From: Candidatus Saccharibacteria bacterium GW2011_GWC2_48_9
GTDB lineage: Bacteria; Patescibacteriota; Saccharimonadia; Saccharimonadales; Saccharimonadaceae
DNA: 52,484 nt
Direction: 5' to 3'
Assembly (NCBI GenBank): GCA_001003725.1
Contig: LCPR01000002.1
Coordinates: forward strand, 1-52,484
The translations under genes were made by a program, and so were the position numbers. Of this stretch, positions 1 to 52,484 are shown piece by piece (the stretch's first letter is position 1; each line of letters begins with the position of its first letter). Below the pieces are notes generated by a model that searched no databases, was not told the DNA's origin, and saw only the letters and a list, made by a program, of their open reading frames with translations.

Positions 1-52
1 AGAAGACCGATTAACCCTAACATGTGCTTTATAGTACCATAAAGAATGTAGT

Positions 53-625
53 ATGTATCTGTATTTTTTTGACATATTTTTGCTTACGCTCGCGTACCTA
101 TGCGGCTCTATACCATTTGGCAAAATAATTGCTCGTTCATACGGTATTGATATCCAAAAAAGAGGGAGCGGTAATATTGGATTTGCCAATGTTCGCCGCA
201 TAGTCGGATGGCGCGCTGGCTTTATCACATTGGCTGCGGACATCACCAAAGGTTTTGCACCGACACTACTAGCGATTCTCTTCACAGACACGACAGTTGC
301 ATTTTTTGTTGGTATTGCGACTATTGCAGGTCATGTGTTTCCTGTTTGGCTCAAACTTCGCGGCGGCAAAGGAATAGCCCCCGGGCTTGGTGTCGTACTA
401 GCACTCAATCCAATCGCAGGGCTAGTCGGTGCGGTAGTGTACACTGCCAGTTGCCTTGTGACTAAAGTGTCGAGCTATAGCTCAATGATAGGGTTACTCG
501 CTACTGCGGGAACGGCCATATATATTTCGTCGTCTACCTGGTGGCAATATACTATTTTCATGCTTATTGCGCTATGGACGCTCAGACACAATTTCTCCGG
601 GAAGGTGCCAAACTATGACACTTGA
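53..625 (+). CDS. plsY: Glycerol-3-phosphate acyltransferase PlsY
   Basis: Integral membrane enzyme that acylates glycerol 3-phosphate from acyl-phosphate, the first step of phospholipid synthesis. The 190-residue length is normal for the family. The PlsY signatures are all visible: GSIPFG near residue 18, GSGNIGFANVRR near 38, a D-x-x-KG after it, and the AGHVFPVWLKLRGGKG block near residue 92. Several hydrophobic segments span the rest. The stop codon overlaps the start of the downstream cdsA, so the two are translationally coupled and form a short phospholipid operon. The second motif has Phe-Ala-Asn where many family members have a Thr before the Asn. Identification is secure. Confidence 0.95.
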   Translation: MYLYFFDIFLLTLAYLCGSIPFGKIIARSYGIDIQKRGSGNIGFANVRRIVGWRAGFITLAADITKGFAPTLLAILFTDTTVAFFVGIATIAGHVFPVWLKLRGGKGIAPGLGVVLALNPIAGLVGAVVYTASCLVTKVSSYSSMIGLLATAGTAIYISSSTWWQYTIFMLIALWTLRHNFSGKVPNYDT

Positions 626-1346
626 ACTTTTAATCTACTCTCTCTTACTATTCACAGCCTTATTTGTTATTGGCACACTACTGTGTCTCGCACTGTATAA
701 ATGGGAGTATGCGCGGTTTTTTCATTCGGCACTTTGGACGAAAGTACTCTACTGGATACCAATATTCCTCATCTTCCTTGCTATTCTTTACCTGCAATTA
801 TGGGCTGCGGCTTTTATCACACTTGTCATAATCTACTTTGCCATACGCGAAGTACTACGCCTATCGCAAAAAAGCTGGCTAGCGTGGATATATATGATAG
901 CAATATCTCTTGCTTTGACGCATCTTATACTCTTCTTTGCGGTGCTAGATAGCCAGCAGTCCGTCACTGTGCTATTAGTGGTCGGCTTCAGCTCTGTCAT
1001 GTCAGATGTATGTGCGTATTTTTTTGGTAACTTCTTTGGTCGACACAAACTACCCAACCAGATTAATCCGAACAAGTCATGGGAAGGTGTCGCAGGACAG
1101 CTAATTGGTGCGTGCATCGGATTCCTACTCATTGTTCCGGTGCTGCATCCAGCACCATCGTTCGTGCTAGCTATCCTTGTCGGACTTGCAAGCGCGCTCG
1201 GCGATATATTAAACAGTGTCGTAAAACGTCGTATGGGCATCAAAGACTGGGGTACGACTATTCCCGGCCACGGCGGCGTTCTAGACCGCTTTGCCAGCCT
1301 AGCGTTTGCAATAGCAGTCGCATTCTGGTGGACAATACTATTTTAA
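615..1346 (+). CDS. cdsA: Phosphatidate cytidylyltransferase (CDP-diacylglycerol synthase)
   Basis: Converts phosphatidate plus CTP to CDP-diacylglycerol in the membrane. The start at 615 is chosen because it overlaps the plsY stop and gives a 243-residue protein; the upstream extension is out of family. Six or more hydrophobic segments cover the protein. The C-terminal CdsA signature is complete: S-V-V-K-R, then K-D, then P-G-H-G-G-x-x-D-R near residues 208-230. It follows plsY directly, so the acylation and activation steps of phospholipid synthesis are made together. Confidence 0.93.
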   Translation: MTLELLIYSLLLFTALFVIGTLLCLALYKWEYARFFHSALWTKVLYWIPIFLIFLAILYLQLWAAAFITLVIIYFAIREVLRLSQKSWLAWIYMIAISLALTHLILFFAVLDSQQSVTVLLVVGFSSVMSDVCAYFFGNFFGRHKLPNQINPNKSWEGVAGQLIGACIGFLLIVPVLHPAPSFVLAILVGLASALGDILNSVVKRRMGIKDWGTTIPGHGGVLDRFASLAFAIAVAFWWTILF

Positions 1347-1452
1347 GGTGCCTATCGCGATACAAAGACAGCACCATAGACTCTACTGCTAAGTCTTCTC
1401 TACTTTTACCTATGTTTCTTATCGCCCATCTGCTACAATATCCATAAACGTT

Positions 1453-1932
1453 ATGAGGGGCAACCACAAACACATGGAGGGTTTTACGATAGTCGAGATG
1501 CTCGTCACTCTTGTACTCGCTGGTTTGTTTCTAGTATTTTTCTTGCAGATGTTTCGCGCCTCGTCCGCTCAGCAGATGTCACTGGTGCGCCAAGCAGCTG
1601 CAAACGATATCGCGAAGTCGAATCTCAGTAAGTTTCCTCGCACCTCTACAATCACACCAGCTTACGTCTGCGATACCAACACTACCGTTGCGTCAAATAC
1701 CAATAACCTCATGATAAATCCAAACGCCGCCGGTACCGTTATCCTCAACAACAGCAGCGCAAATCGTGAGCCAAGTACCGACAGCACCCCAAATCTCGTC
1801 CAAGAAGTGCGTGCGTATTCGCCCATGGGGTGCCTGACAACTGGCAGTCCCGTCAAAATAGTATCGCGCGTTACTTATGGATTTACCGGTCAACAAGGAG
1901 AGGCAGTTTATGCAACATACGTCCAAGAATAA
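1453..1932 (+). CDS. Type IV minor pilin / prepilin-like protein
   Basis: Small exported pilin-like protein of 159 residues. It has a short basic leader ending in Gly10, a class III cleavage site G|FTIVE with the conserved Glu at +5, then a hydrophobic helix of about 20 residues. The remainder is polar, with two cysteines (near residues 73 and 126) that could form a disulfide. The stop overlaps the next pilin gene, and the third gene in the run also carries a pilin-type N terminus, so these look like minor pilins or a pilus-tip complex. A TACAAT -10 lies 13 bases before the start. The exact minor-pilin class cannot be named from sequence alone. Confidence 0.85.
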   Translation: MRGNHKHMEGFTIVEMLVTLVLAGLFLVFFLQMFRASSAQQMSLVRQAAANDIAKSNLSKFPRTSTITPAYVCDTNTTVASNTNNLMINPNAAGTVILNNSSANREPSTDSTPNLVQEVRAYSPMGCLTTGSPVKIVSRVTYGFTGQQGEAVYATYVQE

Positions 1933-2677
1933 GGGCTTCACCCTCCCCGAACTCATGGTGGTCATCGCTATTGGCTCGCTCGTTATAGCATCTATCTTGG
2001 TCCTTATCGTCAATCTCGCTCGAGTTGGCAGCTCCTCTATCGACGCTGCACGCCAAGTCAAAGATACGCAGTCCGCCATGAGGCTTATCCAGGCAGATCT
2101 ACGATTGACGCAAAAATTCCTCATGCAACCATCCATTGCGGATTCACCCCCCGGCGGTGGAAGCTGGAATTTCCGTGGCACAGGTTCCACCAACAGAGCA
2201 CTTCTACTGCAAACTGCAGCCACTACAGCAAATAGCGTCGACGCAAACCGCACACTAGTCTACAAACAAACCGGCGGTTGTCCCATCGGCACCACACCCG
2301 CCTACAACAATGTCATTTATTTTGTTCGCTCATCTACGCTATACCGACGTATCGTAGTTGAACCACCTGTCGCAAACCTATATTGCCCCGGCCAGACCAA
2401 TGCCCAGATTCGCACTTGTACAACTCCCGGCACTCCCGCCAACTGCCAACTCCAAGATGTGGTTGTCGCCACCGACATCACCGGGTTTAATATCCTATAC
2501 TATACAAATCCAGGGGACAACACCCCTTCCGCAACCATATACGATAGCGGCACAGCACAGGCCGTCTTAGATACACACACAACCGCAAAGATACTACTAA
2601 CTAGTTCGAAAGATATAGATGGACAAAGCAATGAATTTACAGCACAAGCTCGATTATCTCGCATCCAGGCAAACTAA
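1910..2677 (+). CDS. Type IV minor pilin / prepilin-like protein (PilW-like)
   Basis: Second prepilin of the operon, 255 residues from the start at 1910. That start is preferred over 1877 because AAGGAG lies at 1895-1900 and it leaves a typical eight-residue leader before G9|FTLPEL with Glu at +5. A hydrophobic helix follows, then a long polar domain with several cysteines. The size and the position between a small prepilin and a PilX-like protein fit a PilW/ComGF-like minor pilin (inference from order and length). It overlaps both neighbours. Confidence 0.82.
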   Translation: MQHTSKNKGFTLPELMVVIAIGSLVIASILVLIVNLARVGSSSIDAARQVKDTQSAMRLIQADLRLTQKFLMQPSIADSPPGGGSWNFRGTGSTNRALLLQTAATTANSVDANRTLVYKQTGGCPIGTTPAYNNVIYFVRSSTLYRRIVVEPPVANLYCPGQTNAQIRTCTTPGTPANCQLQDVVVATDITGFNILYYTNPGDNTPSATIYDSGTAQAVLDTHTTAKILLTSSKDIDGQSNEFTAQARLSRIQAN

Positions 2678-5558
2678 CGACGATTCGTCACGAGGTTTTG
2701 TACTCCCTACGCTCATAGTGCTCTCTGTAGTGCTCATGGCGATAGGTATGGTTGTCTTGCAATACATCGCCTCCTCGACCAGCGTCGTGCAAGGTAGTTA
2801 TTATTCGAATATCGCCAAGAGTGCAGCCGACGCAGGTGCCGTGCAAGCGCTTAGTTGCATCAAAAATAACGAAATGGGCTGGACGAATGCAGCCAAACTC
2901 ATGCCCAACAGAAACTGTAGCGGCGGCAACATTGCAGGCGCATCTTCTGTCCTTACGTCGAGTAGTGATGGATCGTGGCGCGCAACATTTGAGGTAAACG
3001 AGCTAGCTGACGCCCCAGAAGGCATGGTGGTGACTTCTATCGGCAAAGTAGAGTTCTTCTACGCTGGCAGCTCTACGCCAACGCAAACTTTCGAAGCAAA
3101 TACAAAAGTGAACATCCCTACCACCGACCAAGATGACGTGCGGCCTATCGCTCAAGGCCTTGCTGTCACCAAAACAAGTGCGGGTTCAAACTTCAATTGT
3201 TCAATAGCAAACATGTCGCTTTACTGCTGGGGCAACAAACAATTTGGACAGACTGGCACCGACGTCAACGCCACTTCGCAAATCACACCACTTCTCACAA
3301 GTACAGGAGCGTTGGCGGGTAAGCGTATCTACGACATAGAAACTGGCGCATACAATGGTTGCGCATTAGCAGATGGCCGGCTCTATTGCTGGGGACCAAA
3401 TACTATCGGACAACTTGGCAACGGCAGCCCCATAGGCAGTATTCAACAGCCATCGGCAGTAGGTGGCGATATCGCATCTCGCTACGTGCAAAAGATATCG
3501 ATCGGTACAGCAGATGTGTTCTCAGATGCACAGTACATGTGTGGCATTACGGGTCAAAAAACCTATTGCTGGGGTGGCAACAACTACGGACAAATCGGCC
3601 AAGTCAACTACACCACCGGCCCTTGCAACATCATCTTCTTTCCTCCGTGCCCGAACTACACCGGAGTTGAGACAAAAGCACGCTATACATCTGGCCCACC
3701 ATGGAATGTCAACGCGACCGCGTATTATCCTGTAGAAGTGTTCGGCTACGGAAGCCGGCCATACGAAAGCCAGAGTCAGGTATATGATAAGCCATTCACA
3801 GAGATAGATGCTGGCGCATATGGTGCATGCGGTATCACCAATGGTCGGAGCTTCTGCTGGGGGGACCGCTTCATACTCACGAATATATGGCCGTTCGATG
3901 GCAACGGAAGCACTACGAGCTCAAATGGCTGGAAAAACGGTACGCTAAATGGGCAAAATGCAACAAGTGTACTCAATGGAGAGTCGACAGCCTGTGCTAT
4001 AGCCAATGGCGCAGGTCATTGCTGGGGCGGCCGTAGCGGTAATGGTCAGAACGTACTGGGCTCCGACACACCGCGACTTGTGCCGAACGGATCTGGCGCA
4101 CCCCTGTATGGCGTATCGTTGATAGATGGCAACACAAATGACGACTTAGGGCCAATTTGCGTAAGAGGCAACGGCAACGCTTACTGCTGGGGCGGAAACG
4201 CGCCAAGCGGGCTTACCGTGGGCAACCTTGCAACCGGAGAAGATGCGGTAACAGAAGTAACTGGTGGTCGAGACCATGGTTGCATAGTGGCTAACGGCTC
4301 AAATTATTGTTTTGGCGATAACAGCTCGGGGGCACTAGGCAACGGCAATACTACGGCACAGTCCGTACCAGTCAAATCCGTAAACATTGGTCTCACTTCT
4401 GGCGAAGCAGCGACTCAAATATCATCGGGCAGGGAGCACAACTGTGCGGTTATCAATGGTTACATCTACTGCTGGGGCAAAAACACGCAGGGCCAACTCG
4501 GCCTTGGCGACCGGGTCAACCGCACGCAGCCACACGGTATCGACAACATCACCGAGCCACGAGGCGCAACAGAAGTAAGCGCAGGTGGTGACCACTCATG
4601 CGGCATCATCAACGGTAACGCCTACTGCTGGGGTGATAACACCTATGGACAACTCGGCAACGGGAATACAAACGACGTCCTCGACCCAGTGCAAGTCGGC
4701 GGCCTACTGGCAGGCAAAGCCGTCACCAGCATTGCTGCTGGCGAAACCCATACCTGCGCAGTTGCCGACGGCAGAGCGTACTGCTGGGGCCGGAACACTC
4801 GAGGGCAGCTTGGCAACAACAGTACCAGCATCAGCACGACTCCAGTTGCCGTGCAGGGTATGAATGGCCTAGCTATAAAAAGTGTCACTGCGGGCGACGA
4901 GTTCAGTTGCGCCCTCGCAGATCTCACCGCCTACTGCTGGGGTGATAACACCTATGGACAGATTGGACGCTCCGCAGCACCAAACGTAGGCGGGCAACAG
5001 CTCACGGCAATAGCTGTCAACGCTGCCTCTACAGCAGCATTTAGCCAGATATCCGCCGGAAAAGATTTCACCTGCGCAGTCATCGACGGCTTCACTCACT
5101 GTTGGGGCAACAACGCAACAGGCCAGCTTGGCCGTAGCTCCACCACGGCAAATCAGTGGCAGACCCTCAGAGTCAACACGCCAGTAGACGGCAAACACAC
5201 TGTCGGGCTTTCTACCGGTGCATCTCATGCCTGCAGCATCACAGACGGCCTCGCCTACTGCTGGGGCGACAACGCCAATGGCAAGCTCGGCAATGGTGAT
5301 GCATCGCAGCGTAACTCACCTACAGCAGTTGTCGCCACACCCGCATTCCTTGGCACCAATTACCCCTACCAAATATCGGCCGGCGGCACGAGCAGCTGTG
5401 CCATAGCCAACGGAAAAATAACTTGCTGGGGCAGTGGATCCGAAGGCCAACTCGGTGTCACAGGCAACGGCGCACCGCGCCTGACAGCAACAGAATGGAC
5501 CAGCGAGTACATACGGCAGCAACGGGTGTTAGACCTTCCAAACGCGGTAGTATTCTAG
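2619..5558 (+). CDS. Giant pilin-like surface protein with 14 RCC1-type repeats
   Basis: 979-residue protein with a PilX-like prepilin N terminus: basic leader, G26|FVLPTL, then a hydrophobic helix to about residue 50. The +5 position is Thr, not Glu. About 130 residues of linker follow. From about residue 185 to the C terminus there are 14 repeats of the RCC1 (chromosome-condensation regulator / alpha-tubulin suppressor) type, each centred on C-x(8)-[YFH]-C-[WF]-G followed by G-Q-[LI]-G. Fourteen repeats would build two seven-bladed propellers. Each repeat carries a cysteine pair, so a disulfide per blade is possible. It is the last gene of the minor-pilin operon and is probably displayed at the pilus tip as an adhesin (inference). 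Confidence 0.85.
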   Translation: MDKAMNLQHKLDYLASRQTNDDSSRGFVLPTLIVLSVVLMAIGMVVLQYIASSTSVVQGSYYSNIAKSAADAGAVQALSCIKNNEMGWTNAAKLMPNRNCSGGNIAGASSVLTSSSDGSWRATFEVNELADAPEGMVVTSIGKVEFFYAGSSTPTQTFEANTKVNIPTTDQDDVRPIAQGLAVTKTSAGSNFNCSIANMSLYCWGNKQFGQTGTDVNATSQITPLLTSTGALAGKRIYDIETGAYNGCALADGRLYCWGPNTIGQLGNGSPIGSIQQPSAVGGDIASRYVQKISIGTADVFSDAQYMCGITGQKTYCWGGNNYGQIGQVNYTTGPCNIIFFPPCPNYTGVETKARYTSGPPWNVNATAYYPVEVFGYGSRPYESQSQVYDKPFTEIDAGAYGACGITNGRSFCWGDRFILTNIWPFDGNGSTTSSNGWKNGTLNGQNATSVLNGESTACAIANGAGHCWGGRSGNGQNVLGSDTPRLVPNGSGAPLYGVSLIDGNTNDDLGPICVRGNGNAYCWGGNAPSGLTVGNLATGEDAVTEVTGGRDHGCIVANGSNYCFGDNSSGALGNGNTTAQSVPVKSVNIGLTSGEAATQISSGREHNCAVINGYIYCWGKNTQGQLGLGDRVNRTQPHGIDNITEPRGATEVSAGGDHSCGIINGNAYCWGDNTYGQLGNGNTNDVLDPVQVGGLLAGKAVTSIAAGETHTCAVADGRAYCWGRNTRGQLGNNSTSISTTPVAVQGMNGLAIKSVTAGDEFSCALADLTAYCWGDNTYGQIGRSAAPNVGGQQLTAIAVNAASTAAFSQISAGKDFTCAVIDGFTHCWGNNATGQLGRSSTTANQWQTLRVNTPVDGKHTVGLSTGASHACSITDGLAYCWGDNANGKLGNGDASQRNSPTAVVATPAFLGTNYPYQISAGGTSSCAIANGKITCWGSGSEGQLGVTGNGAPRLTATEWTSEYIRQQRVLDLPNAVVF

Positions 5559-5572
5559 AGACACTATCATCA

Positions 5573-5611
5573 CCATAGAAAAAAGGCCAGATACTGACCT
5601 TTTTTCTATGG
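5573..5611 (-). terminator. Terminator-like palindrome after tRNA-Arg(TCG)
   Basis: Long inverted repeat beginning CCATAGAAAAAAGG and ending CCTTTTTTCTATGG, with a three-base loop. On the minus strand one mismatch becomes a G-U pair, giving an 18-bp stem and a T-run, which fits termination of the tRNA. The first bases of the palindrome are the tRNA CCA end itself. Confidence 0.8.
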
Positions 5612-5684
5612 TACACCCGGTACGATTCGAACGTACGACACCTGGTTCCGAAGACCAGTGCTCTATCCACTGAGCTACGGGTGC
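5609..5684 (-). tRNA. tRNA-Arg (anticodon TCG)
   Basis: Cloverleaf read on the minus strand: acceptor GCACCCG pairs with CGGGTGT (one G-U pair), D-arm GCTC..GAGC, anticodon stem CTGGT/ACCAG around loop CTTCGGA, so the anticodon is TCG. The T-arm holds TTCGAAT. Discriminator A and CCA are encoded. Confidence 0.95.
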
Positions 5685-5736
5685 TCAAATTTTCACTAGT
5701 ACACATTGTAACATATTTTTACGTCTTGCGATGCGC

Positions 5737-5742
5737 TATAAT
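5737..5742 (+). promoter_or_regulatory. -10 box of murB
   Basis: TATAAT ending 11 bases before the murB ATG, with no Shine-Dalgarno sequence between. The transcript would have a leader of only a few bases. Confidence 0.65.
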
Positions 5743-5753
5743 AGTATCTATCT

Positions 5754-6776
5754 ATGAACGTACATACAAACATACCCCTGAAAAACTACCTTTCCATGAA
5801 AATAGGCGGCACCACGCGCTTCATGACGGACGTCTCAAATATCGACGAACTCCACCAAGTCATGACCAACGCAAAAACACAGAACTTGCCTTTTTTTATA
5901 CTCGGTAGTGGCAGCAATGTCATTGCACGAGACGACGAGTATCCAGGCCTAGTAGTACGTGTGCGCATTCCTGGCTTCGAAGTCGTAGCAGAAGATCATT
6001 CCACCACTACCATCAAGATTGGTGCTGGCGAGATATGGGACGAAGTCGTAGCACGCTCGGTAGACATGAACCTGGTCGGTATCGAAGCCATGTCGGACAT
6101 CCCAAGTTACTGTGGTGCAGCACCTGTACAAAATATCGGTGCGTACGGCCAAGAGCTAGCCGACACCCTAGTATCACTCGAAGCCTACGACACCAGTGTC
6201 GGCCAGATCGTCAGCCTGTCGAACGATGACTGCAAGTTCACGTACCGCGACAGTATATTTCGCGTCGAAGAGCAAGGCCGCTACATCATCACCAGTATCA
6301 CTCTGCAACTCTATAAGTCGGCGCCGACTCCTCCTTTCTACCAAGCTTTGCAAAACTATTTCGACGAACATGGCATAACCATCTTTACACCAAAAGTTAT
6401 CCGAGAAGCCGTATCAGAAATTCGTCGAGAAAAACTGCCCGACCCAGCAAAGCGACCGAACTCTGGCTCTTTCTTCAAAAACGCCATCATAGACCAATGG
6501 CAGCTCGACGAGCTACTGCGCGAGTACTCAGATATGCCCCACTACGAGATGGGCGAAGGCCGCTATAAAATACCTTCCGGTTGGCTTATCGAGCAATGTG
6601 GATTCAAAGGTCAGTTGCTTCACGGTATGCGTGTCAATCCAGCAAACGCACTGGTGCTTATCAATGAGTCGGCGTCTGGCTACCTCGACCTATCGCTAGC
6701 CCGAGCCGAGATTACGCAGACTGTGCAAGATCGCTTTCGCATCAGCATCGAGCAAGAGCCGCTTGAAATAGCATAA
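5754..6776 (+). CDS. murB: UDP-N-acetylenolpyruvoylglucosamine reductase MurB
   Basis: FAD-dependent enzyme that reduces enolpyruvyl-UDP-GlcNAc to UDP-MurNAc in peptidoglycan precursor synthesis. 340 residues, normal for a type I MurB. Visible motifs: the FAD-binding GSGSNVIA at residues 51-58, the N-I-G-A-Y-G-Q-E block near 126, Y-R-D-S near 163, and the catalytic-region P-N-S-G-S-F-F-K-N near 240. The C-terminal P-S-G-W-L-I-E-x-C-G-F-K-G block is present. It sits alone between tRNA-Arg and the tandem pilins, with a -10 box close to the start. Confidence 0.95.
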   Translation: MNVHTNIPLKNYLSMKIGGTTRFMTDVSNIDELHQVMTNAKTQNLPFFILGSGSNVIARDDEYPGLVVRVRIPGFEVVAEDHSTTTIKIGAGEIWDEVVARSVDMNLVGIEAMSDIPSYCGAAPVQNIGAYGQELADTLVSLEAYDTSVGQIVSLSNDDCKFTYRDSIFRVEEQGRYIITSITLQLYKSAPTPPFYQALQNYFDEHGITIFTPKVIREAVSEIRREKLPDPAKRPNSGSFFKNAIIDQWQLDELLREYSDMPHYEMGEGRYKIPSGWLIEQCGFKGQLLHGMRVNPANALVLINESASGYLDLSLARAEITQTVQDRFRISIEQEPLEIA

Positions 6777-7012
6777 ATACTATACAAATATAGCTAGAGT
6801 ATTGAGTACACGTCCACCTTGGGATAGATGTCTCGCCTCTTAAACAGGCAGCTGGCATCTTGTAGGCAAAATAAATTTCCTGTAAATGTCTTTTTTGGCC
6901 ACGAGCAAGATAAATCCCGTCTTAACAATGGCGTCTATGTAGCTGCCAAATTATATAATCAAAATGCTTGTCCTTATATTGGATATATAGTATGCTACAT
7001 TTATACAATAAA

Positions 7013-7163
7013 TAATTAGGGGGCATTTGAGAAAATGAATCTTCAAACAGTAAAAAATCAAAAAGGCTTCACTATCGTTGAGCTTTTGATCGTTATCGTC
7101 GTCATCGGTATTTTGGCAGCGATTACAATCGTATCTTTCAACGGCGTGCAAAACCGAGGCAAA
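7013..7163 (+). repeat. Direct repeat, copy 1: shared pilin leader and 5' coding segment
   Basis: 151-base segment matching 7679-7829 with about four differences. It covers the untranslated leader (TTAGGGGGCATTTGAG) and the first 43 codons of the pilin. Downstream the two genes diverge abruptly. Confidence 0.9.
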
Positions 7164-7502
7164 ACGTCTTCAGCAGAATCAGCAGCTAACACAGTGCTTA
7201 AAAAAGCAGAAGCCGCAAACTCGATCACCTCTAGCTATCCTCAGAATGCAGCCGGATTCTCAGCGAACAACGAGTCGAGCTTGACAGGATCAGGCGTCGT
7301 ATTAGTTGCTGCGAATATCACAGCAGCTCCTTCAAACCCTGCAACACTTTACATTGTTCCATGTAGCGGTACCGCAGGAACTGGTGGACGTATAACATAC
7401 TGGGACTATGCAGCAAACGCCGCAGTAGTAAAGTCTTACGGACAGCCGACTGCAACAGGCACATGCGCAGCGGGCACAGCCCTACCAGCAGCTACTTTCT
7501 AG
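7035..7502 (+). CDS. Type IV major-type pilin (copy 1)
   Basis: 155-residue prepilin: leader ending in Gly11, then F-T-I-V-E-L-L with Glu at +5, a long Val/Ile-rich helix, and a short variable C-terminal domain rich in Ala, Ser and Thr with two cysteines (near residues 115 and 143). The N-terminal 43 residues are nearly the same as in the gene at 7701, at DNA level too. A hairpin with a T-run follows. It is probably a structural pilin for the pili assembled by the PilB-type ATPase at the end of this window (inference). Confidence 0.9.
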   Translation: MNLQTVKNQKGFTIVELLIVIVVIGILAAITIVSFNGVQNRGKTSSAESAANTVLKKAEAANSITSSYPQNAAGFSANNESSLTGSGVVLVAANITAAPSNPATLYIVPCSGTAGTGGRITYWDYAANAAVVKSYGQPTATGTCAAGTALPAATF

Positions 7503-7583
7503 TATAAAGTAACAGTCAAAAACTGGTATACGTAGCGCACGGGTGTTAACGCTCAAGCCTACATCTTAACTGACACAAATAAT

Positions 7584-7617
7584 GAAAAACTCACATAATT
7601 GTATGTGAGTTTTTCAT
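7584..7617 (+). terminator. Rho-independent terminator after pilin copy 1
   Basis: Stem AACTCACATA paired with TATGTGAGTT around a four-base loop, with A-run and T-run flanks. It lies between the tandem pilins, so copy 2 needs its own promoter. Confidence 0.85.
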
Positions 7618-7678
7618 TTTAACAAAATGCTTGTGCTAATTTGTCAGATATAGTAATCTATACTCAATAGATAATTGT

Positions 7679-7829
7679 TAATTAGGGGGCATTTGAGAAA
7701 ATGGTTTTTCAAACAGTAAAAAATCAAAAAGGCTTCACTATCGTTGAGCTTTTGATCGTTATCGTCGTCATCGGTATTTTGGCAGCGATTACAATCGTAG
7801 CTTTCAACGGCGTGCAAAACCGAGGCAAA
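7679..7829 (+). repeat. Direct repeat, copy 2: shared pilin leader and 5' coding segment
   Basis: Partner of 7013-7163, offset exactly 666 bases. The leader and helix-coding region are almost identical, including silent sites, which points to recent duplication or gene conversion. Confidence 0.9.
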
Positions 7830-8210
7830 TCAGCAAGTGCTCAGTCTGAAGCAAATGCTGTAGTAAAAAAGCTTGAAGCATGGAATTCAGTTGTAGGACA
7901 ATACCCTACATATTGCCAGTTTGTGACGAACACTACTAACGGTACAGGCACGGCAACAGGCATTGGAGCAGCCGGATGCACAGCGGGCACGGCAAATTCA
8001 GGTCCTAAGGAAGCGAAGTTAGATAACGCAAACGATGTAGCATCAACCGCTGGTTCCGTCACTTCATCAAACGGCACCTCGGTCGTATACTTATCAAACA
8101 TGTCAAGCGCTGGCGCATACGTTAATTATTACAATTACACCGCGTCATCTCCAGCTCTTACAACAAGTGCAACCACTCCATCATCACCAAGAGTTGGATC
8201 CCCATCTTAA
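7701..8210 (+). CDS. Type IV major-type pilin (copy 2)
   Basis: 169-residue prepilin. The leader and N-terminal helix match copy 1, including G11|FTIVE, but the C-terminal domain is unrelated in sequence: two cysteines near residues 73 and 94, a Gly/Thr-rich loop, then a Ser/Thr/Pro-rich tail. The constant-helix, variable-head layout fits alternative pilin subunits or a source of antigenic or adhesive variation (inference). A bidirectional terminator separates it from the convergent glyA. Confidence 0.9.
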   Translation: MVFQTVKNQKGFTIVELLIVIVVIGILAAITIVAFNGVQNRGKSASAQSEANAVVKKLEAWNSVVGQYPTYCQFVTNTTNGTGTATGIGAAGCTAGTANSGPKEAKLDNANDVASTAGSVTSSNGTSVVYLSNMSSAGAYVNYYNYTASSPALTTSATTPSSPRVGSPS

Positions 8211-8231
8211 GCCAACAGATAACGTTATGTA

Positions 8232-8268
8232 ATAAAATCAAGCGGCATGAATGTCGCTTGATTTTATT
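8232..8268. terminator. Bidirectional terminator between pilin copy 2 and glyA
   Basis: ATAAAATCAAGCG and CGCTTGATTTTAT arms around a ten-base loop, with A/T tracts on both sides. It serves the convergent pilin and glyA transcripts. Confidence 0.85.
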
Positions 8269-8310
8269 ATACTTCGCGCAGTAGACAAAAACGTCTATTC
8301 AAGTTTTAGT

Positions 8311-9507
8311 TCATAGCTTAAGCTGACTTTCGATCTTATCTGCAAGCACTCCAAAGTTTGCCACGCTACCGCGTGTTGTGATCGCAGGCGTACCCAACCG
8401 AATTCCGCTCGGTCGATACGGCGGCAACGTATCGTTTGGCACGGCATTTGCATTCACCGTGATCCCAATTTTTTCTAAGCGCTCTTGCGCCTCTTTGCCA
8501 TCTATGCCAAAGCTCTTATATACATCTATCAATATCAAATGGTTATCAGTACCACCCGCTACCAGTACACATCCACGCTTCTGCAGTTCTTCTGCTAGCA
8601 GCCTAGCGTTGTCTACCACCGCCTGCGCGTACTCACGGAATTCTGGCTGCAACGCCTCGTGAAATGCCACGGCCTTAGCGGCGATAGTATGCATGTGCGG
8701 GCCACCTTGCGTACCCGGAAACACTGCACGATCTATAAGTGTAGGGATATTTTCTATTGTTTTTTCTGGTTTCTTAAGTGGATTGCCTACAGTACCCTTG
8801 CTAAGTATCAGCCCGCCGCGTGGCCCGCGGAGTGTTTTGTGAGTCGTAGTGGTGATGACGTGAAAACCGTAGTCAAAAGGATTTTTAGCTACACCTCCCG
8901 CGATCAGTCCGGCGATATGGCTCATGTCCGCCACAAGAAGCGCCCCTACTTCGTTGCCTATTTCGGCAAACTTAGCAAAGTCGAGTTCTCGTGGATACGC
9001 ACTAAATCCAGCCATTATCATCTTCGGGCGATGCTCAAGCGCAAGCTTGCGTAGCTCCTCGTAGTCTATTTCACCCGTCTCGACGTCCTTCATGCCGTAG
9101 CGTACAAAGTTGTACTCTCGCGCACTACGAGTCACTGGCGCACCGTGCGTCAAGTGTCCACCGTGGTCAAGCGACATCGCCATTACCGTATCACCTGCAT
9201 CGAGCCATGCGTAGTACACAGCTTCGTTGGCCTGGGCGCCACTATGCGGCTGCACATTTGCATGGTCTGCACCAAACAGCTGTTTGGCTCGGTCAATAGC
9301 CAGCTGCTCGAGCTTGTCGGTATTTTCTTGGCCACCGTAGTATCGTCGGCCGGGGTAGCCCTCTGAGTATTTGTTGGTGAACACGCTACCGAGCGCCTCG
9401 AGCACTTGCTCGGATACGTAGTTTTCACTCGGAATCATCTCAATATTAGTAGCTTGGCGTTTTTTCTCCGCCTCTATTAAGTCAAATATAGCATCGTCTC
9501 TTTTCAT
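8311..9507 (-). CDS. glyA: Serine hydroxymethyltransferase
   Basis: PLP enzyme that interconverts serine and glycine and charges tetrahydrofolate with a one-carbon unit. 398 residues, slightly short of the usual 415. The PLP-lysine block [14 protein letters not shown] has Lys224. The N-terminal IEMIPSENY and [13 protein letters not shown] blocks are intact, and D-M-S-H-I-A-G lies near residue 194. A GAGAGGTGG ribosome binding site precedes the start, and a TATACT -10 lies about 34 bases upstream, so this gene has a normal leader. Confidence 0.96.
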
Positions 9508-9573
9508 AGCAGACCACCTCTCGTATTGCTCTTATCTTTCTAGTATACACTATTGCACATATCTCATTTATGA

Positions 9574-9579
9574 TATAAT
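9574..9579 (+). promoter_or_regulatory. -10 box of HTH-murA, leaderless spacing
   Basis: TATAAT followed by seven bases and the ATG at 9587. Transcription starting at the usual distance would begin at the start codon. Confidence 0.7.
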
Positions 9580-9586
9580 TGTCTCT

Positions 9587-11116
9587 ATGAGCGTAGAAGA
9601 ATACCGTACAAAAATAGGCAACCTGATCCAGGAAACTCGCTTAGCACGCGGCTTTACACAGGCGCAACTTGCAGAAGCGCTCGGCACTAGCCAAAGCGCC
9701 ATCAACCGTATAGAAAAAGGTGGCCAAAACATCAGTGTAGAGATGATCGCACGAATCAGTGACGTCCTCTCGAGCAATATTATGACCATTAACCACTCTG
9801 GCAAAATAAACTTCCGTGTACACGGTGGCCACAAGCTTAGTGGCTCTATCGTCACAAAAACAAGCAAAAACGCGGCAGTTGCTTTGCTTTGCGCTAGCTT
9901 ACTCAACCAAGGCAAGACGACCCTGCGTCATGTCGCCCGCATCGAAGAAGTAAATCGTATCATCGAAGTACTCCAAAGCATCGGCGTCAAAACACGCTGG
10001 ATTGGTGACAGCAACGACCTAGAAATCACCCCGCCTAAGACACTCAATCTTTCGCACATAGATATAGAGGCAGCAAAGCGCACTCGCTCAATCATCATGT
10101 TTCTTGGCCCACTTTTACACCAATATCCAGATTTTCAGTTGCCATTTGCCGGGGGCTGCAACTTAGGTACTCGTACTGTAGAACCGCACATGAGTGGACT
10201 CGCACCTTTTGGCTTGTCGGTCACCGCTACAAACGACGCATATGTCGCTACTTCATCGCCGCATGATATTCAGCAGACTATTCTACTGACAGAACGCGGA
10301 GATACTGTGACAGAAAATGTCCTCATGGCAGCAGCACTCTACGAGGGTACCGTAACTATCCGCAACGCTAGTCCAAACTATATGGTGCAAGACCTTTGCT
10401 TCTTTTTGCAGCAACTTGGCATAGAAATAGAAGGCATCGGCACGACTACGCTCCGCGTGACTGGCCGAAGTAAGATAGATCAAGACGTAGAGTACTATCC
10501 GAGCGAAGATCCTATCGAAGCTATGAGTTTTATCGCCGCTGCTATCGTGACAGATTCGGAAATCACTATCAAACGCGCTCCAATAGAATTCTTAGAAATC
10601 GAATTAGCAATCCTGGCCACCATGGGCTTGCAATATGAGATTACCCCTGAGTATCCAGCCCACAACGGTTTCACCCGACTTGTCGACATCACTCTTAAGC
10701 ATTCGCGACTCGTTGCGCCAAAAGACAAGCTACACAGCATGCCGTTTCCGGGCGTGAACATGGACAACTTGCCGTTCCTTGGCCTGATTGCTACCGCCGC
10801 AAAAGGTCGCACTCTCGTGCACGACTGGAGCTACGAAAACCGAGCTATCTACTTTACCGAGCTCAGCAAGCTCAACGCTTCAATAGAACTCGTAGATCCA
10901 CACAGAGTGTACATCACCGGCTCTACCAAATGGAAAAACGCAGATGTCGTCGCACCACCAGCGCTCCGACCTTCTGTCGTGATACTACTTGCCATGCTTG
11001 CTGCGCCTGGCGTATCGACACTTCGCGATGTCTACTCTATCAACCGTGGTTACGAAGAACTCGCCGGGCGACTCAATAGCCTCGGTGCGAAGATAGATAC
11101 TGTTCGAGAGATTTAG
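9587..11116 (+). CDS. murA: UDP-N-acetylglucosamine 1-carboxyvinyltransferase with N-terminal XRE helix-turn-helix
   Basis: 509-residue fusion. Residues 8-64 form an XRE/Cro-type helix-turn-helix (LIQETRLARGFTQAQLAEAL, then S-Q-S-A-I-N-R-I-E-K-G). Residues 70-509 are a full EPSP-synthase-fold MurA, which transfers enolpyruvate to UDP-GlcNAc in the first committed step of peptidoglycan synthesis. The substrate lysine lies in K-T-S-K-N (Lys94), and the PEP-attacking cysteine is Cys191 in F-A-G-G-C-N-L-G-T-R, the equivalent of E. coli Cys115. Enzyme motifs look intact, so the HTH is an added module, perhaps for regulation (inference). Confidence 0.92.
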   Translation: MSVEEYRTKIGNLIQETRLARGFTQAQLAEALGTSQSAINRIEKGGQNISVEMIARISDVLSSNIMTINHSGKINFRVHGGHKLSGSIVTKTSKNAAVALLCASLLNQGKTTLRHVARIEEVNRIIEVLQSIGVKTRWIGDSNDLEITPPKTLNLSHIDIEAAKRTRSIIMFLGPLLHQYPDFQLPFAGGCNLGTRTVEPHMSGLAPFGLSVTATNDAYVATSSPHDIQQTILLTERGDTVTENVLMAAALYEGTVTIRNASPNYMVQDLCFFLQQLGIEIEGIGTTTLRVTGRSKIDQDVEYYPSEDPIEAMSFIAAAIVTDSEITIKRAPIEFLEIELAILATMGLQYEITPEYPAHNGFTRLVDITLKHSRLVAPKDKLHSMPFPGVNMDNLPFLGLIATAAKGRTLVHDWSYENRAIYFTELSKLNASIELVDPHRVYITGSTKWKNADVVAPPALRPSVVILLAMLAAPGVSTLRDVYSINRGYEELAGRLNSLGAKIDTVREI

Positions 11117-11132
11117 CCACCTTAGGTGTAAG

Positions 11133-11417
11133 TCAGCGATTTTTGATACCGTCGAGGTGTAGCACATCTGAATCATCACTATGTGAACCTGCGGTTTTCA
11201 CATGAGTTGAGTTAATCTTTGGACCATTTTTAATAACATGCACTAGCGCCATTGCATGCCCGCGTCCAAGTTCAAAATCTTCTTTAAGCCAAGCCACGAT
11301 TGTACCTGCCTTGACCGTAGGATCGTCATAGCCCTTACTCTTCGCTATTTCTATCAACTCTCTTGGAGTTTTTCCTGTTTTCTGCTCAATGTTGTCGAGA
11401 TATGCTTGAAATGACAT
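11133..11417 (-). CDS. DUF4287 domain protein
   Basis: 94-residue soluble protein. The pattern M-S-F-Q-A-Y-L-D-N-I-E-x-K-T-G-K-T-P at the start, followed by I-V-A-W-L-K and L-G-R-G-H-A-M-A-L near residues 40-60, is the DUF4287 family. Its function is unknown to me. It is convergent with murA and precedes tRNA-Gly on the same strand. A TATTAT -10 box ends six bases before the start codon, so the message is probably leaderless. Confidence 0.8.
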   Translation of the reverse strand: MSFQAYLDNIEQKTGKTPRELIEIAKSKGYDDPTVKAGTIVAWLKEDFELGRGHAMALVHVIKNGPKINSTHVKTAGSHSDDSDVLHLDGIKNR

Positions 11418-11431
11418 GTAGCTATAATAAC

Positions 11432-11457
11432 AAATACGCCAGAAAATCTGACGTATC
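11432..11457 (-). terminator. Terminator after tRNA-Gly
   Basis: On the minus strand ATACGTCAG pairs with CTGGCGTAT (one T-G pair) around a four-base loop and runs into TTTG. It lies just downstream of the tRNA. Confidence 0.65.
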
Positions 11458-11470
11458 TACATTCTATATG

Positions 11471-11545
11471 TGGTGCGGGCGGAGAGAATCGAACTCTCAT
11501 CGCTTGCTTGGAAGGCAGGCATATTAGCCATTATACGACGCCCGC
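11471..11545 (-). tRNA. tRNA-Gly (anticodon TCC)
   Basis: Minus-strand cloverleaf: acceptor GCGGGCG/CGCCCGC, discriminator A, encoded CCA, T-arm with GTTCGATTC, anticodon loop CTTCCAA (anticodon TCC). The anticodon stem has one C-A mismatch. Confidence 0.93.
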
Positions 11546-11627
11546 ATGTATTGCCTGTGCTAGATGATTATAGCGCAAAAATGCTACAATATAAAGTATT
11601 AGCAATTACCTAAAGAGGAGCGATGCG

Positions 11628-12038
11628 ATGACAGACCATGGAGACACGCCATATGTTGTGGATATTCAAGAAGCAACAGTAGGAAACGACACGTTTCGCA
11701 CCACCCTCTGGACTGGCGCGAACCTACAACTTACCCTTATGACACTGCAACCAGGAGACGATATTGGGCTTGAAGTACACGAAGATCACGACCAGTTCCT
11801 GCGTATAGAAGAAGGCAACGGCTTGGTGCAAATGGGGTCGAACAAGGACGAATTAGACTTCGAGGCTAAGGTAGAAGACGACTCGGCGGTGTTTGTTCCA
11901 GCAGGGAGTTGGCACAACCTCACCAATACTGGAGATATTCCCCTGCGCCTCTATTCTATATATGGGCCAGGCGAACACCCTCGTGGCACCGTGCACGAAA
12001 CAAAAGCCGAAGCAGATGCCGCGGAGCATACTCACTAG
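11628..12038 (+). CDS. Cupin-domain protein
   Basis: 136-residue single-domain beta-barrel protein. Cupin motif 1 is visible as G-L-E-V-H-E-D-H-D-Q-F-x-R-I-E-E-G near residues 45-61, and motif 2 as V-F-V-P-A-G-S-W-H-N-L near residues 87-97. His and Glu ligands for a metal are present. The substrate is not evident; small cupins of this type are often isomerase- or mannose-6-phosphate-isomerase-like. AAAGAGGAG lies ahead of the start. The C terminus is acidic and His-containing. Confidence 0.85.
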   Translation: MTDHGDTPYVVDIQEATVGNDTFRTTLWTGANLQLTLMTLQPGDDIGLEVHEDHDQFLRIEEGNGLVQMGSNKDELDFEAKVEDDSAVFVPAGSWHNLTNTGDIPLRLYSIYGPGEHPRGTVHETKAEADAAEHTH

Positions 12039-12047
12039 AGTCACGAT

Positions 12048-12572
12048 ATGGCAGACGATATAACTCAACGCATGATGGACAGCGCAGCGCAGGCAAATGA
12101 TGATATTGCCGCCAGGCCGTTTCACGCCCCCGAAACAGCAGGTAGCAGCATAGACAGAGCTATCGACCCCGCCAGATTCGCGCAAAGTGGCTCTCAGCTA
12201 CACGATGACCTGATGCGACGAGCACAGCAAAAAGCCTCTCTCGACGCCAGCATGGGTGAACAGCCTCAGCTTCGAAGCTACCAGAACTCAAAAATAGGGA
12301 GTATTGGCATGCAGGCAGACACGCGTCGCGAACTTGCGCTCAAAAGAAAAGAAGAGCGCAAACGCCGAGAAGAGAGATTTGGCGACAAGAACATCGGACG
12401 CATTGCTGAGCGTAAACGTAGGTCTCCTGTGGCCACTCGTTCCTTCGAAGAAACAGATACCAAAGACTCTACTGCTACGCGTCAAGAAAAAAATGCACAG
12501 CCCACAGACCAAGCACGTTCCAGCCCTTCTTTTCGTGAGCCATCGTCGAGAAACTATAATCCCTACGGATAG
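12048..12572 (+). CDS. Hypothetical charged, disordered protein
   Basis: 174-residue protein with no hydrophobic segment and no domain I recognise. It is rich in Arg, Lys, Glu, Ser and Gln, with a strongly basic stretch at residues 90-130, and is probably disordered or nucleic-acid binding. It starts nine bases after the cupin gene and is likely co-transcribed with it. It ends shortly before tRNA-His. Confidence 0.6.
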   Translation: MADDITQRMMDSAAQANDDIAARPFHAPETAGSSIDRAIDPARFAQSGSQLHDDLMRRAQQKASLDASMGEQPQLRSYQNSKIGSIGMQADTRRELALKRKEERKRREERFGDKNIGRIAERKRRSPVATRSFEETDTKDSTATRQEKNAQPTDQARSSPSFREPSSRNYNPYG

Positions 12573-12629
12573 CGTTTGACCCCTGGAATTTCTCGCTCGT
12601 ATCTGCTACACTATTTTCTAGGTCTTCAT

Positions 12630-12707
12630 GGCGGATGTAGCTCATCTGGTTAGAGCGCCGGGTTGTGGTTCCGGAGGCAGTGGGTTCAATCCCCATCATT
12701 CGCCCCA
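12630..12707 (+). tRNA. tRNA-His (anticodon GTG)
   Basis: Acceptor GCGGATG pairs with CATTCGC (one G-U), with the extra G at -1 opposite discriminator C as expected for tRNA-His. Anticodon stem CCGGG/TCCGG encloses loop TTGTGGT. CCA is encoded. Confidence 0.95.
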
Positions 12708-12743
12708 TAGAAATGCACCGCTACATGCGGTGTTTTTCTATGG
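12705..12743 (+). terminator. Terminator after tRNA-His
   Basis: Outer arms CCATAGAAA and TTTCTATGG enclose an inner GCACCGC/GCGGTG hairpin followed by a T-run. As with tRNA-Arg(TCG), the palindrome begins at the tRNA CCA end. Confidence 0.85.
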
Positions 12744-12766
12744 TCAAAAACTAGCACCGCTTATGC

Positions 12767-12772
12767 TATACT
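12767..12772 (+). promoter_or_regulatory. -10 box of DUF4260 gene, leaderless spacing
   Basis: TATACT, six bases, then ATG at 12779. No Shine-Dalgarno sequence is present. Confidence 0.7.
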
Positions 12773-12778
12773 AACTTT

Positions 12779-13207
12779 ATGCAACTTTCTTCTGTTATGA
12801 AACGTATCATCAGCCTAGAGTATCTATTTGCCGCCGTACTCATTGCCATATTTTTTGTCACTGTCGGCAACTTTGATTGGTGGTGGCTCATCATCTTGTT
12901 CCCGCTTTTTGATGTTAGCTTGGTAGGATATCTAGTCAACTCTCATGTCGGAGCTATTACCTATAACATCCTCCATAGTTTCATCGGGCCCGTATTACTG
13001 ACTATTGTCTACATCTTCACCACAGGCCACACCGCCGCCGATGATACTCGCCAAATTGCAGCAGACAGTTTCTTATTATTTGCCATTTTGCTCTGGCTAT
13101 TTCACATCACCGTCGACCGCGCACTTGGCTACGGCCTCAAGCATACGACAGGATTTGGCCATACTCATCTGGGTCACATTGGTAAAGCGAAGAAAAAATC
13201 GGTATAA
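12779..13207 (+). CDS. DUF4260 family membrane protein
   Basis: 142-residue protein with about four hydrophobic segments. The family pattern is visible: F-D-V-S-L-V-G-Y-L-V-N near residue 43, V-G-A-I-T-Y-N-I-L-H near 56, and F-H-I-T-V-D-R-A-L-G-Y-G-L-K near 107-120. The function is unknown. It starts from a leaderless-type promoter, and its end is followed directly by the promoter of tRNA-Arg(TCT). Confidence 0.85.
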   Translation: MQLSSVMKRIISLEYLFAAVLIAIFFVTVGNFDWWWLIILFPLFDVSLVGYLVNSHVGAITYNILHSFIGPVLLTIVYIFTTGHTAADDTRQIAADSFLLFAILLWLFHITVDRALGYGLKHTTGFGHTHLGHIGKAKKKSV

Positions 13208-13217
13208 TCAGTCTCAT

Positions 13218-13293
13218 GCCCCGGTAGCTCAGTGGATAGAGCAAGAGACTTCTAAGCTTTTGGCCGTTGGTTCGATTCCAACCCGGGGTACCA
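13218..13293 (+). tRNA. tRNA-Arg (anticodon TCT), probable integration target
   Basis: Acceptor GCCCCGG/CCGGGGT, T-arm GTTCGATTCC, anticodon loop CTTCTAA (anticodon TCT), CCA encoded. A TATAAT box lies at 13203-13208. The integrated element with its serine recombinase begins right after the CCA, and the recombinase reading frame runs into the tRNA from the other strand. I found no second copy of the tRNA 3' end in the window. Confidence 0.93.
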
Positions 13294-14875
13294 ATGTTCC
13301 ATTATTGACTCTTCGGAGTCATTTTTAAACTGTTGGGGCTCAGTTCTAACCCTATGTAATCTAGTCTTTATGCCAGGAAGTGCATTATGTACAGGAATCA
13401 TCCACTCATAAGGTGTTATCAGTATATTTTTATCAATTAGAACCGGGTTATAACCTACTGCTAGTAATATATCTCTTCGGTCACCATAATCGCTCTTAGA
13501 GAAATTGCCTGTAGCATTATTCAACTTTTCAAGTGTGTTTCCAATTATTTCATACCAGTTTCTTGCTCTTCGCGCTGCCTCTTCCTGTTCATTTTGCCGT
13601 TCAGCGAGTTCTAACTTCAACGAATAAGTCTTTAGCTTGTAGTCATCCGTAGATATAATTTCTTCAGTAACTAGTTCTAGCAAATGATCTAACTTCTTCT
13701 GAATATTATCAATCGACATAAACTGCATCTTTTGAAGGTCATCTCTTTGATCGATTTCCTTTTTAGCGATCTCATTGATTGCTTTTAAACCCCATTCATA
13801 TAGCTCTTGTGTAATTTCGTATTCATTTAATAATCCATTAAGCTGACTAAACATTACTTGTTCATTCACTACACCCCTCTGGCTACAATTACGCTTGCCA
13901 GTACAATGATAGTAATTATATTCTTTTACAGTCCCATCTTTAAGAGTCTTATTTTTCCTCTCGGCAGTAATCGAACATCCACATTCGCCGCATTTCAATA
14001 ATCCTTTTAACTCAAACTGCTTCTTAGATACATATTTTGTCCGTCCTCTATTGGCGAGGATTCGTTGAACTGATTTGTATTCTTCCCAACTGATCATAGG
14101 CTGAAAACTTGCATCATGAAGCAGATCTTCTTCATCTGGATCTGGGATCTTACCTGCATATCGAGGATTTGCAAATATACTATACAGTGTTGAGACAGGC
14201 ATAGGTGTGTTGCCGCTTTTTGGACGTCTTACAGTAAGATATCCCCATTCATCCATCATCTTCTTTATTTCAGGAACTGTATAATGACCAGTTAGATACA
14301 AATCAAATGCCCTATGGATTAAGGGGAATCTCACTTCATCTATTTCAACGTATTTATTTTTACTTATTGAATCAGTGACATTTCTGTAGCCTTCCGGTGC
14401 TGGACCAGAAAGACCTCCGTTCCTAGTTTTCGCGAATACCCCGCTTCACATTTTTACGCAGATCCATGATGAATTGATTTGATATACTTGCCTCTACACT
14501 GAGCAACAAGGCATTGTCCTCCGGCTCATAGCTACGGTCGTGAGTTCGTATCCTCTTGAGCTTCCCATCCTGCAATAACTGCTGTACCATGCCACTTTCT
14601 GCAGGGTTACGGGATATTCGATTGATCTGCCAGACTAAGATTCCCCTTATCTTACCCTGCTCTATCATTTCAAGCATTTTAGCAAATTTTGGTCGCTGAA
14701 AAGGTAACTTAGCAGATTTTGACTCCTCAAATATCTCTACTACATTTAGCCCTTCGTTATTAGCAATCTTCTTTAGCTCAAACAGCTGAGCATTTATTGA
14801 TTGGACTTGTCGATCTTCGCCTTCGGTAGATTTCCTAGCATATATCGCATATGTTATACCTTTTTTCATCACCAC
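13252..14875 (-). pseudogene. Large serine recombinase, frameshifted
   Basis: Site-specific integrase of the resolvase/invertase large-serine class, read in two frames. The N-terminal part (14875 to 14423) has the catalytic domain with A-R-K-S-T-E (active Ser) and N-R-I-S-R-N. It stops at a TAG after R-G-I-R-E-N. The +1 frame continues at once with N-G-G-L-S-G-P-A-P-E-G-Y-R-N, the normal family continuation, then the recombinase domain, a zinc ribbon (C-G-E-C-G ... Y-H-C ... C) and a coiled coil. One extra base near 14426 explains the break; sequencing error or programmed shifting are alternatives. The last residues are read from the tRNA-Arg antisense strand. Confidence 0.85.
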
Positions 14876-15004
14876 CTCTTCTGATATTCCTCAATAGTTA
14901 TAATTTTTATTGTAATTATTTATTCCTTGATGTACACAGAGATAATTGCAAGGGTAGAAAAGCATAACTATAGGTGTATACTTTTCTACCCTTTTGCCAA
15001 GCAA

Positions 15005-16060
15005 TCAAATTAAGCTGTAGATTTTTTCGCTGCCCTTACCAGATGTAGTCGTTAGCTCACCATCTGCTTCCATTTCTTCCAAAATCGAACGGAGTGTTTT
15101 TGCGCTGACTTTATTATCAATATCGACGAGTTCTGCAAGTATGTCTTTCTGATTTATACTATTTCCGTCAGATAAGATTTTAAATATACATTTCATAGTT
15201 TTTTGCCGTTTGGTCTCTACGAAATTACTTAATCCTGCATACTCAAACCTAACACTTTCGTCCGTAACAACTATCTCCATCTCGAATGGCTCAAGCTCTT
15301 CTGATAATCTCACCTTTGTTTGAGTTATCACTAGCTGCTTCGCTTCTCGATTTCTTTTAAGAGACAGATGACAGTCTACGGCTGCGAGTATGTCGGACGA
15401 ACCACGCATCTCTTGACTTGGGTTGTCTACCTTTCCGCTTTTTCGATTGTGGTGTGTTACAAGCACATTGATACCTGCTTTAGTAAATCTACGCAACTTC
15501 GCGAAAACCTCGGACATTTGTACCGAATCATTCTCACTGCTGCTGTGTATACGGACCAAGGAGTCGAAAGTGACAAGACCAATATTCTTTTCTTTACAAA
15601 TTTTTATTACTTTTGATATCTGAGCATCTTCAAGTTTAAAATTTCTCTCCACCATAAAATAAATGGGGAGTTCTGTTTGATTACCTAGCAGTCTCATCCT
15701 TTGCTGCAGCATCCGCTCACTATTTTCTTCGTCCACCATGAGCACTCCACTTTGACTCGTATCAAACGTTTCGAATAGCTGGTTACCAGACGCGACTGAG
15801 ATTGCAAGGTCGAGCAACAGCCATGTTTTAAAGGAAGCCGGTTGTGCCGATAATATAGTCAGCCCTTCCGGCACCAGCCGTTCTACTACCCATTCTGCAT
15901 CTGGATAGTCTTTAGTCATCAATTCCATGAGGGTCATTAACCCAGTACCAGATTTTACGATTACAGGAAGCTTTGCATATTCTTCGCGCCTTCGTGGCAC
16001 TACGATCGGAGTAGGCTCTTCACGATTTTTATTTATTATTGATCCTATGCGCTCAATCAT
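15005..16060 (-). CDS. RepA/RecA-fold AAA ATPase of the integrated element
   Basis: About 350 residues. A RecA-like ATPase domain carries a variant Walker A, A-Q-P-A-S-F-K-T, and a Walker B-like G-V-L-M-V-D-E-E near residue 105. A T-H-H-N-R-K-S-G motif near residue 205 is typical of plasmid RepA/AAA_25 helicase-type proteins. The last 70 residues look like a winged helix. The role is probably element replication or maintenance. The start at 16060 overlaps the stop of the upstream 58-residue gene; an in-frame TTG at 16081 is an alternative. Confidence 0.8.
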   Translation of the reverse strand: MIERIGSIINKNREEPTPIVVPRRREEYAKLPVIVKSGTGLMTLMELMTKDYPDAEWVVERLVPEGLTILSAQPASFKTWLLLDLAISVASGNQLFETFDTSQSGVLMVDEENSERMLQQRMRLLGNQTELPIYFMVERNFKLEDAQISKVIKICKEKNIGLVTFDSLVRIHSSSENDSVQMSEVFAKLRRFTKAGINVLVTHHNRKSGKVDNPSQEMRGSSDILAAVDCHLSLKRNREAKQLVITQTKVRLSEELEPFEMEIVVTDESVRFEYAGLSNFVETKRQKTMKCIFKILSDGNSINQKDILAELVDIDNKVSAKTLRSILEEMEADGELTTTSGKGSEKIYSLI

Positions 16061-16229
16061 GTGCATCTTCTTGGTTATCAAACTTTTTTATAGCTTCGCG
16101 CTCCTTACATAAAACAAATCGAATAATGCTTACAGCTTGTTCGTTTGTAGTCTTGTCATCTTTTTCTTCTAGAACTTGTTCAGCTAAGATATTTTGCAGG
16201 TTCTCTAGCATACGTGTAGAAATGACCAT
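16053..16229 (-). CDS. Small hypothetical protein of the element (58 aa)
   Basis: ATG to TGA frame of 58 residues, mostly Glu, Lys, Gln and Asn with a short helix-forming core and no recognised domain. Its stop overlaps the start of the ATPase gene in an ATGATTGA junction, and it lies just below the 82-residue gene, so the three form one operon. Coupling by overlap is the main evidence that it is real. Confidence 0.55.
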   Translation of the reverse strand: MVISTRMLENLQNILAEQVLEEKDDKTTNEQAVSIIRFVLCKEREAIKKFDNQEDAHD

Positions 16230-16236
16230 TTATAAC

Positions 16237-16485
16237 TTACTGCTCTGCTCGCTGATCTAATATCTTTTCGCCCAATGCTTGTGCTTGAACCATGTGACAC
16301 TCGTAATCCGATATTGCTTTTTCAAGTTCTTCGCTTGGGTAAAAAACTGTACATGTTTTGCCTTTGAACCGTTTCGATTTAAATTTCTCACCTGGTGCCA
16401 GATGATAGATCTCTTCTAGCAATAAAGCTAAGATCTCATCGTAAACTACTGTCATGTTAGTATTTATCCCGTTCGGGTATTGCAT
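16237..16485 (-). CDS. Small hypothetical protein of the element (DUF1413-like)
   Basis: 82 residues. A segment L-E-E-I-Y-H-L-A-P-G-E-K-F-K-S-K-R-F-K-G near residues 23-42 recalls DUF1413-type small phage or plasmid proteins; this is a weak assignment. TTAGGAGA provides a good ribosome binding site. It is the first gene of the element operon leading to the ATPase and recombinase. Confidence 0.6.
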   Translation of the reverse strand: MQYPNGINTNMTVVYDEILALLLEEIYHLAPGEKFKSKRFKGKTCTVFYPSEELEKAISDYECHMVQAQALGEKILDQRAEQ

Positions 16486-16880
16486 TTTATTCTCCTAAAT
16501 TATTAATTATTCGTTAATTAGTTTTTGCTGGTGGGGCGCAATTAATAGACCTCTCTTCAAGGCTTTGCGCACCATATTTGGTCGTCCTATCTTTTTACCG
16601 AATTGTTAACGAGCTACAGTTGTACGTCGTTTCGCTGTTGCTAACGATATCTTTACATCGAATGTCCAGTTCTGTAACAAGCGTAGCGCACATATTGTTG
16701 ACTTGTAAATAGTAATAATTTATGTGTTAAATAGAAATTATTCGCTTTTTTTGAATTAAAATTATACACGTAAATTATTTTGTATCTGTTATAAATTTTT
16801 AAATTTCTCCACATTCGCTAATGCCGTGTAATTCACAACGGGCAACATTTAACCTGCATTGCTGTGTACCCTGGGTCCTC
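16486..16880. other. AT-rich noncoding stretch at the element edge
   Basis: About 395 bases with no credible gene. It is strongly AT-rich with many A and T runs and partial TTAATTA-type dyads near 16500-16525. It probably holds the promoter of the element operon and the far end or origin of the element. No copy of the tRNA-Arg end is seen here. Confidence 0.4.
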
Positions 16881-16887
16881 AGTAAGA

Positions 16888-16893
16888 TATAAT
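16888..16893 (+). promoter_or_regulatory. -10 box of candidate small RNA
   Basis: TATAAT; transcription would begin near 16900, exactly where the first hairpin starts. Confidence 0.5.
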
Positions 16894-16899
16894 CTATCA

Positions 16900-17058
16900 C
16901 ATGTGGCAGAGCCACAATGGCCTAAACCAGTATTGCTGGCATGGTCAGCCAAAAAACCATCGTGAAATAAATGCTCGTCGTCAGAGTACTATTTCACGAT
17001 GGTCGGTACTGGAAACGGTATCGGGGGCTTCGGCCTCGTTGGCGGCGAGCTTTTTTGT
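16900..17058 (+). ncRNA. Candidate structured small RNA
   Basis: About 160 bases with successive hairpins after a TATAAT box: TGTGGC-AGA-GCCACA at 16902-16916; CCAG/CTGG at 16927-16939 (or the alternative GCTG/CAGC at 16935-16949); a perfect 13-bp stem with arms at 16957-16969 and 16990-17002; CGGTAC/GTATCG at 17004-17023; a GGC-TTCG-GCC tetraloop at 17026-17035; and finally CTCG/CGAG running into TTTTTT. The order promoter, hairpins, U-tract fits an independent RNA. It could instead be a long 5' leader or element origin. No known family was recognised. Confidence 0.45.
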
Positions 17059-17092
17059 TTGTCGCTGTAAAAAAATAACTACAGAGGATACC

Positions 17093-17449
17093 ATGGAATA
17101 CAAGCAATCATTTTTTTCGCTAATAGAACGAGCTCTTAAATTTTGGTGGTGGCTAGGAATTATGACCATTGGTATAACAATATACATCGACATACAAAGG
17201 TATCGTAAGCGAAAGATTATTATGCATGATAAGGCCCTTACTTACACCCAGGGTACATTCACTGTACAGAGTACGGATCTACCTTATCGCAATATTCAAT
17301 CAGTTAGACTGTCTCAAGGTACTTTTGGTCGAATTTTTGGTTACGGAGATATCGTTATTACTACTGCCAATACTGCTGACAATATCATCTTCAAAGATAT
17401 CAGCTCTCCACAGAAGATTCGTACCGTCATACAAGAGCGTATACAGTAA
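17093..17449 (+). CDS. Bacterial PH-domain membrane protein (DUF304/bPH2-like)
   Basis: 118 residues from the ATG at 17093, chosen for the upstream AGAGG and because the longer frame runs through the hairpin-rich region before it. One membrane segment lies near residues 15-37, followed by a bacterial pleckstrin-homology-like domain (Y-T-Q-G-T-F ... T-D-L-P-Y-R-N-I-Q-S-V ... F-G-R-I-F-G-Y-G-D-I-V-I-T-T-A). The function is unknown; such proteins often sit at the membrane. Confidence 0.75.
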   Translation: MEYKQSFFSLIERALKFWWWLGIMTIGITIYIDIQRYRKRKIIMHDKALTYTQGTFTVQSTDLPYRNIQSVRLSQGTFGRIFGYGDIVITTANTADNIIFKDISSPQKIRTVIQERIQ

Positions 17450-17544
17450 TCCTGCGCATCTTGTTACTGTAATGTTACATATGCAATCAACTGCTACTTT
17501 CTTGTACGCCAGGTGCACTCTAGTGAGCTCAAGGTATAGTCTTC

Positions 17545-17820
17545 ATGCATAAATGCCCTATATGCGACCGACCTATCAAGAATATTTTTCAGAATGGTAT
17601 TGTTTGTGGCAAATGTGCGCTAAGCGCAGTCGATTCCTTGGGTCACCGTGTGGTTTTTTTCAATGTTTCAGTTGCCGGTGGACTTACTGCATCGCATTAT
17701 TCTGGCTCCGAAGTAATTAGTGACGATAGTATTATTTGTTTTATCAATGCTCGAAAGTGCTCAGGTATAGAGCTCAGGTTTGGTGGTACGGCTATACTCT
17801 GCCACGCACTATCCTACTAA
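17545..17820 (+). CDS. Small zinc-ribbon hypothetical protein
   Basis: 91 residues. The N terminus has C-P-I-C and, about 16 residues later, C-G-K-C, a four-cysteine zinc ribbon. The rest has no recognised domain. TATAGT lies only four bases ahead of the ATG, and no ribosome binding site is seen, so this is a moderate call. Island location; no functional context. Confidence 0.5.
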   Translation: MHKCPICDRPIKNIFQNGIVCGKCALSAVDSLGHRVVFFNVSVAGGLTASHYSGSEVISDDSIICFINARKCSGIELRFGGTAILCHALSY

Positions 17821-17914
17821 GTGCAAAAATTGCCAGCGTTTATCAGTCAGTTGTTTTGCTATATACTGAGATAAAAGTAATAAGATTTTGAACATAATCG
17901 ACAGAGGAAATCAT

Positions 17915-18820
17915 ATGGTATCATTTTCTGAACGAAACGGAAGACCTAGGGGGTACTCATCCACTGACCTCGCAACAATATTATGGGATAGTATTCAGCA
18001 GCTATTAGCAAGCCAGGGCCTGCTAGATCAAATGTTTGGTTATAAACGATCTGACTGGTCAAGAAAGAAATTACCCGAGGGTGCGACAGATTATGTTAAG
18101 GGTAAATATGAACATGAAGATAGTAAAGTTTGGATCAGAAGAACTTTAAAAGCGCGTCCTGATTTCTATTTTAGCGCTCATGACAGTGGTCAATTCTGGA
18201 ATGCTTACTCTGGAAATACAAGTATACCAATTATGCTTCGAGATGATCAAGATATGCTATTTGATTTTATCGAAGCACTTCACGATGTGGTGTCTACTCC
18301 CAACTTCGATCAAAAGAAATTTAAACATACTAGCTACAATAAAAGCCTAGGTCAATCGATGCTTCGAAATGCAATCAACGACGAACTAGCACTCAATACG
18401 ACACCGTTGAAGATTTTAAGTAATGGTCAAATAGTTACATTAGACGACGGCGCAATTGCAGACCTTGCTTCAGAAGCTTTAGAAGTTAAATCTGCTACAA
18501 AAATCCATCAAAATTCGGTAGATGCACTTCATCAAAGCATAAGTATGTACCTTAAACGGGGAGCTTCGCTATCTGAAAAGAAAGCAGCTATTGTGGAACT
18601 TGCTGGCTCACTAGAATCATTGAGACCGATGGTAAAAGAGCACCTTCTTTCTAAGGATGAAGGCACCTTATTTCAATTGGCTAATGAATTTGCGATTCGT
18701 CACCAAGATAATAAACAAAAAAGTGAATATGATAAAAATATTTGGTACGACTGGATGTTTCAAGTCAATCTGGCTGCAGTCCTCACAGTGATCAAGATTA
18801 TAAAGAACCAGTCAGATTAG
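17915..18820 (+). CDS. Hypothetical protein, possibly defence-related
   Basis: 301 residues from the ATG at 17915, which has AGAGGAAA seven bases upstream; an earlier in-frame ATG at 17888 lacks such a site. The protein is soluble and mostly helical, with a conserved-looking C-terminal segment (Y-D-K-N-I-W-Y-D-W-M-F-Q). I do not recognise the family. A lone gene of this size in island DNA next to an integrated element could be an abortive-infection or similar defence gene, but no catalytic motif supports that. Confidence 0.6.
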   Translation: MVSFSERNGRPRGYSSTDLATILWDSIQQLLASQGLLDQMFGYKRSDWSRKKLPEGATDYVKGKYEHEDSKVWIRRTLKARPDFYFSAHDSGQFWNAYSGNTSIPIMLRDDQDMLFDFIEALHDVVSTPNFDQKKFKHTSYNKSLGQSMLRNAINDELALNTTPLKILSNGQIVTLDDGAIADLASEALEVKSATKIHQNSVDALHQSISMYLKRGASLSEKKAAIVELAGSLESLRPMVKEHLLSKDEGTLFQLANEFAIRHQDNKQKSEYDKNIWYDWMFQVNLAAVLTVIKIIKNQSD

Positions 18821-19141
18821 ATTACTGTACTTATGCAACCAAAATCGCTCAACTCTGATTATTTGGCTGAAGGTACAACACAGTATTTATATATGGCCCT
18901 GTCAATCTATGACTTCGGTTATGATATTGCATAGACCAAATTGGAGTCAGAACTACATAGCCCGTTAAGCACCTGATGCGCCCTGGAGACTCTATCCTGT
19001 TCAGCTTTATATACATTAGTCATGCATAGATTCCTCAGCAGGATATATCAGCGAAGTTATGAGCGAAAGTACTTTAAATTGTAACCAGCATGACACGAGT
19101 TGGCTTAACAAACAACCCATGCCATGCCGATCTATTGGTGT
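18821..19141. other. Noncoding gap between convergent genes
   Basis: About 320 bases between the orphan gene at 17915 and the metal-response operon. No credible frame, clear terminator or repeat was seen. Confidence 0.4.
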
Positions 19142-19234
19142 CTAAGGCTTCGTAAACAAAACAAATGCCCATACGCACGCACATAAGACTACAAGTGTTA
19201 CGATGAGTAGTCTGAAAAATATTCTTCTTCTCAT
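19142..19234 (-). CDS. 30-residue single-span membrane peptide
   Basis: Short frame that begins seven bases after the stop of the DsbA-like gene. It opens with Met-Arg-Arg-Arg, followed by about 22 hydrophobic residues including two cysteines, and ends Thr-Lys-Pro. The layout is a positive-inside membrane peptide. Its place at the end of the operon supports expression. The function is unknown. Confidence 0.45.
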   Translation of the reverse strand: MRRRIFFRLLIVTLVVLCACVWAFVLFTKP

Positions 19235-19241
19235 GCGCTGA

Positions 19242-19883
19242 TTACTCTACATCTATCTGCTGCGGTAGCTCATTATCCAAAATTCTTGAAAATGCAGAAA
19301 CAGTGCTCTCGGGATTATCTATTTTTTTGCCATTTAGTACAAAGGTCGGCGTACCATTACCACCAAGCTTTTTTACCGCTTCTAGATCTGCATTAATAGT
19401 AGCTGCTACTACCGGATTATCCAGATCATCTTTCACTTTCTTGAGGTCTAAGCCAATCTCCTTGGCATATTCGTCAAAATACTCAGAAGCTGCGTCAGAT
19501 GAATTTTCCCAAGTCTTTTGCCCTTCGAATAACTTATCATGCATCTCAAAAAACTTACCCTGCCTAGCAGCCGCTTCAGCATATGCCGCTGCCTGTCTTG
19601 CGTACTTAAGAGAATTTGATATCGGGAAATAACGAATTTGAAACTTTACTCTATCTTTGTATTTTTCTTTTAGCTCTTTCACTACCGGGTAATACGAATA
19701 GCAAGCTTCGCACTGGAAATCCACAAACTCCGTAAGTGTAACTCTACTATCTTTATTCCCGTATATATTCGATGAGCCGTTACTTTTTGGTAAGCCTGCA
19801 TCTTTAGCCCTATCGTATGCGACGATACCCGCAAGAAGCAGTGCGACGCCTGCAATAAAAATTAACCAACGCTTGGTGTCCAT
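19242..19883 (-). CDS. DsbA-family thiol oxidoreductase
   Basis: 213 residues. An N-terminal membrane anchor covers residues 6-22, and a thioredoxin-fold DsbA domain follows. The active site is F-V-D-F-Q-C-E-A-C (Cys58 and Cys61), and the cis-Pro region N-G-T-P-T-F-V-L-N-G lies near residue 175. It would introduce disulfides into exported proteins, such as the cysteine-paired RCC1 pilin encoded in this window (inference). It lies in an operon with a DUF305-like protein and a metal efflux system, so it may also serve metal or thiol stress. Confidence 0.88.
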   Translation of the reverse strand: MDTKRWLIFIAGVALLLAGIVAYDRAKDAGLPKSNGSSNIYGNKDSRVTLTEFVDFQCEACYSYYPVVKELKEKYKDRVKFQIRYFPISNSLKYARQAAAYAEAAARQGKFFEMHDKLFEGQKTWENSSDAASEYFDEYAKEIGLDLKKVKDDLDNPVVAATINADLEAVKKLGGNGTPTFVLNGKKIDNPESTVSAFSRILDNELPQQIDVE

Positions 19884-19907
19884 GATTAGCCTTTCAATTA
19901 TTATAAG

Positions 19908-20549
19908 TTATGCTTTTAAAAAGCTGAGAGCTTTTTTATATTGCTTCTCGCTCTGATCCCGAAGTTCAGCTGTTTCGGTCTTACTTGCATTAGCTCCATT
20001 TGTCTGTACTAGCAGCAAAAAGCCTTCATGATGAGCAGCCATTAAAGATTTGTACTTAACTTCAAGCTCTTGGGCAGTCAGCTGACCAAGTGATGACATA
20101 TCTTCTGCTGTAGCAAAGCCAATATCCGAGTAATATCCATCATGCTCGTCGGAGCGCGGGAAACTAGATAGCTCTCTATATGATTCTTTCCATCCATCAA
20201 GCAAAGTCTTGTATCGGTTTACTTCACTCTCGAGTAGGTTAGACCTTTCTTGGGCCCATTCGCTTAGTGCAGTGTCCGCAGACTTTGATTTCAACATAGC
20301 AGACATTTCTATTGCCTGCTGGTTATAAAGAATTGCTTTTCGAGAAAAATCTATATCGTAAAGATCACCATAATCTGTTGCCAGCGAATCTTTGGAACTT
20401 TGCTGAGAAGCATGTCCAGGGGGATGTACGGTTTCTTCTTTCTGGGAATCAGGATTATTATTTAATACTGCGTATGTTGCAAAGCCTACACTACTTATAA
20501 CGACGATGACGATTAGCCCGTAGACAAGATACTTCTTGTTTTTTAGCAT
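19908..20549 (-). CDS. DUF305-like membrane-anchored protein
   Basis: 213 residues with an N-terminal anchor (residues 7-29), a His-containing linker, then a helical domain. D-F-S-R-K-A near residue 67 and A-A-H-H-E-G near residue 171 resemble the DUF305 ferritin-like fold, some members of which bind copper. The match is partial. Operon position next to CmtR, the cation exporter and DsbA supports a metal-binding role outside the membrane (inference). Confidence 0.65.
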   Translation of the reverse strand: MLKNKKYLVYGLIVIVVISSVGFATYAVLNNNPDSQKEETVHPPGHASQQSSKDSLATDYGDLYDIDFSRKAILYNQQAIEMSAMLKSKSADTALSEWAQERSNLLESEVNRYKTLLDGWKESYRELSSFPRSDEHDGYYSDIGFATAEDMSSLGQLTAQELEVKYKSLMAAHHEGFLLLVQTNGANASKTETAELRDQSEKQYKKALSFLKA

Positions 20550-20605
20550 GCCAAGCTACCTTTCTTGTCTAAACTTGATATTATCTGTATGTAAATAATA
20601 TCGGC

Positions 20606-20962
20606 TCAAAAGCGTAGCGTGGAGCAAGAAAGAAATAACTGATTGCGCAGTGGTATATATTTTTCATCGTATCGAGTACTTAAGTAGAGTAGCGCAAGCG
20701 GTACAGCAGCTAGTGTCCACATGAGAACTGGAGGAATAGGTTCTTTTTTATCCTGTTCTGGCAGTCGCGAATTTTGCGCTTGCTCTGCCTGAGTATGAGG
20801 CTGGCATGCAGCGCTGCATAATGAGCTCACCGGAGCCATATTTGTGTGAACTATACTTTCAAAGTTACATACAAAAATAACTGTAAGAACCAGGAGATAT
20901 GCAGTAAGTTTGCCGGCATTTCCTGTTAAATATTGTGCTGTCCGCTTGAATTCAATAAACAT
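20606..20962 (-). CDS. Small membrane protein of the metal operon
   Basis: 118 residues with two hydrophobic segments (about 18-33 and 78-96). Between them is a polar loop holding two cysteines (C-S-A-A-C) and a His. No domain is recognised. The Cys/His loop and operon context suggest an accessory metal protein, similar in layout to small proteins near copper or cadmium systems (inference). Confidence 0.55.
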   Translation of the reverse strand: MFIEFKRTAQYLTGNAGKLTAYLLVLTVIFVCNFESIVHTNMAPVSSLCSAACQPHTQAEQAQNSRLPEQDKKEPIPPVLMWTLAAVPLALLYLSTRYDEKYIPLRNQLFLSCSTLRF

Positions 20963-21044
20963 ATTCAGTATTCATTATAGCAAAGGTGCGTCGCATCACT
21001 GCATCTCGCGACAGCTAAGTTTACACCTAACATTGCTTAAACAA

Positions 21045-21713
21045 TTATTTATCTATTTCGAATAATAACTCCGTCGAGCTGCAGTTATCACCTTTCCAAG
21101 CTTCAATGCCTTCACGGGCAGCCAGACCTGCAATAAAAAGTGCTGCAAGTGAGTCAGCCCACCACCAACCGAGCACACTGTTTGCAACTAACCCGACGAG
21201 TAGTACACCCGACATATACGTACAGAGCAACGTCTGCTTGGAATCAGCAATAGCTGAATGCGAACCAAGTTCTTCTCCCGTTTTCCGCTGCGCCAGTGAC
21301 ACACCCGGCATAATAAGAAGGCTAAGTACCGCAATGATTATACCAATAAAGGATGATTCAGGAACATCCTGCCTAATTAAACTTATGATTGCGTCAAAGC
21401 TGACAAATGCCGCTAATCCAAAAAATGAAAAGGCAATAATTCTAAGTGCAATTTTTTCTCGCTCTTCATGTTTGTTTCCTGAGAATTGCCATGCTACTGC
21501 CAATGCTGATGATACTTCGATAACCGAATCAAGTCCAAAGCCGATTAATGCACTTGAACCGGACATGTTGCCCGCTATCAATGCAAGAGCTGCCTCGACA
21601 ACATTATAGCTAATAGTAAATATCACCAAAAATCGGATACGCCTTATCAGCTTAAAACGAGTTGCGCTACTAAGCTTAGGGCGACTATTGTGCTCGTGAC
21701 CATGCTCACTCAT
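21045..21713 (-). CDS. Cation efflux protein (CDF-like cadmium/zinc exporter)
   Basis: 222 residues with an N-terminal His-rich stretch and about six membrane segments. TM2 carries G-L-D-S-V-I-E, the acidic CDF site, and A-D-S-K-Q-T-L-L-C-T-Y lies at the equivalent of TM5, as in the short cation transporters often paired with CmtR-type repressors. The typical C-terminal cytoplasmic domain is absent. The start is adjacent to the cmtR-like stop, so the two are coupled. The likely substrate is a soft divalent metal such as Cd or Pb, judged from the regulator. Confidence 0.82.
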   Translation of the reverse strand: MSEHGHEHNSRPKLSSATRFKLIRRIRFLVIFTISYNVVEAALALIAGNMSGSSALIGFGLDSVIEVSSALAVAWQFSGNKHEEREKIALRIIAFSFFGLAAFVSFDAIISLIRQDVPESSFIGIIIAVLSLLIMPGVSLAQRKTGEELGSHSAIADSKQTLLCTYMSGVLLVGLVANSVLGWWWADSLAALFIAGLAAREGIEAWKGDNCSSTELLFEIDK

Positions 21714-22037
21714 CTAGCAACAGTCCTTCGTTTCTGCCTCGTCACAAGCAGCAGGGTCACTGATTAGCACAACCTCTTTCAGATCATTCAACGCATGTCT
21801 AACTCGCTCACTAGATAGTTCGTATCTGGTTTTGCGGCCTTCTTGTATGGCAATCACTAGGCCGCAGCCCTTTAGACACGCTAAGTGGTTCGATACCGAT
21901 TGCTTGCTTACGTTGAGCTCGAGAACCATTTCGCCAGGATATCTAGGACTATCTCGAAGCAATTCAAGCATTTGTAATCTTGTTTCGTCAGAGAGAGCAT
22001 GCCCAAATCTAGCAAGAGGAGATACTATAGAAGTCAT
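21714..22037 (-). CDS. ArsR/SmtB-family metal sensor, CmtR type
   Basis: 107-residue winged-helix repressor. The recognition helix region is V-S-K-Q-S-V-S-N-H-L-A-C-L. Cys54 and Cys58 (C-L-K-G-C) plus Cys98 reproduce the spacing of the Cd/Pb site of mycobacterial CmtR (Cys57, Cys61, Cys102). A tail ending in Cys-Cys is extra. It is the first gene of a six-gene minus-strand operon, and a perfect palindrome covers its promoter. A TACTAT -10 lies eight bases before the start, inside that palindrome. Confidence 0.88.
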   Translation of the reverse strand: MTSIVSPLARFGHALSDETRLQMLELLRDSPRYPGEMVLELNVSKQSVSNHLACLKGCGLVIAIQEGRKTRYELSSERVRHALNDLKEVVLISDPAACDEAETKDCC

Positions 22038-22045
22038 ATAAGCAT

Positions 22046-22069
22046 ATAGTACATCGAACTATGTACTAT
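22046..22069. promoter_or_regulatory. Operator palindrome of the CmtR operon
   Basis: Perfect 9-bp arms ATAGTACAT and ATGTACTAT separated by six bases. It overlaps the predicted -10 box of the cmtR-like gene, so repressor binding would block transcription. Confidence 0.75.
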
Positions 22070-22172
22070 TGTAAAGATAATCTATTAGATATACGTAATT
22101 TAGACATGCTTACGTTAAATTTACCAGATAGACTATCTACATGGCTCCATATGAGATAAAATAGATGAAACC

Positions 22173-22634
22173 ATGAAAAAACAAACAATTAAAATTACTT
22201 CATTAGACTTGAAACTTATTGAATTTTTCAAACGAACCTTTGTACCAGTAGCACGGTTTTCAATATTTTTAATATTTTTCTGGTTCGGCCTTATTAAGCT
22301 ACTCGGCCTGAGCCCCGCTAGTCCGCTAGCCGAAGCCCTAACTGCCCGTACAGTTGGCATGCAGTATTTTGATTTGCTATTTTACGGTCTTGCCTTAGTT
22401 GAATGTGTAATAGGCATACTATTCATATTCCCCAAATTTACACGCATAGTAATTCCTCTACTACTTTTTCATATGGTACTTGTGTGCTCGCCAATATTGC
22501 TCGTGCCCGAAATGGTATGGCAGCAATTTGCGGTACCTACCCTTGAAGGCCAGTACATAATCAAGAATGCAGTTGTCATAGCTGTTGCAATTGGTATTGC
22601 AGCTTCTGCTAAGCCGCTAACTCATCGAGGATAA
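22173..22634 (+). CDS. DoxX/DUF417-like membrane protein
   Basis: 153 residues with four hydrophobic segments. F-F-W-F-G-L-I-K-L-L-G-L-S-P-A-S-P-L-A near residues 38-56 resembles the DoxX/DUF417 (YkgB-like) membrane family. The role is uncertain. It is divergent from the metal operon and has a TAAAAT box ten bases before the ATG. The first 52-base repeat follows 12 bases after its stop, which makes it possibly the first unit of the repeat array. Confidence 0.65.
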   Translation: MKKQTIKITSLDLKLIEFFKRTFVPVARFSIFLIFFWFGLIKLLGLSPASPLAEALTARTVGMQYFDLLFYGLALVECVIGILFIFPKFTRIVIPLLLFHMVLVCSPILLVPEMVWQQFAVPTLEGQYIIKNAVVIAVAIGIAASAKPLTHRG

Positions 22635-22645
22635 CTTGCTAAACT

Positions 22646-22697
22646 AGTTCTAATTTCAGCTATAATGCCGTACCATTTCTATGGCACATCGAAATTA
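22646..22697 (+). repeat. 52-base hairpin repeat, copy 1
   Basis: Starts AGTTCTAATTTC, ends CATCGAAATTA. Outer arms TAATTTC/GAAATTA; inner arms GTACCAT/ATGGCAC with one mismatch around a TTCT loop; a 12-base left internal loop contains TATAAT against three bases on the right. Complete copy. Confidence 0.85.
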
Positions 22698-22742
22698 AGC
22701 AATTCAGGCCAATAGACAGAATTATGCAGTATTAAGCAATTT

Positions 22743-22769
22743 GGTTCTTATTTCAGCTATAATGTAGCC
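22743..22769 (+). repeat. 52-base repeat, 5' half copy fused to a start codon
   Basis: GGTTCTTATTTCAGCTATAAT matches the left half of the repeat (the C-A-G-C-T-A-T-A-A-T stretch is as in copy 1), then breaks off at the ATG at 22770. Its TATAAT becomes a leaderless-type -10 for that gene. Confidence 0.75.
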
Positions 22770-23138
22770 ATGCGACTCTACCTCACTCATTCGACCAGCT
22801 ACGATTACAAAAATGAGCTGTACGAACCACTTAAGCAAACCCTTGGCAAAGAATATGATATTTTTCTCCCCCATGAGGAACATAGCGAAGGTGTGAAATC
22901 AAAAGATATTATTTCAGAGTGTGATATTGTCTTGGCCGAAGTTTCACAACCTTCTACAGGCCAAGGAATAGAACTTGGATGGGCAGATTCTAACAACAAG
23001 CCAATCATTTGTTTTTACCGAACAGGATCTAAAGTTTCAAGTGCACTTCGTTTTATAACAAATAATCATATCGACTACGAATCCAGTAGTGACATGATTA
23101 AAAAACTTTACATCGAAATTGAACATTTAACCAACTAA
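22770..23138 (+). CDS. Nucleoside 2-deoxyribosyltransferase-like protein
   Basis: 122-residue Rossmann-like protein of the nucleoside 2-deoxyribosyltransferase superfamily. C-D-I-V-L-A-E-V-S near residue 51 and G-Q-G-I-E-L-G-W-A near residue 65 give the conserved Asp and the catalytic-type Glu. Members cleave or exchange the base of deoxynucleosides or nucleotides. Six bases separate the TATAAT at 22758-22763 from the ATG, so the message is probably leaderless. A repeat copy begins three bases after the stop. Confidence 0.75.
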   Translation: MRLYLTHSTSYDYKNELYEPLKQTLGKEYDIFLPHEEHSEGVKSKDIISECDIVLAEVSQPSTGQGIELGWADSNNKPIICFYRTGSKVSSALRFITNNHIDYESSSDMIKKLYIEIEHLTN

Positions 23139-23141
23139 TTC

Positions 23142-23183
23142 AGTTCTAATTTCAAATATAACGCCGTACCAAATTCGAAATTA
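23142..23183 (+). repeat. 52-base repeat, copy 2 with internal hairpin deletion
   Basis: AGTTCTAATTTC ... CGAAATTA with both outer arms intact but only 42 bases: about ten bases of the inner hairpin (loop and right arm) are missing. Slippage across the hairpin would give this. Confidence 0.85.
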
Positions 23184-23334
23184 TTTATATACATCCGTTC
23201 ATTCTTGCCCTCTGTGACATCGGCATATCCATTAAAAGTCGGATCTTTCTTGCTATAATCGAATCACGAATAACAGTGACGTTTTTGGTGTAATTCGGAG
23301 TAATAATCAGAGCGATTACCTATTCCGTGTTTCT

Positions 23335-23724
23335 ATGAAAGTATTGGTAGTAAATACCAATGGTGATATTCTTGTCGTAAAAGAATCAGGCCTTGATTGG
23401 TGGAATATGCCAGATGGCGGCATGGAGCATGGCGAAACAATCAAAGATGCGATCGCTCGCGAATTACATGAAGAAATTTCTCTGAATTGTGACTTTAAAT
23501 ATGAAGTGATTTCTGTCGAGGATCCGCACCTCTTACGACGCGTCAAAGCTTGGCAAATGCGAATCATCTTTATTGTACGACCACAGGATGAAACTTTCGC
23601 TCCGGGCGATGACGGTGACGAGATAGTATTTATGAAACCTGAGTACTTTCAAGAATCAGACGCCACTAACGAGCAGGAAATTTATCAATACTGGCAGATT
23701 GCTAAAAGTCGCCATATAATTTAA
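23335..23724 (+). CDS. Nudix hydrolase
   Basis: 129 residues. The Nudix box runs from about residue 28 to 50 as G-G-M-E-H-G-E-T ... A-R-E-L-H-E-E-I-S-L, with the metal-binding R-E-x-x-E-E intact. It hydrolyses a nucleoside diphosphate linked to some group; the substrate is not readable from sequence. It lies between two repeat copies as a single-gene unit. Together with the deoxyribosyltransferase-like and HAM1-like genes nearby, it adds to a local cluster of nucleotide-acting enzymes. Confidence 0.85.
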   Translation: MKVLVVNTNGDILVVKESGLDWWNMPDGGMEHGETIKDAIARELHEEISLNCDFKYEVISVEDPHLLRRVKAWQMRIIFIVRPQDETFAPGDDGDEIVFMKPEYFQESDATNEQEIYQYWQIAKSRHII

Positions 23725-23752
23725 TTTTAACTTTGCATATCATAGTGCCGTA
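23721..23752 (+). repeat. 52-base repeat, degenerate half copy
   Basis: TTAATTTTAACTTTGCATAT followed by CATAGTGCCGTA partly matches the left half of the repeat (T-A-A-T-T-T-C ... T-A-T-A-A-T-G-C-C-G-T-A). It overlaps the Nudix stop codon. A weak match. Confidence 0.45.
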
Positions 23753-23908
23753 GAGAGTAGTATGTAATATTTTTGATTTTTCCAAGAATAAAGCTTGGAA
23801 TCTTGAAACATATTCAATATCTATGTGGTCAAACCCGTTCCAAGCACCTAATTTATTTCTCATTCGCAACTCAACTTTACATGAAGACATGCAGTGAAGT
23901 TGCCATGT

Positions 23909-23914
23909 TATAAT
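23909..23914 (+). promoter_or_regulatory. -10 box of HAM1-like gene, leaderless spacing
   Basis: TATAAT, six bases, ATG at 23921. This fixes the start codon over the upstream in-frame ATG at 23894, which would lie before the promoter. Confidence 0.7.
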
Positions 23915-23920
23915 AATAAA

Positions 23921-24472
23921 ATGAAACAAGTACACTTACTGACAGGTAATCTCGGGAAAATAAAAGCTGCAAACCATATCTTCAACAAATACGGTATTGA
24001 GGTGCATCCCCTAGCGCTTGATATACCGGAAATTCAAGCCGATACAAGCCTTGATGTAGCAGTAGATATGGTAAAGAAAGCTTTTAACCTGACTGGCAAG
24101 GCCGTAATACGTGAAGACCATAGTTTTTACATCGATGAATTGGGGATTCCCGGGCCGTTTATGGCGTATGTAGACAAACGCGTAAGTACCGACTCACTGC
24201 TAAAGATTCTCAATACGTTAAGTTCTCGAACCGGATATTTCGAACTGTCCGCAGCATTTGCCGATGAGGATGGCAAGGTGAGCGAATTCAGCTACAAGGT
24301 ACCTATTGAATTCGCGTTGGAGCCAAAAGGAGATGAGAGCCAGAGATGGGAACGACTGATTAAATTTCCAAATGACACTAAGGTATTTGCAGAATATAAT
24401 GAGTCAGAGCGAGTTTCTACGTGGTCGAAAAACTACGAACAAATTGCTCAGATGATATCAATCTCCAACTAA
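23921..24472 (+). CDS. HAM1/RdgB-like non-canonical nucleoside triphosphate pyrophosphatase
   Basis: 183 residues. T-G-N-L-G-K-I-K-A at residues 8-16 is the ITPase signature, and R-E-D-H-S-F-Y-I-D-E-L-G near residue 64 matches the family D-x-S-x-L-x-V-D-x-L region (His replaces one usual residue). Such enzymes convert damaged or unusual NTPs to NMPs. Its last four bases overlap the convergent P-loop kinase gene, so the two share an end. It may clear modified nucleotides linked to the neighbouring operon (inference). Confidence 0.82.
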   Translation: MKQVHLLTGNLGKIKAANHIFNKYGIEVHPLALDIPEIQADTSLDVAVDMVKKAFNLTGKAVIREDHSFYIDELGIPGPFMAYVDKRVSTDSLLKILNTLSSRTGYFELSAAFADEDGKVSEFSYKVPIEFALEPKGDESQRWERLIKFPNDTKVFAEYNESERVSTWSKNYEQIAQMISISN

Positions 24473-25173
24473 GTGCGTGTCGTCCAGCCATTTAACTTTG
24501 AGCCGACCGCATGTACGCCCTCGTCAAAACTACCGTCATTGAGAACGTACCAATCCGCATGATCGGCCAATTCATCCAAACCCATTGCACTATCCCTATC
24601 AAGTAATCTTTGAAATTCACTTCGATCAAGACTTTTATTCTCCCTCATGCAGTATCTCTGATATAGCAGTTCTTTCGGAGCGTCAATATAGAGAACCTTT
24701 GAATCGTCCGGAGCAAGGACTGCCCCTAGACGCTCCACTCCGCTATATGACCTATTACCGATTACAACGATGTCATGCTGTTCATGAGCTTCATTTGCTA
24801 GCGATGCTTCAATATGACCCGCAAGTAGATCATTCGTAAAATTGTTTCCGTAATGCTCCTCGTGCATTTCAATCCATGGACCAAAATCCATACTCGGCCC
24901 ATCGGCTGTGTGATAGCTACGCAGCACAGGTCCAGTGTCAACAAACCTGTATAAATCACCTATCATTGCGGCTTTTGCTAAAGCGCTTTTACCGGAAGCG
25001 TGAGGACCAACTACAAATAGCGTCTTTTTAATTTCGGCCCGAGGGACGTCATCTATGGCATGACGCACTAGATTGGTAAGTGTTGGAATATTACCGTTAT
25101 CCATCGAGCCAAATAGACTTAGCTCACTTTTTGGAAGCAATACTTCATTTCGAGTACTTTTAGTTTCGCTCAT
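24469..25173 (-). CDS. P-loop kinase, nucleotide or small-molecule kinase-like
   Basis: 234 residues. Walker A G-P-H-A-S-G-K-S lies at residues 56-63. D-T-G-P-V-L-R-S-Y-H near residue 78 recalls the substrate strand of NMP and cytidylate kinases. A lid-like segment with several Arg residues (Q-R-Y-C-M-R-E-N-K ... R-L-L-D-R-D) lies near residues 167-190. The family is not one I can name; a phosphotransfer role is likely. It overlaps the upstream GHMP kinase by 14 bases and is the third gene of a coupled operon. Confidence 0.7.
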   Translation of the reverse strand: MSETKSTRNEVLLPKSELSLFGSMDNGNIPTLTNLVRHAIDDVPRAEIKKTLFVVGPHASGKSALAKAAMIGDLYRFVDTGPVLRSYHTADGPSMDFGPWIEMHEEHYGNNFTNDLLAGHIEASLANEAHEQHDIVVIGNRSYSGVERLGAVLAPDDSKVLYIDAPKELLYQRYCMRENKSLDRSEFQRLLDRDSAMGLDELADHADWYVLNDGSFDEGVHAVGSKLNGWTTRT

Positions 25174-26251
25174 TTAAAATATATGCTCCGTTATGGATTT
25201 TGGTAACGTAGGTATTCATTCCCAATGATTTGAATCGATCCTCTAAGTACTCAACATCGTTGGTAATTCCAAAAAAGGCAGGACCAACCGATGACAGTGA
25301 TAGAATTTCAATTCTATCATCATCACGCAGATCCCTAAGCGCTTCAGCTATCTCAATCATTTTTGGATATACAAAAGAGCAATTTTCGATACTCCCCATA
25401 TTCCAGCGATAGTCAAATATTAAATCTTTCATTGGCTTCAGATTATTATTCACTAAACCAGGCAGAGCTTCATGAACTAGACGGTAGGCGATATCGGGTC
25501 CATACGCCTCGCCCGCCTCCCTGAAACCGTTGATGTTGTCAACCTCAGCATTCATTAACTCTGTTGAGTCTGGGTGGTTGAAGTCAGAAGGTATACCGAT
25601 CACAACTCGAGTAGTTTCGGGTAATATGTAAGTCGTAATTGGAGTTGCTTGACCAGCGAGTACGACTAGTCCACCATCAAAATGCCCACACACCCCCGAT
25701 CCTCCAATACACTGAACTGGGACTAGTATGCTGTCGTCTGAGTCTACTTCTTCTCCGTGATTCTGAGCGCAATACCTGACCAGATCCTGAGGTGCCATAG
25801 GAGCACCAAAAAGCTCGTTAATGGCAGCTGCCGTACCCGCGATGAGCGAACTACTAGACCCGAGGCCACAGTGACGGAGATTGACAGGATCATCGACATC
25901 AATAATCAGACCAAAGTCTAAGTTTAATGCCTGGCGCATCAGCAATGCAGCATGCCGTATTAATCCTTTGCGAGGAGTTCGCTCTGATATCGTGATTTCT
26001 TTCGACTCCAAATCGAGGGTAACTTTAATCTTTTTGTATAACGCAACACAAAAATCCACTTGACCCGCCTCGTAGATAAGATTGTTATTGTCTGCGATTT
26101 TCGCTGGGTCTAGCGCCATTGCCTCTAGCCTAGAGGGATATGAAATTTCAACGTGAGAATAAGGCCGTCCTACCTCTCCGCTATCTACTGCGGAATTAAA
26201 AATAGTGCCAACCTTAAAACTTTTAAAATCTGTCTTATGCATCTCCCTCAC
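25160..26251 (-). CDS. GHMP-superfamily kinase
   Basis: 363 residues. The ATP-binding GHMP motif H-C-G-L-G-S-S-S-S-L-I-A-G lies at residues 127-139, and a C-terminal L-S-S-V-G-P-A-F-F-G glycine motif lies near residue 325. The fold covers galacto-, homoserine, mevalonate and threonine kinases and the beta-RFAP synthases; the substrate here cannot be assigned. The overall pattern is closest to the beta-RFAP synthase/threonine kinase side (impression only). It overlaps both neighbours by about 15 bases, so it is tightly coupled to the dioxygenase-like and P-loop kinase genes. Confidence 0.78.
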   Translation of the reverse strand: MREMHKTDFKSFKVGTIFNSAVDSGEVGRPYSHVEISYPSRLEAMALDPAKIADNNNLIYEAGQVDFCVALYKKIKVTLDLESKEITISERTPRKGLIRHAALLMRQALNLDFGLIIDVDDPVNLRHCGLGSSSSLIAGTAAAINELFGAPMAPQDLVRYCAQNHGEEVDSDDSILVPVQCIGGSGVCGHFDGGLVVLAGQATPITTYILPETTRVVIGIPSDFNHPDSTELMNAEVDNINGFREAGEAYGPDIAYRLVHEALPGLVNNNLKPMKDLIFDYRWNMGSIENCSFVYPKMIEIAEALRDLRDDDRIEILSLSSVGPAFFGITNDVEYLEDRFKSLGMNTYVTKIHNGAYILNERN

Positions 26252-27290
26252 CTGTAGCTCTTAATATTGATTCTTCTGTCTTGGATATTAGTACATCCAA
26301 TATATCCGGTGTATAGGATCCACTACCTACGGCACCTTTTTTTCTTATATTAAAATTCCCTTTTGCGACCCTTCTATGTGGGTAGCGAAACTTCTTTATT
26401 TTTCTTAAAAGCGAAACAGTCTCTTGTCGCATCTGTGGATATTCATCTGGGTGACTTTCGAGCCACTCGACTAATGTAGTCTGGCTGTTGCGTGTTAGAA
26501 AATGGCCCAGAGATTCTTTCTGGGTAGGTGTTAAATATTCGTAGTTTTCATTGAAAAACCCTTGGTATTCAGGATCAGTTTCATTATTTCCCCAAAGGAC
26601 TCGGTCGATTGCGAGTAGCTGCATCTGCGCACCTCCAGCTCCTGTAAATTTCCGCCCACCGATCACAAGCGGCTCAAAATATGGACGCATCTGTTCGGAA
26701 AAAAACTCTGGAGTAATTGTATGGTATACATTAATTATTGAAGCTATCATAGTATCCATCGCTGCCGCCGATGTCGTCAGTGCCTCTGCCATTCCCTCGT
26801 CATCATACATAGACTTGTCACTCAGTGATGTAAGTGCAAGATCCAAGGCCAAGGTGCCGTTGCGCACAGAGTCAATAAACAATGCCTCCTCAGTCGTCCC
26901 CGTAAACGATCGCATACGCTCATCTAACGGATTGATAGATGCATATGTAAACACTGTTCCTCTTGGTATTGTGCCAGCTACATTACCCAGCCGCATCAAT
27001 TCACCCTCAAGGCCATCGACCGACTGCAACGGCTGTGCACCATGTCGCAATAATGAGCTTGCCAAGAAATCTAAGTCCCTCAGTGCGGCAAGAGCGTCTT
27101 CCTGCGAGACTACATTATATTGCGATGTGCACACCACCTCGCTAAGGACAGTGTTAATTGATTCCACGTCCTGTCTTCTATTCAGTTCTGGGAGAAGTAT
27201 CATTATTTCGTCAAGTGAAAGCGGGTCAAGCTCTGCAATGTCGTGATACGTGAAGCTTTCTCTGGATAGCGGTATAGATTCGATACTCAT
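26235..27290 (-). CDS. IDO/TDO-superfamily haem protein (PrnB-like dioxygenase)
   Basis: 351 residues. The C-terminal half has the landmarks of indoleamine 2,3-dioxygenase and the PrnB (monodechloroaminopyrrolnitrin synthase) family: R-P-Y-F-E-P at 202-207, F-T-G-A-G-G-A-Q at 215-222 with a following L-x-A-I-D-x-x-L, a candidate proximal haem ligand His305 in F-R-Y-P-H-R-R-V-A, and a G-S-G-S-Y-T-P loop at 322-328 where IDO has its GTGGT loop. The likely reaction is oxidation of an indole or aryl substrate using haem and oxygen (inference). It is the first gene of a three-gene coupled operon. The assignment is from motif recall, not a search. Confidence 0.7.
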   Translation of the reverse strand: MSIESIPLSRESFTYHDIAELDPLSLDEIMILLPELNRRQDVESINTVLSEVVCTSQYNVVSQEDALAALRDLDFLASSLLRHGAQPLQSVDGLEGELMRLGNVAGTIPRGTVFTYASINPLDERMRSFTGTTEEALFIDSVRNGTLALDLALTSLSDKSMYDDEGMAEALTTSAAAMDTMIASIINVYHTITPEFFSEQMRPYFEPLVIGGRKFTGAGGAQMQLLAIDRVLWGNNETDPEYQGFFNENYEYLTPTQKESLGHFLTRNSQTTLVEWLESHPDEYPQMRQETVSLLRKIKKFRYPHRRVAKGNFNIRKKGAVGSGSYTPDILDVLISKTEESILRATGEGDA

Positions 27291-27307
27291 TCTACGCTTT
27301 CTGTAAT

Positions 27308-27326
27308 TGTTATGCGTTGCATAACA
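27308..27326. promoter_or_regulatory. Palindrome upstream of the dioxygenase-kinase operon
   Basis: Perfect 8-bp arms TGTTATGC and GCATAACA around a three-base centre, 18 bases before the start codon at 27290. No T-run follows, so an operator is more likely than a terminator. The upstream gene encodes a ribbon-helix-helix protein that could bind it. Confidence 0.6.
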
Positions 27327-27380
27327 GGTCTGATTTTTAAAATGGTATCATTCAAAGAATAGTATGTCAATGTTTATCTA

Positions 27381-27911
27381 TTACTTCCAATCATTAATCG
27401 ATTGGTGCAGAATTTGACGGATCAGCTCACCCTTGGATATACCTTCCAGCTTCGCACGTTCGGATAAATAGTTATCAATTTCTATTGTGCTCATGAAGCT
27501 GGTTCGTGTCGATTGCATTTGCCTATGAGCATATTCCATAAATTCATCGATTACCGTTGAAATATTGGAGGAGGTATAACTCTTAATCCTTAGATTCCTA
27601 GACGGTATATTACCAATTAATCCTTTTGGCTGCCCCTTATTTTCTTTACTGTAAAGGTACAGACAAGGTTTCGTCGCGTTCAACGCAAAAGACAACTGGA
27701 ACCCTAACGTCTGACTCGATCGGCTCATCTCACCAATAAAAATATCAGCATTTGATATCTCTTCAACAAGCTTATCGAAGGGGTATGTGTCATTTGGCTC
27801 ATTAAATACATGGTCGTAGTGAAACACATGATATTTTTCACGTAAGTACTCTACGATAAAATCTGGGTCGGTATCATCTTTTCTACTTGAAGATGCGTAG
27901 AATACATTCAT
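27381..27911 (-). CDS. Deoxyribosyltransferase-fold / ribbon-helix-helix fusion, probable ligand-sensing regulator
   Basis: 176 residues. Residues 1-130 have the nucleoside 2-deoxyribosyltransferase fold (A-D-I-F-I-G-E-M-S near 55, L-G-F-Q-L-S-F-A near 69, K-P-C-L-Y-L-Y). At the position of the catalytic Glu there is Gln72, so catalysis is doubtful. Residues 137-175 look like a ribbon-helix-helix DNA-binding domain: the strand F-M-S-T-I-E-I-D, a helix, then G-I-S-K-G-E-L-I-R-Q-I-L. This suggests a nucleotide- or nucleoside-sensing repressor of itself and the operon 90 bases downstream. TATAGT lies seven bases before the ATG. Confidence 0.75.
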   Translation of the reverse strand: MNVFYASSSRKDDTDPDFIVEYLREKYHVFHYDHVFNEPNDTYPFDKLVEEISNADIFIGEMSRSSQTLGFQLSFALNATKPCLYLYSKENKGQPKGLIGNIPSRNLRIKSYTSSNISTVIDEFMEYAHRQMQSTRTSFMSTIEIDNYLSERAKLEGISKGELIRQILHQSINDWK

Positions 27912-27918
27912 TCTACAT

Positions 27919-27938
27919 ACTATATACGTTAATTAACG
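27919..27938 (-). promoter_or_regulatory. -10 box and palindrome before the fusion regulator
   Basis: TATAGT (minus strand, 27919-27924) sits seven bases before the ATG at 27911. Right upstream is the perfect 12-base palindrome CGTTAATTAACG (27927-27938). It shares GTTA/TAAC arms with the palindrome at 27308, so autoregulation is plausible. Confidence 0.5.
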
Positions 27939-28073
27939 CAATGTCAAGGTATATACCGTAAGGATCAACCCTCTTGGCTACAGATAACAGTACTAACTCT
28001 GTCCAAACAGTACACCAAAGCACAAGAATTACAAGGAAGAATTCTTTGGAAGTCTTTTTGTTTAGCAAAAGAA

Positions 28074-28645
28074 TGATTAATATCATTAACTTCTCCGACG
28101 AATCTTTTGAGTCGCGGTTTGTACTGTCAATTGAAGAGACTTACACTGAAGCATCAAACTGTTGGACAAACTGCCAGAAATAATCGACATAAAGTTCACA
28201 GACAATGGCGGTAGTGATATCACTGGCCTTTTCTAGGAATCAAGTTAATGTCGCCGTCCTTAAGAATTATAGTGATAGCCTAAAACAGGAACGAAATCCG
28301 TATAGCGCAGTATTCCATGAGTTCTTCCATATTCAGCAGGTCTTTACTTTCACCGACCCACCATCTACCAACCATAGGCTGCAATTGACGAGGGGTGTGC
28401 GGTAAACTTCGAACCAACGTATGCAAAAACTCATCAGAATATGGGTACCATACTGATATATCAGATACATACTAAAAATGGCCTGGCGAGATACTATATG
28501 TCAGAAATGAATATTTCGAAAAGGAAGATGTTTGGCATACATGGGCATTTTATCACCCTAAATACAGCCAAAGATGGATAGTCTACAAGGTCGGCACTTG
28601 GGTGATAGTAAAATTCTCAATGAGAGGAATATTGATATTTTAGAC
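28074..28645 (+). pseudogene. Decayed Zn-metalloprotease (DUF2268-like)
   Basis: Reading across frames gives one broken protein: F-E-S-R-F-V-L-S-I-E-E-T, then L-L-D-K-L-P-E-I-I-D-I-K-F-T-D-N-G-G (28165-28220), then Q-V-N-V-A-V-L-K and F-H-E-F-F-H-I-Q-Q (28240-28340), an HExxH zinc site. D-E-G-C-A-V-N-F-E follows in another frame near 28390, and an aromatic-rich tail ends near 28645. The order HExxH then E-G-x-A-x-x-F-E fits DUF2268-type proteases. At least three frameshifts or stops make it inactive. A repeat copy follows at 28685, as after intact genes. Confidence 0.6.
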
Positions 28646-28684
28646 CTAAAGGAAAAAGGTCAAACGAGATTATAGAGCTAATTC

Positions 28685-28736
28685 AGTTCTAACTTCGCGA
28701 ATCACGCTGTACCATTTCTATGGCACATCGAAATTA
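28685..28736 (+). repeat. 52-base hairpin repeat, copy 4
   Basis: AGTTCTAACTTC ... GTACCATTTCTATGGCACAT ... GAAATTA, full length, with one mismatch in the outer stem. The left internal loop no longer carries TATAAT. Confidence 0.85.
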
Positions 28737-28857
28737 TATTATCGTAACATACTTCTTAAATTCACCGCTAAATAGCATCGATTACGTGTCTTCTCTAAAA
28801 GGTACTTCTCGGATATGATATATCTATGGACAGTCAAATCTTTAGTTTAGGTATCCA

Positions 28858-29625
28858 ATGAAACAAAAAATAATTATATTTGGTGCTTATTTATTATTAA
28901 GCACAAGTGTTATTCTTATTGCTGTTCAACTAGTACACCCTGATGCAGATCTTCACAAGCAGATTACAGCAACAACAGAGCAGGACTTCATGAGGAGATA
29001 TCTCAAAGACAAATATGGCCATGAATTTACCATAAAACGCATAACCACGACTGAAGATAAGCGCGGGATTGAGGTAGTCGAAGCATACGCAATTCGGAAA
29101 GATTCTCAAAACACTACAGACAGCTTTAAGATCCAACGAAATAAAAACAGCAATACGTATCGTGACAACTTTCCTGAGCGCTATTATTTACTTTCCGAGC
29201 AAGCTAGAGTAAGTGAACTAGTAAGCTCGATCACAAACAAAGAAGTAAAAGGAGGTGCTACATTCTCTCTTCAAAACAGTGATTTTTCTAAAATCAAAGC
29301 ACCCCTGCCATCTTTTAAGTCTTTTAGCGGTACTCAGCAGTCCGACTCCATCCACTATAAAATTAACCTTGTGTCTGTAAACCAACAAACAACCAAAGAG
29401 AGCTTGAACAGACACGCAGCGCACCTATATAAAATTTGGCAAAATGTTGATGTTAATGCAGATGCATCCAGTCTTCACGGAGCATATATGGTACGCAGAG
29501 ACAAAGAAACTGATGGTGAAATCAAAGCGTCAGATTTAATCTGCTACTTCGACGAAGAACTCATGTCAACAATAAATGACCCGACACAGCTTGTATCATG
29601 CTTCAAGGTAAAGGGGTCTCTGTAA
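28858..29625 (+). CDS. Membrane-anchored hypothetical protein
   Basis: 255 residues with an N-terminal signal anchor (residues 5-25) and a soluble, largely polar exterior domain with two cysteines near the C terminus. No family is recognised. It is followed two bases later by a multi-span membrane protein and then an I78-like inhibitor; the three lie between two repeat copies and so form one multi-gene unit. No ribosome binding site is obvious. Confidence 0.65.
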   Translation: MKQKIIIFGAYLLLSTSVILIAVQLVHPDADLHKQITATTEQDFMRRYLKDKYGHEFTIKRITTTEDKRGIEVVEAYAIRKDSQNTTDSFKIQRNKNSNTYRDNFPERYYLLSEQARVSELVSSITNKEVKGGATFSLQNSDFSKIKAPLPSFKSFSGTQQSDSIHYKINLVSVNQQTTKESLNRHAAHLYKIWQNVDVNADASSLHGAYMVRRDKETDGEIKASDLICYFDEELMSTINDPTQLVSCFKVKGSL

Positions 29626-29626
29626 T

Positions 29627-30226
29627 ATGGCAGGTCATGATGACAATTCTCGTATAAAAGTTGGTACTACTATCATATTTGCTGGCGCTATAGTCTTCGT
29701 GTATGCATGCACATTCGCGATCATCCAAAAAGTATTTCCAAACTGGCAGTATCTGGGCGTATGTTCGTTACTCTTACTTACAGGAATCGCGGTACATCGT
29801 AACTATGCGTTCGCAGGGATCCTGTATTCGGTCAGCGGACTCGTAAGTATCATAATCGCAGCCGGTATAGCACTCACCTACGGCATGCTGTTGGCGAATC
29901 CATTTTTTATCGTCCCTCTATTGCTCAGCCCTCTACTCTTATTACACCGTATTGCAACAGTTGCTCTTCCTATCTTCTTTGCAGCATATCTAATTCGAAG
30001 CGAGCATCTAATCATAAAGAAAAAGAACCAGGTAATGCCTGAAGGTAGTGTTAATAACAAAGGATTCGATATCTTTAGTTGGATAAGTTCAATAAACGAA
30101 AGCATCAAAAAAACACTTCTATCGTCAAAAGGCCCTAGATTTAATTCAACCAACTTAGCAGTGATTTTACTGATAGGTGTCGTTACTGTTGTAATCGCCT
30201 ATTCTATCCTAAAGTCGTATCAATAA
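29627..30226 (+). CDS. Multi-span membrane protein, hypothetical
   Basis: 199 residues with about five hydrophobic segments: near 18-36, 43-56, 63-84, 90-122 (two spans) and the C-terminal 180-197. There is a positively charged loop after the fourth. No family is recognised. The two-base spacing from the preceding anchored protein implies co-translation and perhaps a complex. Confidence 0.7.
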   Translation: MAGHDDNSRIKVGTTIIFAGAIVFVYACTFAIIQKVFPNWQYLGVCSLLLLTGIAVHRNYAFAGILYSVSGLVSIIIAAGIALTYGMLLANPFFIVPLLLSPLLLLHRIATVALPIFFAAYLIRSEHLIIKKKNQVMPEGSVNNKGFDIFSWISSINESIKKTLLSSKGPRFNSTNLAVILLIGVVTVVIAYSILKSYQ

Positions 30227-30264
30227 TATATTATTTAAACTACAACAAGCATAAGAAAAATACC

Positions 30265-30576
30265 ATGAAACAATCCAAAACGAAAAGATTTCAAATCACG
30301 AAATCAGCTTATGCAATCATTGCACTGGCAGTTCTACTTACCGGACTAGCGTGCCTTATTTTGTTCTCCTCAGCTGCAAATCAAGATGCACAAAAGCAAT
30401 TGCCTACATACGTTGGCTTGACCGAGTCGGAAGCTAAAACCAAGGCTAAAAAAGATGGTCTTATATATCGTGATGTAAGTCCTGAAAATTCCGGAGCATT
30501 AACTGGTGATTTTAGGTCTGATCGGGTTAACGTCACTATTCAAGATGGTATTGTACGGAAAGCAGAAGAAGACTGA
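30265..30576 (+). CDS. Membrane-anchored I78-like peptidase inhibitor
   Basis: 103 residues. One membrane segment (residues 16-36) is followed by a small exterior domain with G-L-T-E-S-E-A near residue 54 and the pattern G-D-F-R-S-D-R-V-N-V-T-I-Q-D-G-I-V near residues 82-98. This resembles the I78 (elastase-inhibitor-like) family D-[FY]-R-x-D-R-x-N-x-x-x-D core. It may protect against secreted proteases (inference from family). It is the last gene of a three-gene unit. Confidence 0.6.
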   Translation: MKQSKTKRFQITKSAYAIIALAVLLTGLACLILFSSAANQDAQKQLPTYVGLTESEAKTKAKKDGLIYRDVSPENSGALTGDFRSDRVNVTIQDGIVRKAEED

Positions 30577-30610
30577 CAGCTAAGTTATACAGGAAAGTCG
30601 GCCGACCTAA

Positions 30611-30687
30611 TCACAAATTTCCGCTATACACTAACACATAAGACATCAAACAATACGACACACCGTCTCTATGACACATCGAAATTA
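30611..30687 (+). repeat. 52-base repeat, copy 5 split by an insertion
   Basis: The left part AATTTCCGCTATA (30616-30628) and the right part CACCGTCTCTATGACACATC plus GAAATTA (30661-30687) are separated by about 30 unrelated bases. The CCAT arm is damaged. Confidence 0.6.
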
Positions 30688-30711
30688 TTTTATATCTGCT
30701 ACTATTAACGT

Positions 30712-31044
30712 ATGAATAAGATGACAAAAACAAAAAAAGTGCTATCAACTAAAACACTCGTAATAGCGTCTATGGTCATGTCGCTACTTGCACTATTATC
30801 TTTGCTTCTAATATACTTAACTCCACTATCGCCTGAAATGCCGGCAATTGCAGACTGCGGCGGCGGCTACTCTAGGTCGGCAGACGGACTAGTAGTGGTT
30901 GAAGAAACGGACGCACGGTGCATAATAAATGACGGAAGGCGACCTGACGGAGACACGATACATTTGATTGGCATAATTGTCGGCGGCATTAGTGCTATAT
31001 TAAATTTTGCCTTTCTCATCACAATTTTAAGAAGAAGTTTGTAG
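30712..31044 (+). CDS. Two-span membrane protein, hypothetical
   Basis: 110 residues with hydrophobic segments near 17-38 and 84-106. The exterior loop between them holds two cysteines and several Asp. No family is recognised. TACTAT lies six bases before the ATG, so the message is probably leaderless. It is flanked by repeat copies 5 and 6 as a single-gene unit. Confidence 0.6.
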   Translation: MNKMTKTKKVLSTKTLVIASMVMSLLALLSLLLIYLTPLSPEMPAIADCGGGYSRSADGLVVVEETDARCIINDGRRPDGDTIHLIGIIVGGISAILNFAFLITILRRSL

Positions 31045-31068
31045 CTAGCACTTATATTCGATTATTTT

Positions 31069-31120
31069 AGCTTTAATTTCGGATATAGTGCCGTACCATT
31101 TCCATGACACATCGAAATTA
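31069..31120 (+). repeat. 52-base hairpin repeat, copy 6
   Basis: AGCTTTAATTTC ... GTACCATTTCCATGACACAT ... GAAATTA. The outer stem is perfect; the inner right arm has changed. Confidence 0.85.
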
Positions 31121-31129
31121 TATCTTTGA

Positions 31130-31135
31130 TATACT
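31130..31135 (+). promoter_or_regulatory. -10 box of HIT gene, leaderless spacing
   Basis: TATACT, six bases, ATG at 31142, ten bases after repeat copy 6. Confidence 0.65.
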
Positions 31136-31141
31136 ACTCTC

Positions 31142-31603
31142 ATGCCAGATACAATTTTTGACAAACTTATCCGTGGTGAAATTGAGAGTCGTGTAGTGTG
31201 GCAAGATGAGAAGCACATGGCTTTTCTTACTCCTTATCCGAACACACCCGGCCTTACTGTAGTCATCCCAAAAACTAATCTTAGCGACTATGTGTTCGCT
31301 CTTGAAGACAATGACTACGCAGAGCTACTGCTTGCGACAAGGAAAGTAGCGAAGTTACTTGAAAAGGCGCTTGATGTTTCAAGGGTTGCATTAGTTTTTG
31401 AGGGGACGGGGGTTGCCTATGTTCACGCAAAACTCTACCCGCTTCATGGACCGATAGCCAGCCAGACTGATGTCTGGAGCGAAACTACAGAGTTTGTAGA
31501 AGAATATCGCGGATGGCTCACAACCCTCGAAGGACCAAAAATGAGCGATGAGCAACTCGACAAAATCCAATCAGGTATCATTGCTGCTCAACAATCTTCG
31601 TGA
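31142..31603 (+). CDS. HIT-domain protein with altered histidine triad
   Basis: 153 residues. The N-terminal pattern (I-F-D-K-L-I-R-G-E-I-E-S, then P-G-L-T-V-V-I-P-K) is that of HIT hydrolases, which act on nucleoside phosphoramidates and dinucleoside polyphosphates. The triad region reads V-A-Y-V-H-A-K-L-Y-P (residues 91-100): the central catalytic His95 remains, but the flanking triad positions are Tyr93 and Lys97. Activity or specificity is probably changed. Single-gene unit between repeats 6 and 7. Confidence 0.85.
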   Translation: MPDTIFDKLIRGEIESRVVWQDEKHMAFLTPYPNTPGLTVVIPKTNLSDYVFALEDNDYAELLLATRKVAKLLEKALDVSRVALVFEGTGVAYVHAKLYPLHGPIASQTDVWSETTEFVEEYRGWLTTLEGPKMSDEQLDKIQSGIIAAQQSS

Positions 31604-31607
31604 CTCT

Positions 31608-31659
31608 AGTTCTTATTTCATATATGACGCTGTACCATTTCTATAGCACATCAAAACTA
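31608..31659 (+). repeat. 52-base hairpin repeat, copy 7
   Basis: AGTTCTTATTTC ... GTACCATTTCTATAGCACAT ... AAAACTA. Full length with a diverged right outer arm. It begins four bases after the HIT stop. Confidence 0.8.
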
Positions 31660-31724
31660 TTGTGAATTTGTAAGGTTAATTCTAATGTAGATCTAAATGC
31701 TTAAGCCGAGACAAATCTAACTTA

Positions 31725-32618
31725 ATGATATGGTGTATAATCGTATTCAGCATGATACTCGGCCCCGATTTTGTAACTGCTTTAATCATAGGATTAATTA
31801 TCACATTTGTCTCTGTGGCTATGCCGATAATTTTGAGTATGGCTTTTTTTATATACACTATTGTAAATAGAAAAAGATTAGCAAAAACGTTCAACTCATC
31901 TGTCATATTTTCCTCTGCTAGTATAGTTGCTAGTATCGCACCTCTATTCGTTTTTGATCTAGCGAGCAATGAAGGTGCATACTTATACGTATATTTTGGC
32001 GCAGTTGCCGATCTCGCCATAATCACAGCATGGCGAGCATCCATGAGACACACACTACACGGCAGAAAGCGTATTATACTAATGAGTATTTTGATTACGT
32101 TTTCGTTGGTGTCAATTGCTCAACCCTTTCAATTACGCAGCGAACGATTGACTGATCGTGCGAATAGAATTAATGACTATACTGCACTCCTAGAATCTTA
32201 TAATCTTAAATATCTTCTGCCGGCAGGCACGAATCAAAGTGCATTTAGCCTGAATGTCGCTGAAGACAGCTACCCATTCTTGTCTAGTCATACAGATGAG
32301 GTAATGGACACCTACTTCGTACACTTAGATGAAGCAAAAAAAGCTGGCTACGACAATAGCTCATGTATAATATTCTCTAGCCTAGGAAACCAGTACCCAC
32401 TCAAACCTGGTCAACGCCAATATCCTTGCGTAGATAGTAGAATTGGCGACTTAACAGTCTGGACGCAGGCTGTAGAATACCCGTCAACTTATAACATAGT
32501 CTACGGAAACACCTTGATCATTCTTGAAGACAGCGGGCTAGAACGCGATGAACTAATCGAGTACATTAAGGACTTTAGGTCGGCTACATCGCGCGATGTC
32601 GCAAATTACATATGGTAA
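31725..32618 (+). CDS. Membrane protein with exterior domain, hypothetical
   Basis: 297 residues. About four hydrophobic segments lie in the first 130 residues, followed by a soluble C-terminal domain of about 165 residues with two cysteines. No family is recognised. Single-gene unit between repeat copies 7 and 8. Confidence 0.6.
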   Translation: MIWCIIVFSMILGPDFVTALIIGLIITFVSVAMPIILSMAFFIYTIVNRKRLAKTFNSSVIFSSASIVASIAPLFVFDLASNEGAYLYVYFGAVADLAIITAWRASMRHTLHGRKRIILMSILITFSLVSIAQPFQLRSERLTDRANRINDYTALLESYNLKYLLPAGTNQSAFSLNVAEDSYPFLSSHTDEVMDTYFVHLDEAKKAGYDNSSCIIFSSLGNQYPLKPGQRQYPCVDSRIGDLTVWTQAVEYPSTYNIVYGNTLIILEDSGLERDELIEYIKDFRSATSRDVANYIW

Positions 32619-32696
32619 ACGGCAGATTACAAGCACTAAAACATTGATAATGTGTAACCAAGTAGATAGGCAGAGCTAAATCGAATTAAGCAAATT

Positions 32697-32748
32697 AGTT
32701 CTTATTTCACACATAACGACGTACCATTTCTATGGCACATCGAAATTA
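32697..32748 (+). repeat. 52-base hairpin repeat, copy 8
   Basis: AGTTCTTATTTC ... GTACCATTTCTATGGCACAT ... GAAATTA. It is preceded by AATTAAGCAA, also seen beside copy 1 and the half copy, so the conserved unit may extend about ten bases to the left. Confidence 0.85.
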
Positions 32749-32833
32749 TTATTTACATCTGCTATCTTTGATATTAAAAGCTTGATAGCAAACAGCTTTT
32801 GGTTACATGCACGAGTGCTCTTTATTATTTAGC

Positions 32834-33154
32834 TTATAGTAGCCAGTTTAACAAAAACAAACCTGTGAATATAAAGACTAAAGACATTACTCCGCACATG
32901 ACTTTAAATGTATTATTCGGCTCCGTGAATACCACTATCGCGTTGAAGATCGCAGCTACGAGAAAAAACGGGACTAGCAGCATCATTATTACTGACAGCA
33001 ATAAGCCCCAAGCAAGCAAACCCATATTGCCATCGCTAGATTCGCTGACATGAGATACATATAGAATTAAAATCCCGAACAGCACGGCAATCAGAATGGC
33101 AATCGCTGAGAATATAAGGGTCTTTCGTGTAGAGGACTTAATTCTTCTAAGCAT
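32834..33154 (-). CDS. Small membrane protein, hypothetical, opposite orientation
   Basis: 106 residues with three or four hydrophobic segments and a basic N terminus. No family is recognised. It is the only gene of the repeat array on the minus strand, although the flanking repeats keep their orientation. Confidence 0.5.
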   Translation of the reverse strand: MLRRIKSSTRKTLIFSAIAILIAVLFGILILYVSHVSESSDGNMGLLAWGLLLSVIMMLLVPFFLVAAIFNAIVVFTEPNNTFKVMCGVMSLVFIFTGLFLLNWLL

Positions 33155-33233
33155 AACTGGTTAGCAGTATACCATCGACTTACATAGATGACTAGGCGCA
33201 TAGAGATAAGCATCACCCCTGCATCATTAATTT

Positions 33234-33285
33234 AGTTCTTAGCACATATATAATACCGTACCATTTCTATGGCACATCGAAATTA
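33234..33285 (+). repeat. 52-base hairpin repeat, copy 9
   Basis: AGTTCTTAGCAC ... ACCGTACCATTTCTATGGCA ... GAAATTA. Full length with a diverged left outer arm. It is the last copy seen. Confidence 0.85.
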
Positions 33286-33327
33286 TCTATACTATTCTTA
33301 TCTATATATGACTTAGAGGAAAAAGTA

Positions 33328-33522
33328 GTGCAAAAATATACATCTACCGAAAAAGATGGAAAGACGTTCACTCATCATGGCGGTACTACGGCAGGCTTCA
33401 GTACCATGACCATGCTTGACAGAGAAAACGGAAAAGCAGTCGTGCTGCTCACAAACCGTTCACTTGGATGGGAGCATATTCCGGCAGCAGAAGAAATTCT
33501 GAATACGCTCGAACAGCAATAG
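33328..33522 (+). pseudogene. C-terminal fragment of a beta-lactamase-family serine hydrolase
   Basis: 64 residues from a GTG with GAGGAAAAA upstream. F-T-H-H-G-G-T-T-A-G-F-S-T near residue 14 is the class C-type H-x-G motif region, and the sequence then follows the family strand (M-L-D-R-E-N-G-K-A-V-V-L-L-T-N-R-S). The catalytic S-x-x-K and Y-x-N parts are absent, so it is a remnant, though it could still be translated. It has a repeat before it and a terminator, not a repeat, after it. Confidence 0.7.
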
Positions 33523-33534
33523 TATAAGCTCTCA

Positions 33535-33570
33535 AAATTAGCCCGGTATCTTAACGTGCCGGGCTAATTT
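33535..33570. terminator. Bidirectional terminator at the end of the repeat array
   Basis: Perfect 12-bp arms AAATTAGCCCGG and CCGGGCTAATTT around a 12-base loop. It marks the change from island to core genes. Confidence 0.8.
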
Positions 33571-33638
33571 AGTAAAATACAGTCGTGTCACCTTGACATA
33601 TCTTTATAATAATTCTATGAAAATATCAAATAATATGC

Positions 33639-33644
33639 TATACT
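33639..33644 (+). promoter_or_regulatory. -10 box of the 532-residue membrane protein gene
   Basis: TATACT, seven bases, GTG at 33652; leaderless spacing with a GTG start. Confidence 0.65.
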
Positions 33645-33651
33645 GGTCATC

Positions 33652-35250
33652 GTGAACCACGATTCTCAGATGAGTCAACTCGGACGACAGCTCGTCGATT
33701 CTCTTACTAGGATAGATGCCTACGAGAGCGATCTACTGGCACGTCGCGAACACGAGACCATCCACATACCAACTGTTGGCAGCAAGCTGTCGACAGCGTA
33801 TGAACAGCTGCGCAATGCCTCTGAATACGCAGAAGACAACTTACTGCGACAGCGGGCAATTCGTCGCTATCTTAAGCGAGTATTGTCATTCCATGAGCAT
33901 ATCACTACAGATCATCTAGCAGAAGAGCTAGTGACTGAGCTAACGCAGGCAGAATACCTGCCAAACGACTATGCTACTAAAGCAGATATTAAATCAATCT
34001 CTGAGCATCTTAAGCGGTACTACAACGCATATTGGAAATACACCAAAATCGAGTCAAATAGCACAAAGAGATTAACATTTCAAAGCTGGATACTCGATGT
34101 ACTAAGCGTGCGCTGCGAGCAGGTGCTCCATAGCAATATACGTCAACTTTCATTTACGCATTTTGCATTTACCTATTTACAGCCAAAACTCGACCTAGCA
34201 AAAATAATCGGTCAGAATGACCGTATCGACCCGCATGACCATTCCCTCGTGCTTTATATTGCTATCCAAAAATCTATCCTCAAGTCTGACATGGCATCGA
34301 TTCGCGCTGCACTTCTCGATAGCTATCGTCAAGATATCGGCCTTATTCACAACTTCGAAAGTTTTAATGCAAAGTTTGACCAACTATTCGACAGTAAATC
34401 TGTCGCATACCTCAGCCGTATACTCAATAAAAACGGTGCCACTCTGCGCATGATATACAGCGGCTTCTATGCCGATGATGCACCGATTACCACCCATGCA
34501 TTCAAAACACCAGACTCGCTAGAATACGCCTTGCGTCAACATATTGAGCAAGAGTACGAAGCAGTCAACCGGCGCCTCGACAAAGGTATCGTACGTAGTA
34601 TCGCGTTCCTGCTTATCACGAAAAGTATCATTGGGCTTGGTATCGAAGTGCCGTATGATATATTCGTCGAAGGACATATACTGTGGCTTCCGCTGATTCT
34701 CAATCTATTTTTCCCCGCCCTTTTCATTGCATTATCTCGCCTCACACTTAGCACGCCTACAGGCAGAAACACCGATGCAATCGTACAGCAAACTACCGGT
34801 ATGCTATACTCTGAATCCGATAGCCAAACATACGCCATCCGGATCCCTCGTGCCGCACCGTCAGTCGGCTTCAATATTCTATATGTCGTCATGTTCGTCA
34901 CTATATTTGCCGGTCTCTCCTATATCCTTCACTCACTCCAGTTCAATATAGTCCAGGGCATCATATTCTTTATATTCTTGTCGACCGCAAGCTTCTTGGC
35001 GTTTCGTTTATCAAACCAAATTCGAGAAATCGAAGCCGTCTACACGTCGCAAGGCTCACTCGCACTGCTCAGAGATATTGTATATATGCCATTTATCTAC
35101 GTTGGTCAGCAAATCTCGTATCGCTACAGCCGCGTTAACCTCATTGCTATCACGCTCGATATCTTGATTGAGTTGCCACTCAAAACAATACTTCGCCTTA
35201 TGCGACAGTGGACGCAGTTCCTCAACGCTAAGAAAGATGAGCTCGTCTAA
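33652..35250 (+). CDS. Conserved-type membrane protein, function unknown
   Basis: 532 residues from a GTG start. The first 300 residues are soluble and helical with many charged residues. Four hydrophobic segments lie near 310-330, 345-368, 405-430 and 437-458, followed by a short tail. No domain is recognised. It converges on the secretion-type operon and overlaps the end of its last gene by four bases. Confidence 0.7.
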   Translation: MNHDSQMSQLGRQLVDSLTRIDAYESDLLARREHETIHIPTVGSKLSTAYEQLRNASEYAEDNLLRQRAIRRYLKRVLSFHEHITTDHLAEELVTELTQAEYLPNDYATKADIKSISEHLKRYYNAYWKYTKIESNSTKRLTFQSWILDVLSVRCEQVLHSNIRQLSFTHFAFTYLQPKLDLAKIIGQNDRIDPHDHSLVLYIAIQKSILKSDMASIRAALLDSYRQDIGLIHNFESFNAKFDQLFDSKSVAYLSRILNKNGATLRMIYSGFYADDAPITTHAFKTPDSLEYALRQHIEQEYEAVNRRLDKGIVRSIAFLLITKSIIGLGIEVPYDIFVEGHILWLPLILNLFFPALFIALSRLTLSTPTGRNTDAIVQQTTGMLYSESDSQTYAIRIPRAAPSVGFNILYVVMFVTIFAGLSYILHSLQFNIVQGIIFFIFLSTASFLAFRLSNQIREIEAVYTSQGSLALLRDIVYMPFIYVGQQISYRYSRVNLIAITLDILIELPLKTILRLMRQWTQFLNAKKDELV

Positions 35251-37943
35251 CTAGACGCTTTAAAGATGATATTGTTGCTTGTGTAGAAATCGTCGTGCGA
35301 GTTTGAATATGCATCTTCTTGCCAGCACTGGCGCGACCCGGACATGCTCGCTAGTACTCCGCATGCCATAGTGTAGGCGCGGAAATTTTTCATCATCTCG
35401 CCGTCCTCGGTACACTTTTTGCCAGTATACCAGTCTTGATCGTCTGCACCACCCCATCCCAGTGCATAGTAGCTTGCAGGCAAGTCCTCTTCATCTGGTT
35501 TTTCGCGGTAGCCACTCCGCGAGTTGTAGGTTCGCCTATCTTCGTTGTCGATAGGGTCTTCTACGTAGCTATAGTCTTGCTCTTCAATAGCAATACCAAC
35601 ACTCCCCCACGGATCATAGCGATTTGTACAGTAAGTCAGGAACTTTTCATATTCAGTAAATTTGTTTGGCATACCAGTGGCTTCATCTATATATGCAGCG
35701 TTCTTTCCTTCTTCTGCTTGCTGCTTCATGCGCGAGCCCCTTGCACTGTCAGAAGATACATCGCGCGATGCCACGTCAGATGGCGCTTCATCTGGATGCG
35801 ACTGGGTCATATACTCTATGACCTCAGATATATCTGCAGACAATTCGTCTGGCGACATTGAGTATCGCACATTGCATGCAAAATCTGGATTAATATCAGC
35901 ATCAAGTCCGCCCTGTATGCCACAGATTGAGGCGGGCTGAAGTCGCGTCGGCTGAAAATGAAATGGTTGCGTATACAGTGCATTTGCGCTTGTCCATGTC
36001 AGTTTACTCAAAGACGCGGGAACCAATGAGAGCAAGGAGCTTGTGCCTGTAAGCCATGATTGGTTTGGCATTGCCGCAGCGCCAGCCGGTGCAAGTGTTG
36101 CGATCAGGCTGCCAGTAAACGAGTAGGGGTTTGTCGCGTCCCAAGGAGTATTGCGAGCCAGTGTGCGACGTTCGTCTTCGATACTTCGTCTAGTTGTTTC
36201 GGCGGCCCTGAGATATGTCGTCAAGCTTGTCACGGACGCTGGACGCATGCCTAGTGACTGAGCACGATCACCTAAAATAGTACCAGCACCAGCAAATATC
36301 GCATTTTGCGCATCAATACCACTCGTACTAGAGGTAAACTTGCCAGCCTCTTGAGACGTAGCTAACCGTAGGCGTTCGGGAAGCGTTGCGGTTGCCTCAG
36401 CGCGTGTAGCATTTTTAACAAGCTCAACAACCGCCTTAAGTGAACCCGGGCAAATGAACTGCTCTATTGGCATTCGTAGACCACCTATAATACCGCCGGC
36501 AGCTACACCTATATAACTCGCCAGCGGCATAGATGCTGGCGCCCAGCACGCTCCCCCACGCTCGGTTCCGGCCTGGGCGCCCGACCTACCGTGCGCACAC
36601 AGACCCGCCGCACTGGTGTCACTCGCAGAGTTACGGACTATTTGCGCAGCAAGCGACAGCTTAAGGTACTCTGACCCAGGGACGGAGGGAGCACCAGGCT
36701 TAAGTATTCCCAGCAATATTAGTGGTGAAATATCTCGCAAAATCGATATACGATCCTTAACCGATTCACCAAGTGCAGGTGTGCGATATGTATCGCCGTC
36801 CATCGCGTTCTTGCCGTCTCCACCAGGCTGAATCAACTTGTTCGCCATAGACTCCACAGCAATTTCACCACTTAGTGGTACGCCCGCTTTTATATCGTCC
36901 GCCACCGCAAGATAATTCATAGCAAAACGGGCGATAGTCACCGTTTTGGCGCGCACTGCAGCATTTTCGGCCAAGCTACCGTAGGTCGAGAATGCACAGG
37001 CCAACGAAAGGTGTGTATTTGCTTTGTCGACAAGATTCGTATATATTTCTCCTCGGTACTTGTTGGTTTGCTCGCTAAGACTCTTGAGGCTATATATGCC
37101 CCTTGCGTTACCGTCAAGCAAATCTTGAGAATCTTGACTCGATGCAGCAGCCGCGTTAGGGTCTTGGTCTGGATCCTGATAGCGAGAATCTCCATAGTTA
37201 ACGCGACGATCAAAAGATTCGTCGAAATCCTTTATTGTTGCACCACCTAGCGTGTTGTCTTGAATTAAGCCAAATCTGTCGAGCAGTCGCTCGTAAAACT
37301 GACGGTCTTGGTACACCCCTGTGCGCGAGCTATACACCTTATTAACCAGGTTATCCATATCGGGGTTCTTGCGCGCAGAGGCTAACGATGAAGCATTAGT
37401 TGCCGTGCCTTGGCCGTCAGGGAATCCCAGTCGCGACACATTGTAGCGTTCGTTACTCGCTTCGTTAGCAGAGACGTCAAACCCGTAGCGCTCAAACGTG
37501 TCTTTGAGCATGGGACTCATTGTCTTGAATTTGCATTCGATAGTTTCTTCGTCACAATTACCGCCAACCTGCATACCGAGTACTTTGTTGCTGTAAGAAT
37601 AATACGCATAAAGACCATCATTGAGGTCGTTTACAAGTTGCTCTTTGTTATTCACAAGCAGTACGACAGGAGAAAGAAATAATATTCCGACCACCCCTAG
37701 TATGAATGTCACACATACAAAGAGCACCGAACTCACGTGGCCCGTGTGGATCTCTTCGGCGTAGCGCTCTTCGCTATCTATCGTAGACTTTTTATCAGTC
37801 TTCTTAGTACTTTCTACTTTGACTGTGCCGCCGTCTCCGTCTTCCTCCATATGTTTGAGTGATTGCCGAGAATGCTCAAGACTAGTGTTCGGCGCATGCA
37901 TATCGTCCGCTTCGGTACTGACGGGTGAGTCCCGTATGCTCAT
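35247..37943 (-). CDS. Large membrane-anchored protein of the secretion operon
   Basis: 898 residues. The N-terminal 68 residues are charged and cytoplasmic-like, one membrane segment lies near 70-97, then a long exterior region with scattered cysteines and no recognised domain. ATGA overlap with the VirB6-like gene shows translational coupling. Order and topology suggest a structural partner of the envelope complex (inference). Confidence 0.7.
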   Translation of the reverse strand: MSIRDSPVSTEADDMHAPNTSLEHSRQSLKHMEEDGDGGTVKVESTKKTDKKSTIDSEERYAEEIHTGHVSSVLFVCVTFILGVVGILFLSPVVLLVNNKEQLVNDLNDGLYAYYSYSNKVLGMQVGGNCDEETIECKFKTMSPMLKDTFERYGFDVSANEASNERYNVSRLGFPDGQGTATNASSLASARKNPDMDNLVNKVYSSRTGVYQDRQFYERLLDRFGLIQDNTLGGATIKDFDESFDRRVNYGDSRYQDPDQDPNAAAASSQDSQDLLDGNARGIYSLKSLSEQTNKYRGEIYTNLVDKANTHLSLACAFSTYGSLAENAAVRAKTVTIARFAMNYLAVADDIKAGVPLSGEIAVESMANKLIQPGGDGKNAMDGDTYRTPALGESVKDRISILRDISPLILLGILKPGAPSVPGSEYLKLSLAAQIVRNSASDTSAAGLCAHGRSGAQAGTERGGACWAPASMPLASYIGVAAGGIIGGLRMPIEQFICPGSLKAVVELVKNATRAEATATLPERLRLATSQEAGKFTSSTSGIDAQNAIFAGAGTILGDRAQSLGMRPASVTSLTTYLRAAETTRRSIEDERRTLARNTPWDATNPYSFTGSLIATLAPAGAAAMPNQSWLTGTSSLLSLVPASLSKLTWTSANALYTQPFHFQPTRLQPASICGIQGGLDADINPDFACNVRYSMSPDELSADISEVIEYMTQSHPDEAPSDVASRDVSSDSARGSRMKQQAEEGKNAAYIDEATGMPNKFTEYEKFLTYCTNRYDPWGSVGIAIEEQDYSYVEDPIDNEDRRTYNSRSGYREKPDEEDLPASYYALGWGGADDQDWYTGKKCTEDGEMMKNFRAYTMACGVLASMSGSRQCWQEDAYSNSHDDFYTSNNIIFKASS

Positions 37944-40030
37944 GGATTCAGATCTCTTGGCTCATTTGGTATATCTGTCACATTTGCCACTTCTGCTGCC
38001 TTAAGGATATCGTCGTCTCCCTCGGCTATCAGATCTTGCGTATCTGCCACGTACTTTGCCGCACGAGCTTTCGCAAGTAGCTCGTTACTGCTTTGCATGG
38101 GTCGTCGAGCTGCATAACCCGCGACATTGCCCGGCCCCATAGCACTGCCAGCAGTATCCTGGCTTGGCGCAACTTGCTGAATAATCACTGTCGCACCCTC
38201 GGGTATCGTAGGCGCAGTCCCGCCGCCAGACGCACCAGGTTTGCTATAGTGCGAAGTTGCTCCAGCCAACGCAGCCGCTTGCTGCGAGGGGCTACTGCCT
38301 GTTGCGGGAATCGATATACCGCCAGTTGAAGGCGCTTTGTATGGATCGCTCGGCTCTTGGCCGCCGCCACCTCCGCCGCCGCCACCAGACTGCTTGCCGT
38401 CTCGGTTTAGAGAACTGATACCAGCAGATTTCTTTTCTTCTTTTTCGTCGGCTTTTTGGCCGCCGCCCTGCTGCGCTGCAGCGCTGTTTGCCGCCACTGC
38501 CCCTACTGCAGTAGAAGTTGCGACCCCGCCTTTTCCAAGGCTTTCAAGCAAGTAGGCTTCCGAAGCCTTGAGGTCGATACCTTCGTAACTATTGATATTG
38601 AAGTCGCCGTTAGTTGTATCTCCACCCTTTTCTTGATATTTCTGTAGCGCCTGCGAGTACATTTCCTGGGGAGAGGCACCAGTCGCCGCGGATTTACTTC
38701 GAATTTCGCTCAACCTATCCTGAACTTGGCTATCAAACTTAGCTTGTTCGGGAGACTTCGCCTGATGCTTCGAACGACTACGGTACGCTCCGCCCATTTT
38801 TCCAAATACCGATGCTTTACTTTCACCGTCTTGCGCAACGTTGAGCTGCTGCAACCTATTGATACCGCGGAGCATCATAGACTTCTTGTTCAGATCCATA
38901 TTTGTCTGCTCACGTTGCTTAACCTTCTCATCACGCTCCCTAGACGAGCGACGCAGACCGTTACGCGACACTTTGGCGCCAGCAGCATCGAGGCCATTTG
39001 TCGCAGCCTTGAATACATACCATGTGCCAGCGAGCGGTAAGACTGCGGCGCCTACCGCAACTAGATAAAGCGTAGCGCTATTTTGGCTGCCGCTCACAAG
39101 AATCGTATCGTTATCTACCTTATAGTCGCTCGAGCCTGCCTTGAGGATACTGGCGCTCACAATCTGACCCGTTCCAACTAGTATGGCAATGATAGGGTAA
39201 AGAATGAGAATATGGATAAATAGCTTCAGCCATTTTGAGAAGTAATCTGTCGTATTTGGCAGTAAGTAGGCAAAGAATGCGAGTGGCGCCAATAGCACGA
39301 GTGCGACTACGAGCGTCTGGCGAACGATCAATACTACGATAAGAATCGAGCATATGACTGCGGCCGACATAACCACTGCCGTCATTGGCGCCAAGAGCAC
39401 CCATGCAATTTCTTGTTTTGTGATGACACCGGCAGTGATATCAAACAGAGGACTGACATCGTATTTACCAGGCTCACTCGCGAGCGGCATGGCAGAAGGA
39501 CCTATATTGCCCGCAATACCGTCGACCAACGCCTGATACACCGTATAGCCAATAACATTCGAAATATCGACCATGGCCTGACAAATATAAAAAGATACAT
39601 TAACGAATATCACTGCCAAGATAAACCTTGGCACCAGACGTTTGATGTTGTAGTTATCCATGCCTTTACCGGTAATGAGTGAGTACACTATAAACAAGAA
39701 GGCGATCACAAATAGCACGTTTGCAATTGCACTCATCACCCCAGATGCTTGCATGGCACCACTATCTGTATCGAATAGGTTAACGTCTACGACCATGAAC
39801 TTTTCGGACACAAACGTAAATGCATAGTCACCTGCCTGAGATGTTGCGCGTAGTACTGGGCAGATTATCCAACCAAGGTTGTCATACGCACAAGTAGACA
39901 CAGGATTCTGAGGCACCGCAGCACCGCCACCACCGAAATCAAAGGCCTGCGCTTGCTGTAGCCCAATCACACTAAGCGTCATTGCCACCACAAAAGCGGC
40001 AACACCCCAAAACGAAGCTAAGCGCTTCAT
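37940..40030 (-). CDS. VirB6/TrbL-like membrane protein
   Basis: 696 residues. A signal peptide (about 1-29) is followed by six or so membrane segments between residues 95 and 345, including the V-L-I-V-R-Q-T-L-V-V-A-L-V-L-L-A-P-L-A-F stretch typical of TrbL/VirB6 channel proteins. The C-terminal half is cytoplasmic-like, rich in Gln, Gly and Ala, with a run of nine glycines near residue 550. It is likely a channel component of a type IV secretion-like apparatus. ATGA overlaps join it to both neighbours. Confidence 0.75.
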   Translation of the reverse strand: MKRLASFWGVAAFVVAMTLSVIGLQQAQAFDFGGGGAAVPQNPVSTCAYDNLGWIICPVLRATSQAGDYAFTFVSEKFMVVDVNLFDTDSGAMQASGVMSAIANVLFVIAFLFIVYSLITGKGMDNYNIKRLVPRFILAVIFVNVSFYICQAMVDISNVIGYTVYQALVDGIAGNIGPSAMPLASEPGKYDVSPLFDITAGVITKQEIAWVLLAPMTAVVMSAAVICSILIVVLIVRQTLVVALVLLAPLAFFAYLLPNTTDYFSKWLKLFIHILILYPIIAILVGTGQIVSASILKAGSSDYKVDNDTILVSGSQNSATLYLVAVGAAVLPLAGTWYVFKAATNGLDAAGAKVSRNGLRRSSRERDEKVKQREQTNMDLNKKSMMLRGINRLQQLNVAQDGESKASVFGKMGGAYRSRSKHQAKSPEQAKFDSQVQDRLSEIRSKSAATGASPQEMYSQALQKYQEKGGDTTNGDFNINSYEGIDLKASEAYLLESLGKGGVATSTAVGAVAANSAAAQQGGGQKADEKEEKKSAGISSLNRDGKQSGGGGGGGGGQEPSDPYKAPSTGGISIPATGSSPSQQAAALAGATSHYSKPGASGGGTAPTIPEGATVIIQQVAPSQDTAGSAMGPGNVAGYAARRPMQSSNELLAKARAAKYVADTQDLIAEGDDDILKAAEVANVTDIPNEPRDLNP

Positions 40031-42480
40031 GTAGTGCTTTCTCCGGCGCTTTGTTCGCTGCGAATATTTGCCACAGCGATCTCTGCACCTAAGATATTCT
40101 GCACCTGTGCGAGCGATATATGCATCGTCGTCCCTGGTGTCACATTGCCCCCCAACATTTCTTTTGCTACGGTATTCTCAACTGCTCGCTGAACGACGCG
40201 TCGCATCGGTCGTGCGCCCAGTCTAGGATCATAACCTTTATCTACTAAAAATAGTTTAGCATCTTCTGCCACTTCTACCGATACTTTTTGTAGTGACAGC
40301 GTCTTATTGACGCCAGCAATAATGAGGTCTATGACTTGCACAAGCTCTGTCTTATTGAGTGGACGGAATGTCACTATCTCGTCGAAGCGGTTCAAGAACT
40401 CTGGGCGGAACTGATTACTACTAATAAGTTCATCCATAAACTGCGCCTCAAACTCTTCAACTTGCTTCCCTGCATCGATATATTCACGTATTTTATCGGC
40501 ACCGGCGTTGCTCGTGGCTATCACTATGGCATCGCGAAAACTCACTTCACGGTTTTTGATGTCGCGGAGGATACCTTCGTCGAGCAGCTGCAATAGTGTC
40601 GTCAGTACATTCGGATGCGCTTTTTCTATCTCATCTAGTAGTATCACACTAAATGGCTGTTTCATCACCCGTGCAGTAAGGCTATTTGGATCTTCTGCGC
40701 CATCGGCTATCAAGCGGCTCACATCGTTGAGTGTCACGTATTCATTGAGGTCTAAGCGAATGATACGGTCTTCACCGCCAAAATATACATCTGCAAGTGC
40801 TTTTGCCAGCTCTGTCTTACCGACGCCAGTAGGGCCAAGGAACAAGAACGTACCGATAGGCCTATCTTGGTTGCGCACGCCAGCTCGCGCGCGGCGAAGA
40901 GCATCACTCACTACTTGCACTGCCCTGGTTTGGTTGATCATGCGAGTATGTATTTTTTCCTCAAGGTTCAGTAATGTCTCACGTTCGGCATCGGCGTTCG
41001 CAACACCAACCTTTACATTCATAGTCTGCTCGATCGCCTGCTGCACAGAATTAGCGGTGATGAGCTTACCGCCACTCTCACCATAGCTCGCCGCCGACTC
41101 AAGCAGCTTGAGTGCTCGGCCAGGCATTGCGAGGTCATGGATATATCGCTCGCTCAGTCGAAATGCCTCGGCAAGCGACTGGTGCATATAGGTGACTTTT
41201 CGCCGATACTCAGTGAGGATCAACTGATCTTGCATGACCTGTATTGTTTCTTCTCGCGAAGCTGGCGCGATAGAGATACGATTGAGTGCGTTGACAAGCC
41301 CTGGATTGCGCTGCCCTATCTGCAGCAACCGTTGTTCATCCATAGTCAGAATCAGTCGTAAGTTGCCAGCCTCGAGTATTGGTAGCAATACGTTCGTCAA
41401 GTCGACGGCACCTATACCTTCCTCGAAAAATAACTGTGCATTATCAAGACATATAATGATATTTTTGGCGCGATACGCTTCAGTGAGCACACGCATAATA
41501 AGTCCTTCGAGTTCACCCCTGCCGGGCGCAGCAGATATAAGTGCAGACGAATCGAGTAGATACACCTGTCGGAACTTCAAGCTACTTGGTACATTTGCAT
41601 CGGCATCGAGCAGGCGTTCGGCAAATGCATGTAGTAGCGTAGTCTTTCCAGTGCCCTGCGAGCCAATGACAGCAGCGTTCTGACGGCCGTTGGTACCGAG
41701 CGTATCAATCAGCTGATCGAGCGCGCGCAAGTGGCTGTCGAGCTCAACCGTAAATGCACCACCAGATTGCTCACTCAAATTTACACCGAAGCGTTTGAGT
41801 AGCGGCGTATAGCCAAACGACCAGTCGCGTGCAACACCGCCAGTTCGCTTTGGCCTATTCTGCTGCCCAACAAGATCTTGAATATGGTCATACCATCTGA
41901 TTCCGGCTAGTATATCCTGGTATTCTAAGTGCATCTGCGCAAGAAGACCTTCATAATTTGGAAATTGTCGGATAAGTGCTGCGGCGACAACACCCCCGTG
42001 TATAAGCGGACTCTTCGTCTGCTGCTGTATGTCGCGAGCATCAGACCAAATATCATCGGTCTGTTTGGTATCTTCGCTTGCAATATTAAGCAAGAGGTTA
42101 GCCGTTAACCCAAACCGTATCGCCATAAACTGCCCGGCCTGTGACGCACCGACGAGAGCGGCAACTTCCTTTGGCGTTGAGTGACTCGTGAGTCCAGCGA
42201 GCAATGAAGCCTCGAGCCATGCATCTACCGAGTTGCCCTGCGCTTCGGCTGGTAGCGACTTCAGTTCGCCGTGATACCACTCAACAAACATAGCCGGTAT
42301 AGCCGCTAGGCCAACAAGCAGCCAGCCAACAGCTACACCCACGAACAAAAGCGTAACGCCACCAAGTGCCAACATAGCCGCAGTAAGAGTAAGTAGCATC
42401 ACAACAGTGGTTGTCATAAATTTGGCCGTTTTAGCCTTCACGCTGCGTTCGCTATGAAGATTCTGGATTAAGACTGCCAT
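40027..42480 (-). CDS. Membrane-anchored Clp-like AAA+ ATPase
   Basis: 817 residues from the ATG at 42480, which overlaps the stop of the upstream gene. Two membrane segments lie near residues 23-67, then a Clp-N-like region and two AAA+ modules. D1 has Walker A G-S-Q-G-T-G-K-T (273-280) but a Walker B ending L-D-N, not D-E. D2 has G-P-T-G-V-G-K-T (549-556), Walker B L-L-D-E-I-E-K-A-H-P and arginine-finger region F-R-P-E-F-L-N-R. No ClpP-binding (I/L)GF loop is seen. It probably acts as an unfoldase feeding or assembling the secretion complex (inference). Confidence 0.85.
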   Translation of the reverse strand: MAVLIQNLHSERSVKAKTAKFMTTTVVMLLTLTAAMLALGGVTLLFVGVAVGWLLVGLAAIPAMFVEWYHGELKSLPAEAQGNSVDAWLEASLLAGLTSHSTPKEVAALVGASQAGQFMAIRFGLTANLLLNIASEDTKQTDDIWSDARDIQQQTKSPLIHGGVVAAALIRQFPNYEGLLAQMHLEYQDILAGIRWYDHIQDLVGQQNRPKRTGGVARDWSFGYTPLLKRFGVNLSEQSGGAFTVELDSHLRALDQLIDTLGTNGRQNAAVIGSQGTGKTTLLHAFAERLLDADANVPSSLKFRQVYLLDSSALISAAPGRGELEGLIMRVLTEAYRAKNIIICLDNAQLFFEEGIGAVDLTNVLLPILEAGNLRLILTMDEQRLLQIGQRNPGLVNALNRISIAPASREETIQVMQDQLILTEYRRKVTYMHQSLAEAFRLSERYIHDLAMPGRALKLLESAASYGESGGKLITANSVQQAIEQTMNVKVGVANADAERETLLNLEEKIHTRMINQTRAVQVVSDALRRARAGVRNQDRPIGTFLFLGPTGVGKTELAKALADVYFGGEDRIIRLDLNEYVTLNDVSRLIADGAEDPNSLTARVMKQPFSVILLDEIEKAHPNVLTTLLQLLDEGILRDIKNREVSFRDAIVIATSNAGADKIREYIDAGKQVEEFEAQFMDELISSNQFRPEFLNRFDEIVTFRPLNKTELVQVIDLIIAGVNKTLSLQKVSVEVAEDAKLFLVDKGYDPRLGARPMRRVVQRAVENTVAKEMLGGNVTPGTTMHISLAQVQNILGAEIAVANIRSEQSAGESTT

Positions 42481-42851
42481 GGCACCCAACCCCCTATCAT
42501 CAGAATGAATCCTACTACTGGCATCGCGGGGACCGTAGCCCACAGCGTTAATACCAGTACACCGAGTAGCGCCTGTAGCACAATAGCAACGACACCCACA
42601 AGTAGCACGACAGTACGCACCACCGCACCGATGACGCGAGATATCACTCTTCCTAGAAATGCCTGAAACTTGACCGACAACGGTCCATCGATTGAACCAG
42701 CACCATCTTGGCGAAACAAAGAGAACATAGTGCGTAGTAACAGCCCAATAGAAAAGAAGTCCATCGTTTTATCTAGACGGGCTAACACCATACGGGCGCG
42801 CTGACTCCAGCCTATCGTATACCACCATCTCAGTAGGCCCACTATAAACAT
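42468..42851 (-). CDS. Small membrane protein heading the secretion operon
   Basis: 127 residues from the ATG at 42851, chosen because TATAAT ends exactly six bases upstream; the longer frame would start before the promoter. It has a basic N-terminal half and two hydrophobic segments in the C-terminal half. No family is recognised. It overlaps the Clp-like gene. Confidence 0.65.
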   Translation of the reverse strand: MFIVGLLRWWYTIGWSQRARMVLARLDKTMDFFSIGLLLRTMFSLFRQDGAGSIDGPLSVKFQAFLGRVISRVIGAVVRTVVLLVGVVAIVLQALLGVLVLTLWATVPAMPVVGFILMIGGWVPWQS

Positions 42852-42857
42852 AACCTT

Positions 42858-42863
42858 ATTATA
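42858..42863 (-). promoter_or_regulatory. -10 box of the secretion operon, leaderless spacing
   Basis: TATAAT on the minus strand, six bases before the ATG at 42851. Confidence 0.7.
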
Positions 42864-42931
42864 GCTTATTTCCTCTAGAAAACTACTGCGAAATCGTACC
42901 GATTCACATGACATATCATGCGAGCGTAAGC

Positions 42932-42937
42932 TATACT
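42932..42937 (+). promoter_or_regulatory. -10 box of murT-gatD, leaderless spacing
   Basis: TATACT, six bases, ATG at 42944; this fixes the murT start over the upstream ATG at 42908. Confidence 0.7.
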
Positions 42938-42943
42938 AGGACT

Positions 42944-44215
42944 ATGCCAAAACCCCATATTGCAGCGATAGGAAAAGTAGTACGTCACGTCACGCGACTT
43001 CGCGGTGGCGGCTCGGCATTCCCTGGACTCGTGATAGAAAAAATAGACCCAGACTTTACACGCGAAACACTTGCATCGCTTCCCTACGGTGTCGTTATTA
43101 TCAGCGGTACCAATGGCAAGACCACCACTACCAAGATGACGGTTGAATTACTCGAAAGTCAAGGTTTTAAAGTCTTCACCAACCGTACTGGCAGCAACTT
43201 TGCACGTGGCGTCACGGCAGCGTTACTCGCCGACATCGACTACCGCGGCAACCTCGATGCGGACGTGGCGGTACTCGAGCTAGACGAGGCACACGCCGTA
43301 AAGTTCGTCGACTCCGTACCCCCAAAATACAGCCTACTCCTCAACGTCATGCGCGATCAGCTCGACCGCTTCGGCGAAATAGATACCACAGCTGGCATGC
43401 TCGCACACATAGCTGCTGCCACGACCGGCACCGTAGTGCTCAACCGCGAAGACCCGCGCATAGCTCCTATTGCTGACAATCTACCAGAAGCTACGAAGTC
43501 TGAATTCTTTGGCCTCAGCGAAACATTACGAGCAAAATTTCCCTCGGACGACGATTTGCATCGCGCTGTCAATAGCACCAATGTACGAGACGCCGATGTA
43601 ATATTACAACGCATCGACAACAATACAGCAGTGTTTCATATGGACAATCGCGAAGAAACAGTGCAGCTCAAACTCAAGGGCGTATATAACATTTATAATG
43701 CCGCGGCAGCACTGGCGCTCACCCGCACCGTTGCGGCCGAGCGTTACAATAAAAAAGCACTACTTGACGCATTAAGCGACGTACGCCCCGCATTCGGCCG
43801 CGGTGAAACACTGACACTAGATGGCCAGCCGGTTGAACTAGTACTTGTTAAAAACCCAAGCGGATTTCGCCTCGCACTTGAGTCATTTTCACCAGATGGT
43901 TTTGCCACTATGATTGCAATCAATGATAATTATGCAGATGGCCGAGATATGAGTTGGCTATGGGATGTTGACTTTGAGTCACTGCGTCCACTTGGCGTCG
44001 CACAAGTAAGTGGCGTACGCGCATACGACATGGCGCTACGCCTACAGTACGATGAGGTTGAAGTTGCTGACGTAACTACCGATGTCGAAAAAGCACTCGC
44101 GCACCTACGAAGCAAATATCCAAGTCAGCCAAAACGAATATTCTGCACCTACACAGCCATGCTCAAGCTACGCGCATCATTAGGTAAAATTACAGAAGTG
44201 GAGCGTATATTATGA
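42944..44215 (+). CDS. murT: Lipid II isoglutaminyl synthase subunit MurT
   Basis: 423 residues. Mur-ligase fold with ATP-binding G-T-N-G-K-T-T-T-T at 55-63, N-R-T-G-S-N near 82, and a DUF1727-type C-terminal domain. With GatD it amidates the D-Glu of the lipid II stem peptide. Gram-positive MurT proteins usually have a four-cysteine zinc ribbon in the central domain; no cysteines occur in the matching stretch here (about residues 180-225). Its stop overlaps the gatD start (ATGA), which supports complex formation. Confidence 0.9.
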   Translation: MPKPHIAAIGKVVRHVTRLRGGGSAFPGLVIEKIDPDFTRETLASLPYGVVIISGTNGKTTTTKMTVELLESQGFKVFTNRTGSNFARGVTAALLADIDYRGNLDADVAVLELDEAHAVKFVDSVPPKYSLLLNVMRDQLDRFGEIDTTAGMLAHIAAATTGTVVLNREDPRIAPIADNLPEATKSEFFGLSETLRAKFPSDDDLHRAVNSTNVRDADVILQRIDNNTAVFHMDNREETVQLKLKGVYNIYNAAAALALTRTVAAERYNKKALLDALSDVRPAFGRGETLTLDGQPVELVLVKNPSGFRLALESFSPDGFATMIAINDNYADGRDMSWLWDVDFESLRPLGVAQVSGVRAYDMALRLQYDEVEVADVTTDVEKALAHLRSKYPSQPKRIFCTYTAMLKLRASLGKITEVERIL

Positions 44216-44934
44216 CCAAACGTCAGCTCACAATCGTGCAGTTATATCCCGATGATATGAATATTTATGGCGACTGGGGCAATGTCTTAACCGTGAAAAA
44301 ACGCGCTGAGTGGCATGGCTTCGAGGTCGAGCTCATCGACTACAATGTCGGAGACATCTTTCCGGAAAGCGCAGACATACTAATAGGCGGCGGCGGGCAG
44401 GATAGCGGGCAACTCAAAGTACAAGCGGACCTACAGAAACTTGCGCCGACACTACAAGCACTTGCTGACGACGACACGCCCATGCTCATGATCTGCGGAC
44501 TATATCAGTTGTTTGGTCGGTTTTTTAAGACAAGTAAAGGTCAAATTATCGATGGAATAGGCATCTTCCATGCTGAAACACATGCGGGACCCGAACGCCT
44601 TATCGGCAATATCGTCACACATAACGAACAGTTCGGCGATATCATCGGCTACGAAAACCATAGCGGCCAGACATACATTGATAGCAACATGCAACCACTG
44701 GGCACTATCGTCCGCGGAGCAGGAAATAACGGCCAAGATGAAACTGAAGGCTGTATATATCGAAACGTTATTGGTACCTATCTACACGGTTCGCTGCTTC
44801 CAAAAAATCCCGCCATTGCCGATGCACTTATCGAAGAGGCCGCCAAGAAAAAGTTTGGCGACTTCACTCCGACCGTCATAGAAGATCGCTTTGCATCAAA
44901 AGCCCGTGATGTTGCGCTCAAACGGCCAAGATGA
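44212..44934 (+). CDS. gatD: Lipid II isoglutaminyl synthase, glutamine amidotransferase subunit GatD
   Basis: 240 residues, class I (triad) glutaminase fold. The nucleophile is Cys95 in M-L-M-I-C-G-L-Y-Q-L-F-G, and the catalytic His is His192 in G-T-Y-L-H-G-S-L-L-P-K-N-P. It supplies ammonia to MurT. It is translationally coupled to murT and convergent with bcp. Confidence 0.93.
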   Translation: MTKRQLTIVQLYPDDMNIYGDWGNVLTVKKRAEWHGFEVELIDYNVGDIFPESADILIGGGGQDSGQLKVQADLQKLAPTLQALADDDTPMLMICGLYQLFGRFFKTSKGQIIDGIGIFHAETHAGPERLIGNIVTHNEQFGDIIGYENHSGQTYIDSNMQPLGTIVRGAGNNGQDETEGCIYRNVIGTYLHGSLLPKNPAIADALIEEAAKKKFGDFTPTVIEDRFASKARDVALKRPR

Positions 44935-44960
44935 CCTTATGAGAATCAAGAAAAGGGGTT

Positions 44961-45422
44961 TTACGCCTGTTGCTGCTTTTTAAGCTCTGCAACCAATTGT
45001 TCGCCGTGACCTACAGGCGTCACGCGGCCATAGGCCTTAACCACTTGGCCATTCGGATTGATAATAAAAGTCTTACGTAATATACCTTCGCGACCGAACT
45101 GCTTTTTACCCCAAGCGCCGTACGCTTCGATAGTCTCGCCGTTGACATCACTCAGTAGTGTAAAGCTGAGGTTATGCTTCGCCTTGAATAGTTCATGCGC
45201 ACTTGCCACATCTTTACTCACACCGACAATCTGCGCACCAAGCGCCGCCAGATCATCGCGAGCATCGCGCAGACTACAGGCCTCGGTAGTGCAGCCAGGT
45301 GTGTCGTCTTTTGGATAAAAATACAATACTAACCACTTGCCGCGATAATCGGCGAGTGTGTGTAGGTCACTTTTTTCGTCTGGCAGCGAAAAATCTGGCG
45401 CTTCGTAGGGAGTTTGTCTCAT
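44961..45422 (-). CDS. bcp: Peroxiredoxin, Bcp/PrxQ type
   Basis: 153 residues from the ATG at 45422, preferred over the longer frame because TATAAT lies six bases upstream. The peroxidatic Cys44 lies in D-D-T-P-G-C-T-T-E-A-C with the resolving Cys49 five residues later, as in PrxQ. It reduces peroxides with thioredoxin or similar donors. It is convergent with gatD. Confidence 0.93.
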   Translation of the reverse strand: MRQTPYEAPDFSLPDEKSDLHTLADYRGKWLVLYFYPKDDTPGCTTEACSLRDARDDLAALGAQIVGVSKDVASAHELFKAKHNLSFTLLSDVNGETIEAYGAWGKKQFGREGILRKTFIINPNGQVVKAYGRVTPVGHGEQLVAELKKQQQA

Positions 45423-45428
45423 GCTATT

Positions 45429-45434
45429 ATTATA
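45429..45434 (-). promoter_or_regulatory. -10 box of bcp, leaderless spacing
   Basis: TATAAT on the minus strand, six bases before the bcp ATG. Confidence 0.7.
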
Positions 45435-45504
45435 CTCGCGAGACCTTTGCAATCATACCCTAGTCAAATAGTAAAATATTTGCTACAATTATGCTTGCAT
45501 CTAT

Positions 45505-45580
45505 CGGGGTGTGGCGCAGTTGATAGCGCGCTCGGTTTGGGACCGAGAGGTCGAAGGTTTGAGTCCTTTCACCCCGACCA
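45505..45580 (+). tRNA. tRNA-Pro (anticodon TGG)
   Basis: Acceptor CGGGGTG/CACCCCG, anticodon stem CTCGG/CCGAG around TTTGGGA (anticodon TGG), T-arm GTTTGAGTC, discriminator A and encoded CCA. Confidence 0.95.
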
Positions 45581-45582
45581 TA

Positions 45583-45616
45583 AAATATTCGTCTATTCAG
45601 GCGAATATTTTTTTAT
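45583..45616 (+). terminator. Terminator after tRNA-Pro
   Basis: Arms AAATATTCG and CGAATATTT around a ten-base loop, followed by a T-run. Confidence 0.8.
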
Positions 45617-45621
45617 TTAGG

Positions 45622-45627
45622 TATAAT
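45622..45627 (+). promoter_or_regulatory. -10 box of the lysozyme-like gene
   Basis: TATAAT, eight bases, GTG at 45636. Confidence 0.6.
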
Positions 45628-45635
45628 AAGTAGTT

Positions 45636-46280
45636 GTGCTTACTCGATTTATCAATAAAAAACTACTCATCTTGCGCAAGCAGCTACGAAAAAAACAATT
45701 CTTAGCAAGCGTACTATTGGTGGTGTCGTGCGCTGGCTTATTCGCGTATGCTATATACATGAGCGAACGACGACTTGCCGCAGACCCTGCCTCTTACTCT
45801 CAACTACTCCATCTGATAGCCCAGGCTGAGAGCAAGGGGAACTACAATGCCTATTTCGGTAATGCGTCTAATACATCTGTTAAGTTTACCGACATGTCCA
45901 TAGCTGAGGTGCGCGAATGGCAAGCAAACTTCGTGCGCGAAGGCAATGCTAGCAGCGCAGTTGGCCGCTATCAAATTATCGACACAACACTCGATGGACT
46001 AGTGCAAGAACTTAACCTTAATACAGGCCAAAAATTCGACGAAACCACTCAAGATAAACTCGCGATAGCCTTGCTTGAACGCAGAGGCTCGATAAGCTAT
46101 ATAAACCAAGATATCAATACGCGCGAATTTGCGGCGAATTTGGCACAGGAATGGGCTGCACTTCCAAAGACAGTTGGAGAGAATCCTGAATCGAGCTACT
46201 ATGCGGGCGACGGCTTAAATAAGTCGCTCGTCAACTCCACGCAAGTTCTTCATGCTATTGAAAATATACGCGCAAAATAA
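45636..46280 (+). CDS. Membrane-anchored lambda-lysozyme-like muramidase (GH104 type)
   Basis: 214 residues from a GTG start, with a basic N terminus and membrane anchor (residues 22-41). The exterior domain follows phage lambda lysozyme: the candidate catalytic Glu65 in I-A-Q-A-E-S-K-G, then S-A-V-G-R-Y-Q-I-I near 107-115 (lambda has T-G-A-G-R-Y-Q-L-L), Q-D-K-L-A-I-A-L-L near 143, and Q-E-W-A-A-L-P-K near 176 (lambda I-W-A-S-L-P-G). It would cleave peptidoglycan outside the cell. Targets could be its own wall during division or the host wall (inference). Confidence 0.8.
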   Translation: MLTRFINKKLLILRKQLRKKQFLASVLLVVSCAGLFAYAIYMSERRLAADPASYSQLLHLIAQAESKGNYNAYFGNASNTSVKFTDMSIAEVREWQANFVREGNASSAVGRYQIIDTTLDGLVQELNLNTGQKFDETTQDKLAIALLERRGSISYINQDINTREFAANLAQEWAALPKTVGENPESSYYAGDGLNKSLVNSTQVLHAIENIRAK

Positions 46281-46367
46281 ACATTGCATAGGCGTTTATG
46301 AACAATAACGTTGTAATCACACCAACATTATTTACATCTGTAATCACACATATAGCGTTGTGTTTTG

Positions 46368-46396
46368 TTGACACACACTAGCAAATCGCTTACGAT
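46368..46396 (+). promoter_or_regulatory. Candidate promoter of the LysM-CHAP gene
   Basis: TTGACA, 17 bases, TACGAT. It would give a leader of nearly 90 bases. A TATAAT at 46437-46442 nearer the gene is an alternative. Confidence 0.5.
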
Positions 46397-46432
46397 AGTC
46401 TTTGTGTTTTTTACGAAATATACGTAAGCAAC

Positions 46433-46463
46433 ATACTATAATTTGTGTCAATACACATAGTAT
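46433..46463. promoter_or_regulatory. Inverted repeat over the proximal -10 of the LysM-CHAP gene
   Basis: ATACTA/TAGTAT outer arms and TGTGT/ACACA inner arms enclose a CAAT loop. The repeat contains TATAAT, so it may be an operator or a leader hairpin. Confidence 0.45.
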
Positions 46464-46490
46464 TGGCCCAAACCCTAAAGGAGAAAATTA

Positions 46491-47225
46491 ATGACAATCA
46501 AATCAAGTATCGCGGCTATAGCCGTTGTCTTTTCGGTAGTGCTTTTTTCTAGCTCTACCGCGTACGGCGCAGAGGAACCCAGACCAAAAACGAACGATAA
46601 GCAAGTCACCGCAACGGAGACAATTGTTACTGTTCAAAGCGGAGATACGTTAGAGAAAATAGCTTCTGCTCACTCTACGACATATGTCCAGCTTTACAAC
46701 GCAAATCCTCAAATCAACAATCCAGATACGATCGACGTAGGTAATGAAATTCGCATACCAACAAAAGAAGAACAGCTCCCGGACCGTTTTAGTGAGTTTG
46801 CCGCACAGCAAGCAGCGAGCATAGCGACAGTTGCCGTCTCTACGCCGACATACGAAAACGCAGGTTATGAGCCGGTCTACTCTCAAACATATACACCTGG
46901 CTCGCAAGCGGTGTACGCGACAGATAGCGCTGGCAATACCTACTTCAAAGGTTACTGTACTTGGTACGCCAAAGAGCGTCGCCCCGATTTACCAAACATG
47001 CTTGGTAACGGCGGACAATGGGTTGCTAGTGCATCTGCCCAAGGTTACGCCACTGGCAGCGATCCTCGCGTCGGAGCAGTAGCAGAATCTCCAGGTCACG
47101 TTGCCTATGTTGAGTCAGTTAACGGCGATGGCACAATTACCATCTCAGAGATGAACGGTGTCGCAGGATTTGGTGCAGTTGGATCGCGCAATGTTCCTGC
47201 AAATCAGTACCGTTACATCTACTAA
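46491..47225 (+). CDS. Secreted LysM-CHAP peptidoglycan hydrolase
   Basis: 244 residues. Signal peptide to about residue 26 (cleavage after A-Y-G-A), LysM domain at 46-90 (V-Q-S-G-D-T-L-E-K-I-A to I-R-I-P), linker, then a CHAP domain at about 150-244. The catalytic Cys156 lies in G-Y-C-T-W-Y-A and His203 in S-P-G-H-V-A-Y-V. LysM binds glycan and CHAP cuts the peptide or glycan-peptide bond. A good AAAGGAG site precedes the ATG. It follows the lysozyme-like gene, so two complementary wall hydrolases are adjacent. Confidence 0.92.
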   Translation: MTIKSSIAAIAVVFSVVLFSSSTAYGAEEPRPKTNDKQVTATETIVTVQSGDTLEKIASAHSTTYVQLYNANPQINNPDTIDVGNEIRIPTKEEQLPDRFSEFAAQQAASIATVAVSTPTYENAGYEPVYSQTYTPGSQAVYATDSAGNTYFKGYCTWYAKERRPDLPNMLGNGGQWVASASAQGYATGSDPRVGAVAESPGHVAYVESVNGDGTITISEMNGVAGFGAVGSRNVPANQYRYIY

Positions 47226-47815
47226 AAGTTCGATGGTGCTGGTGAGGGATCGAGAATCTTACTCGCCAGCGCTTTTGCATCTGACAAGGCATTACTCAGC
47301 GGGTCAGACCCAACGCCATAGCTGAGTATCATCCAATTACGACCGTCTAGTATATTGAGTTGGCCATTCGCTTCATTGAAAAATGCATCATCTCCTAGGC
47401 CTTCGATATCTTGTACGCCTTTTTCGGGCCGGGCCGCAGCAAAGTCAGTATTGTTTCGAGCCACTCCTTCATCGTTGACACCAGCACGCACAATGATCGC
47501 TATCACTAACATCTCTCCTGTCTTCGGATTGCCATCTGCGTAACCGCACTGACTCGTAGCGTTGTCGGCAGACACCTGTGGAGCAGTATTGTTCGTACGA
47601 ATTGTGCGACCGCCAAGCAATGACTTTGCCTCGACAACCGTTAAGAGGCTGCACGCTCTGGTCGGCTCATAAATAATTTTTGGTGCGCTACTATACACAA
47701 TTGCGACAACCGTAGCGATAACAAGCGCCACGATACCGATAATAATGGTGAACGTCGTAAGATTATCTCTATGATCTTTACTATACTGACGGATTTGCTG
47801 GACATACTGTTTCAT
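47222..47815 (-). CDS. Membrane-anchored hypothetical protein
   Basis: 197 residues from the ATG at 47815; the longer frame reads through a neighbouring promoter region and starts inside the divergent gene. One membrane segment lies near 22-43, followed by an exterior domain with two cysteines (C-S-L-L-T and Q-C-G-Y), the pattern of DUF3558-like or similar lipoprotein-type domains (weak). TATACT lies ten bases before the start. Confidence 0.65.
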   Translation of the reverse strand: MKQYVQQIRQYSKDHRDNLTTFTIIIGIVALVIATVVAIVYSSAPKIIYEPTRACSLLTVVEAKSLLGGRTIRTNNTAPQVSADNATSQCGYADGNPKTGEMLVIAIIVRAGVNDEGVARNNTDFAAARPEKGVQDIEGLGDDAFFNEANGQLNILDGRNWMILSYGVGSDPLSNALSDAKALASKILDPSPAPSNF

Positions 47816-47897
47816 AATATTATTTAGTATATCAGTTTCTTTACCACAAGTAGCGTGATTGCATAAGCGCTGTGAGTTACTGTATACTATAAGCACT

Positions 47898-48455
47898 ATG
47901 CGCATTGCATCTACCTCTGTCCACCATCCTCTACACCGTAGACGACGTACACTCAACATACCATTTGGTGCGCAGCGCTTCTTGGCTGCGTTCGAAGGTT
48001 TTGAAGGCGGATTTGCCATTGGTGCGAGTATCATCGTGGGCTTAAGCTTCGCTGGCCTCGAACAACATCTTTTGATATCTGCCGCGCTTGTCAGTATCAT
48101 CGTCAACGGATTTAATACCGCTTCCGTCAAATACAGCAGCGAGCATTACCTAGATGAGATAGACGGCCGCGAAAAGAGAAGTCCGTTCAGACATTATTTC
48201 ATGCCGGCATTGATAGAATTTATTGCGTATTTTGCAATCAGCTTCGTTTCAATACTGCCCTTACTGATTATAGACGATATCCAAATTGCAATACTGTGGT
48301 CATGCGTGACAACCCTCGTCATACTGTTTAGCGCAGGTTGGTGGCGCGCATTTATGCTACACATGCCCCGGTGGCGTGATGCTATTGAAACCACAATTCT
48401 GGGTGGTGGTATTATCCTTGTTGGATTTGTATCAGGCTATATTCTTCATCTCTAG
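47898..48455 (+). CDS. VIT1/CCC1-like transporter-family membrane protein
   Basis: 185 residues from the ATG at 47898. F-E-G-F-E-G-G-F-A-I-G-A near residue 31 and V-K-Y-S-S-E-H-Y-L-D-E near residue 76 match the VIT1/CCC1 iron/manganese transporter layout, with about five membrane segments. It is short relative to eukaryotic members but usual for bacterial ones. Metal specificity is not certain. Its end overlaps the convergent Nudix gene by 24 bases. Confidence 0.75.
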   Translation: MRIASTSVHHPLHRRRRTLNIPFGAQRFLAAFEGFEGGFAIGASIIVGLSFAGLEQHLLISAALVSIIVNGFNTASVKYSSEHYLDEIDGREKRSPFRHYFMPALIEFIAYFAISFVSILPLLIIDDIQIAILWSCVTTLVILFSAGWWRAFMLHMPRWRDAIETTILGGGIILVGFVSGYILHL

Positions 48456-48914
48456 AGTCTGCTCAATATATCCGCGTCGATCGTTTTGCGCCCATAGCAC
48501 AACCGCGAGGCCGTAGTTATCGACGTCGGCTAATACCTCCGATTTTGTCACAAAGGCAAAGGCATCAATTTCATCGGCCTGCATAGTGATCGCCTCGCCA
48601 TCATCTCGTACATGACTTGTACGGAACAGGAACTGGTATGTCTGCATGATGTCGCTCTTGCGATTTATAACGTAGGCAAATGCCAGTGACGACTCGTCCA
48701 CGACAAGCCCCGTCTCCTCAAGTAACTCGCGTACCGCAGCTTGCGGCGGTGTCTGCTCGTCATCAACCCATCCGCCAGGAAAAGCCCAGTACGATTTGTA
48801 GTAGGCTTTAAGTACCAACGCCCGACCAGCGTTATCTTCTACTATAACGCCCGCACTCGACGGCCTGGCCACGCGAGACGCCAAGTAGTGCTGGATGTCT
48901 GTACGTTCGTACAT
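48432..48914 (-). CDS. Nudix hydrolase
   Basis: 160 residues. The Nudix box G-G-W-V-D-D-E-Q ... R-E-L-L-E-E-T-G-L runs from residue 47 to 70 and is complete. The substrate is unknown. Its start touches the stop of rny, so it is the second gene after rny on the minus strand and probably co-transcribed. Confidence 0.88.
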   Translation of the reverse strand: MYERTDIQHYLASRVARPSSAGVIVEDNAGRALVLKAYYKSYWAFPGGWVDDEQTPPQAAVRELLEETGLVVDESSLAFAYVINRKSDIMQTYQFLFRTSHVRDDGEAITMQADEIDAFAFVTKSEVLADVDNYGLAVVLWAQNDRRGYIEQTLEMKNIA

Positions 48915-50422
48915 TATTTGGCAAATTCAATCGCGCGTGTTTCACGAATGACATTGACTTTGATGGTTCCCGGGTATTGCATGGTGCTCTCGATCTTTGT
49001 CGCGATATCACGCGCAAGCTTGATAGCGCTGAGGTCGTCGACAGATTTTGGACTCACAATTACACGAACTTCGCGACCAGCAGAGATAGCGTAGGCTTTG
49101 TCGATACCTTTGAAGCTTGTCGCTACATTTTCAAGTTCACGCATACGCTCGCCGAAGTTTTCAGCTGATATGTTACGTGCACCCGGACGTGCTGCAGAGG
49201 CTGCATCGACAACTCGTACTACGAGCGCTTCGGGAGTCGTTGCATCTACATCGTCATGATGCGCTTCGATAGCATGAGCGATTTCTTCTTTCATGCCATA
49301 TTTTCGCGCAAGTTCGGCGCCAATATGGTGATGCTTACCCTCGATCTTGTGAGTAACGGCTTTGCCGACATCGTGAAGCAATGTGGCGATCTTAACGGTA
49401 CGCGCATCTGCTCCAATTTCTTCAGCAATCATACCGGCAATTTGCGCCATCTCCGTACTGTGCTTGAGTACGTTTTGTCCATAACTAGTACGGAACTTCA
49501 GTTCACCGAGTAAACGAAGCATCTCACGCGGAATACCAACTACGGCAACTTCGCGCGCTGCATCTTCGCCGGCTTGCTTAATCTCTTTGTCAATCTGCTT
49601 CTGGGCCTTAGCCACAACCTCTTCTATGCGGCCGGGATGGATACGTCCGTCTTTCATAAGCATCTCCATCGTCACCCGTGCAACTTGGCGTCGTATCGGG
49701 TCAAAGCTTGAAAGCACTACCATACCAGGAGTATCGTCTACCAGCACATCTACACCAGTCTCACGCTGTATAGCCTGAATATTGCGACCTTCTTTGCCGA
49801 TGATACGGCCCTTCATCTCGTCGTCGGTAAGCTTAAGCGCAGTGACTGTGCGCTCGGCAGTTACTTCACTGCTCATACGCTCCATTGCGGTGAGCAAAAT
49901 TGTCTGCGCACGCTCTTCTGCATCTTCTTTGGCGTCGTTTTGTAGTTTTCCTACCAGACCAACAAGTTCATGCTTGATATCACGCTCGGTCATCTCAATA
50001 AGCTTTGCTGCTGCATCTTCTTTTTTGAGCTTAGCAATTTTTTCAAGTTTCTCTTGTTGACGTGAGCGAATCTCGCGAATTTCATTTTTGAGTTTTTCAA
50101 TCTCGTCTTCTTGTCCTCGAAGTTTTTCACTACGCCTATCGAGTTCATCAAGTTTCCTATCAAGTGCGGTTTCGCGGTCGAGCAAACGATCTTCGGTACG
50201 CTTGAGTTCTTTACGTAGTTGCGCCTCTTCTTTTTTGGCGGCTTCGGTAAACTCTATTGCTTTGTCTTGCGCTTTGAGAATAATCGCTCCCGCCTTCTTC
50301 TCGGCGTCGGCAACTGCATGGTCACCCTTCCTCTTAGCGTTCGCTCGTTTTGTGCGCTCGTAGCCGATAGCTCCGCCTGCGCCAAAAAGAACTCCTACCA
50401 CTGCGGCAAGAATTTCTATCAT
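48914..50422 (-). CDS. rny: Ribonuclease Y
   Basis: Membrane-bound endoribonuclease that starts mRNA decay. 502 residues: N-terminal membrane segment (2-20), a long charged coiled coil (25-150), a KH domain (G-R-I-I-G-K-E-G-R-N near 206), and an HD domain with H-D-V-G-K-A near 348 and H-H-D-D near 384. All parts are complete. It follows a leader with a hairpin and has GGAAGGA upstream of the start. Confidence 0.96.
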   Translation of the reverse strand: MIEILAAVVGVLFGAGGAIGYERTKRANAKRKGDHAVADAEKKAGAIILKAQDKAIEFTEAAKKEEAQLRKELKRTEDRLLDRETALDRKLDELDRRSEKLRGQEDEIEKLKNEIREIRSRQQEKLEKIAKLKKEDAAAKLIEMTERDIKHELVGLVGKLQNDAKEDAEERAQTILLTAMERMSSEVTAERTVTALKLTDDEMKGRIIGKEGRNIQAIQRETGVDVLVDDTPGMVVLSSFDPIRRQVARVTMEMLMKDGRIHPGRIEEVVAKAQKQIDKEIKQAGEDAAREVAVVGIPREMLRLLGELKFRTSYGQNVLKHSTEMAQIAGMIAEEIGADARTVKIATLLHDVGKAVTHKIEGKHHHIGAELARKYGMKEEIAHAIEAHHDDVDATTPEALVVRVVDAASAARPGARNISAENFGERMRELENVATSFKGIDKAYAISAGREVRVIVSPKSVDDLSAIKLARDIATKIESTMQYPGTIKVNVIRETRAIEFAK

Positions 50423-50569
50423 ATGTCCTTCCTTTCTCCTGCTGACCCCTGTTGGGCTGCTACGTATCGGAGGTCTCGGTAGCCCTACATTGGGCGTCGT
50501 GGTGCAGAAATCAGTTATTCAGTAATCATCAAAAGCTTCAAAATAAATCAAAAAGCTACTTATATTGTA
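50423..50569 (-). promoter_or_regulatory. rny promoter and structured leader
   Basis: A minus-strand TACAAT box at 50564-50569 has TTGCGC 18 bases further upstream (50588-50593). The transcript leader of about 135 bases contains GGGCTAC...GTAGCAGCCC (around 50454-50485) and other G/C-rich arms. This contrasts with the leaderless starts nearby and could allow post-transcriptional control. Confidence 0.35.
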
Positions 50570-50597
50570 GCCCTACGATAAGTGATAGCGCAAGTGT

Positions 50598-50984
50598 CTA
50601 TTTACGTGGTTTAGTGATGCGTGCATCACGACCATACTCCGGCAACGCAATACCGTCATTTTCGCCATCTCTCAATCGACGAACCGCCTTAGTCTGCCAG
50701 TCCTCACCCATCACCGCGACGATAGGTATCTGTTCGGAATCTGCAATAGTATTGAGTGTTGCAATACCGATACGGAGCCCAGTGAAGCTCCCCGGACCAC
50801 GGAATACACCGATTCCTTCGAGTGCATGAAGCGAGCTATCGTGTGCCGCCAGTTGCTCAACAAGAAAGTGCAAGAGGCCGTGAGCTAGCTCACGTTCTGC
50901 CAGCCATGTAGCAGTAGTTGACGTGTCGCCCTCTATCAATGTGAGGTGGCACTCGGGCGTAGAGGTATCAAGCAGCAGTATCAT
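50598..50984 (-). CDS. tsaB: tRNA t6A synthesis protein TsaB
   Basis: 128 residues, much shorter than E. coli TsaB (about 230) because the second lobe is reduced. The N-terminal ASKHA fold is clear: I-L-L-L-D-T-S-T at 2-9, E-R-E-L-A-H-G near 30, and G-x-F-R-G-P-G-S-F-T-G-L-R-I-G near 58-72. With TsaD and TsaE it makes the threonylcarbamoyl modification at A37. The start overlaps the tsaE stop by four bases. Confidence 0.9.
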   Translation of the reverse strand: MILLLDTSTPECHLTLIEGDTSTTATWLAERELAHGLLHFLVEQLAAHDSSLHALEGIGVFRGPGSFTGLRIGIATLNTIADSEQIPIVAVMGEDWQTKAVRRLRDGENDGIALPEYGRDARITKPRK

Positions 50985-51436
50985 GCTTTTTCTCCTAGCA
51001 GACGAGTGGAAGCAACACCCCCCGCATGCATACTCACTTCTCGCGCAGTTTCATCGCCCGCGACCAGAGAAATCGCAATCGTTAGTCTATCTTCGGGCAG
51101 CACCTCCGCCACCGAATCAGACCATTCTATTACTACAACATTATGCGGGTCATTCAGTGCTTCAAACAATTCATCGGCCATGATGCCAGCTTCTTGCAAG
51201 CGGTAAAAATCGTAGTGCACGAGCCGAATCAAAGAGCTGGTTTCATATTCACGACTGATAGTAAAAGTTGGACTTTGCACCGTGCCCTGCACGCCAAGTC
51301 CGAGTGCAAGCCCTTTGGTAAAAGTTGTTTTACCGGCTCCAACGTCCCCTACCAATTCGAGCACCTCACCCCCCTGCAGACGCGTGGCAATCTTTTGGCC
51401 AAATGCCAACATATCTTCGAGAGAATCAAGCTTCAT
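50981..51436 (-). CDS. tsaE: tRNA t6A synthesis ATPase TsaE
   Basis: 151 residues from the ATG at 51436. Walker A G-D-V-G-A-G-K-T-T at 30-38, S-P-T-F-T-I-S-R-E-Y near 57, and the family Y-D-F-Y-R-L near 76. It is the ATPase of the t6A complex and is coupled to tsaB. TATACT lies seven bases before the ATG, and the intervening AGAGGTG could also serve as a ribosome binding site. Confidence 0.93.
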   Translation of the reverse strand: MKLDSLEDMLAFGQKIATRLQGGEVLELVGDVGAGKTTFTKGLALGLGVQGTVQSPTFTISREYETSSLIRLVHYDFYRLQEAGIMADELFEALNDPHNVVVIEWSDSVAEVLPEDRLTIAISLVAGDETAREVSMHAGGVASTRLLGEKA

Positions 51437-51443
51437 CACCTCT

Positions 51444-51449
51444 AGTATA
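51444..51449 (-). promoter_or_regulatory. -10 box of tsaE-tsaB
   Basis: TATACT on the minus strand, seven bases before the tsaE ATG. Confidence 0.65.
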
Positions 51450-51509
51450 CACGACTTAAAAACACGCTACCAAAACACTTGCGCCTGCGCTATACTAGGC
51501 ATAAGTAGT

Positions 51510-52484
51510 ATGCGTATATCAGATAATACATTTTTGGCTATGGTGGGCGCCAGCAATACGCTCACCTCCGAACAGATTGACGCACTCAAAAAAGAGAGTG
51601 ACACTTCGCATGACCCCTTGCAAATACTTGCCAAAAAGCATGAATTGCTTTCTGACGAAGCCCTCACCAAACTATTTTCAGACTATACAAAAATTCCCTA
51701 CGTTGAAATAGATCCAAAGAAAATTCCCGAAGCAGCACTAAAGAAAATCCCGGAGCGCATCGCCAGGCAGTATAACGCCATCATTTTTCAGATTGATGCA
51801 GATGGCCTACTACACTTGGCCATGGAAGATCCCGACGATGTGGAGGCTATTAGTTTTCTCGAAAAGCAAATTGGCACGCACATCAAGATTTACGTTGCAA
51901 CGCGTGAGTCAATTATCAATGGTCTCGATGCATACCGCATAGATGTCGGCAAAGAGCTCGGCGAAGTTATCAGCATCCAAGCCGACAGTAATAAAAACGA
52001 AGCCATCCGCGAAGAAGATGTAGCCGAAGACTCGCCAATCGCCAAAACCGTCAACCTCCTTCTGGAGTATGCAATCCGTTCTGGCGCATCAGACATCCAT
52101 ATCGAACCGCGCGAAGAATACATTCAGGTGCGTTACCGCGTCGATGGCGTGCTCAAAGAAGTCAATCGCCTACCGAAAAACATCGCCAATGCTCTCGTGA
52201 GCCGTATTAAGATACTTTCAAACCTAAAGATCGATGAACGGCGCGTACCACAAGACGGTCGCTTCAAAATCAGACTAGGCGGCAAGCAGTTCGCATTTCG
52301 TGTCAGCACGCTACCTATCACCGACGGCGAAAAGATCGTCATGCGTGTACTCAACGAATCAAATGACGCGCTACCTCTCGACAAACTTGGCTACTGGGGC
52401 AAGTCACTCAGCACTATCAACGATGCGCTCGAAGAACCCAATGGCATGATCCTTGTCACGGGTCCAACTGGATCTGGTAAATCA
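51510..52484 (+). CDS. pilB: Type IV pilus assembly ATPase PilB (partial, cut by window end)
   Basis: The first 325 residues of a GspE/PilB ATPase, open to the window edge. The N-terminal GspE-N (MshEN) domain covers about 1-145. The ATPase N-domain has G-A-S-D-I-H-I-E-P-R near 197, R-Y-R-V-D-G-V-L near 211, and R-x-P-Q-D-G-R-F near 250. The last residues are Walker A G-P-T-G-S-G-K-S. It powers extension of pili built from the pilins in this window. TATACT lies 13 bases before the ATG. Confidence 0.94.
   Translation, partial: MRISDNTFLAMVGASNTLTSEQIDALKKESDTSHDPLQILAKKHELLSDEALTKLFSDYTKIPYVEIDPKKIPEAALKKIPERIARQYNAIIFQIDADGLLHLAMEDPDDVEAISFLEKQIGTHIKIYVATRESIINGLDAYRIDVGKELGEVISIQADSNKNEAIREEDVAEDSPIAKTVNLLLEYAIRSGASDIHIEPREEYIQVRYRVDGVLKEVNRLPKNIANALVSRIKILSNLKIDERRVPQDGRFKIRLGGKQFAFRVSTLPITDGEKIVMRVLNESNDALPLDKLGYWGKSLSTINDALEEPNGMILVTGPTGSGKS

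Follow-up and report, generated by a model that had tools for sequence, protein, structure and literature searches.

In a Saccharibacteria genome, a 52-base repeat separates unrelated genes within a 52,484-nt stretch of DNA (the window), raising the question of what kind of system assembled them. An initial reading made from the letters of this DNA alone (the sequence-only reading) saw a hairpin resembling attC and suggested an integron-like array or a different cassette system. Comparing the locus with its genome and its relatives, we consider it likely (roughly 75%) that these are tRNA-anchored gene-cassette arrays, in which a large serine recombinase (LSR) inserts small cassettes at the 3' ends of tRNA genes and the conserved core of the repeat acts as a tRNA-mimicking att half-site.

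The repeat consists of a core and the leader of the next unit

About ten copies had been reported, six of exactly 52 bases, and these counts stand. The six ungapped copies start at 22646, 28685, 31069, 31608, 32697 and 33234; a further copy (23141) is shortened, another (~30635) has decayed and two (22742, 23722) are relics, and all lie on the plus strand. Across the 1,067,676-base genome, a pattern search allowing ≤3 mismatches returned 6 matches and a covariance model 7, confined to the array in both cases, with 0 on the minus strand; shuffled windows gave ~0.05 matches per window at a much lower threshold. The copies are not scattered, and the uniform orientation described earlier is real. 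Most window copies also lie closely 3' of a stop codon, usually by ~10 nt or less, in line with the sequence-only reading.

The 52-mer did not hold up as a single unit. Only a 30-nt core, [AG]GTTCTAAYTTC-N13-G[TC]ACCA, is conserved, and the rest is the ~24-nt leader of the next unit; relatives keep the core, and their leaders fall into one of several distinct classes. We dropped the idea that a TATAAT-like stretch in the core is a promoter, since relatives do not conserve that stretch.

The asymmetric hairpin proposed as a feature of the repeat is not a conserved property of it. Single-strand folds of the window sites ranged from z = +0.2 to −4.1, the bottom strand folding better, and core–leader complementarity over 108 pairs from many genomes (6.64) hardly exceeded that of shuffled sequences (6.38) or permuted leaders (6.49, s.d. 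0.11). The attC analogy is unsupported: the sites have no conserved fold, and the half that is conserved looks like the 3' end of a tRNA. Canonical RYYYAAC/GTTRRRY sites are missing from the window sites, as had been stated.

The array begins at a tRNA gene

The array does not start at 22646, as first assumed, but farther left, at tRNA-Arg(TCT) (13218..13293, +; ARAGORN). This tRNA, which ends in CCCGGGGTACCA and also stands ahead of arrays in many relatives, is the proposed anchor and target, analogous to attI/attB. Abutting it is a broken LSR gene (13252-14875, −); both were overlooked in the sequence-only reading, which was correct in seeing no tyrosine integrase in the window. The C-terminal part of the LSR, with Recombinase and Zn ribbon domains (13252..14334; PF07508, 1.1e-6; PF13408, 1e-6), and the N-terminal catalytic Resolvase part (14423..14875; PF00239, 2.4e-18) lie in different frames, and the gene therefore looks frameshifted; the C-terminal open frame extends antisense into the tRNA. 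The LSR-bearing element would span ~9.4 kb from the tRNA to the first core (13294..22675, +), its right end being placed by core 1 (22645..22675, +). It carries AAA_25, AbiJ-like, DsbA-like, DUF305, cation efflux and DoxX genes, in an arrangement matching that in three other genomes (G379, G079 and G369).

Further units follow, all in plus orientation. A truncated core, recognized by sequence as a left half only (22742..22764), stands directly 5' of a nucleoside deoxyribosyltransferase-like cassette gene (22770..23138; PF05014, 1.4e-7), behind which lies core 2 (23141..23171) with a shortened leader after it. A composite unit delimited by Pfam and core matches (23172..28714) contains a Nudix gene (23335-23724), a relic core at 23722 seen solely in a truncated-model scan, and a Ham1-like gene (23894-24472); minus-strand AAA/kinase-like, GHMP kinase, PrnB-like and 176-aa genes come next (Pfam), then a final part with few open frames before core 3 (28684..28714). 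Cores 1 to 3 were located by covariance model and core scan. The next unit (28715..30665) holds ORFs at 28858-29625, 29627-30226 and 30265-30576 and ends in the decayed core (~30635-30665).

The cassette at 30666..31098 comprises a leader (30666-30689), an ORF (30712-31044) and a core (31068-31098), and the one at 31099..31637 a leader (31099-31122), a HIT-domain gene (31142-31603; PF01230, 1.7e-7) and a core (31607-31637). Behind them, 31638..32726 consists of a leader, a membrane-protein-like ORF (31725-32618) and a core (32696-32726), and 32727..33263 has its gene on the opposite strand (32834-33154, −) ahead of a core (33233-33263). The last leader and a C-terminal beta-lactamase fragment (33328-33522; PF00144, 1.9e-5, under the cut-off) probably represent a decayed terminal unit (33264..33522, +). 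Screening ten window genes with PADLOC gave a single weak match.

Related arrays occur in one order of Saccharibacteria

Related arrays are spread over one order of Saccharibacteria, with cores in 58 of 393 member genomes; in a sample of the phylum (n = 287), only close relatives had them. A degenerate core pattern searched in 84,980 prokaryote species, where by our own estimate ~0.1 chance matches are expected, found 15 stretches, of which 11 are titled Saccharibacteria and the other 4 merely 'bacterium'. Neither this pattern in 2.9 million viral contigs nor an exact 28-mer in viral contigs gave a match.

The scanned regions contain 111 forward cores and 0 reverse ones, up to 12 in a single stretch, with a median spacing of 724 and a median distance of 9.5 nt past the stop codon. 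The ORF ahead of the core lies on the opposite strand in 21 of 110 cases, the core orientation being unchanged. Arrays in relatives have unrelated gene content. Homologous cassettes are shared between separate arrays and between genera: one pair (G004/G023) matches at 78% over 603 nt, and another (G411/G475) at 82% over 684 nt, stopping exactly at the core.

Most core tails match the anchoring tRNA

Arrays begin at the CCA that ends a tRNA gene, and their orientation stays with that of the tRNA even if neighbouring genes are inverted. The same leader families are found after the tRNA CCA and after cores. An empty-site pair is provided by G065, whose post-tRNA DNA matches the DNA past the last core of G117 (80.8% over 73 nt), the match beginning at the CCA block. 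Together with the restriction of the repeat to the array, its single orientation despite a reversed gene, the fixed anchor and the unrelated content in relatives, this pair gives good support to the 'different cassette system' suggested at the outset.

The half-site mimics the 3' portion of a tRNA, in that GGTTCYAAY is similar to the T-arm and the last 6-9 nt are those of the target tRNA. The core tail equals that of the anchor in 75 of 103 cores (permuted mean 46.2, maximum 68; 0 of 5000 permutations as high), with some anchors assigned as merely the nearest upstream tRNA; the 28 cores that differ include decayed cores and false matches. One genome, G101, has cores ending in GCCCCACCA. There, tRNA-Met(CAT) was discarded as anchor on account of its own terminator and different tail, and an intron-split tRNA ending in GCCCCACCA, later found beside an LSR, is the anchor.

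Most tRNA-adjacent LSR regions end in a 30-nt core

We examined 21 LSR regions adjoining a tRNA. As in serine-integrase elements, att-type sites lie at a specific target, the tRNA end and a tail-matched 30-nt core on the far side, in 14 of the 21, and a protein with Resolvase and Recombinase domains (plus a Zn ribbon in that of the window) lies within the element. The far-end core is missing in 7 of the 21; the positive at L234 falls within coding-like sequence and could be a chance match, and no far end was found for the LSR element at tRNA-Glu in G131. GTTC stands exactly 29 nt ahead of the 6-mer of the element's own tRNA in 17 of 96 cases, compared with ≤4 at other offsets and 4 of 498 in the control with 6-mers of other tRNAs. 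At tRNA-Gln, the genome of the window has an intact element, with a 549-aa LSR and the matching far end CAGCCA. In the window itself, tRNA-Pro(TGG) (45505..45580, +), with a terminator-like hairpin directly after it, is unoccupied; a genome of the same genus (G079) carries a 6.4 kb element with a 603-aa LSR at this tRNA.

The sequence-only reading had proposed looking for a recombinase that co-occurs with the repeat. Most of the tRNA-adjacent LSR regions end in the core, but most cassette arrays are without an LSR and most minimal cassettes lack a recombinase. A PF07508 search of 40 genomes left 8 without a match, several of these being incomplete. The frameshift in the window's own LSR counts against the LSR explanation, as does the great diversity of the leaders, the would-be other half-site, which is unusual for a serine integrase.

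A model for array growth

Units are either 5-15 kb long and carry an LSR, or are cassettes of ~0.4-1.5 kb with 1-2 genes and no recombinase; in both, the leader comes first and the 30-nt half-site last, just past the final stop codon. We propose that the LSR, using cassettes in trans and through circular intermediates, would join the closed site of a unit (core|leader) to the 3' end of the tRNA, the crossover probably falling within or beside the common G[TC]ACCA-type block. The tRNA would be left intact with the unit placed behind its CCA, and the core would remain ahead of the previously downstream DNA. Repeated insertion, whether at the tRNA or at a core already present, would then produce an array, comparable to attI/attC in an integron.

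Single-gene cassette arrays are mainly known from integrons, with one tyrosine integrase lineage and folded attC sites. We lean towards the view that the arrays described here are an independently evolved counterpart, in which serine-integrase gene capture operates with tRNA 3' entry, one-gene cassettes and tail-matched 30-nt tRNA mimics. If so, the cassette strategy would have evolved more than once, here in a tRNA-anchored, serine-recombinase form, and would explain gene gain in the tiny, dependent Saccharibacteria. The 30-nt signature would be a ready search tool for cassettes and for orthogonal tRNA-directed serine integrases. In the literature searched, we found no report of such a system.

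Alternative explanations

The units could instead be remnants of many LSR elements that accreted in tandem at a shared tRNA, their recombinase genes having been lost. The att chemistry would be identical, relic and truncated cores and the frameshifted LSR fit such decay, most cassettes are recombinase-less att-bounded units in tandem, as in CIMEs, and accretion at tRNA ends is known for integrative elements discussed in PMC5704250. We nevertheless find this unlikely: the units have a regular short length (median 724 nt) and mostly hold 1-2 complete genes, cores follow stop codons by ~10 nt or less and number up to 12 per scanned stretch, and homologous cassettes recur in separate arrays and genera. 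It is also rather improbable that another enzyme, Xer or a phage or plasmid tyrosine integrase acting in trans, performs the same site-specific insertion while LSR elements only share the hot spots. Although Xer is present in 11 of 11 genomes tested and an LSR went undetected in some array genomes, it is the LSR elements that carry the tail-matched far-end core; a tyrosine-integrase island at the same tRNA in G105 has a 45-nt identical tRNA duplication and no 30-nt core. Apart from Xer, no tyrosine recombinase is common to the array genomes.

A true integron or CALIN, with divergent attC sites recombined as folded single strands by a tyrosine integrase, would share the array logic, with small cassettes in a single orientation and sites following stop codons at gene 3' ends, and in some other families core plus leader look attC-like (GGTTCTRAC ... 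GTTAGAACC). We regard it as very improbable, however: the tRNA-end anchor, with which the tail co-varies, already contradicts it, entry occurs at a tRNA 3' end and not at an attI beside intI, and neither a fold nor a RYYYAAC/GTTRRRY pair is conserved. A PF00589 search found only one tyrosine recombinase, of Xer type, in each of G079, G004, G131, G013 and G091, and no IntI-type integrase with an array, the sole near-array match belonging to the separate island in G105. Hardly any credence attaches to transcription signals (terminators or 3'-UTR hairpins) or to a family of MITE-like hairpins, despite the placement after stop codons and the terminators and -10-like boxes in some leaders; this is already contradicted by an orientation kept with a reversed gene (21 of 110 preceding ORFs), the confinement to the array within the genome, a tail that tracks the tRNA and the variable fold. 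The G105 island is a classical tRNA-3'-half island, and the only tyrosine-integrase island at that tRNA.

Relation to known systems

Like integrons and CALINs, the arrays have one orientation, 1-2-gene units, a site at the gene 3' end, a fixed entry point and unrelated cargo varying among strains. Unlike in integrons, the likely enzyme is an LSR, entry is at a tRNA 3' end, and the site mimics a tRNA tail, with no conserved folded hairpin and no attC core boxes. In staphylococcal cassette chromosome (SCC) elements, Ccr large serine recombinases insert at the 3' end of rlmH/orfX, forming tandem composite arrays whose ends bear a piece of the target end. The arrays share with SCC a large serine recombinase, insertion where a housekeeping gene ends, tandem organization and ends that include part of the target; they differ in targeting many different tRNA genes, in occurring in a different phylum, in their mostly tiny units without recombinase and in a T-arm-like half-site of fixed 30 nt.

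The serine integrase A118 inserts in comK. Among proteins of solved structure, only A118-type integrases (PDB 6dnw, 4kis) are related in sequence to the 532-aa LSR of G379, and very distantly (E ~0.003, C-terminal region). The arrays also resemble CIME accretion and the integrative elements that occupy tRNA 3' ends, as treated in the review PMC5704250, in having a tRNA 3' target, tandem elements and decayed neighbours. Among the elements tabulated there, tRNA-targeted mobilizable elements use tyrosine integrases, and site-specific serine elements disrupt dispensable genes. The arrays differ from tRNA integrative elements in that merely 6-9 nt are common to site and target, accompanied by a divergent T-arm mimic.

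A conserved core and variable leaders

Direct-repeat and pattern searches confirmed a 52-base repeat at 22.6–33.3 kb, on the + strand only, and searching the 1.07-Mb genome with a near-exact pattern and a covariance model located it exclusively in the window array. The sequence-only reading had taken all 52 bases as the unit: six copies align without gaps over this length, but other copies are shortened, decayed or truncated. When 295 genomes of the family were searched with a 52-mer model, 9 of them, the window's own among these, contained relatives, for the most part in clusters. In these relatives, the left ~30 nt, RGTTCTAAYTTCRYACATARYGCYG[TC]ACCA, are conserved (hereafter the core), while the right part varies and represents the start of the next unit (the leader). 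Leaders fall into several classes, including TTTCTATGGYGCATAGAAATTATT, AATCTCGTTAACAGAT... and TAGTGCTTATG... with a terminator. The asymmetric hairpin proposed as the hallmark of the repeat did not hold up: window copies fold better on the bottom strand, but erratically (z +0.2 to −4.1), and complementarity between core and leader barely exceeds that of shuffles (108 pairs). The hairpin is a property of one leader class, not a defining feature.

Among 393 genomes of the order, a core model built on sequence alone had matches in 58, which belong to several families; the matches are often clustered, and in a phylum sample they were confined to close relatives. A degenerate core pattern retrieved 15 stretches from 84,980 species genomes (11 named Candidatus Saccharibacteria, 4 named just 'bacterium') and had 0 matches in viral contigs. 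All 111 cores in the regions read share one orientation, with a median spacing of 724 nt and a median of 9.5 nt from stop codon to core start. The ORF ahead of the core is on the opposite strand in 21 of 110 cases, so the core is more than a 3′ signal belonging to a gene. One leader class, ~85 nt long and common to several genera (for example, genomes G004 at 14961, G047b at 8900 and G023 at 12384), contains repeated GGTTCTAAC/AGTTCGAACC motifs; it occurs behind cores and tRNAs and may contain accessory binding sites.

Arrays extend from tRNA 3′ ends

In the window's family, arrays lie between glyA–murA and clpB–murT–gatD homologues, directly behind a tRNA, usually tRNA-Arg(TCT); anchors elsewhere are other Arg, Gly, Tyr or Glu tRNAs. 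In genomes G131 and G105, the flanking glyA–murA/clpB genes are inverted relative to tRNA and array compared with other family genomes, and here too the array leads away from the tRNA end, which is an intact tRNA in G131 and a 3′ fragment left by an island in G105. This ~10-kb tyrosine-integrase island (contig C1, ~755–766 kb, L198/L199) occupies the same tRNA-Arg, and an identical 45-nt duplication of the tRNA 3′ end lies between array and full tRNA. Leader families found behind the tRNA CCA in some genomes stand behind cores in others. A terminator-like hairpin tends to follow the last core, and a similar one lies behind unoccupied tRNAs. Comparing two genomes of one genus, DNA behind the tRNA in G065 aligns with DNA behind the last core in G117, starting at the CCA block, which makes the pair an empty-site comparison.

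Core tails follow the anchor. Behind tRNAs ending GTACCA, cores mostly end GTACCA; behind those ending GCACCA (tRNA-Arg of G111 and G473, tRNA-Tyr, tRNA-Gly), mostly GCACCA. Of 103 cores in 35 arrays, 75 have the trinucleotide of their own anchor, a count reached in 0 of 5,000 permutations (mean 46.2, maximum 68). G411 and G475 share a related cassette, 82% identical and ending exactly at the core, with the tail ...TATACCA behind tRNA-Arg(CCG) versus ...TGCACCA in a tRNA-Tyr array. Two cores in G101 with the tail GCCCCACCA at first had no detected tRNA with that end; an Rfam group I intron match then revealed an intron-split tRNA ending GCCCCACCA, adjoining a large serine recombinase (LSR) gene. 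The group I intron-split tRNA gene at L217 2725–2990, missed by ARAGORN, anchors an LSR element and two cores.

Large serine recombinases adjoin the anchors

The window's LSR adjoins tRNA-Arg (13218–13293, +) and is split over two frames, with the Recombinase and Zn ribbon part at 13252–14334 and the Resolvase part at 14423–14875; the next core is at 22645. Among 40 genomes, almost all with arrays, 32 encode the Recombinase domain (PF07508), and many of the genes concerned adjoin a tRNA on the opposite strand. The proteins combine Resolvase and Recombinase domains, usually plus a Zn ribbon, and are very distantly related to the solved A118 integrase.

On the far side of tRNA-adjoining LSR elements lies a site that is built like the core and 30 nt long, in most cases with a terminator-like hairpin behind it. 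The site shares its tail with the tRNA: CGACCA for tRNA-Pro (three genomes), TCACCA for tRNA-Glu, CAGCCA for tRNA-Gln, GGCCCTCCA for tRNA-Lys, GCACCA for tRNA-Gly and tRNA-Leu, and GTACCA for tRNA-Arg. As a spacing control in 21 regions, GTTC preceded the own-tRNA 6-mer by exactly 29 nt in 17 of 96 cases (any other offset, ≤4), and in 4 of 498 with other tRNAs' 6-mers. Many LSRs of the order are directed at tRNA 3′ ends (Glu, Pro, Gln, Lys, Gly, Leu, Arg; loci L221, L217, L229, L218, L227, L226, L237 and others), whereas the tRNA-targeted elements in the excerpted text of an integrative-element review carry tyrosine integrases (PMC5704250).

A model of cassette insertion

These arrays are best explained as integron-like cassette units inserted at tRNA 3′ ends, presumably by LSRs. 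Two kinds of unit, large ones with an LSR and small LSR-free ones, would insert behind tRNA CCA ends, each bearing a T-arm/tail mimic at its far end, and repeated insertion would build the arrays. Catalysis, circles, use in trans and the crossover point are parts of the system that we infer. The model is weakest on leader diversity, leaders being the presumed other half-site, on arrays without an LSR and on the broken LSR in the window. Its main rival, accretion of decayed elements, is partly compatible with it. The integron-like reading survives as array logic, but the arrays fall outside integrons on enzyme, attC and attI. SCC elements share enzyme class, 3′-end targeting and tandem build, but differ in target, unit size and site. 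The literature searched, with subscription journals and preprints outside its range, held no description of such a system.

Cargo in the window

An AbiJ_NTD4-like gene inside the LSR element (17888–18820; Pfam 2.4e-5, below cut-off; weak PADLOC PDC-S32) is possible phage-defence cargo. One large unit contains a reverse-oriented cluster (24469–27290, −) encoding an AAA/kinase-like protein, a GHMP kinase and a PrnB/indoleamine-dioxygenase-like protein (PF08933, 1.5e-30), which is odd cargo for a reduced genome.
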